Part shown: positions 1-41,120 of the stretch, one piece after another | Layout: every line of letters starts with the position of its first letter | Position numbering within the stretch: position 1 is the stretch's first letter | Virus record (IMG/VR): IMGVR_UViG_3300042922_000762 | Coordinates: 1-41,120 of that record | Origin: a virus | DNA: 41,120 nucleotides | Strand: one strand, 5' to 3' | Notes under the pieces: generated by a model | Told to the model about the DNA's origin: nothing | The model's database searches: none | Seen by the model: the letters and a program-made list of their open reading frames with translations, nothing else | Made by a program: the position numbers and the translations under genes

Positions 1-169
1 CGCTCACGCGCTCCTGGATCCGCGCGGCGGACAGCAGCGTGGTGCTGAGGGTGCTGAGCGACTCGATCAGGGGCGGCACCTGGTCGAGGTGCCACTCGAA
101 CGCGCGGCGCCACTCGCGCGCGCCGGCCTCGGGGTCGATCGCGTCGAGGGGGATCAGGGACGGCGTCAT
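1..169 (-). CDS. Phage early protein with zinc-ribbon C-terminus (5' part only)
   Basis: Only the first 56 codons are in the window; the gene runs off the left edge. It begins ATG at 169, overlapping the TGA of the ASCH gene (ATGA), so it is the translationally coupled next gene of the leftward early operon. It is nearly identical to the start of the complete homologue at 38678-39370, which ends in a CxxCxxC...CxxC zinc-binding tail. The function is unknown; the coupling suggests an accessory early role. Confidence 0.7.
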   Translation of the reverse strand, partial: MTPSLIPLDAIDPEAGAREWRRAFEWHLDQVPPLIESLSTLSTTLLSAARIQERVS

Positions 170-591
170 GCGATCGCCTCCAAGACCGCGGCCTCGGTGG
201 TCTCGTCGAGGCGGCGCAGGCCGAGCGCGCCGGTGAAGGGGATGGGCTCGCGAAGTGGCCGCGCGTTCTCGAGGATCAGGTGACATGCGTCGGACTGCGC
301 CCAGGGCGAGCACTCGATGCCGTCGAACTCGTGGACGTCGACGAGGTCGACTACGCCGATGATGGCGCCGAACACCTCCCAGGGTCGCGGGCGTCCGACC
401 TCTCGTGTGTTTCGGGCGGGGCGCATGGCGTCGTCGAGCGCCGCCGATGCCCAGTCGTGATCGAATCGCAGTCCCGCGTGGATCGCGACAGGCCCGCGGT
501 AGTCGGTCGACCAGCGGCGGTTCTCGACCGCTTTCCCGGCATGGATGATCGCCCACGCCCACGGCTGGCGAACGGTCAGGATGCGCATCAT
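166..591 (-). CDS. ASCH (PUA-like) domain protein
   Basis: This 141-residue protein begins LTVRQPWAWAI and has GKAVENR at residues 19-25, which fits the GxKxxExR-type signature of ASCH domains: small PUA-like beta-barrels that bind RNA, some acting as amidohydrolases on modified cytidine. ATG at 591 overlaps the upstream TGA at 588-590, and its own TGA overlaps the next gene's ATG, so it is fully coupled in the operon. It is missing from the sister early region (39367-39370), where the two flanking genes abut directly. That makes it a recently gained or lost accessory gene. Family assignment is good. Whether it binds RNA, modifies a nucleoside or counters a host defence cannot be read from sequence. 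Confidence 0.8.
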   Translation of the reverse strand: MMRILTVRQPWAWAIIHAGKAVENRRWSTDYRGPVAIHAGLRFDHDWASAALDDAMRPARNTREVGRPRPWEVFGAIIGVVDLVDVHEFDGIECSPWAQSDACHLILENARPLREPIPFTGALGLRRLDETTEAAVLEAIA

Positions 592-1808
592 GCGGTCACC
601 TCGAGCGCGAGGATCCGCGTCGCCTTCTCCGCCTCGATCTGCTGCGCGAGCTCGCCCTTCCTGCCGGGGTCGCTGCGGCCGTAGATCAGGTCGCCGATGC
701 GGCTGCGGTGGACGTCGGCGCCGGCGGCGATCGCGTCCATCGTCATGCCGGCGGCCATGAGCGCGCGCACGTGCACGCGGACCGGCTCGGCGTCGACGCG
801 CGGCGCGATCTCCGGGATGCCCGCCTCGCGGCGTCGCCGGCGTTCCTCGGCGAGCGACGCGTCCGCGCACGACGGCGTCGACGGGCAGAGCTTCCTCGAG
901 CGGCAGCCGAGCTGGTATCCGTAGGCGGTGCCGTGGTGTTCGGCGGGGATCTCTTCGGCGTTGGTCCGCCGCGAGGCCATCCAGGCGCGGTGGTACTCGC
1001 GCTGGGCGCGTCTGCAGTCGTCGCAGCGGCATCCGCGGGCGTACGACGCGTTCGTGCCGTGGCCGAGCACCTGGCGCGGCGCACGGGGCTCGCGCGGGGC
1101 ACGCGGGGCGCTGCGCTTCACGATGGCGGGCAGCTGCAGGTCGCGGCGCACGATGCCGGCGTACGGGCGGGTGATCCCGAGCTCCGCGGCGACCTCGGCG
1201 TCCGTCATGCCCTCGGCGTGGAGTCGGCGGATGCCAGCCTCGACCTCGGCGCGTTGCCGGTGGCGTCGCTTCGGCTGCTCGGGCTTCTGCGGCTCGCCGG
1301 CGGCCACGAACTCGTCGAACGCGGCCTGCGCGCGATCGCGGTCGGCGATCGCCGCCTCGACGGCTCGCTCGGCAACGCGGACGACCGTGTAGAGATCCTT
1401 CCGCTGCGCACGCCAGGCCTCGCGCGCCTGCTGCCACGCCTCGAGCGCATCGACCACGGGAACCTGTGCCGGGGCGGGCTTCCGTGCCGCGGCCGCGGTG
1501 CGCTCGGGCTTCGGCTTCGCGGGCGCCTTCGGGCGCGGAGTCGCAGCGGTCGTGCCCTTCCGCGCTGCCCGGGCGGCCGCCTTGTCGCGCTGATCGGCGC
1601 CGACGCGCTCCTCCTCGTCGCGGCGGAGGATCTCCTCGAGCGGGACGCCGGCGTCGACGAGGCGCTTGAAGCTGTAGTCGCCGCTGTATCGCCGGTAGAC
1701 GTCGCGGCACGCGAGCGGCGCCGGGCAGTTCGCGTCGCGGCATCCGCCGCGGTACCCGTCGACGGTGCCGTGCGGGAAGCCGTCCTCGAGGCGGTCTGCA
1801 GCGCCCAT
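588..1808 (-). CDS. Multi-module Cys-rich / HTH protein (copy 1)
   Basis: 406 residues, unrecognised as a named family. Three modules share the pattern HGTxxxYxxGC with following cysteines, near residues 13-36, 249-268 and 292-315; the middle one reads GCRCDDC. They look like short zinc-knuckle units. Between and after them lie two helix-turn-helix-like stretches: GMTDAEVAAELGITRPYAG near residue 200 and AGMTMDAIAAGADVHRSRIG near residue 350. A basic Ala/Pro/Lys-rich linker and a helical segment separate the first module from the rest. The overall design suggests a DNA-binding or regulatory early protein. The start at ATG 1808 overlaps the upstream stop. A homologue two residues shorter lies at 39367-40581. 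Confidence 0.75.
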   Translation of the reverse strand: MGAADRLEDGFPHGTVDGYRGGCRDANCPAPLACRDVYRRYSGDYSFKRLVDAGVPLEEILRRDEEERVGADQRDKAAARAARKGTTAATPRPKAPAKPKPERTAAAARKPAPAQVPVVDALEAWQQAREAWRAQRKDLYTVVRVAERAVEAAIADRDRAQAAFDEFVAAGEPQKPEQPKRRHRQRAEVEAGIRRLHAEGMTDAEVAAELGITRPYAGIVRRDLQLPAIVKRSAPRAPREPRAPRQVLGHGTNASYARGCRCDDCRRAQREYHRAWMASRRTNAEEIPAEHHGTAYGYQLGCRSRKLCPSTPSCADASLAEERRRRREAGIPEIAPRVDAEPVRVHVRALMAAGMTMDAIAAGADVHRSRIGDLIYGRSDPGRKGELAQQIEAEKATRILALEVTA

Positions 1809-2158
1809 CAGTCGGCCTGCCCGTCGACGCGAGCGACGTGGATGGGGCCGCCGGAGAACGGGCGCACCAGGTGCCGGAAGCCGTGCGTGCTGTGCTCGTC
1901 CGGGACGACGGCGCCCTTGCACACCGCGCACACGGGGAACGTGCCGACGCCGACAGCGAGGACGGCTGCGGTCGCGGTTGCGACGGCTTCCTCGGCGAGG
2001 TACCGCTCGCCGTCGCCCGCGGCCTGCAGGATCGCGTTGGCGAAGTCGCGGGCCTCGTCGACGTTGAGCGGCTGGGTGACCTGAATGTCGATGTAGCCGT
2101 CGTCGTCGACGTCGACGGTCGCGACGAGCTGCTCGACGGATCGCGTGATGGTCTTCAT
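1808..2158 (-). CDS. Small early protein with CxxC motif (copy 1)
   Basis: 116 residues starting at ATG 2158 behind a clear GGAGATCACC ribosome site. The N-terminal half is acidic and predicted mixed alpha/beta (VDVDDDGYIDIQV). The C-terminal part has a single CAVCKGAVVPDEHSTHGF segment that could bind one metal with the histidines. The stop overlaps the ATG of the next gene. No family is recognised. The homologue at 40581-40931 keeps the CxxC in a different local context (CTVC), which supports a structural role for these cysteines. Confidence 0.7.
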   Translation of the reverse strand: MKTITRSVEQLVATVDVDDDGYIDIQVTQPLNVDEARDFANAILQAAGDGERYLAEEAVATATAAVLAVGVGTFPVCAVCKGAVVPDEHSTHGFRHLVRPFSGGPIHVARVDGQAD

Positions 2159-2169
2159 GGTGATCTCCT

Positions 2170-2511
2170 TCAGAACGGGGGCTGGTCGGGGTAGACGACC
2201 TCGTCGGGGACGAGATCGAGGGCGGGTGCGTCCCAGGTGTGGCCGCAGCGGTGCCGCGGCGAGATCTCGCCGTCGACGGGCTTCCGCGGCCACCAGGGGG
2301 TGCGCTGGCTGGTGATGGTCTTGCCGGCGTGCTCGTGGATCTGCCACAGCTGGACGCGGGTGATGACGCACGCGACGATCTGCAGCGGCTGCAGCGCGAC
2401 CGGATCCAGGAGCGGCATGCCGATGAGGACGTCCATCTGGAAGTCCCAGCGCACCTCGAGTACTCGAGCGCGGCATCGCGGGCAGGTCACGTACCGGGGC
2501 GCCTTGTTCAT
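2170..2511 (-). CDS. Zinc-ribbon-like early protein (copy 1)
   Basis: 113 residues. CPRC at residues 10-13 and HRCGH near residue 87 could form a split zinc site; the centre is hydrophobic beta-rich (LQIVACVITRVQLW). The ATG at 2511 overlaps the TGA of the primase-helicase gene, so it is coupled to replication functions. The product ends in the polar tail VVYPDQPPF. It is repeated, truncated by the window edge, at 40943-41120. The role is unknown. Confidence 0.65.
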   Translation of the reverse strand: MNKAPRYVTCPRCRARVLEVRWDFQMDVLIGMPLLDPVALQPLQIVACVITRVQLWQIHEHAGKTITSQRTPWWPRKPVDGEISPRHRCGHTWDAPALDLVPDEVVYPDQPPF

Positions 2512-4958
2512 CGCTGGTCCCAGCGGGTCTCGCGCGGATCCTCGGCGCCTGCCTCGGTCTCAGGGGCGTACAGCGTGACGTTGGTGTAGAAGCGGCGGCC
2601 GTGGGACTTCGCGGTGCCGATCTCGAACCGCTGCCGCAGCTGACGACCGAAGGCCTGCGACGAGAGCGCGTCCTCGTGCTGCTCACGGCACCAGGCGTCG
2701 TACGCCTTCCGCAGATCGCTCATCTCGACGCGGGCGACGTCGCCGCCACCGACCGAGCAGCGGTCCTCGATGAACCGGCCGAGGTGATCCTCCTCGGCGC
2801 GGTACGTGTCAGTGGCCGCGAGGACCGTTTCCGGGGTGTGCAGCCCGTCCGCGGCGTACGCGACGGCACCGGTGATGATCCACGCGAGGATCCCGGGGCC
2901 CTCCTCGTCGACGAGCCTGGTCTGCAGGTTCTCGATGCGCTCCTCGTCCGACACGGAGTGCGTGAACGGGATGAGGCGCAGTCGACGCCAGACCGAGTCG
3001 CCGCCGGTCTCCACCTTCGGCTGGCTGTTGCCGAGCAGCAGGAACGTGTGCGACGGGGTGAAGTCGAAGAAGTCCTGCCGCATGAAGCGCGCGGTGATCG
3101 TGTCGCCACCGGTCAGGGCCTTCATCTTCGCCTCGTCGAACCTCGTGTTCTCGTTGATCTCGGACGCGATGACGAGCCGCCGGCCCTGCAGCTTCGCGAG
3201 CTCGGTCTCGTGCTTGTCTCGGCCAACGACGAGGAAGCCCTGCGGGGCCGACGTCGCGTAGTCGCCGGCGATCGCGGACAGCACCTCGGCGAAGACGCCC
3301 TTGCCGTTGCCGCCGGGGCCGTGCGCGAACGGGAGGATGTGCTCGAGTACTTCGCCGATGAACATGAGCCCGGCGAGGCGCTGCATGTACCGCTCGAGCG
3401 CGACGTTCCCCTGGAACGTGCTCTTGAGGAACTGGTCCCACAGCGGCGTCCGCATCGCGGCATCCGGCGTCACCGTCGTTTGCTTCGAGTGCAGCAGCGC
3501 CGGCGTCGCCGCGGCCATGTCGCCCGTGCGGAGATCGACGATGCCGCCGGGGGTGTTCAGCTGCCACGGGTGACGGTCGAACTCGGATGCGGAGATCCGC
3601 ATGGCGGGCGTCGACCGGGCCAGGCGCACGGCGTCGCCGATCGCGCGCGCGCGCATCGACTTCAGCCGCCAGGCCTTCAGCGCGGCGTTGTCGGTGGGGA
3701 TGCGGCGGATGACGTCGCGGGCGGCCTCGATAGCGGGCCCCTCGTCGGGGTGCCACGCCCACCGCGACCCGTCCCACGTGACCCACTTGCCGGCATCCGC
3801 GACGTAGCGCAGCGTGCCCGAGTACTCCGCGACCAGGAGGCGCGCGTTGCCGTCGTCGGTGAGGTCCGCGCTGTCGGATCCGATCATCGCGGCGGGTGCC
3901 GTCGCGGTGGCGGCCTGGCCGACGGCGGCGATCTGCGTGCCGGTCGACGTCGTGCGGGATGCGGGGACGAGTTCGCGGGGCGCCCGGTGACCGTGGCCAG
4001 CTTCCGCCAGCGCCTTCGCCGCTGCCGCGTGGTCGCCGCGGTGGTTGAGCAGCGCATACGCGCCGAACTTCGTGTACGGCACCTGCGGCTCGAAGTCCGT
4101 CGACGAGGTGAACACGAACAGGCGATCGCGGTCGCCGGCGTGCCCGGTCGTCGCGCTGATCCCGTCGTCCTTCCCCGGCCGCCGCCAGTACTTCGTCGCA
4201 CCGCGCGAGAACACGTGCACCCAGCCGACGAGGATCTGCGACCAGTCGGTCTTGGCCTCGAAGTCGTCGCCGGGCGTGATGTCGCCCGCGGCCGCCTGGT
4301 AGTTCGTCGACCACTTCGCGTCGACGGGGCCAGCGGAGATCGGCTCCTCGGCGGGCATGGTGTCGAGCGCGGCGCGCAGGATCGCGTGCAGCTGGTCGCG
4401 CTCGCCGCGGGTGATCGTGGCCATCGACGAGGGACCGCCGAGGAGTCGCACCCACGGGCGCCCGGTGGGGTGCACGGCGCCCGTCGACGGGGCGAGCACG
4501 ACGAACCCGCCGGTGCCGCGAGTCTCGGCCAGCACCTCGCGGCCGGTCGGGCCTTCGCTCGGCTGCTGCGCGACCTTCTGATTCCCGGGCACCTCGCCGC
4601 CTTCGACGCGGTAGAGCAGGTGCAGGCCACCCGAGGGGGACTGCTCCGACCATCCCGCTATGACGCGGTCGTACAGCGGCCGCAGTCCCGTCCCCTCGAG
4701 CAGCTCGACGACGGCTCCCATGAGCGGCATCCCGCGGCCCTCGACCTCGAGCAGCTCGACGTCGCCGTATCCGGTGATGATGCCGACGCCCTGCTCGAGC
4801 TCGACGTCGAACCAGGCGCGCAGCTGCTCGACGTCGGCGGGCGCGTCGGTATACGCCTTCCAGGCGACGCGGGGGCGCTTCGTGCCGTCGGCGGCGACCG
4901 GGACGACGGAGAGCCCGGCGGCCTGCAGTTCGAGTGCGGTGGCGAGTAGATCGGTCAT
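2508..4958 (-). CDS. Bifunctional Prim-Pol / D5-family SF3 primase-helicase
   Basis: 816 residues; the replication initiator of the phage. Residues 10-180 match the bifunctional primase/polymerase fold (VVPVAADGTKRP, SPSGGLHLLY, TRGTGGFVVLAPS). The usual DxD is replaced by LEVEGRG near residue 73. Residues 370-500 resemble the D5 N-terminal region (LNTPGGIVDLRTGDM). The helicase core carries Walker A GPGGNGKG near 547-554, Walker B LVIASEIN near 595 and sensor FLLLGNSQP near 640, followed by a WRRLRLIPF arginine-finger region. The ATG at 4958 is preferred because it overlaps the upstream TGA; a GTG at 4970 would add four residues. The length is typical for the family. Confidence 0.93.
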   Translation of the reverse strand: MTDLLATALELQAAGLSVVPVAADGTKRPRVAWKAYTDAPADVEQLRAWFDVELEQGVGIITGYGDVELLEVEGRGMPLMGAVVELLEGTGLRPLYDRVIAGWSEQSPSGGLHLLYRVEGGEVPGNQKVAQQPSEGPTGREVLAETRGTGGFVVLAPSTGAVHPTGRPWVRLLGGPSSMATITRGERDQLHAILRAALDTMPAEEPISAGPVDAKWSTNYQAAAGDITPGDDFEAKTDWSQILVGWVHVFSRGATKYWRRPGKDDGISATTGHAGDRDRLFVFTSSTDFEPQVPYTKFGAYALLNHRGDHAAAAKALAEAGHGHRAPRELVPASRTTSTGTQIAAVGQAATATAPAAMIGSDSADLTDDGNARLLVAEYSGTLRYVADAGKWVTWDGSRWAWHPDEGPAIEAARDVIRRIPTDNAALKAWRLKSMRARAIGDAVRLARSTPAMRISASEFDRHPWQLNTPGGIVDLRTGDMAAATPALLHSKQTTVTPDAAMRTPLWDQFLKSTFQGNVALERYMQRLAGLMFIGEVLEHILPFAHGPGGNGKGVFAEVLSAIAGDYATSAPQGFLVVGRDKHETELAKLQGRRLVIASEINENTRFDEAKMKALTGGDTITARFMRQDFFDFTPSHTFLLLGNSQPKVETGGDSVWRRLRLIPFTHSVSDEERIENLQTRLVDEEGPGILAWIITGAVAYAADGLHTPETVLAATDTYRAEEDHLGRFIEDRCSVGGGDVARVEMSDLRKAYDAWCREQHEDALSSQAFGRQLRQRFEIGTAKSHGRRFYTNVTLYAPETEAGAEDPRETRWDQR

Positions 4959-5179
4959 GCGCAGTTGCACGCTCCGTTAGTGGCGCGGACGGTGAAGCAC
5001 GAGGAGCAGACCGTCCCGGGGACGATGTCGAACTTCGTGCGGGGGCAGTTGGCGTGCCGCCACTCGTCGAAGCCGTTGGGGCGGACGATGCGGTCGCCGG
5101 GTTGGATGAACGCGTGGCAGTCGGGGCACTTCGTCGGCCGCTGCGCGATCGTGCTGTTGGGGGTGTCGTGGTGCGTCAT
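4955..5179 (-). CDS. Small zinc-finger protein
   Basis: 74 residues with two likely metal sites: CPDCHAFIQPGDRI near residues 18-31 with HANC near residue 43, then CSSC followed by CNC at the C-terminus. The pattern resembles small treble-clef zinc ribbons found next to phage primases. ATG 5179 lies directly after a tRNA-like hairpin (5181-5222) and has no good ribosome site, so the hairpin may influence its translation. The stop overlaps the primase-helicase start. Nucleic-acid binding is an inference. Confidence 0.7.
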   Translation of the reverse strand: MTHHDTPNSTIAQRPTKCPDCHAFIQPGDRIVRPNGFDEWRHANCPRTKFDIVPGTVCSSCFTVRATNGACNCA

Positions 5180-5180
5180 G

Positions 5181-5222
5181 TGCCCGGGCGCGGAGTCGAA
5201 CCGCGCCTGCGACCATCCGGGC
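5181..5222 (-). pseudogene. tRNA relic: acceptor plus T-arm minihelix
   Basis: Read on the minus strand, 42 nt begin GCCCGGA and end CCCGGGC plus an A. They can pair as a 6-of-7 bp acceptor stem. Inside sits a perfect T-arm, CGCGG-TTCGACT-CCGCG, with a canonical T-loop. Between acceptor and T-arm only about ten bases remain, so the D-arm and anticodon arm appear deleted. No CCA is encoded. It occupies almost the whole 52-bp gap between the SSB-like gene and the zinc-finger gene. It could be a decayed phage tRNA, a retained tRNA mimic, or a chance strong hairpin; the exact T-loop favours the first two. Confidence 0.5.
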
Positions 5223-5231
5223 GGTGCTGCG

Positions 5232-5939
5232 TCAGAACGGGATCGCGGCGAGCACTTCGGCCGTGGTGCCGACGGCCGTCGCGATCGTGGCGTCCGGGAT
5301 CCCCGCGGCGCGCAGCTGGCCGACCTGCGCGAGCTGCTCGACGGTGAGTCCGCCGACGCCGGGCGCAGCCGGGGCGGGCTGCTGCTGGACGGGCTGCGGT
5401 GCTGAGGGGACGGGTGCCGGCGCCTGCGGCTGCGGAATCACCTGCCCGGCGAACGCGGGCTGCGCCGGGTCGACGTACTGCTGCTGCGGTGCGGCCGCGG
5501 GCTGCGGCACGGGCGCCGCGGCCGCGGGCTGCTGAGCGAAGGCCGACGTCGGCGCGGTGTACTGCGCCGAGTAGAGCTTCGCCGGGTTCTGCGGGTTCTT
5601 CGACGCCGGGTCGTTCCCGACGTACTGCACCGTCAGCACTCCGCCGGGCAGCAGATCCGACGCACCGGCGGCACGGATTGCGTCGCTGATCGCGCGCTTC
5701 ATGTGCTTCGAAGCGACGTAGAGCGTGCGCTCGCCGTCGTCGTTCGGGTCCGCACGCTGGTCGGTCTGCAGATCGACGAGGATCTGCATCATCGGGTCGC
5801 CGTTCGGCCAGAACGCCGGCTCCTGGGTGTTGTACTTCGTCTGCTGCCGCTCGCGCGGGGTGGACTTCACGGTGCCCTGGATGCTGGCGCCGACGACGTC
5901 GAACTTGACGCCCTTGCTGCTGGAATCGAAAAGGGACAT
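5232..5939 (-). CDS. Probable phage single-stranded DNA-binding-like protein with IPF tip
   Basis: 235 residues. The first 125 form a beta-rich domain (VKFDVVGASIQGTVKSTPRE, MMQILVDLQTD, GGVLTVQYVG). Next comes a long Pro/Ala/Gln-rich, probably disordered stretch (residues 130-200), then a small helical segment and the C-terminus AAIPF. An OB-like domain, a flexible tail and a terminal IPF is the plan of bacterial SSB proteins, whose DDDIPF tip docks repair enzymes. Sequence identity to SSB is not obvious, so the role is inferred. The start ATG 5939 has a strong AAGGAGAAG site. It sits between the nuclease and primase genes, as expected for a replication/recombination factor. Confidence 0.6.
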   Translation of the reverse strand: MSLFDSSSKGVKFDVVGASIQGTVKSTPRERQQTKYNTQEPAFWPNGDPMMQILVDLQTDQRADPNDDGERTLYVASKHMKRAISDAIRAAGASDLLPGGVLTVQYVGNDPASKNPQNPAKLYSAQYTAPTSAFAQQPAAAAPVPQPAAAPQQQYVDPAQPAFAGQVIPQPQAPAPVPSAPQPVQQQPAPAAPGVGGLTVEQLAQVGQLRAAGIPDATIATAVGTTAEVLAAIPF

Positions 5940-5959
5940 GTCTTCTCCTTGGTTGGTCT

Positions 5960-6952
5960 TCAGCGGTCGAACAGATTGGTGACGGGTGCGAGCGCCGCGG
6001 GTTGCGGTGTCGCGGGTACCGGCCGGGGGGCCGGGGTCTCAGGGGCCTCGCAGGCCGGGTGCGTGGTGAACCCGCCTGCTGCGGCCGAGGGGTGCAGGGG
6101 CTGCCCGCAGACGGTGCACGTGAGCGCGATCGCGGGACGGATGGGCATCGGTGCGGGCAGCGCCTGCAGCACGGGCTGGACGGGCGCCGGCGCCGACTCA
6201 GGGACGACGATGAGCTCGCCGACGCCGAACAGGGATCCGCCGGCGGCGCGGTGCTGCGCACGCTTCTCCTGTCGGCACCAGGTGCACCACTCGTCATCGC
6301 ACAGCGGCGACGCGGCAAGGGCAGCGTCGATGCCGACGACGGTGAGCATCGTCCAGAGCCGGTTCGCGCGGAGCATGGCTGCGGCGGCCCGGTGCGGGTC
6401 GAACGGTTCCGACCAGAACACGGTGCTGGCCAGCTCGCCGTCGCGAGGCAGGAACGCGATCGCCACGGTGCGCGCCGGGCCCCAGCCGCCGTCGGCAGTG
6501 AAGCCAGCGGCGTACAGGTGCGCCTGCGTCCGGTACTGCTCGCTCGGGCCGTGGAGGCGGTACTTCGAGATCTGCTTCGGACCCACGACCTTGTGGTCGA
6601 TGACCGTGCCGGTGGGGACGTGGAAGAGATCCGAGTGCCCGGTGATCGGCTGGCCGCCGATCGTTCCGACGGTCACCTCCCACTCGGTGACCCACTCCGT
6701 GCGATCGAGCTCGCCGCCGCCGCGGTTCGCGCCGTCGAACCAGCGCTCGAGCTGGTCGTGCACGGCGGTCCCGACCGCGGGCTTCCAGGCGGGTCCGCGG
6801 TCGGGTTCGCCGTCGCCGTTGAGCTTGTGGAGGATCCACCGATCGCAGGGCCGGCCGATCTCCGACGGTCCGATGCGCTTCTGCAGCGACCGCGGATGCC
6901 GCGTGATCCCGTCCTTGATGACCCCGAGGTAGAGGTCCTCCACAGACGTCAT
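5960..6952 (-). CDS. Cas4/RecB-like PD-(D/E)XK exonuclease with Fe-S cysteines
   Basis: 330 residues. The nuclease core shows GHSDLF (D108), VIDHK (D119, K121) and QAHLYAAG (Q143-Y147), the ordered motifs of RecB-type nucleases. A single cysteine at residue 36 and a C-terminal set CDDEWCTWC (218, 223, 226) match the one-plus-three iron-sulphur cluster layout of Cas4 and AddB enzymes. A later CTVC with HPAC may bind zinc, before a Pro/Ala-rich tail. It probably resects DNA ends for phage recombination together with the SSB-like protein and RusA. There is no cas neighbour, so it is not part of a CRISPR system. ATG 6952 overlaps the upstream stop. Confidence 0.85.
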   Translation of the reverse strand: MTSVEDLYLGVIKDGITRHPRSLQKRIGPSEIGRPCDRWILHKLNGDGEPDRGPAWKPAVGTAVHDQLERWFDGANRGGGELDRTEWVTEWEVTVGTIGGQPITGHSDLFHVPTGTVIDHKVVGPKQISKYRLHGPSEQYRTQAHLYAAGFTADGGWGPARTVAIAFLPRDGELASTVFWSEPFDPHRAAAAMLRANRLWTMLTVVGIDAALAASPLCDDEWCTWCRQEKRAQHRAAGGSLFGVGELIVVPESAPAPVQPVLQALPAPMPIRPAIALTCTVCGQPLHPSAAAGGFTTHPACEAPETPAPRPVPATPQPAALAPVTNLFDR

Positions 6953-7239
6953 GCGACGAACCGGTCGACCTGGCGAACCTCGAGGTCGTGGAGCCGGGCG
7001 ACCTGCGAGGGCGAGTAGCCCTGCTCGAGCATGTCCACGACACTCGCCCGCTGAATCAGGGCCGCGCGCTTGGCAGGGTCGCTGATATCGGCGACTATCG
7101 CCCCATGGCTGCTGTGCGTGGGCGCCGAGCTCGGAGGCGAGGCCTTCGGGAAGGCGCGGGCGACAGCTTCGACCAGGTCGTCTGCGGCTGCGAATACGGC
7201 GGGGTTGGCGATTCGCGCCGCGAGTTCCGTTTCGTTCAC
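6949..7239 (-). CDS. Small HTH-like early protein
   Basis: 96 residues from GTG 7239, which overlaps the TGA of the preceding gene (GTGA). The C-terminal third (MLEQGYSPSQVARLHDLEVR) reads as a helix-turn-helix. The N-terminal half is Ala/Ser-rich and helical. It could regulate the early operon or assist the nuclease that follows it with overlap. No named family is recognised. Confidence 0.6.
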   Translation of the reverse strand: MNETELAARIANPAVFAAADDLVEAVARAFPKASPPSSAPTHSSHGAIVADISDPAKRAALIQRASVVDMLEQGYSPSQVARLHDLEVRQVDRFVA

Positions 7240-7619
7240 TTCACGATCACCGACTTCGCGCCGCGCACCTTGTGCTCGTCGAGCACCGCCGGTGCGAACT
7301 GCTTCTTAACCGCGGCCGCGTCGACGGCGGTCGTGACCTTGTAGAGCTGCGGGTACTGCGAAGCCGGGTACTGCTCCTCGATCCACTTCGTGTCGAGCCG
7401 GGAGTACTCGCGGATCTCGACCTTCGACTTGCCGACCTCGTGCGTGCCGACCTCGCCGCCGAGCAGCTCGATCAGCTGCCCGTCGATCGCCTCGAGCTCG
7501 CCCTGGATGAACTCGATGTCGGCCTTGAGAGTCGCGCGGCGGGCGACGAGGCGCTCCTTGATCTGCAGCGACTTCGGCGCCGCCTGATCGATCGGGGTGA
7601 TGGGTGCGGGGTTGCTCAT
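7236..7619 (-). CDS. Conserved phage recombination-region protein (coiled coil plus beta domain)
   Basis: 127 residues. Residues 20-50 are a charged helix (ERLVARRATLKADIEFIQGE) likely to be a coiled coil. The second half (WIEEQYPASQYPQLYKVTTA ... VRGAKSVIVK) is beta-rich and of a type often encoded beside phage exonucleases. The position between the nuclease and RusA supports a recombination or DNA-end role, but no catalytic motif is visible. Confidence 0.6.
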   Translation of the reverse strand: MSNPAPITPIDQAAPKSLQIKERLVARRATLKADIEFIQGELEAIDGQLIELLGGEVGTHEVGKSKVEIREYSRLDTKWIEEQYPASQYPQLYKVTTAVDAAAVKKQFAPAVLDEHKVRGAKSVIVK

Positions 7620-7622
7620 GGG

Positions 7623-8066
7623 TCAGTCCTCCTGGGTGGTGTCGGTGGTGGTGCCCTCAATCGAGAGCGGGGGATCGATGACGACCTCGGCGTCGACGAC
7701 GTCGTCGCCGGCCTCGATCGCGAGAGGCCCTTCGACGTCGCCCGCGGCCGCGTCCTCGGTGGCTTCGGGGTCCGTGCCGTCACCGAAGTTGAGGGGCTGC
7801 TTCTTGTGACCGACGCGGGCGTCGTGCAGCTGGACGAGCAGCGCGCGGACTTCGTCGGCCTGGTCGTCGGGGACCGCCTCGAGGTGGACGACCTCGACCT
7901 TCGGCACGGTCTCGTAGTCCTTGTTCCGCGTGACCTCCTGGGTGCGGACGAGCATGACGACGGGGATCGTGGCGCCGCTGTCGTAGTTGCGGATCAGGTC
8001 GCGGGTGCGGCCGGCGATCCCGTTGCGCTCGTTCTCCTTCGGGAGAGCGGATGCGAGCTTGACCAT
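7623..8066 (-). CDS. Early-region protein, acidic C-terminus
   Basis: 147 residues from ATG 8066 with a GGAAG ribosome site. The N-terminus contains RTRDLIRNYDSGATIPVVML, a compact alpha/beta segment, followed by a helical charged region. The last 45 residues are very acidic with many Asp, Glu and Thr. Acidic tails are common in DNA-mimic and DNA-replication accessory proteins, but that is only suggestive. No family recognised. Confidence 0.6.
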   Translation of the reverse strand: MVKLASALPKENERNGIAGRTRDLIRNYDSGATIPVVMLVRTQEVTRNKDYETVPKVEVVHLEAVPDDQADEVRALLVQLHDARVGHKKQPLNFGDGTDPEATEDAAAGDVEGPLAIEAGDDVVDAEVVIDPPLSIEGTTTDTTQED

Positions 8067-8092
8067 CTGGTGACTTCCTTTCGTGGGTTCGT

Positions 8093-8491
8093 TCAGGCGG
8101 CGCGGGAGATCCGCACCTCGGTCCGGGCATCCGCGCCGGCCCCGTAGAGGCGATAGGCGTGGATGTTGGAGATCTGCTCGTCGTCGGCGAACGCGACGCG
8201 GTTGAGCGCGTCGGTGACGAGCTTCAGGAGGTTGTCGGTGTCGACCCCGTGCCGCGTCGACCGGTAGAAGGTGACGTCGACGCGAAGCCGGACGTCGCGG
8301 GGGATGACCTCCCAGTCGGGGTAGGCGACCTCGAACGCGCCGCGCACGTTCTTCTCGCCAACGACGACGCGCTGCGGCGTGAATGGCCGCTGCCCGGCCT
8401 TCGCGCGCGGCCGCGACTTCGGGATCGGCTCGCCGTGCACGGTGAACTCGGCGACGATCTCCCAGCGCGCCGGCGCTGCCTCGAGAGTCAC
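8093..8491 (-). CDS. rusA: RusA-family Holliday-junction resolvase
   Basis: 132 residues, typical RusA length. The N-terminus has GEPIPKSRPRAK. The catalytic stretch DTDNLLKLVTDALN carries the spaced aspartates and lysine of RusA enzymes, followed by ADDEQI with another acidic pair. It cuts four-way junctions in replicating phage DNA. The start is GTG 8491, which overlaps the stop of the preceding gene. The context with nuclease and SSB-like genes is a standard phage recombination block. Confidence 0.92.
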   Translation of the reverse strand: MTLEAAPARWEIVAEFTVHGEPIPKSRPRAKAGQRPFTPQRVVVGEKNVRGAFEVAYPDWEVIPRDVRLRVDVTFYRSTRHGVDTDNLLKLVTDALNRVAFADDEQISNIHAYRLYGAGADARTEVRISRAA

Positions 8492-8877
8492 GCGAACACT
8501 CCCTGATCCAGCAGCTCGCCGAGCGTGGCGGTGCCGTCGCCGACCGGAGCATCGAGCGACACGTGGCGAACCGAACGAGTGTCGTAGCCGAGCGTGGGTC
8601 GCCGGCCCGGAGGGAACGACAGACGAACCTCGTCCGCGAGCTCTGCTCGTTCCCGAGTAGTCAGCTCGTGGCCACGGTCCTGCATCGCTCGCTCGATCCG
8701 TGCGTTCAGCACAGCCCGCGCCTTGATATCGCGGTGGTGCACGCCCGGCGCGGTGTATCGCGAGGCGACCGCACGCGTCGCGTGGTACAGGAAGGCCGTC
8801 TCGGTCACGTAGGTCGCGCCGTTCGCATGCTGCTCCAGCACCAGCGTCGCCGCGGCGTCGTTCGGCAACGTGGTCAT
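8488..8877 (-). CDS. Hypothetical early protein
   Basis: 129 residues if started at ATG 8877. The central part HRDIKARAVLNARIERAMQD is helical and basic, with RERAELADEVRLSFPPGRRP after it; there is no recognised domain. The frame is open upstream to ATG 9123, where a good GGAG site exists, giving 211 residues. The intervening stretch is Arg-rich and has weaker third-position bias, so I favour the short form. It is coupled by overlap to rusA and may act in the same process. Confidence 0.55.
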   Translation of the reverse strand: MTTLPNDAAATLVLEQHANGATYVTETAFLYHATRAVASRYTAPGVHHRDIKARAVLNARIERAMQDRGHELTTRERAELADEVRLSFPPGRRPTLGYDTRSVRHVSLDAPVGDGTATLGELLDQGVFA

Positions 8878-8972
8878 GCGAGCACCGCCAGGCACCGGGA
8901 TCCTCGCGGCATCCGTCGTCGCCGAGCTCGCGGTCGGCCTCTTCTGCAGACCGTCGAGGCCGCCGCTCGCCG

Positions 8973-9123
8973 CTACGCAGCCCAGCGCGCAACGACGACC
9001 CAGCGCGGGACGGGGCGCTCTGCCGAGTACTCGAGCGGGGACTTCGTGGGCGACCGACACCCGGCGGGCTCGGACAGAGCGGCGGTGCAGCGCCTTCGGG
9101 GCGCGCAGCTGCATACGGTTCAT
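8973..9123 (-). pseudogene. Small ORF apparently split by one base
   Basis: ATG 9123 follows a GGAGCCACCG ribosome site and opens well (MNRMQLRAPKALHRRSVRAR). Coding-type third-position bias then moves to the +1 frame, which ends naturally with EYSAERPVPRWVVVARWAA and TAG at 8973-8975. Removing one base from the run of four G (plus strand 9037-9040) would join both parts into a protein of about 49 residues. This is either a frameshift mutation, a homopolymer error or chance. The stretch 8878-9173 holds nothing else I can support. Confidence 0.35.
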
Positions 9124-9173
9124 CGGTGGCTCCTGCGACTTCGGTGAGGGATCGGTGCTCGGTCGAGCGGGTG

Positions 9174-9401
9174 CTACTGAGGGAGGCCCGCCGGGGGCGT
9201 GACGTGGGGGACGTCGGTGGGGGAGTCGCCCCCGGCGGGTGTCTTGGAGGGCCGCGGCCGCGCGACGATCACGAGCAGCACGATCGGCGCGGCGATGACG
9301 ACCAGGTCCGCGCTGCTGAACCCGGGCACCAGCGCGGCGGGTGCGCACAGGGCGGCGACGATGACGACGAGCGCAGCAGCGACGATGCGGCGGGCGCTCA
9401 T
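9174..9401 (-). CDS. Small two-TM membrane protein
   Basis: 75 residues with two hydrophobic segments (about 5-26 and 33-48), and a Pro-rich polar tail (SPTDVPHVTPPAGLPQ). ATG 9401 overlaps the upstream TGA. Small membrane proteins in early lysogeny regions sometimes act in superinfection exclusion, but nothing in the sequence proves this. Confidence 0.6.
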   Translation of the reverse strand: MSARRIVAAALVVIVAALCAPAALVPGFSSADLVVIAAPIVLLVIVARPRPSKTPAGGDSPTDVPHVTPPAGLPQ

Positions 9402-9661
9402 GCCGACACCTCGACGCGCGAGGCGAGCAGCCAGGTGACGACGTCGTCGCGGGTGTACCGGATGAGGCTCGACCCCGGCAGGCGCAGGAAGCTGGGGCCG
9501 GTGCTGGCGTCACGCCAACGCTCGAGCGACTTCACCGACACCTCGAGCAGATCGGCGAGGGCCTTCGGTGACAGCACCGCCGGCAGATCCTCGAAGCCCG
9601 CCGGCACCTCGACCGGCTGCTGCATCTGCGCGCTCGGCAGCTGCGCTATCTCGGCGGTCAT
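9398..9661 (-). CDS. Excisionase/MerR-type HTH protein
   Basis: 87 residues. LSPKALADLLEVSVKSLERW at residues 30-49, then FLRLPGSSLIRYTRDDVVTW, is the winged helix-turn-helix plan of the excisionase/HTH_17 family: helix-turn-helix, wing, then RYxxDDVxxWL. It is the second gene of the lytic early operon, overlapping its neighbours. It could be a recombination directionality factor or an early regulator. A second protein of this type sits beside att (37773-38024) and is the better excisionase candidate. Confidence 0.75.
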   Translation of the reverse strand: MTAEIAQLPSAQMQQPVEVPAGFEDLPAVLSPKALADLLEVSVKSLERWRDASTGPSFLRLPGSSLIRYTRDDVVTWLLASRVEVSA

Positions 9662-9900
9662 GACGCGACCGGCGCTCGCTCGTCGACGGGGGTGATGACC
9701 TCGAAGATCGACACTCCGAAGTAGGTGGCGATCAGGCCGAGCTCGTCGATCGTGAAGGGGGTGGACAGCAGCAGTCGCCGCTTGAGGGTGCTGAGGGAGA
9801 TCCCGGTCTCCTCGGCCAGCTTCTCGACCGATTCGCGCCGGTCGGCGAGAATGGAGCGAATCGCTCGCGCGGCCTTGCCGCTCGGTGTGGAGTAGTTCAT
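9658..9900 (-). CDS. Cro-like XRE helix-turn-helix protein
   Basis: 80 residues. RRESVEKLAEETGISLSTLK is a clear XRE-type helix-turn-helix, followed by a short helical tail. It is the first gene leftward from the immunity region, divergent from the repressor, which is the classic Cro position. No ribosome site precedes ATG 9900. A TACCGT -10-like hexamer lies seven bases upstream, so it may be translated from a leaderless transcript. It probably binds the shared operators in 9901-9977. Confidence 0.8.
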   Translation of the reverse strand: MNYSTPSGKAARAIRSILADRRESVEKLAEETGISLSTLKRRLLLSTPFTIDELGLIATYFGVSIFEVITPVDERAPVAS

Positions 9901-9977
9901 GCGGACTACGGTAGTTCACGAGAACTGAAACAGGGCGCTATTTAGGCGTTTCGGTTCATATCTGACACGATAGAGCC
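9901..9977. promoter_or_regulatory. Divergent immunity control region with operators
   Basis: This 77-bp gap separates the Cro-like gene and the repressor. It contains the perfect inverted repeat AGTTC-N4-GAACT at 9913-9926 and a longer pair GAACTGAAAC (9923-9932) / GTTTCGGTTC (9948-9957) with one mismatch. TAGTTCA occurs at 9893-9899 and again at 9912-9918. The leftward -10 candidate TACCGT sits inside the first operator. The rightward promoter is less clear, near CATATCT at 9957-9963. The overlap of operators and promoters fits a repressor/Cro switch. Confidence 0.7.
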
Positions 9978-10448
9978 GTGACGAACTACGCGCCCAGCAT
10001 CATGTCCCGCGAGATCATCTCTCGCCTCCGTGGGCAGATCGCTCGATTCGACGTCAACCAGGCGGACCTCGCGGTCCTCTGTGACGTGAGCCAGTCCCAG
10101 TTCTCGAAGATCATCCGCGGCACTCGCCCCATGACCCTCGACCAGCTCGTCGTGATCTGCGACGCCCTCGCCATCGACCTTGGTCACCTCATGCGAGAGG
10201 TCGAGGACTTCCTTGGTGAGCGAGATCTCGGACAGGCGTCGCCGATCGTCTATGTCGAGGAAGGTGGCCGTCTCGACGAGCCCTACGAACGTGACGACAG
10301 CTGGCTCGACGACTGGGGGAAGGCCGCACGACGCCGACTGCACCCCGACAACATCGTCCACGGGCGCTTCGGTGTCGCACCCCCCGCCGAAGATGAGCTG
10401 GACGCCGTAGCCCGCGCCACCGACCCGGAGCCGACAGACGAGCAATGA
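9978..10448 (+). CDS. XRE-family phage repressor
   Basis: 156 residues. FDVNQADLAVLCDVSQSQFS near residues 24-43 followed by KIIRGTRPMTLDQL is a lambda-repressor-type helix-turn-helix. The C-terminal part is acidic (PPAEDELDAVARATDPEP) and has no autoproteolysis motif, so it is not a LexA/CI-type self-cleaver. The next gene overlaps by 4 bp and encodes an ImmA-like protease, suggesting that induction removes the repressor by proteolysis. The GTG start at 9978 lacks a ribosome site; ATG 10002 is an alternative. Confidence 0.85.
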   Translation: MTNYAPSIMSREIISRLRGQIARFDVNQADLAVLCDVSQSQFSKIIRGTRPMTLDQLVVICDALAIDLGHLMREVEDFLGERDLGQASPIVYVEEGGRLDEPYERDDSWLDDWGKAARRRLHPDNIVHGRFGVAPPAEDELDAVARATDPEPTDEQ

Positions 10449-10906
10449 CGACTACCATCGATGAGTACCTCGAGGATCTCGCCCGCCAGGGCGGCATCCG
10501 CATCGAGTACGCGCGCCTCCGCGACGGCCGCGACGGAGAGTCTGACGTCGAGCGGAAGATCATCCGGCTGCGCCCCGGGATGAACGCCCGCCTCCACCGC
10601 TGCGTTCTCGCACACGAGCTCGGGCACCACGCCCTCGGACATGCACCCACCCGATTCGGGCCCGTGCACGCGAAGCAGGAGCGTGCCGCCGAGGAGTGGG
10701 GCGCGCTGCGCCTCATCAGCCCCGCCGACTACCGGCACGTCGAAGAGATCCACACCGGCCACCTCGGCGCCATGGCGCTCGAGCTCGGCATCATGCGATC
10801 GACGCTCGAAGCGTTCCAGGCGCTGCTGCTGCGCCTCGGCGACACGGTCTACGTCCGCCCGAAGATGGGCGCCGGCAACTGGGCGCACCGCGAGGAAGTC
10901 GCCTAA
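10445..10906 (+). CDS. ImmA/IrrE-family metalloprotease
   Basis: 153 residues. HELGHHALGH (H57, E58, H61) is the zinc-protease helix, and ERAAEEWGALRLI downstream supplies the third-ligand region, as in ImmA/IrrE proteins. In ICEBs1 and related elements ImmA cleaves the element's ImmR repressor on DNA damage or quorum signals. The pairing with an upstream XRE repressor here is the same. ATG 10445 overlaps the repressor stop (ATGA), and the product's TAA overlaps the integrase ATG. The specific inducing signal is not visible. Confidence 0.88.
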   Translation: MTTTIDEYLEDLARQGGIRIEYARLRDGRDGESDVERKIIRLRPGMNARLHRCVLAHELGHHALGHAPTRFGPVHAKQERAAEEWGALRLISPADYRHVEEIHTGHLGAMALELGIMRSTLEAFQALLLRLGDTVYVRPKMGAGNWAHREEVA

Positions 10907-12216
10907 TGGCACGCGCCTGGATCACCGACCGGTGGGTGAAGGACGCCGTCGTCCCACTGCCCGACGGCAGCACCACGAAGATCAGCCCGACGAGCGCGCA
11001 GCTGCGCTCACTCAAGACGCTGCCCGAGCACTTCCGCGCCGCGAAGTTCGGGAAGGGCTCGAGGTGGATCGCCTGCTGGATCGAACCCGATGGCACCCAG
11101 AAACAACGCCTCTACCCGCGGCGCACCGACGCCGAAGCGTTCATCGCCTCGCTCGAGGACGACATCCGCTCCGACCGGTACATCGACCCCGCCGCACGCG
11201 AACAGACCTTCACGGCGATCGCCGAAGCCTGGCTCGCATCCAAGAACCGCATCAAGGACTCCACCTGGCGCCGCTACCGCCGCGAGCTCGACAACTACGT
11301 CCTCCCGAAATGGGGAAGCGTCGCCGTCGGCAGCATCACCCGCCCGCAGATCGACGCGTGGGTGCAGCAGCTCCGCGACGGCACCGCACCCCACGTGTTC
11401 GACAAGAACCAGCGCATCAAGCAGACCGCCCGCACACCCGTCCAGATGTCACCCGCCTACCTCGGGCACATCGTCCGCATCACCTTCGGCGGGGCGCTGC
11501 GCTACGCCGTCGCCGAGAGCATCATCGGCCGCAACCCCCTCGCGAAGGTCGAACTCCCACGCACCGAAGGCGACCTCGAGAACGACCTCCCGTCCCTCTC
11601 GTACCCCGACATCGAAGCCCTCGCCGACATGGCGCTCGAGCTCACCGGCCGCGCCACCGACCGCGTGCTGCTGCAGCTGCTCGCCTATAGCGGGCCCCGC
11701 ATCGGTGAAGCGACCGCGCTCAAGGTCAAGGATCTCGACGCGCCTCGCAACCGTGCACGCATTCACCGCACCTGGACGGTCGACCGCGAAGGCCGGCGCA
11801 AGCTCGGACCCGTCAAGACGTGGGAGAAGCGCTGGACCCCGATCCCCGCGTTCCTCATGGCCGAGCTCGTCGCCCTCACTGCAGGCCGCGACGCCGACGA
11901 CTTCCTGTTCACCACCGTCCGCGGCGCCGCCGTCGACGGCACCAACTGGTACAACCGCGTCTGGCTCAAGACCCGCGCAGCTGCAGGCCTCGCCGTCGCC
12001 ATGTCCGTCCACGACCTCCGCCACGTCGCCGCGACCAACGCGATCGCTGCCGGAGCCGACGTCAAGCTCGTGCAGCAGATGCTCGGCCACAAGGACGCCA
12101 CCGAGACCCTCAACACGTACGCGCACCTCTGGCCAGACCGTGTCGCCGAAGTCATCGCCGCCGTCGAGAAACGACGCACCGAAGCCCTCGCCGCAGCACA
12201 CCGACTCGCCGCCTGA
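10906..12216 (+). CDS. int: Tyrosine-type site-specific integrase
   Basis: 436 residues. An N-terminal arm-binding region, a SAM-like core-binding domain (about residues 100-210, TFTAIAEAWLASKNRIKDST) and a catalytic domain with R265 (SGPRIGE), H369/R372 (HDLRHVAAT), H395 (MLGHK) and nucleophile Y405 (LNTYAHLW) are all present, so the enzyme should be active. ATG 10906 overlaps the protease TAA by one base, placing int in the repressor operon. The candidate attP (37632-37668 core) is far away, which is unusual. Its arm-type sites are probably the paired 10-mers at 37482-37502 and 37747-37767. Confidence 0.95.
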   Translation: MARAWITDRWVKDAVVPLPDGSTTKISPTSAQLRSLKTLPEHFRAAKFGKGSRWIACWIEPDGTQKQRLYPRRTDAEAFIASLEDDIRSDRYIDPAAREQTFTAIAEAWLASKNRIKDSTWRRYRRELDNYVLPKWGSVAVGSITRPQIDAWVQQLRDGTAPHVFDKNQRIKQTARTPVQMSPAYLGHIVRITFGGALRYAVAESIIGRNPLAKVELPRTEGDLENDLPSLSYPDIEALADMALELTGRATDRVLLQLLAYSGPRIGEATALKVKDLDAPRNRARIHRTWTVDREGRRKLGPVKTWEKRWTPIPAFLMAELVALTAGRDADDFLFTTVRGAAVDGTNWYNRVWLKTRAAAGLAVAMSVHDLRHVAATNAIAAGADVKLVQQMLGHKDATETLNTYAHLWPDRVAEVIAAVEKRRTEALAAAHRLAA

Positions 12217-12294
12217 AACGCACCATTTGACACCGGAGTGTTGTCACCCCCTAACTTCAGTATCGGAACGGTTTCGCAAGACGAGACCAGGCGT

Positions 12295-12332
12295 CGAGAG
12301 CCCCGGATGAGCAACAGCTCCCGGGGCTCTCG
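12295..12332 (+). terminator. Hairpin after integrase
   Basis: A perfect 12-bp stem (CGAGAGCCCCGG, 12295-12306, with CCGGGGCTCTCG, 12321-12332) around a 14-nt loop lies 78 bp after the int stop. There is no U-run, but GC-rich hairpins without one are common terminators in high-GC bacteria. It would end the repressor-protease-int transcript. Confidence 0.65.
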
Positions 12333-12350
12333 TGCTCACCACCCCCCACT

Positions 12351-12568
12351 CTCGGCCGGGAGTAGAGCACCCAACGCGACCGCGCGCTATCGGTGGCGCG
12401 CGCCCGCAGCTCCTCCCGGCCGAGACCCCCCAACTGGTGTCAACGCCCCACGGCAGACCGGGGCGAAGGACTCCCACGACGCCCGCGACTTCCGGGCCAG
12501 GAGCACCTGCACCACCGAGAGGCGCCGGCACCCGCAAGGCCACGCGCACCGCACCGTCGGCGCCTCTC
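12351..12568. other. Two further large inverted repeats in the int-terminase gap
   Basis: A 12-bp perfect arm pair CTCGGCCGGGAG (12351-12362) / CTCCCGGCCGAG (12413-12424) encloses a 7-bp inner stem (CGCGCGC 12381-12387 / GCGCGCG 12396-12402). A second pair GAGAGGCGCCG (12517-12527) / CGGCGCCTCTC (12558-12568) has a 30-nt loop. Reading frames across this stretch are open by GC bias only and give low-complexity Pro/Arg products, so I call it non-coding. It could be a small structured RNA, stacked terminators or part of the packaging site. Confidence 0.55.
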
Positions 12569-12585
12569 AACACCAGCACGGAGAA

Positions 12586-12841
12586 CGCGCCCCCGAAACG
12601 CGCCCCCACCCCACACGCCGGGGGCGCGATATCCCACACGGGGGCGCGAAGGGGCGCGTTCCAAAACGCACAACGGACCCCCATCTAGCCCCGTAATCAC
12701 GCGGAACTACACACTCGGGGGCGCGATGGGGCGCGATATTTCCAGTTGGCACAGCTCTTTGATTAGTAACTAAGGGACTAGCTACCCCTTACATCGCGCG
12801 CGATCAGCCCGATTACCCATCACCAGCAAGATCGCGCCCCC
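12586..12841. repeat. Iterated GGGGCGCGAT-type repeats; cos / terminase-binding candidate
   Basis: GGGGGCGCGAT occurs at 12620-12630 and 12717-12727, with near copies at 12640-12650, 12651-12660 and 12728-12737. Inverted copies lie at 12586-12594, 12599-12607 and, exact, at 12831-12841. Also present are the palindrome ATCGCGCGCGAT (12793-12804) and a TAAGGG/CCCTTA dyad (12771-12776/12786-12791). The block sits just before the HNH and terminase genes, where cos and terminase-recognition sites usually lie. The role is inferred from position and iteration. Confidence 0.55.
12746..12772 (+). promoter_or_regulatory. Possible late-operon promoter
   Basis: An AT-rich island in an otherwise very GC-rich gap contains TTGGCA (12746-12751) and TAACTA (12767-12772), 15 bp apart, about 100 bp before the first late gene. 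The spacing is shorter than ideal. No other promoter-like sequence is evident between int and the packaging genes. Confidence 0.3.
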
Positions 12842-12866
12842 GACCACACCGGGAAGGGCAGCGCAC

Positions 12867-13172
12867 ATGGGAACCGACAGCATCCGCAACGGCGTCGGCC
12901 ACCGCGCCTACCGCCGCAAGCAAGCAGCGCTCAAACGACGCACCGCACGAGAGAACCTGCCATGCGGCTACGGCTCACCATCCGGCTGGGGCTGCGGACA
13001 GAGCATCGACACGACCCTCCCCGCCACCGACAGATGGTCGTTCACAGCAGACCACGACGAAGCCCTCGGCAACGGCGGCAAGCTCCTCGGCCAAGTACTC
13101 GTCCCCATGCACCGCCGCTGCAACAGCCTCAAGAGCGACAACGCCGCCACCGAGATCTGGGCCGCCACCTGA
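12867..13172 (+). CDS. HNH endonuclease (packaging-associated)
   Basis: 101 residues. A zinc-binding set (LPCGYG, WGCGQS) precedes the HNH core FTADHDEAL ... MHRRCNSLKSDN near residues 57-91, which has the D-H, H and N of the beta-beta-alpha metal motif. Small HNH proteins encoded next to terminase genes help cut cos ends in HK97-like phages, and this one sits between the candidate cos repeats and TerS. The start ATG 12867 has a GGGAAGGG stretch upstream. A short hairpin (GAAGGGG / CCCCTTC, 13171-13195) follows its stop. Confidence 0.88.
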   Translation: MGTDSIRNGVGHRAYRRKQAALKRRTARENLPCGYGSPSGWGCGQSIDTTLPATDRWSFTADHDEALGNGGKLLGQVLVPMHRRCNSLKSDNAATEIWAAT

Positions 13173-13282
13173 AGGGGTGGGGGGTGCCCCCCTTCCCGCA
13201 TCACTGCCAGGTACCCAGCGGAGCCTGGCGCTTTTCCCCCCGCACCGATTCGCGCCGGGTGTCAATACAGAGGGGGTGCCGG

Positions 13283-13759
13283 TTGCCTCGTCCCCGCGCC
13301 GCCTGCGGCACCATTTCGGCCTACCGCCGGCACCTTCGCGAGGGCACGACCGTCGACGACGCGTGCCGCGAGGCGAAGCGGGCCCACAACCGCGCCCGGT
13401 CGACGTCGGCGGAGGCGCGACGCGAGCGGGCGGCCGCAGCGGATGCGGAGAAGGCGGCCGCCGCGGCCGCTGCAGCCGCGATACCGCCGGCTGCGCCGTT
13501 GCCGCCGGCTCCGACGACCGAGGACGGCCATATTTCGCGCCTCGAGGTGCTGAAGGAGCAGCTCGAGGTGTCGCGCGAGACGATCGCCCGCCTGAAGAAC
13601 TCGGATCCGACGCGCGTCTACCTGCTCATGCGGGAACAGCGCGAAACCGTGCGCGAGATCTCCGAGATCCAGGGCAACGGACAGGCGAAGGGGGTCACGC
13701 TTGCCGACCAACTCGCTGCAGCTCGAGAAGCGCGCGCTCAGAGGGCGGCAGGAGCCTAG
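13283..13759 (+). CDS. terS: Terminase small subunit
   Basis: 158 residues from TTG 13283, chosen because AGAGGGGGTGCCGG just upstream is a strong ribosome site and the product then opens as MPRPRAACGTISAYRRHLRE, a helix-turn-helix of small-terminase type. An Ala-rich helical centre, a Pro-rich hinge and a C-terminal coiled segment (LEVLKEQLEVSRETIARLKN) follow, as expected for an oligomeric DNA-recognition ring. It overlaps the large subunit gene by 59 bp. It probably binds the repeats at 12586-12841. Confidence 0.8.
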   Translation: MPRPRAACGTISAYRRHLREGTTVDDACREAKRAHNRARSTSAEARRERAAAADAEKAAAAAAAAAIPPAAPLPPAPTTEDGHISRLEVLKEQLEVSRETIARLKNSDPTRVYLLMREQRETVREISEIQGNGQAKGVTLADQLAAAREARAQRAAGA

Positions 13760-15221
13760 GCTCCTCCGAATCCCGCCCACGCGGGTCGCGTCGAAGGGTG
13801 ACGAGGCCCTCGACCTCGCGTATCTCGCCGGCATCCGGTCGGATCCGTGGCAAGAGAACGAGATTGACGCGATCTTCTCCGTCGACGCGTTCGGCCGGTG
13901 GGTGTGCACCGAGTACGGGAAGCTCGTCGCCCGCCAGAACGGCAAGGGCAACATCATCTTGCCGTTCGAGCTCGCGCACCTGTTCCTCTGGCCGAAGCCT
14001 GACGGCGAGCCGAAGACGATCGTGCACACCGCGCACGAGGTGAAGACGTCGAACGAGGCGTTTCGCAAGCTCAAGCGCGTCGTCACGGCGTCCCCGATCC
14101 TCATGGGCGAGCTGCTCGGCGGCGAGCGAGGCATCAAGGACAACAACAACGAGCGCGGCATCGAGCTCGCGAACGGCAACCGTCTCTTGTTCCTCGCGCG
14201 ATCGCGCAACTCGGGCATTGGGTTCTCCGTCGACGTGCTCGTCGTCGACGAGGCGCAGCAGACGCCGATGGCGGCGATGGATGCGCTGCTGCCGACGATG
14301 TCGGCCATGGACAACACGCAGGTGCTGTTCACCGGCACCGTGCCCGACGAGCTGAACGACGCGGAGTACTGGGAGGGCGTCCGCGATCGCGGGCGGTCCG
14401 GATCCGACCCGCGCACCGGCTGGTCCGAGCACACGCCGCCCGGATCCGACGACCCCGACCTCGCGCCGAAGATCGACGTGCTGAACGAGGAGAACTGGGA
14501 GTACTCCAACCCCGGCCTTGGTCACCGCGCCGGACTCAACCGCGAGACGATCGAGGACGAAATCTCGCGACTCGATCCCGCTGCGGTGCGGCGGCTGCGC
14601 TTCTCCGTCTGGCCGAACCGGCGCGTCGAGGAGGCGCCGCAGCTGTCCGAGCTCGACCTCAAGGTCTGGAAGCGCCACGCGCTTCCGGATGCCGGCGTGC
14701 TCGGCGACGGCGCTGTGATCTCCCTCGCTCTCGGCCGCGGCGCCGGCTTCGCGACCATCGGCAAGGCGGTGCGCGTCGACTCGGACAGCATCGCCGTCGA
14801 GCACCACAAGACCGAGCGCGGCACCATGTGGATCGCCGCCGAGCTGAAGGCGCTGAAGGCCGAGCTCGGCAACGCGCTGATCGTGCTCGATCCGAAGAAC
14901 GCGGCGCCGGTGCTCTCGTCCCTCGAGAAGGCCAAGGTCAAGTTCCTGCCGATGAGCATGGACGAGATCGCCGCGGCGCACGCGCTGTTCATCGAGTACG
15001 TCAACGCCGGCCTCGTGCCGCACCGTGACCAGGCCGAGGTGACCAAGTCCCTCGAGTTCGCCACCACGCGCCCGCTCGGCCGCGCCGGCGACACCTGGGA
15101 GCAGTCCGACCCCATCAAGCCCGTCACGCACGCGCAGGCCGTCACGTGGGCGCTGTGGGGCGTCATCAAGTCCGAAGCGTCACCTCCGCCGAAACCCGCG
15201 GAGGTGCGCGGCTACGCGTAA
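13701..15221 (+). CDS. terL: Terminase large subunit
   Basis: 506 residues from TTG 13701 behind GAAGGGGG. The ATPase half has Walker A LVARQNGKG (75-83) and Walker B VLVVDEAQQ (D183, E184), with coupling motif FTGTVPDE near 210. The C-terminal nuclease domain (from about 330) has LIVLDPKN (D397) and HRD (D443), but the first acidic position expected in the strand SLALGRGAG (341-349) is occupied by Ala/Gly. It powers DNA packaging into the prohead with TerS and the portal. Cleavage may be weak or shared with the HNH protein; that is an inference. Confidence 0.93.
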   Translation: MPTNSLQLEKRALRGRQEPRLLRIPPTRVASKGDEALDLAYLAGIRSDPWQENEIDAIFSVDAFGRWVCTEYGKLVARQNGKGNIILPFELAHLFLWPKPDGEPKTIVHTAHEVKTSNEAFRKLKRVVTASPILMGELLGGERGIKDNNNERGIELANGNRLLFLARSRNSGIGFSVDVLVVDEAQQTPMAAMDALLPTMSAMDNTQVLFTGTVPDELNDAEYWEGVRDRGRSGSDPRTGWSEHTPPGSDDPDLAPKIDVLNEENWEYSNPGLGHRAGLNRETIEDEISRLDPAAVRRLRFSVWPNRRVEEAPQLSELDLKVWKRHALPDAGVLGDGAVISLALGRGAGFATIGKAVRVDSDSIAVEHHKTERGTMWIAAELKALKAELGNALIVLDPKNAAPVLSSLEKAKVKFLPMSMDEIAAAHALFIEYVNAGLVPHRDQAEVTKSLEFATTRPLGRAGDTWEQSDPIKPVTHAQAVTWALWGVIKSEASPPPKPAEVRGYA

Positions 15222-15233
15222 TGGAGGTGGCTC

Positions 15234-16547
15234 GTGGCGTTCGACGCTTCCAGCATCGGTGAGCTCATCAGCTCGAAGTCCCAGGACATCCGCGCCGAGT
15301 GGGGTCGCCTGTCGACGCTGCAGAAGCGCATCGACGGGAAGCTCGTCCGGACCTGGATGCCGGACAACGCCGACGCGGAGTATCGGGATCTGTTCCGGAA
15401 GGCTTCGTCGCCCTGGCTTGCGTTCGTCCGCGACTGCATCGCGCAGGGCCTCCTCGTCGACGGGTACTCCTCGGAACTCGTCTGGGCCGAGGGATGGCAG
15501 GCGAACGGAATGGACGGCCGCCAGGGCGCCGTGAACCGTGAGGTCGTCGGCCTCGGCAAGGCGTTCGGGCTGTCGCTGCCCTCCGCGAACGACGGCGTCG
15601 TCATGCGGCCGCTGTCGGCGCTGCGCACGTACGCCTCGTTCGCCCGACCGTGGGACGAGTACCCCGAGTGGGTGCTCACCCGCATCGGCAAGCAGTCCGC
15701 ATCGTTCTGGCAGTCCGAATGGCTCCTCGTCGACGAGGAAGCGGCCTACTGGTTCACCGGCGACCCTCGTACACCGTTGAATCTGCGCGTCGATCGCCAC
15801 GAGCTCGGCTTCGCACCCGTCGTGCAGCTGTCGAACACGCTCGCCATGGCCGGCGACCCGGAATCGTCCGTCGCGGCCGCGGTCCCGATCTACCAGCGCA
15901 TTGTCGACGCGACGTTCACCCTGCAGATGGTGCAGCGCTACGGCGCCTTCCCGCAGAAGTGGATGGCCGGCGGCGAGCTCGCCAAGGACGCGAACGGGAT
16001 CCCGCAGGTGCGGATCTCGTCCGACAGCCTCCTCCACGCATCCGGCGAGGGAGGCGAGACCGCTCGCTTCGGCACGTTCGAGCCCGCGGACCTCGACAAG
16101 GTCGTGGCGGCGCTCGACGCGCACATCAAGCACCTGTCGGCCGTGTGCCAGGTGCCGCCGCACTACCTGCTCGGCGCCGTCGTGAACATGTCTGCAGAGG
16201 GCATCGCCGCAGCCGAGTCCGGCTACTTCCGCAACGTCGCCGACCGTCAGATGGCGCTCGGCGAAGGGTACGAGCAGTGGATGCGCACCGCGGCCGCTGT
16301 CCTCGGCGACGACGCGGCCGCGCAGGCGACGTCGTCACAGGTGCACTGGGCCGACGTGTCCTCGCGATCGCTCGGCCAGATCTCCGACGCGGTCCTCAAG
16401 CTCTCCACGGTCGGCGCTCCGCTCGAGCTGCTGTTCGCCATGGTCCCGGGCTGGTCGAAGACTGACGTCCTCGAGGCGGCACGCGCCGTGCGCGAGCAGC
16501 GCGTCGCGCCCGAACCCCCGACCCCGCAGCCCGCCATCGGGCAGTGA
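15234..16547 (+). CDS. Portal protein
   Basis: 437 residues from GTG 15234 with an ATGGAGGTGG ribosome site. The N-terminus is helical and basic. LDAHIKHLSAVCQVPPHYLL near residue 300 followed by AAESGYFRNVADRQ matches the stem region of SPP1 gp6-type portals, where a tunnel helix lines the DNA channel. It forms the dodecameric ring at the head vertex for TerL docking and connector assembly. Length and position directly after TerL are standard. Confidence 0.92.
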   Translation: MAFDASSIGELISSKSQDIRAEWGRLSTLQKRIDGKLVRTWMPDNADAEYRDLFRKASSPWLAFVRDCIAQGLLVDGYSSELVWAEGWQANGMDGRQGAVNREVVGLGKAFGLSLPSANDGVVMRPLSALRTYASFARPWDEYPEWVLTRIGKQSASFWQSEWLLVDEEAAYWFTGDPRTPLNLRVDRHELGFAPVVQLSNTLAMAGDPESSVAAAVPIYQRIVDATFTLQMVQRYGAFPQKWMAGGELAKDANGIPQVRISSDSLLHASGEGGETARFGTFEPADLDKVVAALDAHIKHLSAVCQVPPHYLLGAVVNMSAEGIAAAESGYFRNVADRQMALGEGYEQWMRTAAAVLGDDAAAQATSSQVHWADVSSRSLGQISDAVLKLSTVGAPLELLFAMVPGWSKTDVLEAARAVREQRVAPEPPTPQPAIGQ

Positions 16548-16626
16548 GACTCACCCGCCGCCGGCGGGGATCAGGTACGCCAGCTGACTCTGGCGGTCAT
16601 ATCGACGGATCTACGGAGGATCACCC

Positions 16627-17280
16627 ATGTCCAATCTCTTCTCTCGGCGTCACCCGCTCATCGTTTCGTTCGACGGCGACGGCGCAGGAGCGCCTGGCGG
16701 CGGAAACGGCGGCGGCGACAACGGAGGCGGTGAGAACGGCGGCGGCGACAACGGCGGCAGCACGTACACCGCGCCCGCGACCCAGGCCGAGCTCGACCGC
16801 ATCGTCGAGGCCCGTCTCGCTCGCGAGCGGGACAAGTTCAAGGGCCACGACGACTTCAAGGCGAAGGCCGCGAAGTGGGACCAGCTCGAGGACGAGAAGA
16901 AGACGCCGAGCGAGAAGGCGATCGAGGAAGCCAAGGCGCAGGCCGCTGGCGAGACCTCGGCGAAGTACGACCGGCGCCTCGCGTCGACCGAGATCAAGAG
17001 CATCGCCGCGACGGTCGGGTTCCTCGACCCCGCGGATGCGCTCGTGGTGCTCGGCGACGAGGTGCCGAAGAAGGGCGACGAGATCGACGTCGACGAGCTG
17101 AAGAAGCGCGTCGAGAAGCTCGCGACCGACAAGTCCTACCTCGTGAAGGAAGCGTCGCGGAAGCCCCGCACGCGCCCCACTCCTCGGCCGGGTGAGCAGC
17201 AGCAGAACGACGACACCGCCAACCAGGGCGGGAAGGGCAAGGCCGCAGCGGCGCTGCGGCAGCTCGGCAAGAAGCGCTAA
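16627..17280 (+). CDS. Capsid scaffolding protein
   Basis: 217 residues from ATG 16627 behind ACGGAGG. A Gly/Asn/Asp-rich low-complexity leader (residues 20-46) is followed by a strongly charged alpha-helical body (KAAKWDQLEDEKKTPSEKAI) and a basic, Gln-rich tail. Long helical, highly charged proteins between portal and capsid genes are scaffolds that template the prohead and then leave. No protease motif is seen, and no separate prohead protease gene is present. Confidence 0.85.
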   Translation: MSNLFSRRHPLIVSFDGDGAGAPGGGNGGGDNGGGENGGGDNGGSTYTAPATQAELDRIVEARLARERDKFKGHDDFKAKAAKWDQLEDEKKTPSEKAIEEAKAQAAGETSAKYDRRLASTEIKSIAATVGFLDPADALVVLGDEVPKKGDEIDVDELKKRVEKLATDKSYLVKEASRKPRTRPTPRPGEQQQNDDTANQGGKGKAAAALRQLGKKR

Positions 17281-17332
17281 CCAGCGCACCTCACATCACC
17301 CGCCGGCCAGGCACGAACGTCAAGGAGACGAA

Positions 17333-18262
17333 ATGGCAGACATCAGCCGCGACGACGTCGCGACACTCATCCAGGAGGAGTACTCCAACATCTTCCTCGA
17401 GGCCGCCGGGGGCGGATCCGGCGCGATCGCCGCATTCGGCACCGTGCCCCTCGGCACGAAGATCACGAACGCCCCCGTTCTCACGACCCTCCCCGAGGCT
17501 CAGTGGGTCTCGGAGTCGGCCACCGCGCCCGAGGGCGTGAAGCCGACCTCGAAGGCGATCTGGGGCAACAAGCGGTTCGTCGTCGAGGAGCTCGCCGTCA
17601 TCATCCCCGTCCACGAGGACACCCTCGAGGACATGACCGAGGACGGGCTCGAGAACATCTCGCGCCTGGGCGGCGCGGCGATCGGCGCGAAGCTCGACGA
17701 GGCGATCCTCTTCGGCGTCGACAAGCCGACGACCTGGCTCGACCCCGACCTGTTCGCCTCGGCGACCGCCGACGGGAACATCTTCCAGGTGTCGCTCACG
17801 CCCGGACAGAACGACCTCGCGGGGTCGATCTTCCAGGCCGCCGGCGCCGTGGCGGACTCGGGTGCGAACCCGACCACGCTGCTGTCCGGTGCGGGTCTCC
17901 GCTTCCGCCTCGCGAACCTCCGCGCAACCGATGGCACCGCGATCCTGTCGCGCACCCTCGGCGGCGACGGAACGTTCGCCGACGACGTCGCCGGCCTCCG
18001 CGCGGCGTTCATCGAGAACGGCGCCTGGGACAACACCGAAGCGCACGCCATCATCGCGGACCGTACCCGCGTGAAGATCGGCCAGCGCTCCGACATCCAG
18101 GTCAAGTTCCTCGACCAGGCCACCGTCGGCGGAATCAACCTGGCGGAGCGCGACATGGTCGCGCTCCGGTTCAAGGCCCGGTACGCCTACGCCCTGGGTA
18201 ACACCGTCACGCGCCGCGGCGCGAAGGCGGAGCCCACCGCAGCGGTCATCCCGGCCGCCTGA
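17333..18262 (+). CDS. Major capsid protein (HK97 fold)
   Basis: 309 residues from ATG 17333 behind CAAGGAGACG. The product shows the usual order of an HK97-type coat: short N-arm, then a long beta-rich E-loop/P-domain region (VSESATAPEGVKPTSKAIWG, FVVEELAVIIPVHEDTLED), spine helix, and A-domain with a C-terminal beta strand (DMVALRFKARYAYALGN). The lack of a long N-terminal delta domain agrees with a separate scaffold gene. It is the main shell protein and one of the most expressed late products. Confidence 0.92.
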   Translation: MADISRDDVATLIQEEYSNIFLEAAGGGSGAIAAFGTVPLGTKITNAPVLTTLPEAQWVSESATAPEGVKPTSKAIWGNKRFVVEELAVIIPVHEDTLEDMTEDGLENISRLGGAAIGAKLDEAILFGVDKPTTWLDPDLFASATADGNIFQVSLTPGQNDLAGSIFQAAGAVADSGANPTTLLSGAGLRFRLANLRATDGTAILSRTLGGDGTFADDVAGLRAAFIENGAWDNTEAHAIIADRTRVKIGQRSDIQVKFLDQATVGGINLAERDMVALRFKARYAYALGNTVTRRGAKAEPTAAVIPAA

Positions 18263-18276
18263 TCGAAGGAGCTGAC

Positions 18277-18570
18277 ATGGCACCCTCGCTGAACCACCCC
18301 AACGGCCAGACGATCGACGTCCCCGAGGTCAAGGTCGAGTACTTCACCTCGCGCGGCTGGACCGCGGGCGAAGCCGCGAAGGCGGATCCGCCGGTCGTGG
18401 AGATCCCCGACGGCGACCCGTCGGACTCCTGGACCGTCGCGCAGCTCGAGAAGCTCGCCGAGCGCGACGGGATCGACCTCGCCGGCACGAAGAACAAGGG
18501 TGACCGTCTCACGGCGATCGCCGCACACCGCGAGGCCGCGGCCGCAGCCGGCACCGGCTCGAGCGACTGA
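18277..18570 (+). CDS. Small HeH/SAP-like head protein
   Basis: 97 residues. The second half (SWTVAQLEKLAERDGIDLAG then TKNKGDRLTAIAAHR) has the two-helix HeH/SAP-like fold that binds nucleic acid in other phage proteins. The N-terminal half is a short beta region (DVPEVKVEYFTSRGW). It follows the capsid gene, so it may be a minor head or connector accessory. The same helical module is repeated in the gene after the major tail protein (20582-20863). Confidence 0.65.
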   Translation: MAPSLNHPNGQTIDVPEVKVEYFTSRGWTAGEAAKADPPVVEIPDGDPSDSWTVAQLEKLAERDGIDLAGTKNKGDRLTAIAAHREAAAAAGTGSSD

Positions 18571-18585
18571 CGGGAAGGGGGAGGA

Positions 18586-19011
18586 ATGGCACTCAACCTG
18601 AATCTGGAGGAGCTCAAGCCGTTCCTCCCCACTCTCGACGCCGATGAAGAGACCCGCGTCACCGCATGGATTCCCGTGCTGACGCTGCTCCTCGACCGGC
18701 GCTACAGCGCGCAGATCACGGACGAGACTCGCGTCCTGTTCGTGTCTGCCGCTGCAGACGCACTCGAGCGGCGACTCGGCAAGCCCCGCGGTCTCATCGA
18801 CCAGGAGGGCGCCGGCCCCTTCACCACCCGGTACAACCCGCGGGCCGCGCTGTCGCGCTGGTTCCTGCCCGAAGAGCTTGACCAGCTCGACGACGCCTGC
18901 GGACTCGGCGGCGGCACCCGCTCGGTGCGCACGCCCGCGCCCGACGCCGTCCGTTTCGAGAACGCCTCGCGGTGGTACGACGGGGTCGACGAGGACGGGG
19001 TGCAGCTGTGA
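18586..19011 (+). CDS. Head-tail adaptor
   Basis: 141 residues from ATG 18586 with a GGGGGAGG site. The N-terminal part is helical (WIPVLTLLLDRRYSAQIT). A loop GPFTTRYNPRAALSRWFLP then leads to a polar tail, the layout of HK97 gp6 / SPP1 gp15-type adaptors that extend the portal. It ends in TGA overlapping the GTG of the next connector gene. Confidence 0.75.
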   Translation: MALNLNLEELKPFLPTLDADEETRVTAWIPVLTLLLDRRYSAQITDETRVLFVSAAADALERRLGKPRGLIDQEGAGPFTTRYNPRAALSRWFLPEELDQLDDACGLGGGTRSVRTPAPDAVRFENASRWYDGVDEDGVQL

Positions 19012-19337
19012 AGGGCGAAGCAGTCATCGTCCAGCGGTCGACCGAAGTCGGCCGCAACGGGCGAAACGAGCCCCGGTACGAGTGGCAGGACGAGACCGTC
19101 CGCGACGTGCTCGTCGTGCCCGGACCGCTCGCCGACGTCGCCGACGCATCCCGGCCGGCCGGCGTCCGCGTCGAATGGTCCCTCTACTGGCCGAAGACCT
19201 ACACCAAGAGCCTCGCCGGATGCCGCGTGCGGATCCGCGGCGGCGCCCCGCTCGCCATCATCGGCGACCCGCAGGCGTACATCCCGGCACCTACCCGCTG
19301 GAACCGCCCCAGCGAGGCCGGCCGCACCGACGGATAG
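19008..19337 (+). CDS. Head-closure (stopper) protein
   Basis: 109 residues from GTG 19008, overlapping the adaptor stop. The product is beta-rich (GEAVIVQRS, VRDVLVVPGPLADV, VRVEWSLYWPKT, CRVRIRGGAPLAIIGD), as in SPP1 gp16-type stoppers that close the portal after packaging. The assignment rests on size, composition and position between adaptor and tail-completion genes. Confidence 0.65.
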   Translation: MKGEAVIVQRSTEVGRNGRNEPRYEWQDETVRDVLVVPGPLADVADASRPAGVRVEWSLYWPKTYTKSLAGCRVRIRGGAPLAIIGDPQAYIPAPTRWNRPSEAGRTDG

Positions 19338-19346
19338 GAGATCGCC

Positions 19347-19598
19347 ATGGCCAACAGCAACGACGTCCAGCTGAACCTGCGAGCCATCAACGCGATCATG
19401 ACGTCCGCACCCGCACAGGCGATCGTCGACTCCGTCGGCCGCCAGATGGCCGCCAACGCCGGCGACGGGTTCGAGTACGTGAGCCGTCCGCACCGCTGGA
19501 TGGCACGCGGGTACGTCCAGACCGTGTCCGCGCGCGCACGCCGCCGCCAGGCCCGCGACGCGGTGCTCGAGCGGACGCTCGGGACCGTGCGCCGATGA
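19347..19598 (+). CDS. Tail-completion-like protein
   Basis: 83 residues from ATG 19347 behind GGAGATCGCC. It is mostly helical and basic (IVDSVGRQMAANAGDGFEYV then ARARRRQARDAVLERTL), with a polar N-terminus. HK97 gp10-type completion proteins at this position are longer, so this is a compact variant. Its TGA overlaps the ATG of the next gene. Confidence 0.6.
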   Translation: MANSNDVQLNLRAINAIMTSAPAQAIVDSVGRQMAANAGDGFEYVSRPHRWMARGYVQTVSARARRRQARDAVLERTLGTVRR

Positions 19599-19984
19599 GG
19601 TTCTCCGATGTCGAAGGGGACGCGATCGCGTTCCTCATCGCCCGCTTCGAGCTGCCCGCATCGCTGCGCGTCCCCTCGCCGCGGCCGCTCGAGTTCTACC
19701 GCGTCTACGGCACCGGTGGCGACACCGTGAACCGTGCACTCGACGCACCCCAGCTCACCATCGACTCCTGGGCTGAAGACGACGAGGTCGCCCGCCGCAT
19801 GGCCGACGACGCGCGCATGGCGTTCCTCGATCACCGCGGCGAACTGAAGCTGTGGCGCCGCGTACGCGCGACGTCGCCCTACTTCGTACCCGACCCCGAC
19901 TCGGAGACACCGATCTACCGGTTCAGCCTGCAGCTGCGCGTTCGCGCGACTCGCCAGACCCCTCCCGCGCCCGCGGGAGATTAA
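19595..19984 (+). CDS. Tail terminator protein
   Basis: 129 residues, ATG 19595 overlapping the upstream stop. The alpha/beta pattern (FSDVEGDAIAFLIARFELP, LTIDSWAEDDEVARRMADDA, YRFSLQLRVRAT) matches gpU/HK97 gp10-type terminators that cap the tail tube and join it to the head. It sits right before the major tail protein, as is usual. Confidence 0.75.
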   Translation: MRFSDVEGDAIAFLIARFELPASLRVPSPRPLEFYRVYGTGGDTVNRALDAPQLTIDSWAEDDEVARRMADDARMAFLDHRGELKLWRRVRATSPYFVPDPDSETPIYRFSLQLRVRATRQTPPAPAGD

Positions 19985-20024
19985 CCGCCGGTCATGCCCG
20001 GCTCCACACGAAAGAGAGACACAC

Positions 20025-20585
20025 ATGACCGTGAACGCTGATCTGGCCCGTATCTTCGGGTCGGACTCCGACGCGATCCACCTCGCCCCGTTCGGCACCA
20101 CGCTGCCGACCACCCTCGCCGGGGCGCTCGACCCCGCGTTCGAGGACGTCGGCTGGCTGTCCGAGGACGGCCTGACCGAGACCCTCACCGGCTCCGTCGA
20201 GCGCAAGCGCGGCCACCAGGGCCGCGGCGTCGTGCGCACGCGCATGAATGAGCCCGGCACGCAGATCGCGTTCGTCGCGCTCGAGTCGAAGTCGCAGACC
20301 AACTCGCTGCGGTACCACGAGAAGAGCGTCGACACGTCCGTCGAAGGCGTCCGCAAGGCCACCCGCGGCCCCGGCCAGCGCATCCAGGTCCGGTCCGCCG
20401 TCATCGACCTGTTCGACGCCGACGACGACGAGGTCAAGGAGCGGTTCATCATCCCGCGCTTCGAGATCGCGCCGAACGGCGATCGCACGTTCGTCGGATC
20501 CGACATCGCCGCGTACCCGTTCCTCGGTGAGGTCATCGGCGACTACACCCACCTCGCCACCGATCTCGAAGAGGTCGGCGCGTGA
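20025..20585 (+). CDS. Major tail (tube) protein
   Basis: 186 residues from ATG 20025 behind AAAGAGAG. The product has the beta-sandwich pattern of siphophage tube proteins (ADLARIFGSDSDAIHLAPFG start, GWLSEDGLTETLTGSVERKR, IQVRSAVIDLFDADDDEVKE). It precedes the tail-assembly chaperones. Hexamers would stack around the tape measure. Its TGA overlaps the GTG of a small HeH-like gene. Confidence 0.85.
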   Translation: MTVNADLARIFGSDSDAIHLAPFGTTLPTTLAGALDPAFEDVGWLSEDGLTETLTGSVERKRGHQGRGVVRTRMNEPGTQIAFVALESKSQTNSLRYHEKSVDTSVEGVRKATRGPGQRIQVRSAVIDLFDADDDEVKERFIIPRFEIAPNGDRTFVGSDIAAYPFLGEVIGDYTHLATDLEEVGA

Positions 20586-20863
20586 CGGCGGGCAAGCGGC
20601 GCGACGTCGTCGAGCTGCAGCCCGGCCAGCCGTACACGCAGGACCGGTTCGGGTATCGCCACCCGATCGTCGTGGCGTCCGACGAGGGGCCCATCGCCCT
20701 TCCCGAGGGCAGCCCCACGATCGCGTGGACGAACGCGCAGATCGACGCGTACGCCGCCCGCGAGGGCATCGACGTCGCCAGCGCCAAGAACAAGCCCGAA
20801 CGCCTCGCGGCGATCGACGCGCACCGCGCGTCCACGCAGCCCGCGCTGCCGCCCGGCGAGTAG
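20582..20863 (+). CDS. Small HeH/SAP-like protein of the tail module
   Basis: 93 residues from GTG 20582 overlapping the tail-tube stop. The C-terminal part (WTNAQIDAYAAREGIDVASA then KNKPERLAAIDAHR) is clearly related to the end of the 18277-18570 product, so the two are paralogous modules placed after the capsid and the tube genes. The N-terminus is a Pro/Gly loop. A structural decoration or nucleic-acid role is possible. Confidence 0.6.
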   Translation: MTAGKRRDVVELQPGQPYTQDRFGYRHPIVVASDEGPIALPEGSPTIAWTNAQIDAYAAREGIDVASAKNKPERLAAIDAHRASTQPALPPGE

Positions 20864-20881
20864 TTCGCGGCGACCACAGAC

Positions 20882-20918
20882 CGGTGGGCGGAGTTACCTC
20901 CGACGGCTCCGCCCACCG
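20882..20918 (+). terminator. Hairpin between tail-tube and chaperone genes
   Basis: A perfect 12-bp stem (CGGTGGGCGGAG 20882-20893 / CTCCGCCCACCG 20907-20918) lies in a 99-bp gap. A partial terminator here would make tube protein more abundant than the downstream chaperones and tape measure, a common arrangement. Confidence 0.6.
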
Positions 20919-20962
20919 TCCCACCCCATCAGTCGGAGAACACCAGTCGGAGGAGACTACCC

Positions 20963-21361
20963 ATGGCCACCAGGCCCGCCGGCGCGAAGGCGCCCACAGA
21001 CCGCCAGCCGAAGATCGAGAAGCCGAAGATCGAGAGCGTCGAGATCGACCTCGCCGACGGCTTCGACGACGACGGAGCCCCGAAGTTCCGGAAGGTGCCC
21101 GCCAGCCGGGTCATGATCCGCGACATCGAGGTCACCGTCCCGAAGGAAGCGCTCGACGACTTCGAGCTGCTCGACGACATCCGCGCCACGCAGGACGAGC
21201 ACGACATGTCGCGCTTCCCGTCGCTGCTGCGTCGCCTCGTCGGCGACGAGGCCTACAAGACGATCCTCGACGCGCTGCGGGGCCCCAACGGCCGCGTTTC
21301 CGCGTCCGACGGTGCCGAGTTCGTCTACGACGTATTCAAGGCGCTCAACCCAAACTCCTGA
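20963..21361 (+). CDS. Tail assembly chaperone (gpG-like)
   Basis: 132 residues, acidic and helical (DDFELLDDIRATQDEHDMSR), beginning with a basic Pro-rich segment. It binds the tape measure during tail assembly. A CCCAAAC slippery heptamer (21349-21355) just before the stop allows a -1 shift into the following frame, giving the longer G-T product. ATG 20963 has a GGAGGAG site. Confidence 0.85.
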   Translation: MATRPAGAKAPTDRQPKIEKPKIESVEIDLADGFDDDGAPKFRKVPASRVMIRDIEVTVPKEALDDFELLDDIRATQDEHDMSRFPSLLRRLVGDEAYKTILDALRGPNGRVSASDGAEFVYDVFKALNPNS

Positions 21362-21750
21362 CGCTCGCGGGCGCCCTCGACAACCATGAGGGCGCCCTGC
21401 GGGCATCGTTCCAGGCCGAGTACGGTCTGCGGCTGCTCCCGGGCGGTCGCACCGAACCTGAGCGCACTCTCCTCGAGGTGGGCGACTACGTCGTGAACCT
21501 GCCGCGCGGTTGCGCCCTGTGGCTCGCCGCCGGCGGACCGGTCGCACTCACCGACGAGGCACATCTGCTGCGCGAAGCGATCTACCGGCTCGAGCTCATC
21601 GACTGGCACAACGCCGGATCGAAGGGCACCGCGCCGAAGCGCATCGAGCTGCCCCGCCCCGCCCACGAGGTGCAGGCGGAAGAGGCGAAGGTCCGCGTGA
21701 AGGCCCGCCAGCACGCCGAACGCCAAGCGAGGCGCGACGCCAAGAAGTAG
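20963..21750 (+). CDS. Tail assembly chaperone G-T fusion via -1 frameshift
   Basis: The -1 frame is open from before the G stop to TAG ending at 21750 (LLTLAGALDNHEG... to RRDAKK) and lacks its own start. With a slip at CCCAAAC the fusion would be about 262 residues: the acidic G part, then a T part ending in a basic helix (KVRVKARQHAERQARRDAKK) that may contact the tape measure. This is the well-known lambda G/GT arrangement; here it is read from frames and the heptamer alone. Confidence 0.85.
21349..21355 (+). promoter_or_regulatory. Programmed -1 ribosomal frameshift site
   Basis: CCCAAAC fits the X XXY YYZ rule, with zero-frame codons CCA and AAC immediately before TCC TGA. It lies exactly where the chaperone G frame ends and the T frame continues. 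Confidence 0.85.
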
Positions 21751-21763
21751 ACGGGGGTGCTCC

Positions 21764-24700
21764 ATGACGACTGCCGTCGAGATCGCGAACGCATACGTCG
21801 CCCTGGGCGTCCGGATGCCCGGCGTCAAGAAGGACGTCGCCAACGAGCTGCGCAAGGCGGAGCCCGAGGTCGCAGCTGCGGGACGCGACGCCGGCAGCGC
21901 GTACGCAGACGGCGTCGAGCGCTCCGGATCCCGCATGGGGTCGTTCTTCGCCAACGTCGCGAAGGCCGGCGTCGCGGCGATCGCCGGAATCGGCATCGCA
22001 TCCGCCGGCGTCGGCATCCGCACCGCCGCCGGCATGGAGACCGCCGAGATCGCCTTCACGACGATGCTGCAGTCGGGGGAGAAGGCGCAGGCCTTCCTCT
22101 CCGAGCTGTCGTCGTTCGCTGCGAAGACCCCGTTCGACCTGCCCGGGCTGCAGCGCTCCGCGCAGTCGCTGATCTCGATCGGCATCGACGCGAACAAGGT
22201 CATCCCGATCATGACCACGCTCGGCAACGTCACCTCCGGAATGGGTACCGGTGCGGAGGGCATCCAGCGCGCCACGGTCGCGATCCAGCAGATGAACGCT
22301 GCAGGCCGCATCGGCGCCGAGGATCTCAACCAGCTCCGCGACGCCGGCATCCCCGTCTTCGACCTCCTCACCGCCGCGACGGGCAAGACCAAGGAAGAAA
22401 TCGCCGCGATGGCGGGCGCCGGCAAGCTCGGCCGCCAGGAGCTCGAGCAGCTCATGTCCGCACTCGAGACCGGCAAGGGACTCGAGCGCTTCAACGGGAT
22501 GATGGAGCAGCAGTCGCAGTCCCTCTCGGGCCTGTGGGCGACGCTGCAGGACACCTTCTCGGTCGGCATGGCCGAGGCAATCCAGCCGCTCATCCCGATG
22601 CTGAAGGAAGGTCTCGCCGGCGCGATCACCTTCGTCGGTGACGCGTTGCCCTACGTGCGCGGCGGCGTGCAGTGGCTCGTCGACGCGGCGCCCGGCATCG
22701 CGGCGTTCTTCGGCAGCCTGTGGACCGGCGCGCAGGGGCTCTACGCCCTTATCGTCCAGGGCGACTTCACTGGCAAGCTCACCGAGGCGTTCGGCTGGGC
22801 CGAGGACTCCGCGCCCGTCGACTTCATCCTCGACGTCCGCGACGGCGTCCAGGGCCTCTGGGATCTCGTGGTCGGGGGCGACTTCTCCGGCAAGTTGCGT
22901 AACGCGTTCGGGTGGCAGGAAGACTCGCCGATGGTCGACTTCATCCTCGATCTGCGCGACGGCGTGAAGTCGCTGTGGACCGACCTGACGTCGGGAGATC
23001 TCGGCGGCGCCTTCGCATCAATCGGCGACTCGCTCGGCACGATCCTGCCCGTCGTCACAGACGCCACCAGCCAGCTGCCGGGCCTCACCGACGTCGTGCA
23101 CGTCGCCGAGGGCGCCTTCGGGTTCCTCGCCGACAACGTCGATCTGCTCGCCGCGGCGATGCCGGCCGTCATCGGCCTCATCCTGGCGTGGAAGAGCGCG
23201 CAGGCGCTGAACAACGTCATTGGCCGCGAGTCCGCGATCGGCATGGGCCTGCAGATCACCTCGACCTTCGCCCTCGCTGGCGCGAACCGTTCGCTCGCCG
23301 CATCGAACCGGATGAGCATGGCCAGCACCGTCGCGTCGACGTCGGCCGAGAACACGCAGACCGCCGCCCGCTCTCGCGGCGTGCTCGCGACCATCGCGCA
23401 GCGCACGGCGACCCTCGCCACCAGCGCCGCCACCCGCGTCGCAGCCGCAGCGCAGTGGGTGTTCAACGCAGCACTCTCGGCCAACCCGATCGGCATCGTC
23501 ATCGCGGCGATCGCCGCGCTCGTCGCGGGACTGGTCTGGTTCTTCACGCAGACCGAGCTCGGCCAGCAGATCTGGTCGGCCGTCATGGGCGCGATCGGCG
23601 CCGCGGCGACGTGGCTGTGGGAAACGATCCTGCAGCCCGTCTTCGCAGGCATCGGCGCCGTGTTCACCTGGATCTGGGAGAACGTCATCAGCCCCATCGG
23701 GACGCTGATCGTCAATTACTTCCGGTTCTGGGGCGCGATCGCCGTATGGCTCTGGGAGAACGTCCTGTCGCCCGTCTTCGCGGGCATCGGGCAGGTGTTC
23801 TCGTGGATCTGGTCGAACATCATCGAGCCGATCGTCGGCTTCATCGTCCTCGCCATCAAGGGCTGGGGAATCATCTTCGAGTGGCTCTACGCGAACGTCG
23901 TCAAGCCGGTGTTCGACGGGATCTCGTCGGTGATGGGTGCGGCCTGGTCGTGGATCGACCAGCACGTCTTCACCCCGTTCAAGATCGGGATCGACCTGCT
24001 CGGGAAGGCGTTCGAGGGCGTCGCGAAGGCGATCGGCACCGCCTGGGAAGGCATCAAGGCCGCCGCGGCCGCGCCGATCAACTTCGTCCTCGACACGGTC
24101 TGGAACAACGGACTCCGCTCGTTCTGGAACGACCTTGTCGGCAACCTCGGACTGAACGACATGAAGCTGCCGAAGGCAGGCCTCGTGAAGTTCGCATCCG
24201 GCGGCGTCCTGCCCGGCTACACCCCGGGTCGGGACGTCCACCAGTTCTGGTCGCCGACTGCCGGCGGCCTCGCGCTCTCGGGCGGCGAGGCCATCATGCG
24301 GCCCGAGTTCACCCGCGCCGTCGGCGGTCCCGCCGGCATCGCGGCGCTGAACAAGGCGGCCCGCGAGGGCCGAGCATTCGCCAACGGCGGAGTACTCGAC
24401 TTCGCGGGCGACGTGTGGAAGAACGTCCAGAACGCCGCCGGCGTCGCGTGGGAGTTCCTCTCGAACCCGAGCGGAGCGATCCAGAAGCACGTCATCGACG
24501 GCATCATCCGGCCGCTCATGGGCGACCAGAACATCTTCGGACAGACCGTCGGCGCGCTCGCCACGAACACCGTGAAGAGCATGGCCAGCCTGTTCAAGGG
24601 TGCAGCGCCCGCGGTCTCCGGTGGCAAGGGCATGGGCTGGGAAGCCATGTGGAACGCGGTCCACGCCCGCTTCCCTGACGTGCGCCTCAACTCCGCATAC

Positions 24701-25144
24701 CGGCCCGGTAGCCCCGGCTACCACGGCAAGGGACGCGCGGTCGACCTAACGCCCCGGATGGACGTCTTCAACTGGCTCAAGGGTGCATTCCCGGGCAGCA
24801 GCGAGCTGATCTACTCCCCGGCGGGTGGGCGGCAGCTGCAGAACGGGCGCGAGTACTACTGGCCCGAGCCGGTGCGCTCGCAGCACTTCAACCACGTCCA
24901 CTGGGCGATGGCCAACGGCGGAGTGATCCCGAAGCTCTACGACCAGGGCGGATGGATCCCTCACGGCGGCATGGCAGTGAACCTGTCCGGCCGCCCCGAG
25001 GCGGTGCTCACCCCCGAGCAGTCGGCGGCGTACGTCGCGGGCCGCGGCAACGGCGATACGAACATCACCGTGCAGGCCCTCCCCGGCATGAGCCCGCAGG
25101 AGCAAGCCGAGCTGGTAGCGAGGGAGTTCCGTTGGACGCGCTAA
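21764..25144 (+). CDS. Tail tape measure protein with M15-type peptidase domain
   Basis: 1126 residues. The N-terminal part has the phage tape-measure signature (MLQSGEKAQAFLSELSSFAA, ITTLGNVTSGMG-type turns). Hydrophobic helices follow (NPIGIVIAAIAALVAGLVWF), then Trp-rich amphipathic repeats. Two 39-residue tandem units begin GDFTGKLTEAFGW (residue 333) and GDFSGKLRNAFGW (372). Residues 956-1046 contain YHGKGRAVDL (H987, D993) and NHVHW (H1044, H1046), the zinc-ligand pattern of M15/D-Ala-D-Ala peptidase-like domains, which could cut the wall during DNA entry. Its length sets tail length. Confidence 0.92.
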   Translation: MTTAVEIANAYVALGVRMPGVKKDVANELRKAEPEVAAAGRDAGSAYADGVERSGSRMGSFFANVAKAGVAAIAGIGIASAGVGIRTAAGMETAEIAFTTMLQSGEKAQAFLSELSSFAAKTPFDLPGLQRSAQSLISIGIDANKVIPIMTTLGNVTSGMGTGAEGIQRATVAIQQMNAAGRIGAEDLNQLRDAGIPVFDLLTAATGKTKEEIAAMAGAGKLGRQELEQLMSALETGKGLERFNGMMEQQSQSLSGLWATLQDTFSVGMAEAIQPLIPMLKEGLAGAITFVGDALPYVRGGVQWLVDAAPGIAAFFGSLWTGAQGLYALIVQGDFTGKLTEAFGWAEDSAPVDFILDVRDGVQGLWDLVVGGDFSGKLRNAFGWQEDSPMVDFILDLRDGVKSLWTDLTSGDLGGAFASIGDSLGTILPVVTDATSQLPGLTDVVHVAEGAFGFLADNVDLLAAAMPAVIGLILAWKSAQALNNVIGRESAIGMGLQITSTFALAGANRSLAASNRMSMASTVASTSAENTQTAARSRGVLATIAQRTATLATSAATRVAAAAQWVFNAALSANPIGIVIAAIAALVAGLVWFFTQTELGQQIWSAVMGAIGAAATWLWETILQPVFAGIGAVFTWIWENVISPIGTLIVNYFRFWGAIAVWLWENVLSPVFAGIGQVFSWIWSNIIEPIVGFIVLAIKGWGIIFEWLYANVVKPVFDGISSVMGAAWSWIDQHVFTPFKIGIDLLGKAFEGVAKAIGTAWEGIKAAAAAPINFVLDTVWNNGLRSFWNDLVGNLGLNDMKLPKAGLVKFASGGVLPGYTPGRDVHQFWSPTAGGLALSGGEAIMRPEFTRAVGGPAGIAALNKAAREGRAFANGGVLDFAGDVWKNVQNAAGVAWEFLSNPSGAIQKHVIDGIIRPLMGDQNIFGQTVGALATNTVKSMASLFKGAAPAVSGGKGMGWEAMWNAVHARFPDVRLNSAYRPGSPGYHGKGRAVDLTPRMDVFNWLKGAFPGSSELIYSPAGGRQLQNGREYYWPEPVRSQHFNHVHWAMANGGVIPKLYDQGGWIPHGGMAVNLSGRPEAVLTPEQSAAYVAGRGNGDTNITVQALPGMSPQEQAELVAREFRWTR

Positions 25145-25989
25145 TGGTCGAGATCGATGGCCGCCGGCTCTACACCGAGCCCGGCGCCGGCCGCTGGTGG
25201 CTGGAAGAGCTCGAGGGGTTCTTCGACTCCCCGGGGACACGGTTCGACGAGAACATGATCCCCGGGGAGGACGGAGCCTTCGATCCCGACGACGTCCAGC
25301 TCGAGCCCCGCCGCGTAGTCGTGCGCGGCACGAGCGAAGCATCGTCGCCCGGCTGGGCCGACCGTGTCATCCGACCCTGGCTCGCCTCGCTCGTCAAGAA
25401 GCGCGACCTTCAGTTCCGCGCCTTCGTCGGTGGCCAGTGGCTGTCGCTGCGGAACGCGAAGATCCGCGGCCAGGTCAAGGTCCGCGACGTCGACGAGACG
25501 TTCACCGAGTTCGAGATCCCGATCTGGGCCGCGGACCCCCGCAAGTTCGGACCGCGGGCCCGGATCGAGATGGACGCGGCCATCGAGCCCTCAGGCGGTC
25601 TGCGCTTCCCGATGGTCGATGAGGCGGTGTCCTTCGGCACCTCGGGCGGCGTCCTCTTCCCGGGCGTCTTCGTCATCCACAATCAGGGCACCGCGGACCT
25701 CTTCCCCGAGAAGTTCACGGTCCGCGGACCGGTGCCGCGGTTCGCCATCACATCGGAGTCGAGCGTCATTGAGTACGACGGCCCGATCGCCCGCGGCCAG
25801 GAGCTCACGGTCACCCCGTTCGCCGGCGGCCGCGCGAACCTCGACGGCGCAGACGTGTCCCACAACCTGCTGCGCGCCGACTGGGTGCCGATCAGGCCGG
25901 GGGAGACCCGCGGGTACCTCTTCAGCCCCGAAGACCCCCAGCCCGGCTCGCAGCTCGCGATCGACTACTCGGAAGGAGCGTGGCTCTAA
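25132..25989 (+). CDS. Distal tail protein (Dit-like)
   Basis: 285 residues from TTG 25132, preferred because GAGGGAG lies five bases upstream; ATG 25144 would be too far from it. It overlaps the tape-measure end. It is beta-rich, with a first domain that includes WADRVIRPWLASLVKKRDLQ and EFEIPIWAADPRKFG, as in siphophage Dit proteins that join tube and baseplate, and a second galectin-like half (LFPGVFVIHNQGTADLFPEK). Confidence 0.8.
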   Translation: MDALMVEIDGRRLYTEPGAGRWWLEELEGFFDSPGTRFDENMIPGEDGAFDPDDVQLEPRRVVVRGTSEASSPGWADRVIRPWLASLVKKRDLQFRAFVGGQWLSLRNAKIRGQVKVRDVDETFTEFEIPIWAADPRKFGPRARIEMDAAIEPSGGLRFPMVDEAVSFGTSGGVLFPGVFVIHNQGTADLFPEKFTVRGPVPRFAITSESSVIEYDGPIARGQELTVTPFAGGRANLDGADVSHNLLRADWVPIRPGETRGYLFSPEDPQPGSQLAIDYSEGAWL

Positions 25990-26667
25990 ATGGTGACCGT
26001 AACCGCAGGCCTCGCCATCGACCTCAACGACGACGGCGACGGAACAACGAGCATCGGCTTCCGCCGAGCCCTCGCGGTGCTCCTGAAGCAGTCCTCGCCC
26101 GGCGTCGCGACCCCGGGACGCATGGGCGCCGATCACTTCGTCGTGAGCGGAGCTCCCGCGTCGATGGAGTACTCCGTGAGCGGCGGCGGCCTGGTGCTCG
26201 TCCGCACGGCATCCGGCGGCGCGTACCTGATCGGGATGCCCTCGAGCGTGACGTTTGAGACCGACCCGGCCGACGGCGTGAACCCGCGCATCGACCGCAT
26301 CTACGCGAAGCAGCCGGATCCGCCGATCGATGGCGCCGCCGTCGAGACCGAGTTCATCATCGACGTCGTCTCGGGCGCAGCCGCAGCTTCCCCGCTGCCG
26401 CCCGACCTCCCCGCCGGCGGGTTCGAGCTCGCCCGCAAGGAGATCGGCGCGGGCGCGACCAACACGCAGGCAGGCAAGCCCTTCACGAACGTCGCCGGAC
26501 TCTCCGGACTGAACGTCGGCGTCGTCACCGTCGCACAGGGCGGCACGGGCGCTACCAACCCGGGCGACGCCCGCGTCGCACTCGGCGTCCCGACGATCTA
26601 CAGCGGCGCCGGCGCCCCCGCGAACACGCTCGGCCGTGACGGCGACGTGTACTTCCAGCCGATCTAA
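25990..26667 (+). CDS. Minor tail protein
   Basis: 225 residues; ATG directly follows the Dit stop. The first 150 residues are beta-rich (VVSGAPASMEYSVSGGGLVL, PRIDRIYAKQPDP) and resemble trimeric phage upper-baseplate or fibre-shaft proteins. The rest is Ala/Gly/Thr-rich with VTVAQGGTGATNPGDARVAL, a motif seen in tail-fibre shafts, before a short beta end (GDVYFQPI). A structural role in the tail tip is likely. Confidence 0.7.
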   Translation: MVTVTAGLAIDLNDDGDGTTSIGFRRALAVLLKQSSPGVATPGRMGADHFVVSGAPASMEYSVSGGGLVLVRTASGGAYLIGMPSSVTFETDPADGVNPRIDRIYAKQPDPPIDGAAVETEFIIDVVSGAAAASPLPPDLPAGGFELARKEIGAGATNTQAGKPFTNVAGLSGLNVGVVTVAQGGTGATNPGDARVALGVPTIYSGAGAPANTLGRDGDVYFQPI

Positions 26668-26680
26668 GTAGGGGGTTCGC

Positions 26681-27499
26681 GTGGGTACCGTACGCATCGG
26701 AGTCGGCAAGTCCGGACCTTCCACCGAGTTCTTCATGGAGGCCGACTGGGTCGGCCAGAACTGGGCCGAGAATTACTCCGTTCTCGGCGTCTGGCTCCGC
26801 GCCCGCAACACCGGCAACACGTCGTCGTTCTTCAACAACTACGGCGAGCAGGTCACATGGTGGGGCGGCGGTGAGCTCGGCCGGCACGCCGCGCAGCCCT
26901 TCCTTCCCGGCGGGTACGGCAACGGCGCGACGCGCTGGCACGACTACTGGGAGCACCGGTTCTACCACGACGGGAACGGCTTCCTCGGCGGCGTCGACTT
27001 CGGGATGCGCCTCACGTACGGCAATTTCAACGAGTCGCACTACGGCAACATCGGCGCCCCTGGCCGTATCCCCAAGCCCCCGACCGCGCCACGAGATCTC
27101 CGAATCGCTGACGTCACCCCCATCAGCGCCGGCGTCTACTACTCCGGTCCCGCCGACTGGCGCGGCTCGACGCCCCAGGGGTACACGGCCGACTGGTACG
27201 AGATCAACGGGTCGAACAACCCGAAGATCTGGTCCGACCTGAACTCCAACGGCTACACGAACCCCGCTGGCCCCGGCATCGAGCTCAAGCCCGGCACGAC
27301 CTACCACGTGTACATCTACGCGCGCAGCAACGTCGGCAGCAGTCCCGCCACGAGCATCGCGCTGACGACCGATGCCGGCGGCCGCATCCGGGTCGGTGGC
27401 CAGTGGCGCAACGCGAGCCCCTGGGTGAAGGTCAACGGCCAATGGCGGCGAGCTCGCCCGTTCATCAAGCAGGCCGGATCCTTCCGTACCGCCCGCTGA
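26681..27499 (+). CDS. Minor tail protein with Fn3-like domain
   Basis: 272 residues from GTG 26681 behind AGGGGG. The first 125 residues are aromatic-rich (WVGQNWAENYSVLGVWLRAR). A fibronectin-III-like unit (PPTAPRDLRIADVTPISAG ... TTYHVYIYARSNVG) spans about 130-235. The end has two short WR-type repeats (GGQWRNASPWVKVNGQWRRA), common at the C-terminus of actinophage tail proteins. It probably contributes to host surface binding. Confidence 0.75.
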   Translation: MGTVRIGVGKSGPSTEFFMEADWVGQNWAENYSVLGVWLRARNTGNTSSFFNNYGEQVTWWGGGELGRHAAQPFLPGGYGNGATRWHDYWEHRFYHDGNGFLGGVDFGMRLTYGNFNESHYGNIGAPGRIPKPPTAPRDLRIADVTPISAGVYYSGPADWRGSTPQGYTADWYEINGSNNPKIWSDLNSNGYTNPAGPGIELKPGTTYHVYIYARSNVGSSPATSIALTTDAGGRIRVGGQWRNASPWVKVNGQWRRARPFIKQAGSFRTAR

Positions 27500-27515
27500 C
27501 GATCCCCGCACGACC

Positions 27516-27539
27516 AGCCCTCGGCGCCCGCCGGGGGCT
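27516..27539 (+). terminator. Hairpin before the lysis cassette
   Basis: AGCCCTCGGC pairs with GCCGGGGGCT (one G-U) around a 4-nt loop, just after the tail gene stop at 27499. It separates the tail-tip genes from the endolysin and may be an attenuator. Confidence 0.5.
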
Positions 27540-27566
27540 TCGCCATGTCATCGAAAGGACACCCGC

Positions 27567-28553
27567 ATGTCTGACGTCAAGGGCGGCTACCAGCGCCCCT
27601 CTGCCACGAGCAAGATCAGCGACTCGTGGAACGGCCACCGCAACCGACCGAAGCCGAGCACCGAGCCCGGCACCGACTACCCCTGCGCCTACGGCTCCGC
27701 GATCTACGCGCCCGAAGACGGCACGGTCGTCGACCTCTCCTCGAGCAACGCCGGCGGCACCGGCCGCTTCGTCACCATCGACTTCGACGACGGACAGCGC
27801 GGCCGCGCGCTGCACCTGTCCCGTGTCCTCGTCTCCAAGGGCCAGCGCGTCAAGCGTGGCCAGGAGGTCGCGAAGTCCGGTGCGTCCGGCTTCGGCAAGG
27901 ACTGGGGATACGGGGCGCACGTGCACCAGACCCTGTTCCCGCGGCACGCCTATGTCTTCGGTCGCGACGCGACCCTCGACTTCGAGCGGTACGTCGGCGC
28001 CGACAACGACGGCCCCGGCGGATCCGGGGCGGGCACCTACTCGCAGATCGTCGCGAACGAGCAGAACTACCTGAACGCGGCGCAGGGCGAGAAGCTCGTC
28101 GTCGACGGCATCGCGGGCCCGCTCTACCGTGCCGCGGTGAAGCGGTACCAGGAGTACCTGCGCGGCCGCAGCTGGTACTCGGGACCGATCGACGGTGTCT
28201 GGGGCAACGGCACCCAGGACGGCCACGCGAAGCGGTACACCGAGTGGGCGGCGCAGACGCAGGCGCCTCCGTCGCCGCAGTTCCACAACGCCACGGTGCG
28301 CGACCTCGCGTCGCTGCCGAACACGCGAGGCCTGCAGAAGGTCGCGAAGCTCTACGGCTACAAGGGCGCGCTCGACAACCAGTTCGGTGCTGGCTCGCAG
28401 GGTGGCTTCCAGCGGTTCCTCGACCAGAACTACGGCGGATCTCTTCCGGCCTGGCTGCGCGCCAAGTACGGGTACGTCGGCAACGACCAGTGGGGCCCCA
28501 ACATGGCAGCCGCCGCGACTCGCGCCGACACCGCCAACTGGGCGGCGCTCTAA
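27567..28553 (+). CDS. Endolysin: M23 peptidase with peptidoglycan-binding repeats
   Basis: 328 residues. The N-terminal 140 residues form a lysostaphin-type peptidase: EPGTD (E33-D37), ALHLS (H83) and GAHVHQ (H118, H120). The first zinc ligand, usually His of HxGxD, is Glu here. Two binding-type repeats follow (VVDGIAGPLYRAAVKRYQEY; TRGLQKVAKLYGYKG), giving cell-wall targeting. There is no signal peptide, so release depends on the holin. It starts the lysis cassette, and its TAA overlaps the ATG of a tiny membrane protein. Confidence 0.9.
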   Translation: MSDVKGGYQRPSATSKISDSWNGHRNRPKPSTEPGTDYPCAYGSAIYAPEDGTVVDLSSSNAGGTGRFVTIDFDDGQRGRALHLSRVLVSKGQRVKRGQEVAKSGASGFGKDWGYGAHVHQTLFPRHAYVFGRDATLDFERYVGADNDGPGGSGAGTYSQIVANEQNYLNAAQGEKLVVDGIAGPLYRAAVKRYQEYLRGRSWYSGPIDGVWGNGTQDGHAKRYTEWAAQTQAPPSPQFHNATVRDLASLPNTRGLQKVAKLYGYKGALDNQFGAGSQGGFQRFLDQNYGGSLPAWLRAKYGYVGNDQWGPNMAAAATRADTANWAAL

Positions 28554-28690
28554 TGCGCGGCCAGGGTCCGCGCCACGCGGGGCCGCGTCCTCACGCCTCG
28601 TGGTGGCGCGGCCCCTGGCCACCCAGCATCCTGCTCGTCGTCTTCGGGGGAGCGCTCGTCTGGGAGCTCTCCTGGGCGCTTCCCTGCTGA
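28553..28690 (+). CDS. Tiny one-TM protein in the lysis cassette
   Basis: 45 residues, ATG overlapping the endolysin stop. A basic N-terminus (MRGQGPRHAGPRPH) is followed by a Trp-rich turn and one hydrophobic segment (PPSILLVVFGGALVWELSW), ending in PC. Size, overlap and position suggest a holin accessory or pinholin-like protein, but there is no sequence match I can name. Confidence 0.55.
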   Translation: MRGQGPRHAGPRPHASWWRGPWPPSILLVVFGGALVWELSWALPC

Positions 28691-28703
28691 ACGGAGGGTG
28701 AGG

Positions 28704-29090
28704 GTGGGCGAACCCGAATCGATCGAGATCAAGCTCGCGCGGCTCGACGAGCGCACAAAGGGCACGGCCGACGACGTCACCGAGATCAAGCTCAACATGG
28801 CCACGCGCAGCGACCAGGCGCGCGTCGACGAGCGGATCCGAGATCTCACCGGCGCGCTCGAGCGCGAACGCGCCGAACGTGTCGCTGCCGTGGACGCCGA
28901 GAAGGCCGAACGCATCGCCGCAGACGAGAAGGAAGCGACCGAACGCAAGGCCGTCGCCGGCCGATTGCAGATCGTCGAGGACCGCATGGAAGCCCGAAAG
29001 TACAACGTCGGGATCTCCATCATTCTGTCCGCAGTCGGGGCCTTCCTCGGCGTGATCGCCATCGCGTTCCGACCGCTGTTCGGGGGGTGA
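28704..29090 (+). CDS. Coiled-coil tail-anchored protein (XhlA-like)
   Basis: 128 residues from GTG 28704, six bases after GGAGG. Residues 10-95 are a continuous charged helix with a heptad character ([20 protein letters not shown]), then one C-terminal membrane segment ([20 protein letters not shown]). This matches the plan of haemolysin XhlA-type proteins that work with holin and endolysin. GTG 28698 is too close to the ribosome site to be the start. Confidence 0.65.
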
Positions 29091-29094
29091 CGAC

Positions 29095-29700
29095 ATGACC
29101 CGCGCGAACCGCTCCCGCCTCGTCTTCGTCATCCTCGCCGCGGTGCTCTCTCTCGCACTCGCCGCGCTCGCGACATTCACGATCATCAACCTCGCGCAGC
29201 GCGTCGCAGCAGCGAACGATCGCAACGCGGCGCAATCCGAGCAGATCGACGGGCTCCTCGCCGACGTCCACGCGTCGCAGGAGAACGCGCAGCGCCTCTA
29301 CGACCAGTTGCTGTCGCTCGGCGAGTCCCCGGAAGGCGACAACCCGGACGACATTGTCACCGGCCCCGCCGGACAGACCGGCGCGCGAGGCCCGCAAGGC
29401 GACACCGGGGCGCCCGGCCCGATCGGCCCCATCGGCCCCGTCGGCCCCACCGGCGAGACCGGCAGCAGCGGTGACAGCGGCACGTCCGGATCCGCCGGCC
29501 CTGCAGGCCCCCAGGGTGAGCCCGGCGCACCCGGACCGCAGGGAGCACAGGGCGAACCCGGACCCGCGGGCCCCACCGGCCCGCCCGGCCCCACCTGCCC
29601 GGACGGGTACTCGCTGCAGCTGCTCACCGTGCTCGTCATCGACCCGGATACGGGTCTCCCCACCAACCAGCCCGCAGCCCTCTGCGTGCCGACGACCTGA
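29095..29700 (+). CDS. Membrane-anchored collagen-like protein
   Basis: 201 residues. A basic N-terminus and one TM helix (about 9-32) are followed by a helical stalk, then an uninterrupted run of 26 Gly-X-Y triplets (residues 90-167) and a C-terminal domain bounded by two cysteines (C168 and near the end). It is placed between the XhlA-like protein and the holin, where Gram-negative phages have spanins. It may anchor to or bridge the cell wall, or be carried on the virion. The function is unknown. Confidence 0.65.
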
Positions 29701-29710
29701 GGAGGTCACC

Positions 29711-30211
29711 ATGCTCACCAATCTCACCAACGCAACCTGGTGGAAGGACGCCGCGCTGCGGGCCCTCTACACCGCCCTCGCGATCGCGCTGCCCTACCTA
29801 GGGGCTGCGTTCGTCGCCGACGTCCCGTGGGTCACCATCGCGCTCACGGCCTCGCTCGGCTTCCTCGCCTCGCTGGTCACCAGCGTCGCCGGGCTGCCCG
29901 AAGTCGCCGGCGTCAACCTGCCCTGGTGGCTCGCCGCGGTCGAGCGCGTCGTCAAGACGTTCGCGCAGTCCCTCGCCGCAGGCTTCATCGGCGCCACCCT
30001 CATCACGGACGTCGACTGGGCCTTCGTGCTGCAGGCGGCCGCGCTGGCGGCTCTGACGTCGCTGGTGCGCCTCATCCTGGCCACCCTGCCCTCTGACCCC
30101 ACTCGCGTTCCCATCGACGCAGGAGAGGTCACAGCGGGCACCGTCGTGAACATCACCACGGTCCAGGATCCCGTGACGGTCGCGACCGAGATCCGCCGCT
30201 CGCTCGGCTGA
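29711..30211 (+). CDS. Holin
   Basis: 166 residues from ATG 29711 with a GGAGGTCACC site. Hydrophobic segments lie near 15-36, 38-61, 75-100 and 106-128, followed by a polar tail, consistent with r1t-type and actinophage holins. It would form the membrane lesion that frees the endolysin. Adjacent lysis genes support the call. Confidence 0.75.
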   Translation: MLTNLTNATWWKDAALRALYTALAIALPYLGAAFVADVPWVTIALTASLGFLASLVTSVAGLPEVAGVNLPWWLAAVERVVKTFAQSLAAGFIGATLITDVDWAFVLQAAALAALTSLVRLILATLPSDPTRVPIDAGEVTAGTVVNITTVQDPVTVATEIRRSLG

Positions 30212-30227
30212 TCGAAAGGAGACGTCG

Positions 30228-31433
30228 GTGGCTGGATACCTCGTCGGCGGGCGATTCCTCTCAGGAGAGAGGACGCTCCGCAAGCTCGTCCCCGCCTCGT
30301 GCGGCGTGGAGCTCACGCTCAATGCCCCCGAGACGATCCGGGCGCAGCTCGCGCTGCCGTACGTGGATCCGGCCACCGACGTCGCCCTCGACATCCCCAA
30401 CCAGCTGCTCCCGCAGCGCGACTTCATCGGCTGGGTCGAGAATGGCGTGCTGCTCGCCGCCGGACAGATCCAGGGCGACCCGTTCGCCTTTCCCTACTCG
30501 TCCACCCTCAACGCGATGGGCGCGTGGGAGTACTTCGCGAAGCGGTACGTGCTGCCCCTCCTCGAGGCCACGCAGCTGCCGTCTGACGTCACATCGAAGT
30601 GGACAGGCACGTCGCTCCGCACGATCGCGAAGCGCCTGGTGCAGCAGGCAACCTCCTGGCCAGCGGGTGCCGTACCGATCGACTTCGAGCCCGACTTCCC
30701 GGGCACGAACGAACGCGAGTACCCGGGCGTAGACCTCATACGTGTCGCCGAGGCGCTCACCAACCTCACCGAAGTCGAGAACGGACCCGACATCACGTTC
30801 CGCCCGAAGCTCGACGGCGATCGCCACATCCGCTGGGATCTGCTCACCGGAGACCCCGACCTCACTCAGGCCGGCGCGGACCACTACTGGGACGTCTCCG
30901 CACCCGGCCCGTACGCCACCGTCTCCGACCTTGATCGAGACGGCCGAGATCTGGCCACGCACGCCTACGGCGTCGGCGCGACGAACGACGAGACACAGAC
31001 TCGCCTTGAGGCGAAGGCCACCTCGAGCGCGCTCATCGACGCGGGCTTCCCGATGATGGAGACCGTCGAGAACCGCAACAGCGTGCTCCGCACCGAGACC
31101 CTGCAGGCCTACGTCGACGAGGCGGTCGTCCGGTACTCCGCGTTCACCGAGACCTTCACGATCAAAGTCGCCCGCGATAAGGATCCGAGGCTCGGCACCT
31201 ACTGGCCGGGCGACTGGGCCCGCATCAAGGTCGGCAAGACCGCACGCGTGCCCGCCGGCATCTACCGCGTCCGCATCGTCCGGATCTCGTTCGACGCGGA
31301 AGGCGACGTCACCCTCAGCTGCGCACCCGAAAGGGTCGCCGGCGGCTACCCGGTCCCCGCGAGCGATCGCCGGTGGCTCTCCACCCAGCTGCGCGCCTTG
31401 CAGGGCCGCATCGACGAAACGAACAGGGGGTAG
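30228..31433 (+). CDS. Tail hub / minor tail protein (gp37-like)
   Basis: 401 residues from GTG 30228 behind GAAAGGAGACG. The product has the pattern of actinophage hub proteins of the ReqiPepy6 gp37 type (FIGWVENGVLLAAGQIQGDP, beta-rich ends, YWPGDWARIKVG). Tal/gp27-like hubs sit at the tail tip below Dit. Its position after the holin means the lysis cassette interrupts the tail module. Confidence 0.75.
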   Translation: MAGYLVGGRFLSGERTLRKLVPASCGVELTLNAPETIRAQLALPYVDPATDVALDIPNQLLPQRDFIGWVENGVLLAAGQIQGDPFAFPYSSTLNAMGAWEYFAKRYVLPLLEATQLPSDVTSKWTGTSLRTIAKRLVQQATSWPAGAVPIDFEPDFPGTNEREYPGVDLIRVAEALTNLTEVENGPDITFRPKLDGDRHIRWDLLTGDPDLTQAGADHYWDVSAPGPYATVSDLDRDGRDLATHAYGVGATNDETQTRLEAKATSSALIDAGFPMMETVENRNSVLRTETLQAYVDEAVVRYSAFTETFTIKVARDKDPRLGTYWPGDWARIKVGKTARVPAGIYRVRIVRISFDAEGDVTLSCAPERVAGGYPVPASDRRWLSTQLRALQGRIDETNRG

Positions 31434-31438
31434 GCCGG

Positions 31439-31870
31439 ATGCCTACGATCACAGGTCCGATCCTCGACTCGACCGGCCGTCCCGCGAACGGGCTGCTACG
31501 GGTGCGTGCTTCGCGCCCGTTCGACATCGGCGCCGGCCATGTCACGCAGGCAGTCGGATGGGCGACGGTCCGCGACGGCATTCCGTACCTCACATCCGGC
31601 GCATGGTCCCTACCGTCAACGCCCGACGGGGTGTACCTGGAGCTCGAGCAAGACCTCGACGGCGAAGAGACCAGCCGCTTCACGCTCGCGGTCCCCGACG
31701 TTCAGTCGATGTCGTACAGCGAGCTGCTCTTCAACCGGGGCGGCGGCCAGGGTGGCGCGAACCCGTACTGGTGGGATCTGACCGGCGGCCTCGACTTTCC
31801 CCCGACCGCCGTCGAAGGCGACCTCGGATACGACAACGACAACGGCACCGTGTGGAGGTACGAACTGTGA
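31439..31870 (+). CDS. Small tail-tip protein
   Basis: 143 residues from ATG 31439 after ACAGGGGG. It is beta-rich (GPILDSTGRPANGLLRVRAS, WATVRDGIPYLTSGAWSLPS) and ends in a polar loop. Proteins of this size between hub and fibre genes are usually baseplate adaptors. It ends in TGA overlapping the fibre gene's GTG. Confidence 0.65.
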   Translation: MPTITGPILDSTGRPANGLLRVRASRPFDIGAGHVTQAVGWATVRDGIPYLTSGAWSLPSTPDGVYLELEQDLDGEETSRFTLAVPDVQSMSYSELLFNRGGGQGGANPYWWDLTGGLDFPPTAVEGDLGYDNDNGTVWRYEL

Positions 31871-33435
31871 GCAAGATCCCGATCGGCAACATCAAGGGCC
31901 CGAAGGGCGACAAGGGCGATGCCGGCCCGAAGGGCGACAAGGGCGACACCGGCGCGGCCGGATCGAACACGATCCCGACCAATCAGGCGATCGCGGAAGC
32001 CGTGACGATCGATGGCCCGGCGAAGACCGCGCTAGAGGAGGCCATTGCTGGGGCGGTGGCGGACGCGATGTCCACGGAGGAGATTGTCCAGCGCCCCACC
32101 GGATTCCCCGCATTCTCGCGCTCGCTGCTGATTCGGCGTGACCGGCTGGGGCAAGTCTCCTGCGACTACGACATGACCGCAGACCGTCCTGTGGTGGGCG
32201 TGACCTACTACACCGCTCCCGGCGCATCTGGTGCTGCAGCCGGGACGGTCGCCGCACCGACGCACTACCAGACCGCAAAGAACAAGGCCGATATCGGCAC
32301 CCTCGCCGTTACCTATGGTGAGTACTTCGCCGACGACACTGACGGGCTGATCTCCAAAGACATCAACATCGTCGGCATCCCCGACGCTTTCGGCAACCGT
32401 CCCCTGGTCACTGGATGGGCCAACCCCGCCCATCTGACGTGGGCGCTGCACGACGCGAATATCTACAAGGCGACGCGCACGGGCGGCACCGGCGCCTGGG
32501 GCAATGGTGTGCAGTTCGTGATCGACAAGCGCAACGCGTACCTCACCGCTTGGGGCGACCATGCCGTGTACACCAAGCGAGCGACGCTCGCCGAGGTCAC
32601 AGGCCCGGGCCAGTGGACGTACGTTGCGGGCGAGCTGTTCGTTTGGGCACTCGGCAACGCCAACCTCGTCACGGACGCGTCGTTCATGCGCGCATCAAAG
32701 GCCGGGTTCACCGGCATCGTCAAGAGCGGCTCCCGGCGGGTCTATGTGGAGCGAGTTGAGGTGCAGGGCGCTGGATGGGGACCGGTGCCGGGTTCGGGGA
32801 CAAACCCGGACATCAATGCGGTCCTCGATACTCAGGGCGGGACGGTCGGCGGCATCTCTCTAGCTCGTGACGTTCGTGTCCGATACTGCCCGCTTTCGGG
32901 CGTGCGGCCGAAGGGGGACACCTGGGCAGCGTTCCAGCGTGTTGAAGTCTCGTCTTGCACGGGTGACGGCATCGGCTATCAGTCAAGCGGCGGCATCGTC
33001 ATGCAGGCACTCGAAATCGACTGCTATGGGCACAACCTCTGGGCCAGCGATCCCGCCGCCATGAACATCAACGCCAGCACCGGGCATAACGATGTGCGGA
33101 TCGTCCGCATCAACACCCGAGGGGACACTACGCAGGGCCCGATTTTCGCCGACGTAAACGGCGCGATGTCCTGGAATCTGCGATGCAGCGCGGTCAACTC
33201 GGTATCGCCTTCCGGTCAGGGCGACGTCGGTTTCCAGGCCCTCAACCAGTCTCCATACAGCACCACGAAGGTATGGGTGGAGGACTGCTACGTCGAGCGA
33301 GCGAACCTTGCGTTGAACGCGGGCGGGACGACCCCATATGTCTCGGAGATCCACACACGTCGCGTGCAGTACGGCGCAGAAGTCGCGAACGAAACCTATC
33401 TCACCGGCGCAGGCAGCAGCATCACGCCCTATTGA
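31867..33435 (+). CDS. Tail fibre/spike with collagen-like neck and beta-helix
   Basis: 522 residues from GTG 31867. A short Gly-X-Y stretch (residues 10-31, GPKGDKGDAG twice) forms a trimer neck. Residues 100-522 have the rung-like repeats of a right-handed beta-helix (VRVRYCPLSGVRP, VEVSSCTGDGIGYQ, VRIVRINTRGDTTQ, VEDCYVERANLAL). This is the receptor-binding protein and may degrade surface polysaccharide. From about 32100 the DNA is visibly less GC-rich than the upstream structural genes, which suggests exchange of the receptor module. Confidence 0.8.
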   Translation: MSKIPIGNIKGPKGDKGDAGPKGDKGDTGAAGSNTIPTNQAIAEAVTIDGPAKTALEEAIAGAVADAMSTEEIVQRPTGFPAFSRSLLIRRDRLGQVSCDYDMTADRPVVGVTYYTAPGASGAAAGTVAAPTHYQTAKNKADIGTLAVTYGEYFADDTDGLISKDINIVGIPDAFGNRPLVTGWANPAHLTWALHDANIYKATRTGGTGAWGNGVQFVIDKRNAYLTAWGDHAVYTKRATLAEVTGPGQWTYVAGELFVWALGNANLVTDASFMRASKAGFTGIVKSGSRRVYVERVEVQGAGWGPVPGSGTNPDINAVLDTQGGTVGGISLARDVRVRYCPLSGVRPKGDTWAAFQRVEVSSCTGDGIGYQSSGGIVMQALEIDCYGHNLWASDPAAMNINASTGHNDVRIVRINTRGDTTQGPIFADVNGAMSWNLRCSAVNSVSPSGQGDVGFQALNQSPYSTTKVWVEDCYVERANLALNAGGTTPYVSEIHTRRVQYGAEVANETYLTGAGSSITPY

Positions 33436-33498
33436 GTAGTTGCGGCGCCTGTTGAGAGGCAGAGCCTGGTTCGCGAGTGCCACCGACCACGGGTCGAC

Positions 33499-34938
33499 CT
33501 ACAAAGTTGCAGGGGAGGAACGCCGATCTGCTGCTACGGCGGTCGGTCGGCGCTTCTTCTGTTTAAGCAGGAGGAAGACGCGGCGCGCGATCTCGATCAC
33601 AAGGAGGTAGGTGAGCAGCCGCGACGCGAGCCTGAGGTTGTACTGAGTCATCTGGAGCGCGAAGAGAGCAACGAGTCCCATCACGACTCCCGCGTACAGC
33701 AGACCGCCGGAACTCACCCGCTCTCGGACGATCGCTTCGAACCATGCGAGTAGAACCGCCGCACCGCCTATCACCGCGATTACGGCTCCCCAGCCCACGT
33801 TCCCCAGCTCGCCGATGCCCGCCATCGGCGTGTAAGCATTCAGGCGAAGGCGCTGCGAGATGTCGTAGAAGCCTGCGGAGTCGCCGGGAAGAGGATTTAG
33901 GGAGACGGCGATGTCCGACCAGCTCACGTAGGCGCCGCCGTAAGCGGATTGTCCGATGATTGGGAAGCCGATTAGGACGTTATTCAAGGCACTGAGGTAG
34001 TCGGCGGCGAACCAGTCGTGCGCCAAGAAGATGGCGGTGTACGGCACTATCCCGTGCGTCACGCTCGAGCGGAAGTCCAGGGGGAGCGGGAGGAGGAGGA
34101 AGGTCAGGGCACCGCCCAGTATCAGCCCCCACCGTGCCTTGCGGGTATTGCCCGCAAGGAAGACACCGAGGGCGAAAAGGACCGGGATGAGTGCGAACCG
34201 GCGGGATCCGAACGAGCCGATCATCAAGACGTAGGCGATGAGGAGCATCCAGCCAAGTACGCGCGTGCCGCCAGTGCCGCGAGCTACGACGAACCCGAGG
34301 AGCACCACAGCGAGAGTTACGAGCTGCGTGATCACTGACGAGGCGAAAGAGCCCTGCTCGCCCGACAGGTACGCGGAGCGCTCGATGAATGGCTGTAGTC
34401 CCGAAGTTGCGAGGTAGTAGACCAACGGCAGTGCAAGCAGGATGAGGATCACGGGATGCGGTTTCGGTGCTGTCCATGTCAGCTTCGAAGGCCGAGACAG
34501 CCGCCCTTCACGGCGGTTCGTGAACAGTACGGTCGCGAATGACCCCACGACGATGACGATTGTGGCGCTCACTGACACGAGCACGAGTGTCCGCAGCGCA
34601 GTCGCCTCATCGAGCCGGATGATGATCGATGCTCCGCCTTGCCCGTAGAGGGCATCCCGCAACAGATATCCGAACGTTCCGATCATCCCGATGATTAGTC
34701 CGGTCGCGGCCACGGGCGAGATATAGAACGGGTTCAGCAGCGGCCGGCAAACGAACCATGCAAGGAACGGCAGGAGCACGAGCAGCAGCACCAACGCGGT
34801 GCGCGCATCGCTGCCCGAAAAAAGCAGCCACGCTGCCAGGGCAGCGACGGCGAGCACCGACGCGAATACCTTGAGCGCCCCCATCCGCGGCGCCTCCGTG
34901 GTCGGTTGACCGATCGCCGATCCACGCTTCGCCCACAT
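33499..34938 (-). CDS. Wzy-like polysaccharide repeat-unit polymerase
   Basis: 479 residues with about 12 hydrophobic segments and one large loop (about 290-380) containing DSAGFYDISQRLRLNAYTPM and then GIGELGNVGWG, the typical external loop of O-antigen/oligosaccharide polymerases. GSFGSRRFAL near 241-250 resembles the conserved arginine region of the family. It would polymerise surface glycan units at the membrane. It is transcribed against the late operon, ATG 34938 lies 11 bp after the hydrolase stop, and base composition is less GC-rich than phage core genes. It is probably a lysogenic conversion gene; specificity is unknown. Confidence 0.75.
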   Translation of the reverse strand: MWAKRGSAIGQPTTEAPRMGALKVFASVLAVAALAAWLLFSGSDARTALVLLLVLLPFLAWFVCRPLLNPFYISPVAATGLIIGMIGTFGYLLRDALYGQGGASIIIRLDEATALRTLVLVSVSATIVIVVGSFATVLFTNRREGRLSRPSKLTWTAPKPHPVILILLALPLVYYLATSGLQPFIERSAYLSGEQGSFASSVITQLVTLAVVLLGFVVARGTGGTRVLGWMLLIAYVLMIGSFGSRRFALIPVLFALGVFLAGNTRKARWGLILGGALTFLLLPLPLDFRSSVTHGIVPYTAIFLAHDWFAADYLSALNNVLIGFPIIGQSAYGGAYVSWSDIAVSLNPLPGDSAGFYDISQRLRLNAYTPMAGIGELGNVGWGAVIAVIGGAAVLLAWFEAIVRERVSSGGLLYAGVVMGLVALFALQMTQYNLRLASRLLTYLLVIEIARRVFLLLKQKKRRPTAVAADRRSSPATL

Positions 34939-34949
34939 GGTGAGCGAGT

Positions 34950-35819
34950 CTAGTGACCCAGCGATTCGTCCAAGAACGCGACCATCCGCTCGGGTTGGAA
35001 GGCGGACTGATTACCGTGGTCGCCGATGACCTGAACGACTTCGACGGCCGCGCCGTTCTGCTCGTAGATCCGCGAGCACTCTGTCGTGTTCGTGTCCATG
35101 GGTACGGCGTGATCATTCGGCGAGTGGAAGAAAAGCATGGGGAGACCATCGACACCCGCCGGGATGACGGGACTCAGTTCTGGGATGGACACCCACTCGG
35201 CGACGCCGTAGGCATCGAGCGCTGCTGGGAAAGTGGCAGCAACACTGTCGAGGTTGCACACAGGGTAGATGCCGGCCCACGCGGCGACATCCGGGAGTGT
35301 GTCAATGAGCTGTAGAGATGCAAGCCCGCCCATGGACTGGCCGATGAGAACGTTGGACGTGGTGCCGGCCTCATTCGTCGCCCAGTCGGCGAGAGCCTCG
35401 TAGGCGAGCACGCTGAATTCGTTTCCCCAGCCGTTCCCGGTGCCGTCTGTGCTCGCGATCGTGTAGCCAGCGTCCAGTAGCTGGTCACGCATTCCCACAT
35501 GATGTTCTTCGGACAGAATCTCTTCGACGTTGCCCCCTTGCCCATGCACCCAGAGAACGAGAGCCCCGTTTTGCTCGGGCGGGATCGCGACAGCGACATC
35601 GTCCTCGCCAATAGTGCTGCGCTCAACCGTGGATGCGGCGATCCCGCGTTCAGTCGGGAGCAGTGACGAATCGGGCGGCCCGATCTGTTGCCAGACGAGA
35701 GCTGGAACGTCGTTCGAGATTGCGACCGCCCCGCCGGCGATCACTAGAGTCGCTGCGGTCACGGCCGCGCCGATCACGATCTTTCGTCGTGCCCCCATGC
35801 GGTAGCCCGGCGCGGTCAC
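34950..35819 (-). CDS. Secreted or anchored alpha/beta-hydrolase
   Basis: 289 residues from GTG 35819 (overlapping the upstream stop; ATG 35798 is possible). A hydrophobic segment near 14-33 acts as signal or anchor. The fold markers are VHGQGG (oxyanion, 91-96), GQSMGG (nucleophile S162), SPND (D236) and GDHGN (H268), a complete Ser-Asp-His triad. It resembles esterases of the feruloyl/polyhydroxybutyrate type. Beside a Wzy-like gene it may remove acyl groups from the cell-surface glycan; the substrate is inferred. Confidence 0.8.
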   Translation of the reverse strand: MTAPGYRMGARRKIVIGAAVTAATLVIAGGAVAISNDVPALVWQQIGPPDSSLLPTERGIAASTVERSTIGEDDVAVAIPPEQNGALVLWVHGQGGNVEEILSEEHHVGMRDQLLDAGYTIASTDGTGNGWGNEFSVLAYEALADWATNEAGTTSNVLIGQSMGGLASLQLIDTLPDVAAWAGIYPVCNLDSVAATFPAALDAYGVAEWVSIPELSPVIPAGVDGLPMLFFHSPNDHAVPMDTNTTECSRIYEQNGAAVEVVQVIGDHGNQSAFQPERMVAFLDESLGH

Positions 35820-36004
35820 GTCTCTTCCTCTCGCTGGAAGAACGCGTCGAGTGCTGCCCAAACCGTCAGAGGTATCGCGAGGAGCGCGATCGGTCCGATG
35901 ACGGTCGTGCCGCCCAGCGCGATCAGCAGGCCGGCGAAGACCATGCCGCCCGCCGCCGACCACTGCAAGGGCGACAGCTCCTTGCGCATGTGCCACCGAC
36001 CCAT
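35816..36004 (-). CDS. Small two-TM protein of the conversion cassette
   Basis: 62 residues with two hydrophobic helices (about 15-31 and 34-51) and an acidic end (FFQREEET). First gene of the leftward cassette; its TGA overlaps the hydrolase GTG. ATG 36004 follows the -10-like TACCCT by six bases, without a ribosome site, so the mRNA may be leaderless. It may be an exclusion or assembly factor for the two downstream products. Confidence 0.6.
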   Translation of the reverse strand: MGRWHMRKELSPLQWSAAGGMVFAGLLIALGGTTVIGPIALLAIPLTVWAALDAFFQREEET

Positions 36005-36010
36005 GGGTTC

Positions 36011-36016
36011 AGGGTA
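36011..36016 (-). promoter_or_regulatory. Leaderless-type -10 for the conversion cassette
   Basis: On the minus strand TACCCT (TANNNT type) ends seven bases before the ATG at 36004, the spacing of leaderless Actinobacterial promoters. There is no convincing -35. Confidence 0.4.
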
Positions 36017-36067
36017 GCCAATGACCGGTGAGCCGCCCGCCGAACCAGCAAAGCAGGAACTTAGTTC

Positions 36068-36103
36068 AGCCCCCGGCTGCCTCTCACGAGGTGGCCGGGG
36101 GCT
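36068..36103 (+). terminator. Strong hairpin terminator
   Basis: AGCCCCCGGC (36068-36077) pairs perfectly with GCCGGGGGCT (36094-36103), followed by TTTCC. It lies upstream of the conversion cassette and before the right-end small genes; read rightward it would stop late transcription. Confidence 0.65.
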
Positions 36104-36224
36104 TTCCGTCGTTTCTGGGCACGACGCGATCGGCAGGCGGTATCTCTGAGTGGACCCGAGCCCCTCGGTGACCCCGAAACCGCACCTATCCTTGCGGGTC
36201 CGCCCCTACGAAAGGACTCCACCA

Positions 36225-36479
36225 ATGGACTTACTCGGCATCATCGACTCACTCGCGGACGCGGCGCAGCTGCTCGAATCGCCCCTCATCGTGCTGGCTC
36301 TGGTGCGGCTGTTTCGACGGCCGACGCCCACACCCATGCGCGCATCGTCTTGCCGGCCACGTCGAACTGGATCCCCACGGCACGCGGTGTCCATCGCAGA
36401 GCGATTGCATCGACCTTCGTCGCGTTCTCGCCGAACCGCACCCACGCGCGGACGGGCTTCGGGCGCGGGTCGACGGTGA
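36225..36479 (+). CDS. Small ORF, probably truncated
   Basis: 84 residues. An AAAGGA ribosome site and a TATCCT -10-like box (36187-36192) precede ATG 36225, and the start (MDLLGIIDSLADAAQLLESP, then IVLALVRLFRR) reads as a natural amphipathic/membrane segment. After about residue 38 the product becomes Arg-rich and shadow-like where it overlaps the opposite-strand gene ending at 36286. It may be a gene start fused by recombination. Confidence 0.35.
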   Translation: MDLLGIIDSLADAAQLLESPLIVLALVRLFRRPTPTPMRASSCRPRRTGSPRHAVSIAERLHRPSSRSRRTAPTRGRASGAGRR

Positions 36480-36672
36480 GGGGCAGCTCGTCGAGTTGCA
36501 GCTCCGCCGTGGTGAGCGTCTGCAGTGGCGCTTCTTCCGCGAGGCGTTGCAGGATGCGTTCGCTCACCTGTCGGTCGACGACATGCGGGTAGCGGCGGTT
36601 CGTTCCCAATGCCGGATCTGTCCTTCCTCCGGCCGAGAGCTTCGATGCTACGACGGCGCCGCCGACATTCAC
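36286..36672 (-). CDS. Hypothetical protein (start uncertain)
   Basis: About 128 residues if started at GTG 36672; the frame is open to 36801, and GTG 36567 is a later option. The C-terminal two thirds look natural (SERILQRLAEEAPLQTLTTA, VRAWVRFGENATKVDAIALR, WTPRAVGIQFDVAGKTMRAW) and beta-rich with many Trp. It is probably the last gene of the leftward operon starting at 37028. No family recognised. Confidence 0.5.
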   Translation of the reverse strand: MNVGGAVVASKLSAGGRTDPALGTNRRYPHVVDRQVSERILQRLAEEAPLQTLTTAELQLDELPLTVDPRPKPVRAWVRFGENATKVDAIALRWTPRAVGIQFDVAGKTMRAWVWASAVETAAPEPAR

Positions 36673-36724
36673 ACCTGGCGGACGCTGAGCGAGTACTCCG
36701 ACCGCCCGCCGAACGACGATGCCC

Positions 36725-36880
36725 TCAGCGCGTGACCCGGGATCCGTCGCGGAGGAACAGGACGCCGCACGTGCAGCACTCGAGTCCGCGGGGGTCGTCA
36801 CGCAGGACCGTCCCGCACTCGGGGCAGTGCGGTTGAGCCCCGGCGGCTAGGGCGTCAGGATCCGAAGTGCGCTCGGACAT
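36725..36880 (-). CDS. Tiny zinc-ribbon protein
   Basis: 51 residues: CPECGTVLRDDPRGLECCTC makes a CxxC...CxxC rubredoxin-like ribbon, ending LFLRDGSRVTR. The ATG at 36880 is chosen because an AGG lies six bases upstream; ATG 36883 is adjacent. It overlaps the end of the preceding gene by 26 bp. Small zinc ribbons of this kind are common accessory phage proteins. Confidence 0.55.
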   Translation of the reverse strand: MSERTSDPDALAAGAQPHCPECGTVLRDDPRGLECCTCGVLFLRDGSRVTR

Positions 36881-37028
36881 CATCGGCCTGTTCGGGGGTG
36901 AGTATCCACCAGTCGCCCTTCGGGTGATCCGGGTACCTGGTCCGCAGGTAGGCGCGGATCTTGCGACCGCGCCGGGTCTCGACTTGACCGAGTTCGTCAG
37001 CGAGTTCAGGCGGCGTGATGGTCTCCAT
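36855..37028 (-). CDS. Small DNA-binding-like protein
   Basis: 57 residues. TPPELADELGQVETRRGRKI then RAYLRTRYPDHPKGDWWILT and PEQADDVRAHF has the ELG...LR.YLR...LTPEQAD pattern seen in many short Actinobacterial helix-turn-helix proteins. Near its ATG (37028) lies TACTCT six bases upstream, a leaderless -10. It heads a leftward mini-operon with the zinc-ribbon protein and is divergent from 37076. A role in local regulation is likely but unproven. Confidence 0.6.
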   Translation of the reverse strand: METITPPELADELGQVETRRGRKIRAYLRTRYPDHPKGDWWILTPEQADDVRAHFGS

Positions 37029-37034
37029 CGAGGA

Positions 37035-37040
37035 AGAGTA
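37035..37040 (-). promoter_or_regulatory. Leaderless-type -10 for the 37028 gene
   Basis: Minus-strand TACTCT ends seven bases before ATG 37028, and there is no ribosome site. This is the same arrangement as at 36011-36016. Confidence 0.4.
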
Positions 37041-37075
37041 CCGGCGATGTCGTCGGTCTCATCCAGAATGTGCAC

Positions 37076-37243
37076 ATGACCGTCGACTACCTCGGCTACT
37101 TCTTGGCCGGCGCGCAGCTCAGCATCGCCGCCATGTGGGAGAGCTTCGTGGAGAATCCTTTGCCGTGGCTCGGGATCGGCGCCGCGTTCGTCGGCGCCGC
37201 AGTGCTGAACGCCACCCCTAAGCGTCGACGTCGGCGCCCGTGA
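37076..37243 (+). CDS. Small membrane protein
   Basis: 55 residues, with one clear hydrophobic stretch (PWLGIGAAFVGAAVLN), a weaker one at the start (YLGYFLAGAQLSIAAMW), and a basic tail of Arg. Its TGA overlaps the GTG of the DUF3263 gene, so the two are co-translated. Function unknown. Confidence 0.55.
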   Translation: MTVDYLGYFLAGAQLSIAAMWESFVENPLPWLGIGAAFVGAAVLNATPKRRRRRP

Positions 37244-37473
37244 CGACGGCTGACCTTCTCGCGTTCGAAGTTCAGTGGGGGAAGCACACGGGCTGGAAGG
37301 AAGAGGCGATCCGCGCCCGCTTCCAGATCCCGCCGGCACGGTTCTACCAGCTGCTCGGCCGCGCGATCGACACCTCGGAAGCGCTCGAGCTCGACCCGAT
37401 GCTGGTGCACCGACTCCGCCGGATCCGTGACGAACGGCGCGCGGTACGTGCTCGTCGGACGAGTGCCGCCTGA
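37240..37473 (+). CDS. DUF3263 family protein
   Basis: 77 residues. LLAFEVQWGKHTGWKEEAIR, ARFQIPPARFYQLLGRAID and LDPMLVHRLRRIRDERR match the short DUF3263 family of Actinobacteria, a likely helix-turn-helix protein normally encoded on chromosomes. Start GTG 37240 overlaps the upstream stop. It is the last gene before att, so it may have been acquired from a host or serve as a regulator of lysogeny. Confidence 0.75.
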   Translation: MTTADLLAFEVQWGKHTGWKEEAIRARFQIPPARFYQLLGRAIDTSEALELDPMLVHRLRRIRDERRAVRARRTSAA

Positions 37474-37481
37474 CGCGGCCG

Positions 37482-37502
37482 CGTCCAACATTCGTCCAAC
37501 AT
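37482..37502 (+). repeat. Paired integrase arm-type sites, left of att core
   Basis: CGTCCAACAT occurs at 37482-37491 and 37493-37502, starts 11 bp apart, so both face the same side of the helix. The same pair recurs right of the core at 37747-37767 in the same orientation, as expected for P and P' arms bound by the integrase N-terminal domain. Confidence 0.65.
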
Positions 37503-37631
37503 GTCGGAGTACGTCGGTGTTCTTCGGTGTCTGCCGCTGTCGGTGTGCGGAGGCCGGTTTAGACCTGGTCGCGCGGCTTATTTGAGGGCGGGTGTCTGTC
37601 CCTGTCGGTGCGTGGCGAACCGGCCGAGGTA

Positions 37632-37668
37632 GTCAAGGGGTCGCAGGTTCAAATCCTGTCATCCCGAC
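37632..37668 (+). other. att core: 3' end of a tRNA-Pro(GGG)
   Basis: 37 bp reproduce the end of a tRNA from the 3' side of the anticodon stem (GTCAA) through variable loop and T-arm (GCAGG-TTCAAAT-CCTGT) to the acceptor 3' strand (CATCCCGAC). The matching 5' acceptor (CGGGATG) is not upstream, so this is not a whole tRNA. It closely matches Actinobacterial tRNA-Pro(GGG) as I remember it. Flanked by arm repeats on both sides, it is an attP-like or tandem-prophage junction. Confidence 0.75.
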
Positions 37669-37680
37669 GGAACACCGCGA

Positions 37681-37724
37681 GAGAGGCCCGGATTCCTGCA
37701 GAAATGCAGGGGTCCGGGCCTCTC
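37681..37724 (+). terminator. Nested hairpin terminator after att core
   Basis: GAGAGGCCCGGA (37681-37692) pairs with TCCGGGCCTCTC (37713-37724), with an inner CCTGCA-GAAA-TGCAGG stem. It lies 13 bp after the tRNA 3' end and would terminate the restored tRNA transcript at the host-phage junction. Confidence 0.75.
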
Positions 37725-37746
37725 GTCGTTTGCGGGAACGGTGCCC

Positions 37747-37767
37747 CGTCCAACATGCGTCCAACAT
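37747..37767 (+). repeat. Paired integrase arm-type sites, right of att core
   Basis: CGTCCAACAT at 37747-37756 and 37758-37767, again 11 bp apart and in the same orientation as the left pair. The distance to the core is 78 bp, compared with 129 bp on the left. Confidence 0.65.
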
Positions 37768-37772
37768 GACGA

Positions 37773-38024
37773 CTAGTCCGGATGTCGCTCGAGCTGCCGT
37801 TCAGCGGCCGCGGCGAGGATGCGGCGTAGGCGGTACTGGTGCGCTGGGTTGAGTTCAAGGCGTTCGCGCCACCAGGCGAGGAGTACTTCCTCGTCGACGA
37901 CGCGGACCTGCTGGCCGTGCTGGATCTCCCACCCCATCGGCATCCCGCCGAGTCGCCACCGCTTGATCGTGCGGATGCTGCGGCGCACGCGGCGCGCAGC
38001 TTCGCGGTAGTTCAGGGTGGCCAC
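37773..38024 (-). CDS. Excisionase-like HTH protein beside att
   Basis: 83 residues from GTG 38024. YREAARRVRRSIRTIKRWRL then MGWEIQHGQQVRVVDEEVLL is a MerR/excisionase winged helix (helix-turn-helix, wing, acidic helix), with a C-terminal basic helix. As the gene closest to the att core and arm sites it is the best candidate for the recombination directionality factor. Six bases separate it from the DUF4326 gene. Confidence 0.75.
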   Translation of the reverse strand: MATLNYREAARRVRRSIRTIKRWRLGGMPMGWEIQHGQQVRVVDEEVLLAWWRERLELNPAHQYRLRRILAAAAERQLERHPD

Positions 38025-38029
38025 GAGTA

Positions 38030-38398
38030 TCAGGCGTTTGCGAGCTCGAGGAGGACGTCGCCGTGGCAGGGCATGTCGAGCTCACACCAGCAGGCGACGT
38101 CGCGGCCGCGCAACTCGGCGCGGATCTCCTCGATGCTCGGGTAGCGCCAGTCGACAGGGCCACGCTCGCCACCGAGGCGCCTCCAATTCGGCAGCTGCAG
38201 GCGACCGCGTCGCGCGAGCACCTCGAAATCGCGCACCACGATGGTCGCCACACCCCGGCTGTCGAGGCTGGGGAACTGCGCGCCCACGTCGGACAGCAGA
38301 ATTGGGTTGCCGTACTTCGAGGGCCGCGCGACGATGACGGCGTCGGGGTGTTGGGGACGCCATGGGCGATCGCGACGCATCCGGATGCGTTCAGGCAT
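38030..38398 (-). CDS. DUF4326 domain protein
   Basis: 122 residues. VARPSKYGNPILLSDVG at the front and YPSIEEIRAELRGRDVACWC then ELDMPCHGDVLLELAN at the end are the two hallmarks of DUF4326, an uncharacterised family common in phages, with CWC and CH likely to bind metal. ATG 38398 overlaps the upstream stop. The biochemical role is unknown. Confidence 0.85.
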   Translation of the reverse strand: MPERIRMRRDRPWRPQHPDAVIVARPSKYGNPILLSDVGAQFPSLDSRGVATIVVRDFEVLARRGRLQLPNWRRLGGERGPVDWRYPSIEEIRAELRGRDVACWCELDMPCHGDVLLELANA

Positions 38399-38681
38399 TA
38401 CGGCATCCCTCGTTCCCGCACCAGTGGCGTGTGTGAGAGAACGTGTACGGGCACGGCGGCGCGAGCAGCTCGTTCACCGCGGCGATCGCGGCCCGCAGTC
38501 GTTCGGCTTCTGCGTCGCGCTGCTCGAGGGCCGCGGCAACCTCTGCGACCTCGGCATCCGTCGCTGACAGCGGCAGCGCGACGCGTTCGCGGCCGTCCGC
38601 GAACACTTGGCCGCTCATCACGATCGGCGACGTCGTGTGAGGCGATCGGATGACGCGAGGCTCGAAAGTGGGCAGGCTCAT
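38391..38681 (-). CDS. Coiled-coil protein with Cys/His tail
   Basis: 96 residues. Residues 38-70 form a charged coiled coil (AEVAEVAAALEQRDAEAERL). The tail PCPYTFSHTRHWCGNEGC carries three cysteines and two histidines, a plausible zinc site. ATG 38681 overlaps the previous TGA. No known family. Confidence 0.65.
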   Translation of the reverse strand: MSLPTFEPRVIRSPHTTSPIVMSGQVFADGRERVALPLSATDAEVAEVAAALEQRDAEAERLRAAIAAVNELLAPPCPYTFSHTRHWCGNEGCRNA

Positions 38682-39370
38682 GGGGTGTTCCTCTCGGTGG
38701 ATGCGGCCGCGGCCGCGGTGTAGAGCTGGCCGCAGACCTTGCAGCGGCCGACCTGGGTGGGCTTCGGGGATCCGTTCGCGCTGTCGATCCAGTCGACGAT
38801 GACGGCGCACTCGCCGCAGATCCCGCAGATCCGCGGCCGCGCGCGTCGGGCGGACTCGCCGCCGCGGTGGATGCCGCGCAGCCGGCGGATGAGCGCGAAC
38901 ATGGTGTCGGCGTGCGCGTCGAGCTCGCGGATCGGTTCGATCAGGTCGGCGTGGTCGATGAGCCAGCCGATCGTGACGAGCGCGACGCTCTTCGCCGACA
39001 GCGGGTCCGCATCCGGCCGCGGCGCGACCGCCGTCCACGTGCGCGCGTCGCGGGCGATCGACGGGCGATCGCCCGCCTGCAGCTGCGGGCCGATCCACGC
39101 GACCACGGCGCGCGTGTACGACACGACCCACGTCCACAGCTCGTCCGCGTCGACACCAGCGCCGACGTCGGTGATCGGGACGTGGCTGATATACCCGCCG
39201 CCGCTCACGCGCTCCTGGATCCGCGCGGCGGACAGCAGCGTGGTGCTGAGGGTGCTGAGCGACTCGATCAGGGGCGGCACCTGGTCGAGGTGCCACTCGA
39301 ACGCGCGGCGCCACTCGCGCGCGCCGGCTTCGGGGTCGATCGCGTCGAGGGGGATGAGGGACGGCGTCAT
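38678..39370 (-). CDS. Early protein with C-terminal zinc ribbon (copy 2, complete)
   Basis: 230 residues. A helical N-terminal 170 residues (WRRAFEWHLDQVPPLIESLS, SAKSVALVTIGWLIDHADLI) precedes a zinc ribbon (CGICGEC ... CKVCGQLYT). ATG 39370 overlaps the stop of the Cys/HTH gene directly, without the ASCH gene that intervenes in copy 1 (1-169). The helical bundle plus ribbon suggests a nucleic-acid-binding early protein; the function is not known. Confidence 0.7.
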   Translation of the reverse strand: MTPSLIPLDAIDPEAGAREWRRAFEWHLDQVPPLIESLSTLSTTLLSAARIQERVSGGGYISHVPITDVGAGVDADELWTWVVSYTRAVVAWIGPQLQAGDRPSIARDARTWTAVAPRPDADPLSAKSVALVTIGWLIDHADLIEPIRELDAHADTMFALIRRLRGIHRGGESARRARPRICGICGECAVIVDWIDSANGSPKPTQVGRCKVCGQLYTAAAAASTERNTP

Positions 39371-40581
39371 GCGGTCACCTCGAGCGCGAGGATCCGCGTC
39401 GCCTTCTCCGCCTCGATCTGCTGCGCGAGCTCGCCCTTCCGACCAGGGTCGCTGCGGCCGTAGATCAGGTCGCCGATGCGGCTGCGGTGGACATCGGCGC
39501 CGGCGGCGATCGCGTCCATCGTCATGCCCGCGGCCATGAGCGCGCGCACGTGCATGCGGACCCGCTCGGCGTCGACGCGCGGCGCGATCTCCGGGATGCC
39601 TGCCTCGCGACGTCGCCGGCGTTCCTCGGCGAGCGACGCATCCGCGCACGAAGGCGTCGACGGGCAGAGCTTCCTCGAGCGGCATCCGAGCTGGTACCCG
39701 TAGGCGGTGCCGTGGTGCTCGGCGGGGATCTCTTCGGCGTTGGTCCGCCGCGACGCCATCCAGGCGCGGTGGTACTCGCGCTGGGCGCGTCTGCAGTCGT
39801 CACAGCGGCATCCGCGCGCGTACGACGCGTTCGTGCCGTGGCCGAGCACCTGGCGCGGCGCACGGGGCTCCCGCGGGGCGCGCGGGGCGCTGCGCTTCAC
39901 GATCGCGGGCAGCTGCAGGTCTCGACGCACGATGCCGGCGTACGCCCGAGTGATCCCGAGCTCCGCGGCGACCTCGGCGTCCGTCATGCCCTCGGCGTTG
40001 AGTCGGCGGACGCCAGCCTCGACCTCGGCGCGCTGGCGGTGGCGTCGCTTCGGCTGCTCGGGCTTCTGCGGCTCGGCGGCGGCGACGAACTCGTCGAACG
40101 CGGCCTGCGCGCGATCGCGGTCGGCGATCGCCGCCTCGACGGCTCGCTCGGCGCCGCGGAGAACCGCGTAGAGATCCTTCCGCTGCGCACGCCAGGCCTC
40201 GCGCGCCTGCTGCCACGCCTCGAGCGGATCGACCGCGGGGACCGGTGCCGGGGCGGGCTTCCGTGCCGCGGCCGCGGGCCGCTCGGCCTTCGGCTTCGCC
40301 GGTGCCTTCGGGCGCGGTGCGGGCGTGCCCTTCCGGGCTGCGCGGGCGGCTGCCTTGTCGCGCTGCTCGGCGCCGGCGCGGTCTTCTTCGTCGCGGCGGA
40401 GGATCTCCTCGAGCGGGACGCCGGCGTCGACGAGGCGCTTGAAGCTGTAGTCGCCGCTGTATCGCCGGTAGACGTCGCGGCACGGGAGCGGCGCCGGGCA
40501 GTTCGCGTCGCGGCATCCGCCGCGGTACCCGTTGACGGTGCCGTGGGGGAAGCCGTCCTCGAGGCGGTCTGCAGCGCCCAT
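39367..40581 (-). CDS. Multi-module Cys-rich / HTH protein (copy 2)
   Basis: 404 residues, homologue of 588-1808. All three HGTxxxYxxGC modules and both helix-turn-helix stretches are kept, while the linker shows most of the differences (for example GTPAPRPKAPAKPKAERPA, two residues shorter). Conservation of the modules against a variable linker supports their functional importance. ATG 40581 overlaps the upstream stop; its own TGA overlaps ATG 39370. Confidence 0.75.
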   Translation of the reverse strand: MGAADRLEDGFPHGTVNGYRGGCRDANCPAPLPCRDVYRRYSGDYSFKRLVDAGVPLEEILRRDEEDRAGAEQRDKAAARAARKGTPAPRPKAPAKPKAERPAAAARKPAPAPVPAVDPLEAWQQAREAWRAQRKDLYAVLRGAERAVEAAIADRDRAQAAFDEFVAAAEPQKPEQPKRRHRQRAEVEAGVRRLNAEGMTDAEVAAELGITRAYAGIVRRDLQLPAIVKRSAPRAPREPRAPRQVLGHGTNASYARGCRCDDCRRAQREYHRAWMASRRTNAEEIPAEHHGTAYGYQLGCRSRKLCPSTPSCADASLAEERRRRREAGIPEIAPRVDAERVRMHVRALMAAGMTMDAIAAGADVHRSRIGDLIYGRSDPGRKGELAQQIEAEKATRILALEVTA

Positions 40582-40931
40582 CAGTCGGCCTGCCCGTCGA
40601 CGCGAGCGACGTGGATGGGGCCGCCGGTGAACGGGCGGACCAGGTGCCGGAAGCCGTGCGTGCTGTGCTCGTCGGGAACGACCGCACCACGGCAGACGGT
40701 GCAGGTCGGGATAACGCCGACGTCAGCCGCGAGGATGGCCGCGGCCGCGGTGGCCGTGCCCTGTTCGGCGAGGTACCGCTCGCCCTCGCCGGCGGCCTGC
40801 AGGATCGCGTTGGCGACGTCGCGGGCCTCGTCGACGTTGAGCGGCAGGGTGACCTGAATGTCGATGTAGCCGTCGTCGTCGACGTCGACGGTGGCGACGA
40901 GCTGCTCGACGGATCGCGTGATGGTCTTCAT
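40581..40931 (-). CDS. Small early protein with CxxC motif (copy 2)
   Basis: 116 residues, homologue of 1808-2158, with the same GGAGATCACC site. Changes cluster in residues 52-80 (YLAEQGTATAAAAILAADVG), while the N-terminal VDVDDDGYIDIQV and the C-terminal GFRHLVRPF are identical, suggesting two constrained ends around a flexible centre. Confidence 0.7.
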   Translation of the reverse strand: MKTITRSVEQLVATVDVDDDGYIDIQVTLPLNVDEARDVANAILQAAGEGERYLAEQGTATAAAAILAADVGVIPTCTVCRGAVVPDEHSTHGFRHLVRPFTGGPIHVARVDGQAD

Positions 40932-40942
40932 GGTGATCTCCT

Positions 40943-41120
40943 TCAGAACGGGGGCTGGTCGGGGTAGACGACCTCGTCGGGGACGAGATCGAGGGCGGGT
41001 GCGTCCCAGGTGTGGCCGCAGCGGTGGCGAGGTGAGATCTCGCCGTCGACGGGCTTCCGCGGCCACCAGGGGGTGCGCTGGCTGGTGATGGTCTTGCCGG
41101 CGTGCTCGTGGATCTGCCAC
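40943..41120 (-). CDS. Zinc-ribbon-like early protein (copy 2, 3' part)
   Basis: The last 58 codons of the homologue of 2170-2511, running off the right edge. It ends in the same VVYPDQPPF and keeps HRCGHTWD. The upstream part (with CPRC) is outside the window. Confidence 0.65.
   Translation of the reverse strand, partial: WQIHEHAGKTITSQRTPWWPRKPVDGEISPRHRCGHTWDAPALDLVPDEVVYPDQPPF

Follow-up and report, generated by a model that had tools for sequence, protein, structure and literature searches.

A candidate surface-glycan conversion cassette beside the tail fibre gene of a temperate phage

In Pseudomonas phage D3, a Wzy-beta polymerase, the peptide Iap and an O-acetylase (Oac) together convert the host (Newton 2001, cited in PMC4815439 and PMC9658991), and D3 lysogens resist superinfection (PMC4815439; PMC9658991). 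Conversion by Salmonella phage epsilon15 depends on a phage polymerase and an inhibitor of the host polymerase (PMC4815439), and in phages of Gram-negative bacteria conversion genes near int-att are familiar (PMC8787464). Tail proteins that act as receptor-deacetylating esterases have also been documented (PMC10743462; PMC13123978). For Gram-positive bacteria, TarP, encoded by an S. aureus prophage, changes the surface glycan of its host (PMC9650247).

Here we describe a cassette of three genes in a virus record of 41,120 bases from IMG/VR (the window, by which we mean the whole stretch of DNA that was analyzed). An earlier note on this DNA had read the cassette as a surface-glycan conversion system and stated that no three-gene system of this type was described in Actinobacteria. 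In the open-access literature, our coverage of which is incomplete, we found no polymerase-type converter in Actinobacteria, but the kind of system is known from the three-component example of D3.

Phage genome and attachment site

The two ends of the window overlap, with positions 1–180 and 585–2347 matching positions 39202–41120 at 94–98% identity and about 400 bases (181–584) absent from the right-hand copy. This makes it probable that the genome is circular or permuted, with a length of about 39.2 kb. The overlap (1–2347 and 39202–41120) looks as if such a genome had been closed with reads from two strains.

The phage is temperate, as marked by a repressor gene (9978–10448, plus strand), which is accompanied by genes for an ImmA-like protease (10445–10906) and a tyrosine integrase (10906–12216, plus strand). 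The terminase, capsid, tape measure, lysis and tail genes run rightward after the integrase, with lysis and holin-like genes at positions 27567–30211. At 37635–37668 (plus strand) there is a 34-bp core that many Microbacterium genomes have, base for base, at the 3' end of tRNA-Pro(GGG). Doubled CGTCCAACATG repeats of the arm type are found on either side of it: CGTCCAACAT(G/T) as the left pair at 37482–37503 and CGTCCAACATG as the right pair at 37747–37768 (both on the plus strand). The core with its flanking repeats is likely the att site. It served to reach the Microbacterium genomes used below, but the same 34 bp are also present in other genera, so that the assignment of the host to Microbacterium is based on phage relatives and prophages. 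The att-like core and arm repeats are located approximately 12.5 kb from the integrase gene when counted on the circle; a non-coding stretch of 650 bp with GGGGCGCGAT repeats follows the integrase (10906–12866 region) and could represent another att region.

Three coupled genes and their products

The cassette comprises, on the minus strand, an ORF for a small hydrophobic protein of 62 amino acids with one or two transmembrane (TM) segments (36004–35816), an ORF of 288 amino acids for an exported alpha/beta-hydrolase esterase (35816–34950) and an ORF of 479 amino acids for a protein that we read, by context, as a Wzy-type polysaccharide repeat-unit polymerase (34938–33499). The stop codon of the first overlaps the start of the second (GTGA) and 11 nt separate the second from the third, so that the three ORFs look coupled; homologues back two of the three (esterase and wzy) as real genes. 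For the polymerase, an alternative ATG at 34884 with GGAGG upstream provides a better ribosome-binding site than the start of the 479-residue form, and the resulting 461 residues are more likely to be its true length. The cassette runs counter to the late genes and lies between the tail fibre gene (31867–33435, plus strand) and the tRNA-Pro core. The earlier note had thus correctly placed three leftward, coupled genes at 33499–36004, between the fibre and att.

Its observation of a lower GC content was confirmed as well: the esterase and wzy genes, at 0.63, have the lowest values among the 42 genes longer than 300 bp in the genome, and their GC3 is 0.74–0.77, whereas the median gene reaches 0.87. 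The tail fibre gene has the third-lowest GC content of the same 42. Upstream of the cassette, a candidate −10 box TACCCT of the TANNNT type (36016–36011, minus strand) lies 6 nt upstream of the first ATG and is much like the TACCGT in front of the cro-like gene at 9900. The leaderless promoter previously proposed here is plausible from this box and its spacing, but a sigma-70 scan gave no match and there is no −35 element.

Hydropathy analysis of the large protein predicts about 11 TM segments with a long loop between about residues 290 and 385, which agrees with a Wzy-type topology (about 10–14 TM segments and a large extracytoplasmic loop). The protein has no match in Pfam, NCBIfam or PHROGs, including the Wzy and O-antigen polymerase models, and no relative among 50,697 phage records; direct scans with single window proteins gave nothing usable among viral or genome contigs. 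A search of the PDB with the polymerase profile returned weak SecE matches only, and structure prediction, which the earlier note had suggested for all three proteins, gave for the polymerase an AlphaFold model with a pLDDT of 37 on a two-row alignment. Relatives were found in host genomes: five among 346 Microbacterium genomes, with 25–50% identity over the full alignment (the best in genome G153), and two more in a profile search of 400 family genomes.

All seven host relatives reside in surface-polysaccharide loci. Their neighbors, in varying combinations, include GDP-mannose 4,6-dehydratase, fucose-synthase-like proteins, glycosyltransferases, Wzz/Wzc-like proteins, Bac_transf and a flippase; these families were checked by search for three loci (L125, L126, and L135) and read by eye for the others. 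The L135 cluster encodes a Wzz protein, the initiating Bac_transf, the polymerase homologue, a GT2 and a Polysacc_synt flippase; the homologues occupy the polymerase position in Wzx/Wzy-dependent clusters. One homologue matches the O-antigen polymerase Wzy family PF14296, weakly (4.6e-4). A further relative (32% identity over residues 187–477) is encoded by L130, a contig of an unrelated temperate phage that shares no DNA match with the window, in an antisense gene between a tail protein with a GDSL esterase and another tail gene (region 7443–10298 of the contig). Given the seven host clusters, we take the protein of 461 or 479 residues to be most likely a Wzy-type polymerase, on the strength of its context and its predicted 11 or so TM segments rather than of family membership. 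The earlier designation as Wzy-like stands on topology and context, but is not backed by any family model for the window protein itself.

It is conceivable that the large protein is instead another polytopic enzyme of glycan export, such as a ligase, flippase or acyltransferase. The lack of a direct family match, with a single homologue matching PF14296 and weakly so, would fit this. In L135, however, the homologue sits between the initiating transferase, which it follows directly, and the GT2, and the flippase, Wzz/Wzc and acyltransferases are already encoded separately in that cluster, which leaves the role of polymerase vacant. We regard a function other than repeat-unit polymerization as quite unlikely.

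The 288-residue hydrolase has an N-terminal export segment, which may be a signal or an anchor, and a GQSMGG/Asp/His arrangement, as expected for the secreted hydrolase of the earlier note. Pfam matches to Abhydrolase models are weak, the best (Abhydrolase_6, 23.6 bits) falling below the gathering score of 26.3. Its best relative, with 43% identity, is gp34 of Arthrobacter phage Seahorse, an antisense lipoprotein esterase adjoining the tail genes and near the integrase, with which the predicted catalytic residues Ser161 (in GQSMGG), Asp235, and His267 are conserved. Further relatives are the Seahorse esterase gp33 from the tail region, whose C-terminal part shows the similarity, and an esterase encoded immediately after the tail fibre of a sister phage (L155, see below). 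Both match a PHROG of virion proteins. No relative was detected at E ≤ 1e-10 in the 346 Microbacterium genomes, in a search run without a positive control. With its relatives among tail and virion esterases, the hydrolase looks like a tail-type esterase that carries an export signal. In Seahorse (positions 5881–8789), the two related esterases are arranged back to back on opposite strands, gp33 as a large protein of the tail operon and gp34 as an exported lipoprotein, an arrangement that suggests that a putative conversion gene arose as a copy of a tail esterase gene.

The 62-residue protein is mostly hydrophobic. Two helices are plausible, in line with the two-TM protein described before, but only one is strongly predicted. 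Searches of phage, IMG/VR and host genome sequences yielded no credible relatives. Apparent relatives in IMG/VR proved to be the hydrophobic stretch of a tape-measure protein (contig L138 scored the same as these and was not read separately), and host matches were at chance level across 342 genomes. Alignment against shuffled sequences gave no resemblance to Wzz, and no homology to any inhibitor was found. That the protein inhibits the host polymerase, as Iap does in D3, is a guess by analogy. The homologue search that had been proposed for all three proteins thus succeeded for the polymerase and the esterase but not for this one.

An exchangeable slot between conserved flanks

We identified sister phages by searching with the minor tail protein, which is 88% identical in L154, 86% in L155 and 88% in L173, a prophage in a Microbacterium genome. 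More distant relatives include L156/L175 (about 51–55%; judged by gene content, one and the same prophage) and L174. The region corresponding to positions 33436–36100 is bounded by conserved genes, namely the minor tail gene with the 143-aa gene at one end and a gene matching PHROG 5316 (37240–37473, plus strand) at the other. Its content is different in each sister phage examined, as expected of a moron or conversion slot.

The slot of L173 encodes an O-antigen ligase/polymerase of the Wzy_C family (PF04932, 7e-12) that is not homologous to the polymerase of the window. L154 carries a GT4 glycosyltransferase (1e-18) and a trypsin-like protein, whereas L155 carries the esterase mentioned above, a Wzx-like protein of 499 residues (NCBIfam WZX_like, 1e-10, under the curated cut-off) and an O-antigen acetylase (7.5e-40). 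An O-acetyltransferase (2e-40) is present in L156/L175, and the slot of the sister-type prophage L174 is empty. Five of the six slot versions among these relatives hence contain glycan genes. Several more distant relatives have no glycan gene at this position, and among such prophages only L183 shows an acyltransferase-like gene, recognized by eye, at a comparable place.

The tail fibre of the window matches PHROGs of tail fibres and hydrolases. The fibres of the window, L154, L155, and L173 have approximately their first 60 residues in common, and their C-termini are unrelated. Sisters therefore differ both in the part of the fibre that would bind the receptor and in the slot, where unrelated glycan genes occupy a single place. 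Taken together, the comparison points to an exchangeable slot for receptor conversion beside the fibre gene, an association observed in a handful of phages.

Three further observations concern the sisters. In L154, the integrase is found just beyond the slot, and the trypsin-like gene behind the GT4 (5239–6090) encodes a peptidase domain (PF13365, 5e-9). On the reverse complement of L173 (4119–5641), an ORF of 68 residues with one C-terminal TM segment convergently overlaps the end of the Wzy_C gene and would give a second case of a small membrane protein next to a phage polymerase; mimicry of Wzz by its product was considered, but the alignment was not convincing when compared with shuffled sequences.

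Proposed role and comparison with known systems

We consider it probable that the cassette is a lysogenic-conversion module in an exchangeable slot, which would alter the host surface glycan and block superinfection. The cassette genes would be on in the lysogen, as their strand, position and promoter-like box suggest. The Wzy-like protein would polymerize the lipid-linked repeat units of the host in a manner of its own, either in place of the host polymerase or in competition with it. Acyl groups would be stripped from the surface glycan by the exported esterase, and the 62-residue membrane protein would probably assist, perhaps as a block on the host polymerase. Fibres of this phage and its relatives would no longer fit the glycan altered in this way, and the lysogen would resist superinfection.

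A role in remodeling the host surface glycan, as put forward earlier, is supported by three lines of evidence: the relatives of the polymerase in host Wzx/Wzy-type clusters, those of the esterase among tail esterases, and the differing glycan genes in the slots of the sisters. Judged from sequence comparison, the predicted conversion role is well supported, and from orientation and position we infer superinfection exclusion and expression in the lysogen. Counting against conversion are the missing Wzy-family match, the missing homology of the 62-residue protein to inhibitors or Wzz, the restriction of the exact trio to the window among the sequences searched, the empty slot of L174 and the several distant relatives whose slot shows no glycan gene. 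The co-occurrence check suggested in the earlier note did not reveal the trio in any other phage or genome searched, and the idea of a fixed three-gene system is not supported: in L130 the wzy relative is found without counterparts of its two cassette partners, and the same holds for the esterase in Seahorse.

The genes could alternatively be passengers from host clusters, kept at the prophage edge and serving the host (in capsule variation, desiccation or grazing) rather than the exclusion of phages. The nearest relatives of the polymerase are host genes and the low GC content indicates recent acquisition, but the slot adjoins the fibre gene and is repeatedly filled with glycan genes, and the relatives of the esterase are tail proteins. 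We think this explanation unlikely; moreover, benefit to the host and exclusion are compatible with each other. It would also be possible to regard the esterase and the small TM protein as aids late in infection, for lysis or particle release (for instance by stripping receptors so that progeny avoid debris), next to an unrelated polymerase gene. The relationship to virion esterases and the potentially holin-like character of the small hydrophobic protein would agree with such a function, of which we think very little, as the cassette is opposite in strand to the late operon, its genes are coupled together, and lysis and holin-like genes are already present at 27567–30211.

A broader version of the conversion hypothesis holds that a group of temperate actinobacterial phages shares a modular receptor slot, in which each fibre comes with a matching glycan module (a polymerase, flippase, glycosyltransferase, acetylase or exported copy of a tail esterase), that the 62-residue protein inhibits the host polymerase, and that a D3-like three-part seroconverter evolved independently in Gram-positives. 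As a whole this is speculative, and we hold it to be rather doubtful. If the conversion reading is right, temperate phages of Gram-positive soil bacteria would also rewrite the linkages of surface polysaccharides. The slot would then pair each fibre with a candidate glycan change that defeats this very fibre, making receptor prediction testable from sequence.

O-acetyltransferase seroconverters (Sf6/Sf101 type; PHROG O-antigen acetylase) have counterparts in the slots of L155 and L156, but they acetylate, whereas polymerization and de-esterification are predicted for the cassette. TarP likewise belongs to a prophage of a Gram-positive and alters the host surface glycan, but is a glycosyltransferase acting on teichoic acid and not a polymerase/esterase unit. 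Seahorse gp33/gp34 resembles the cassette in its antisense exported esterase (the 43% identical gp34) by the tail genes and near the integrase; gp34 differs by its lipoprotein signal, its function is putative, and Seahorse has no polymerase. As in epsilon15, a phage polymerase would replace that of the host, although the epsilon15 polymerase has a Wzy_C domain, which is absent from the window protein but present in that of the sister prophage L173.

The likeness to D3 comprises a temperate phage with a Wzy polymerase (in the window, by context), a glycan-modifying enzyme and a small membrane peptide. The phage of the window has a Gram-positive-type host, however, and an alpha/beta-hydrolase esterase in place of the O-acetylase of D3; its three genes are coupled on one strand, whereas oac of D3 is reported on the other; and the small peptide of D3 is a Wzz mimic, whereas the 62-residue protein does not resemble Wzz. 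No sequence match between the window proteins and D3 was found in the phage collection. With a hydrolase for an acetylase, a small protein that does not resemble Wzz and no detectable homology, the cassette would be D3-like in its working and yet not a member of the D3 type. The D3-type kind of system is already known; the exact trio is seen only here.
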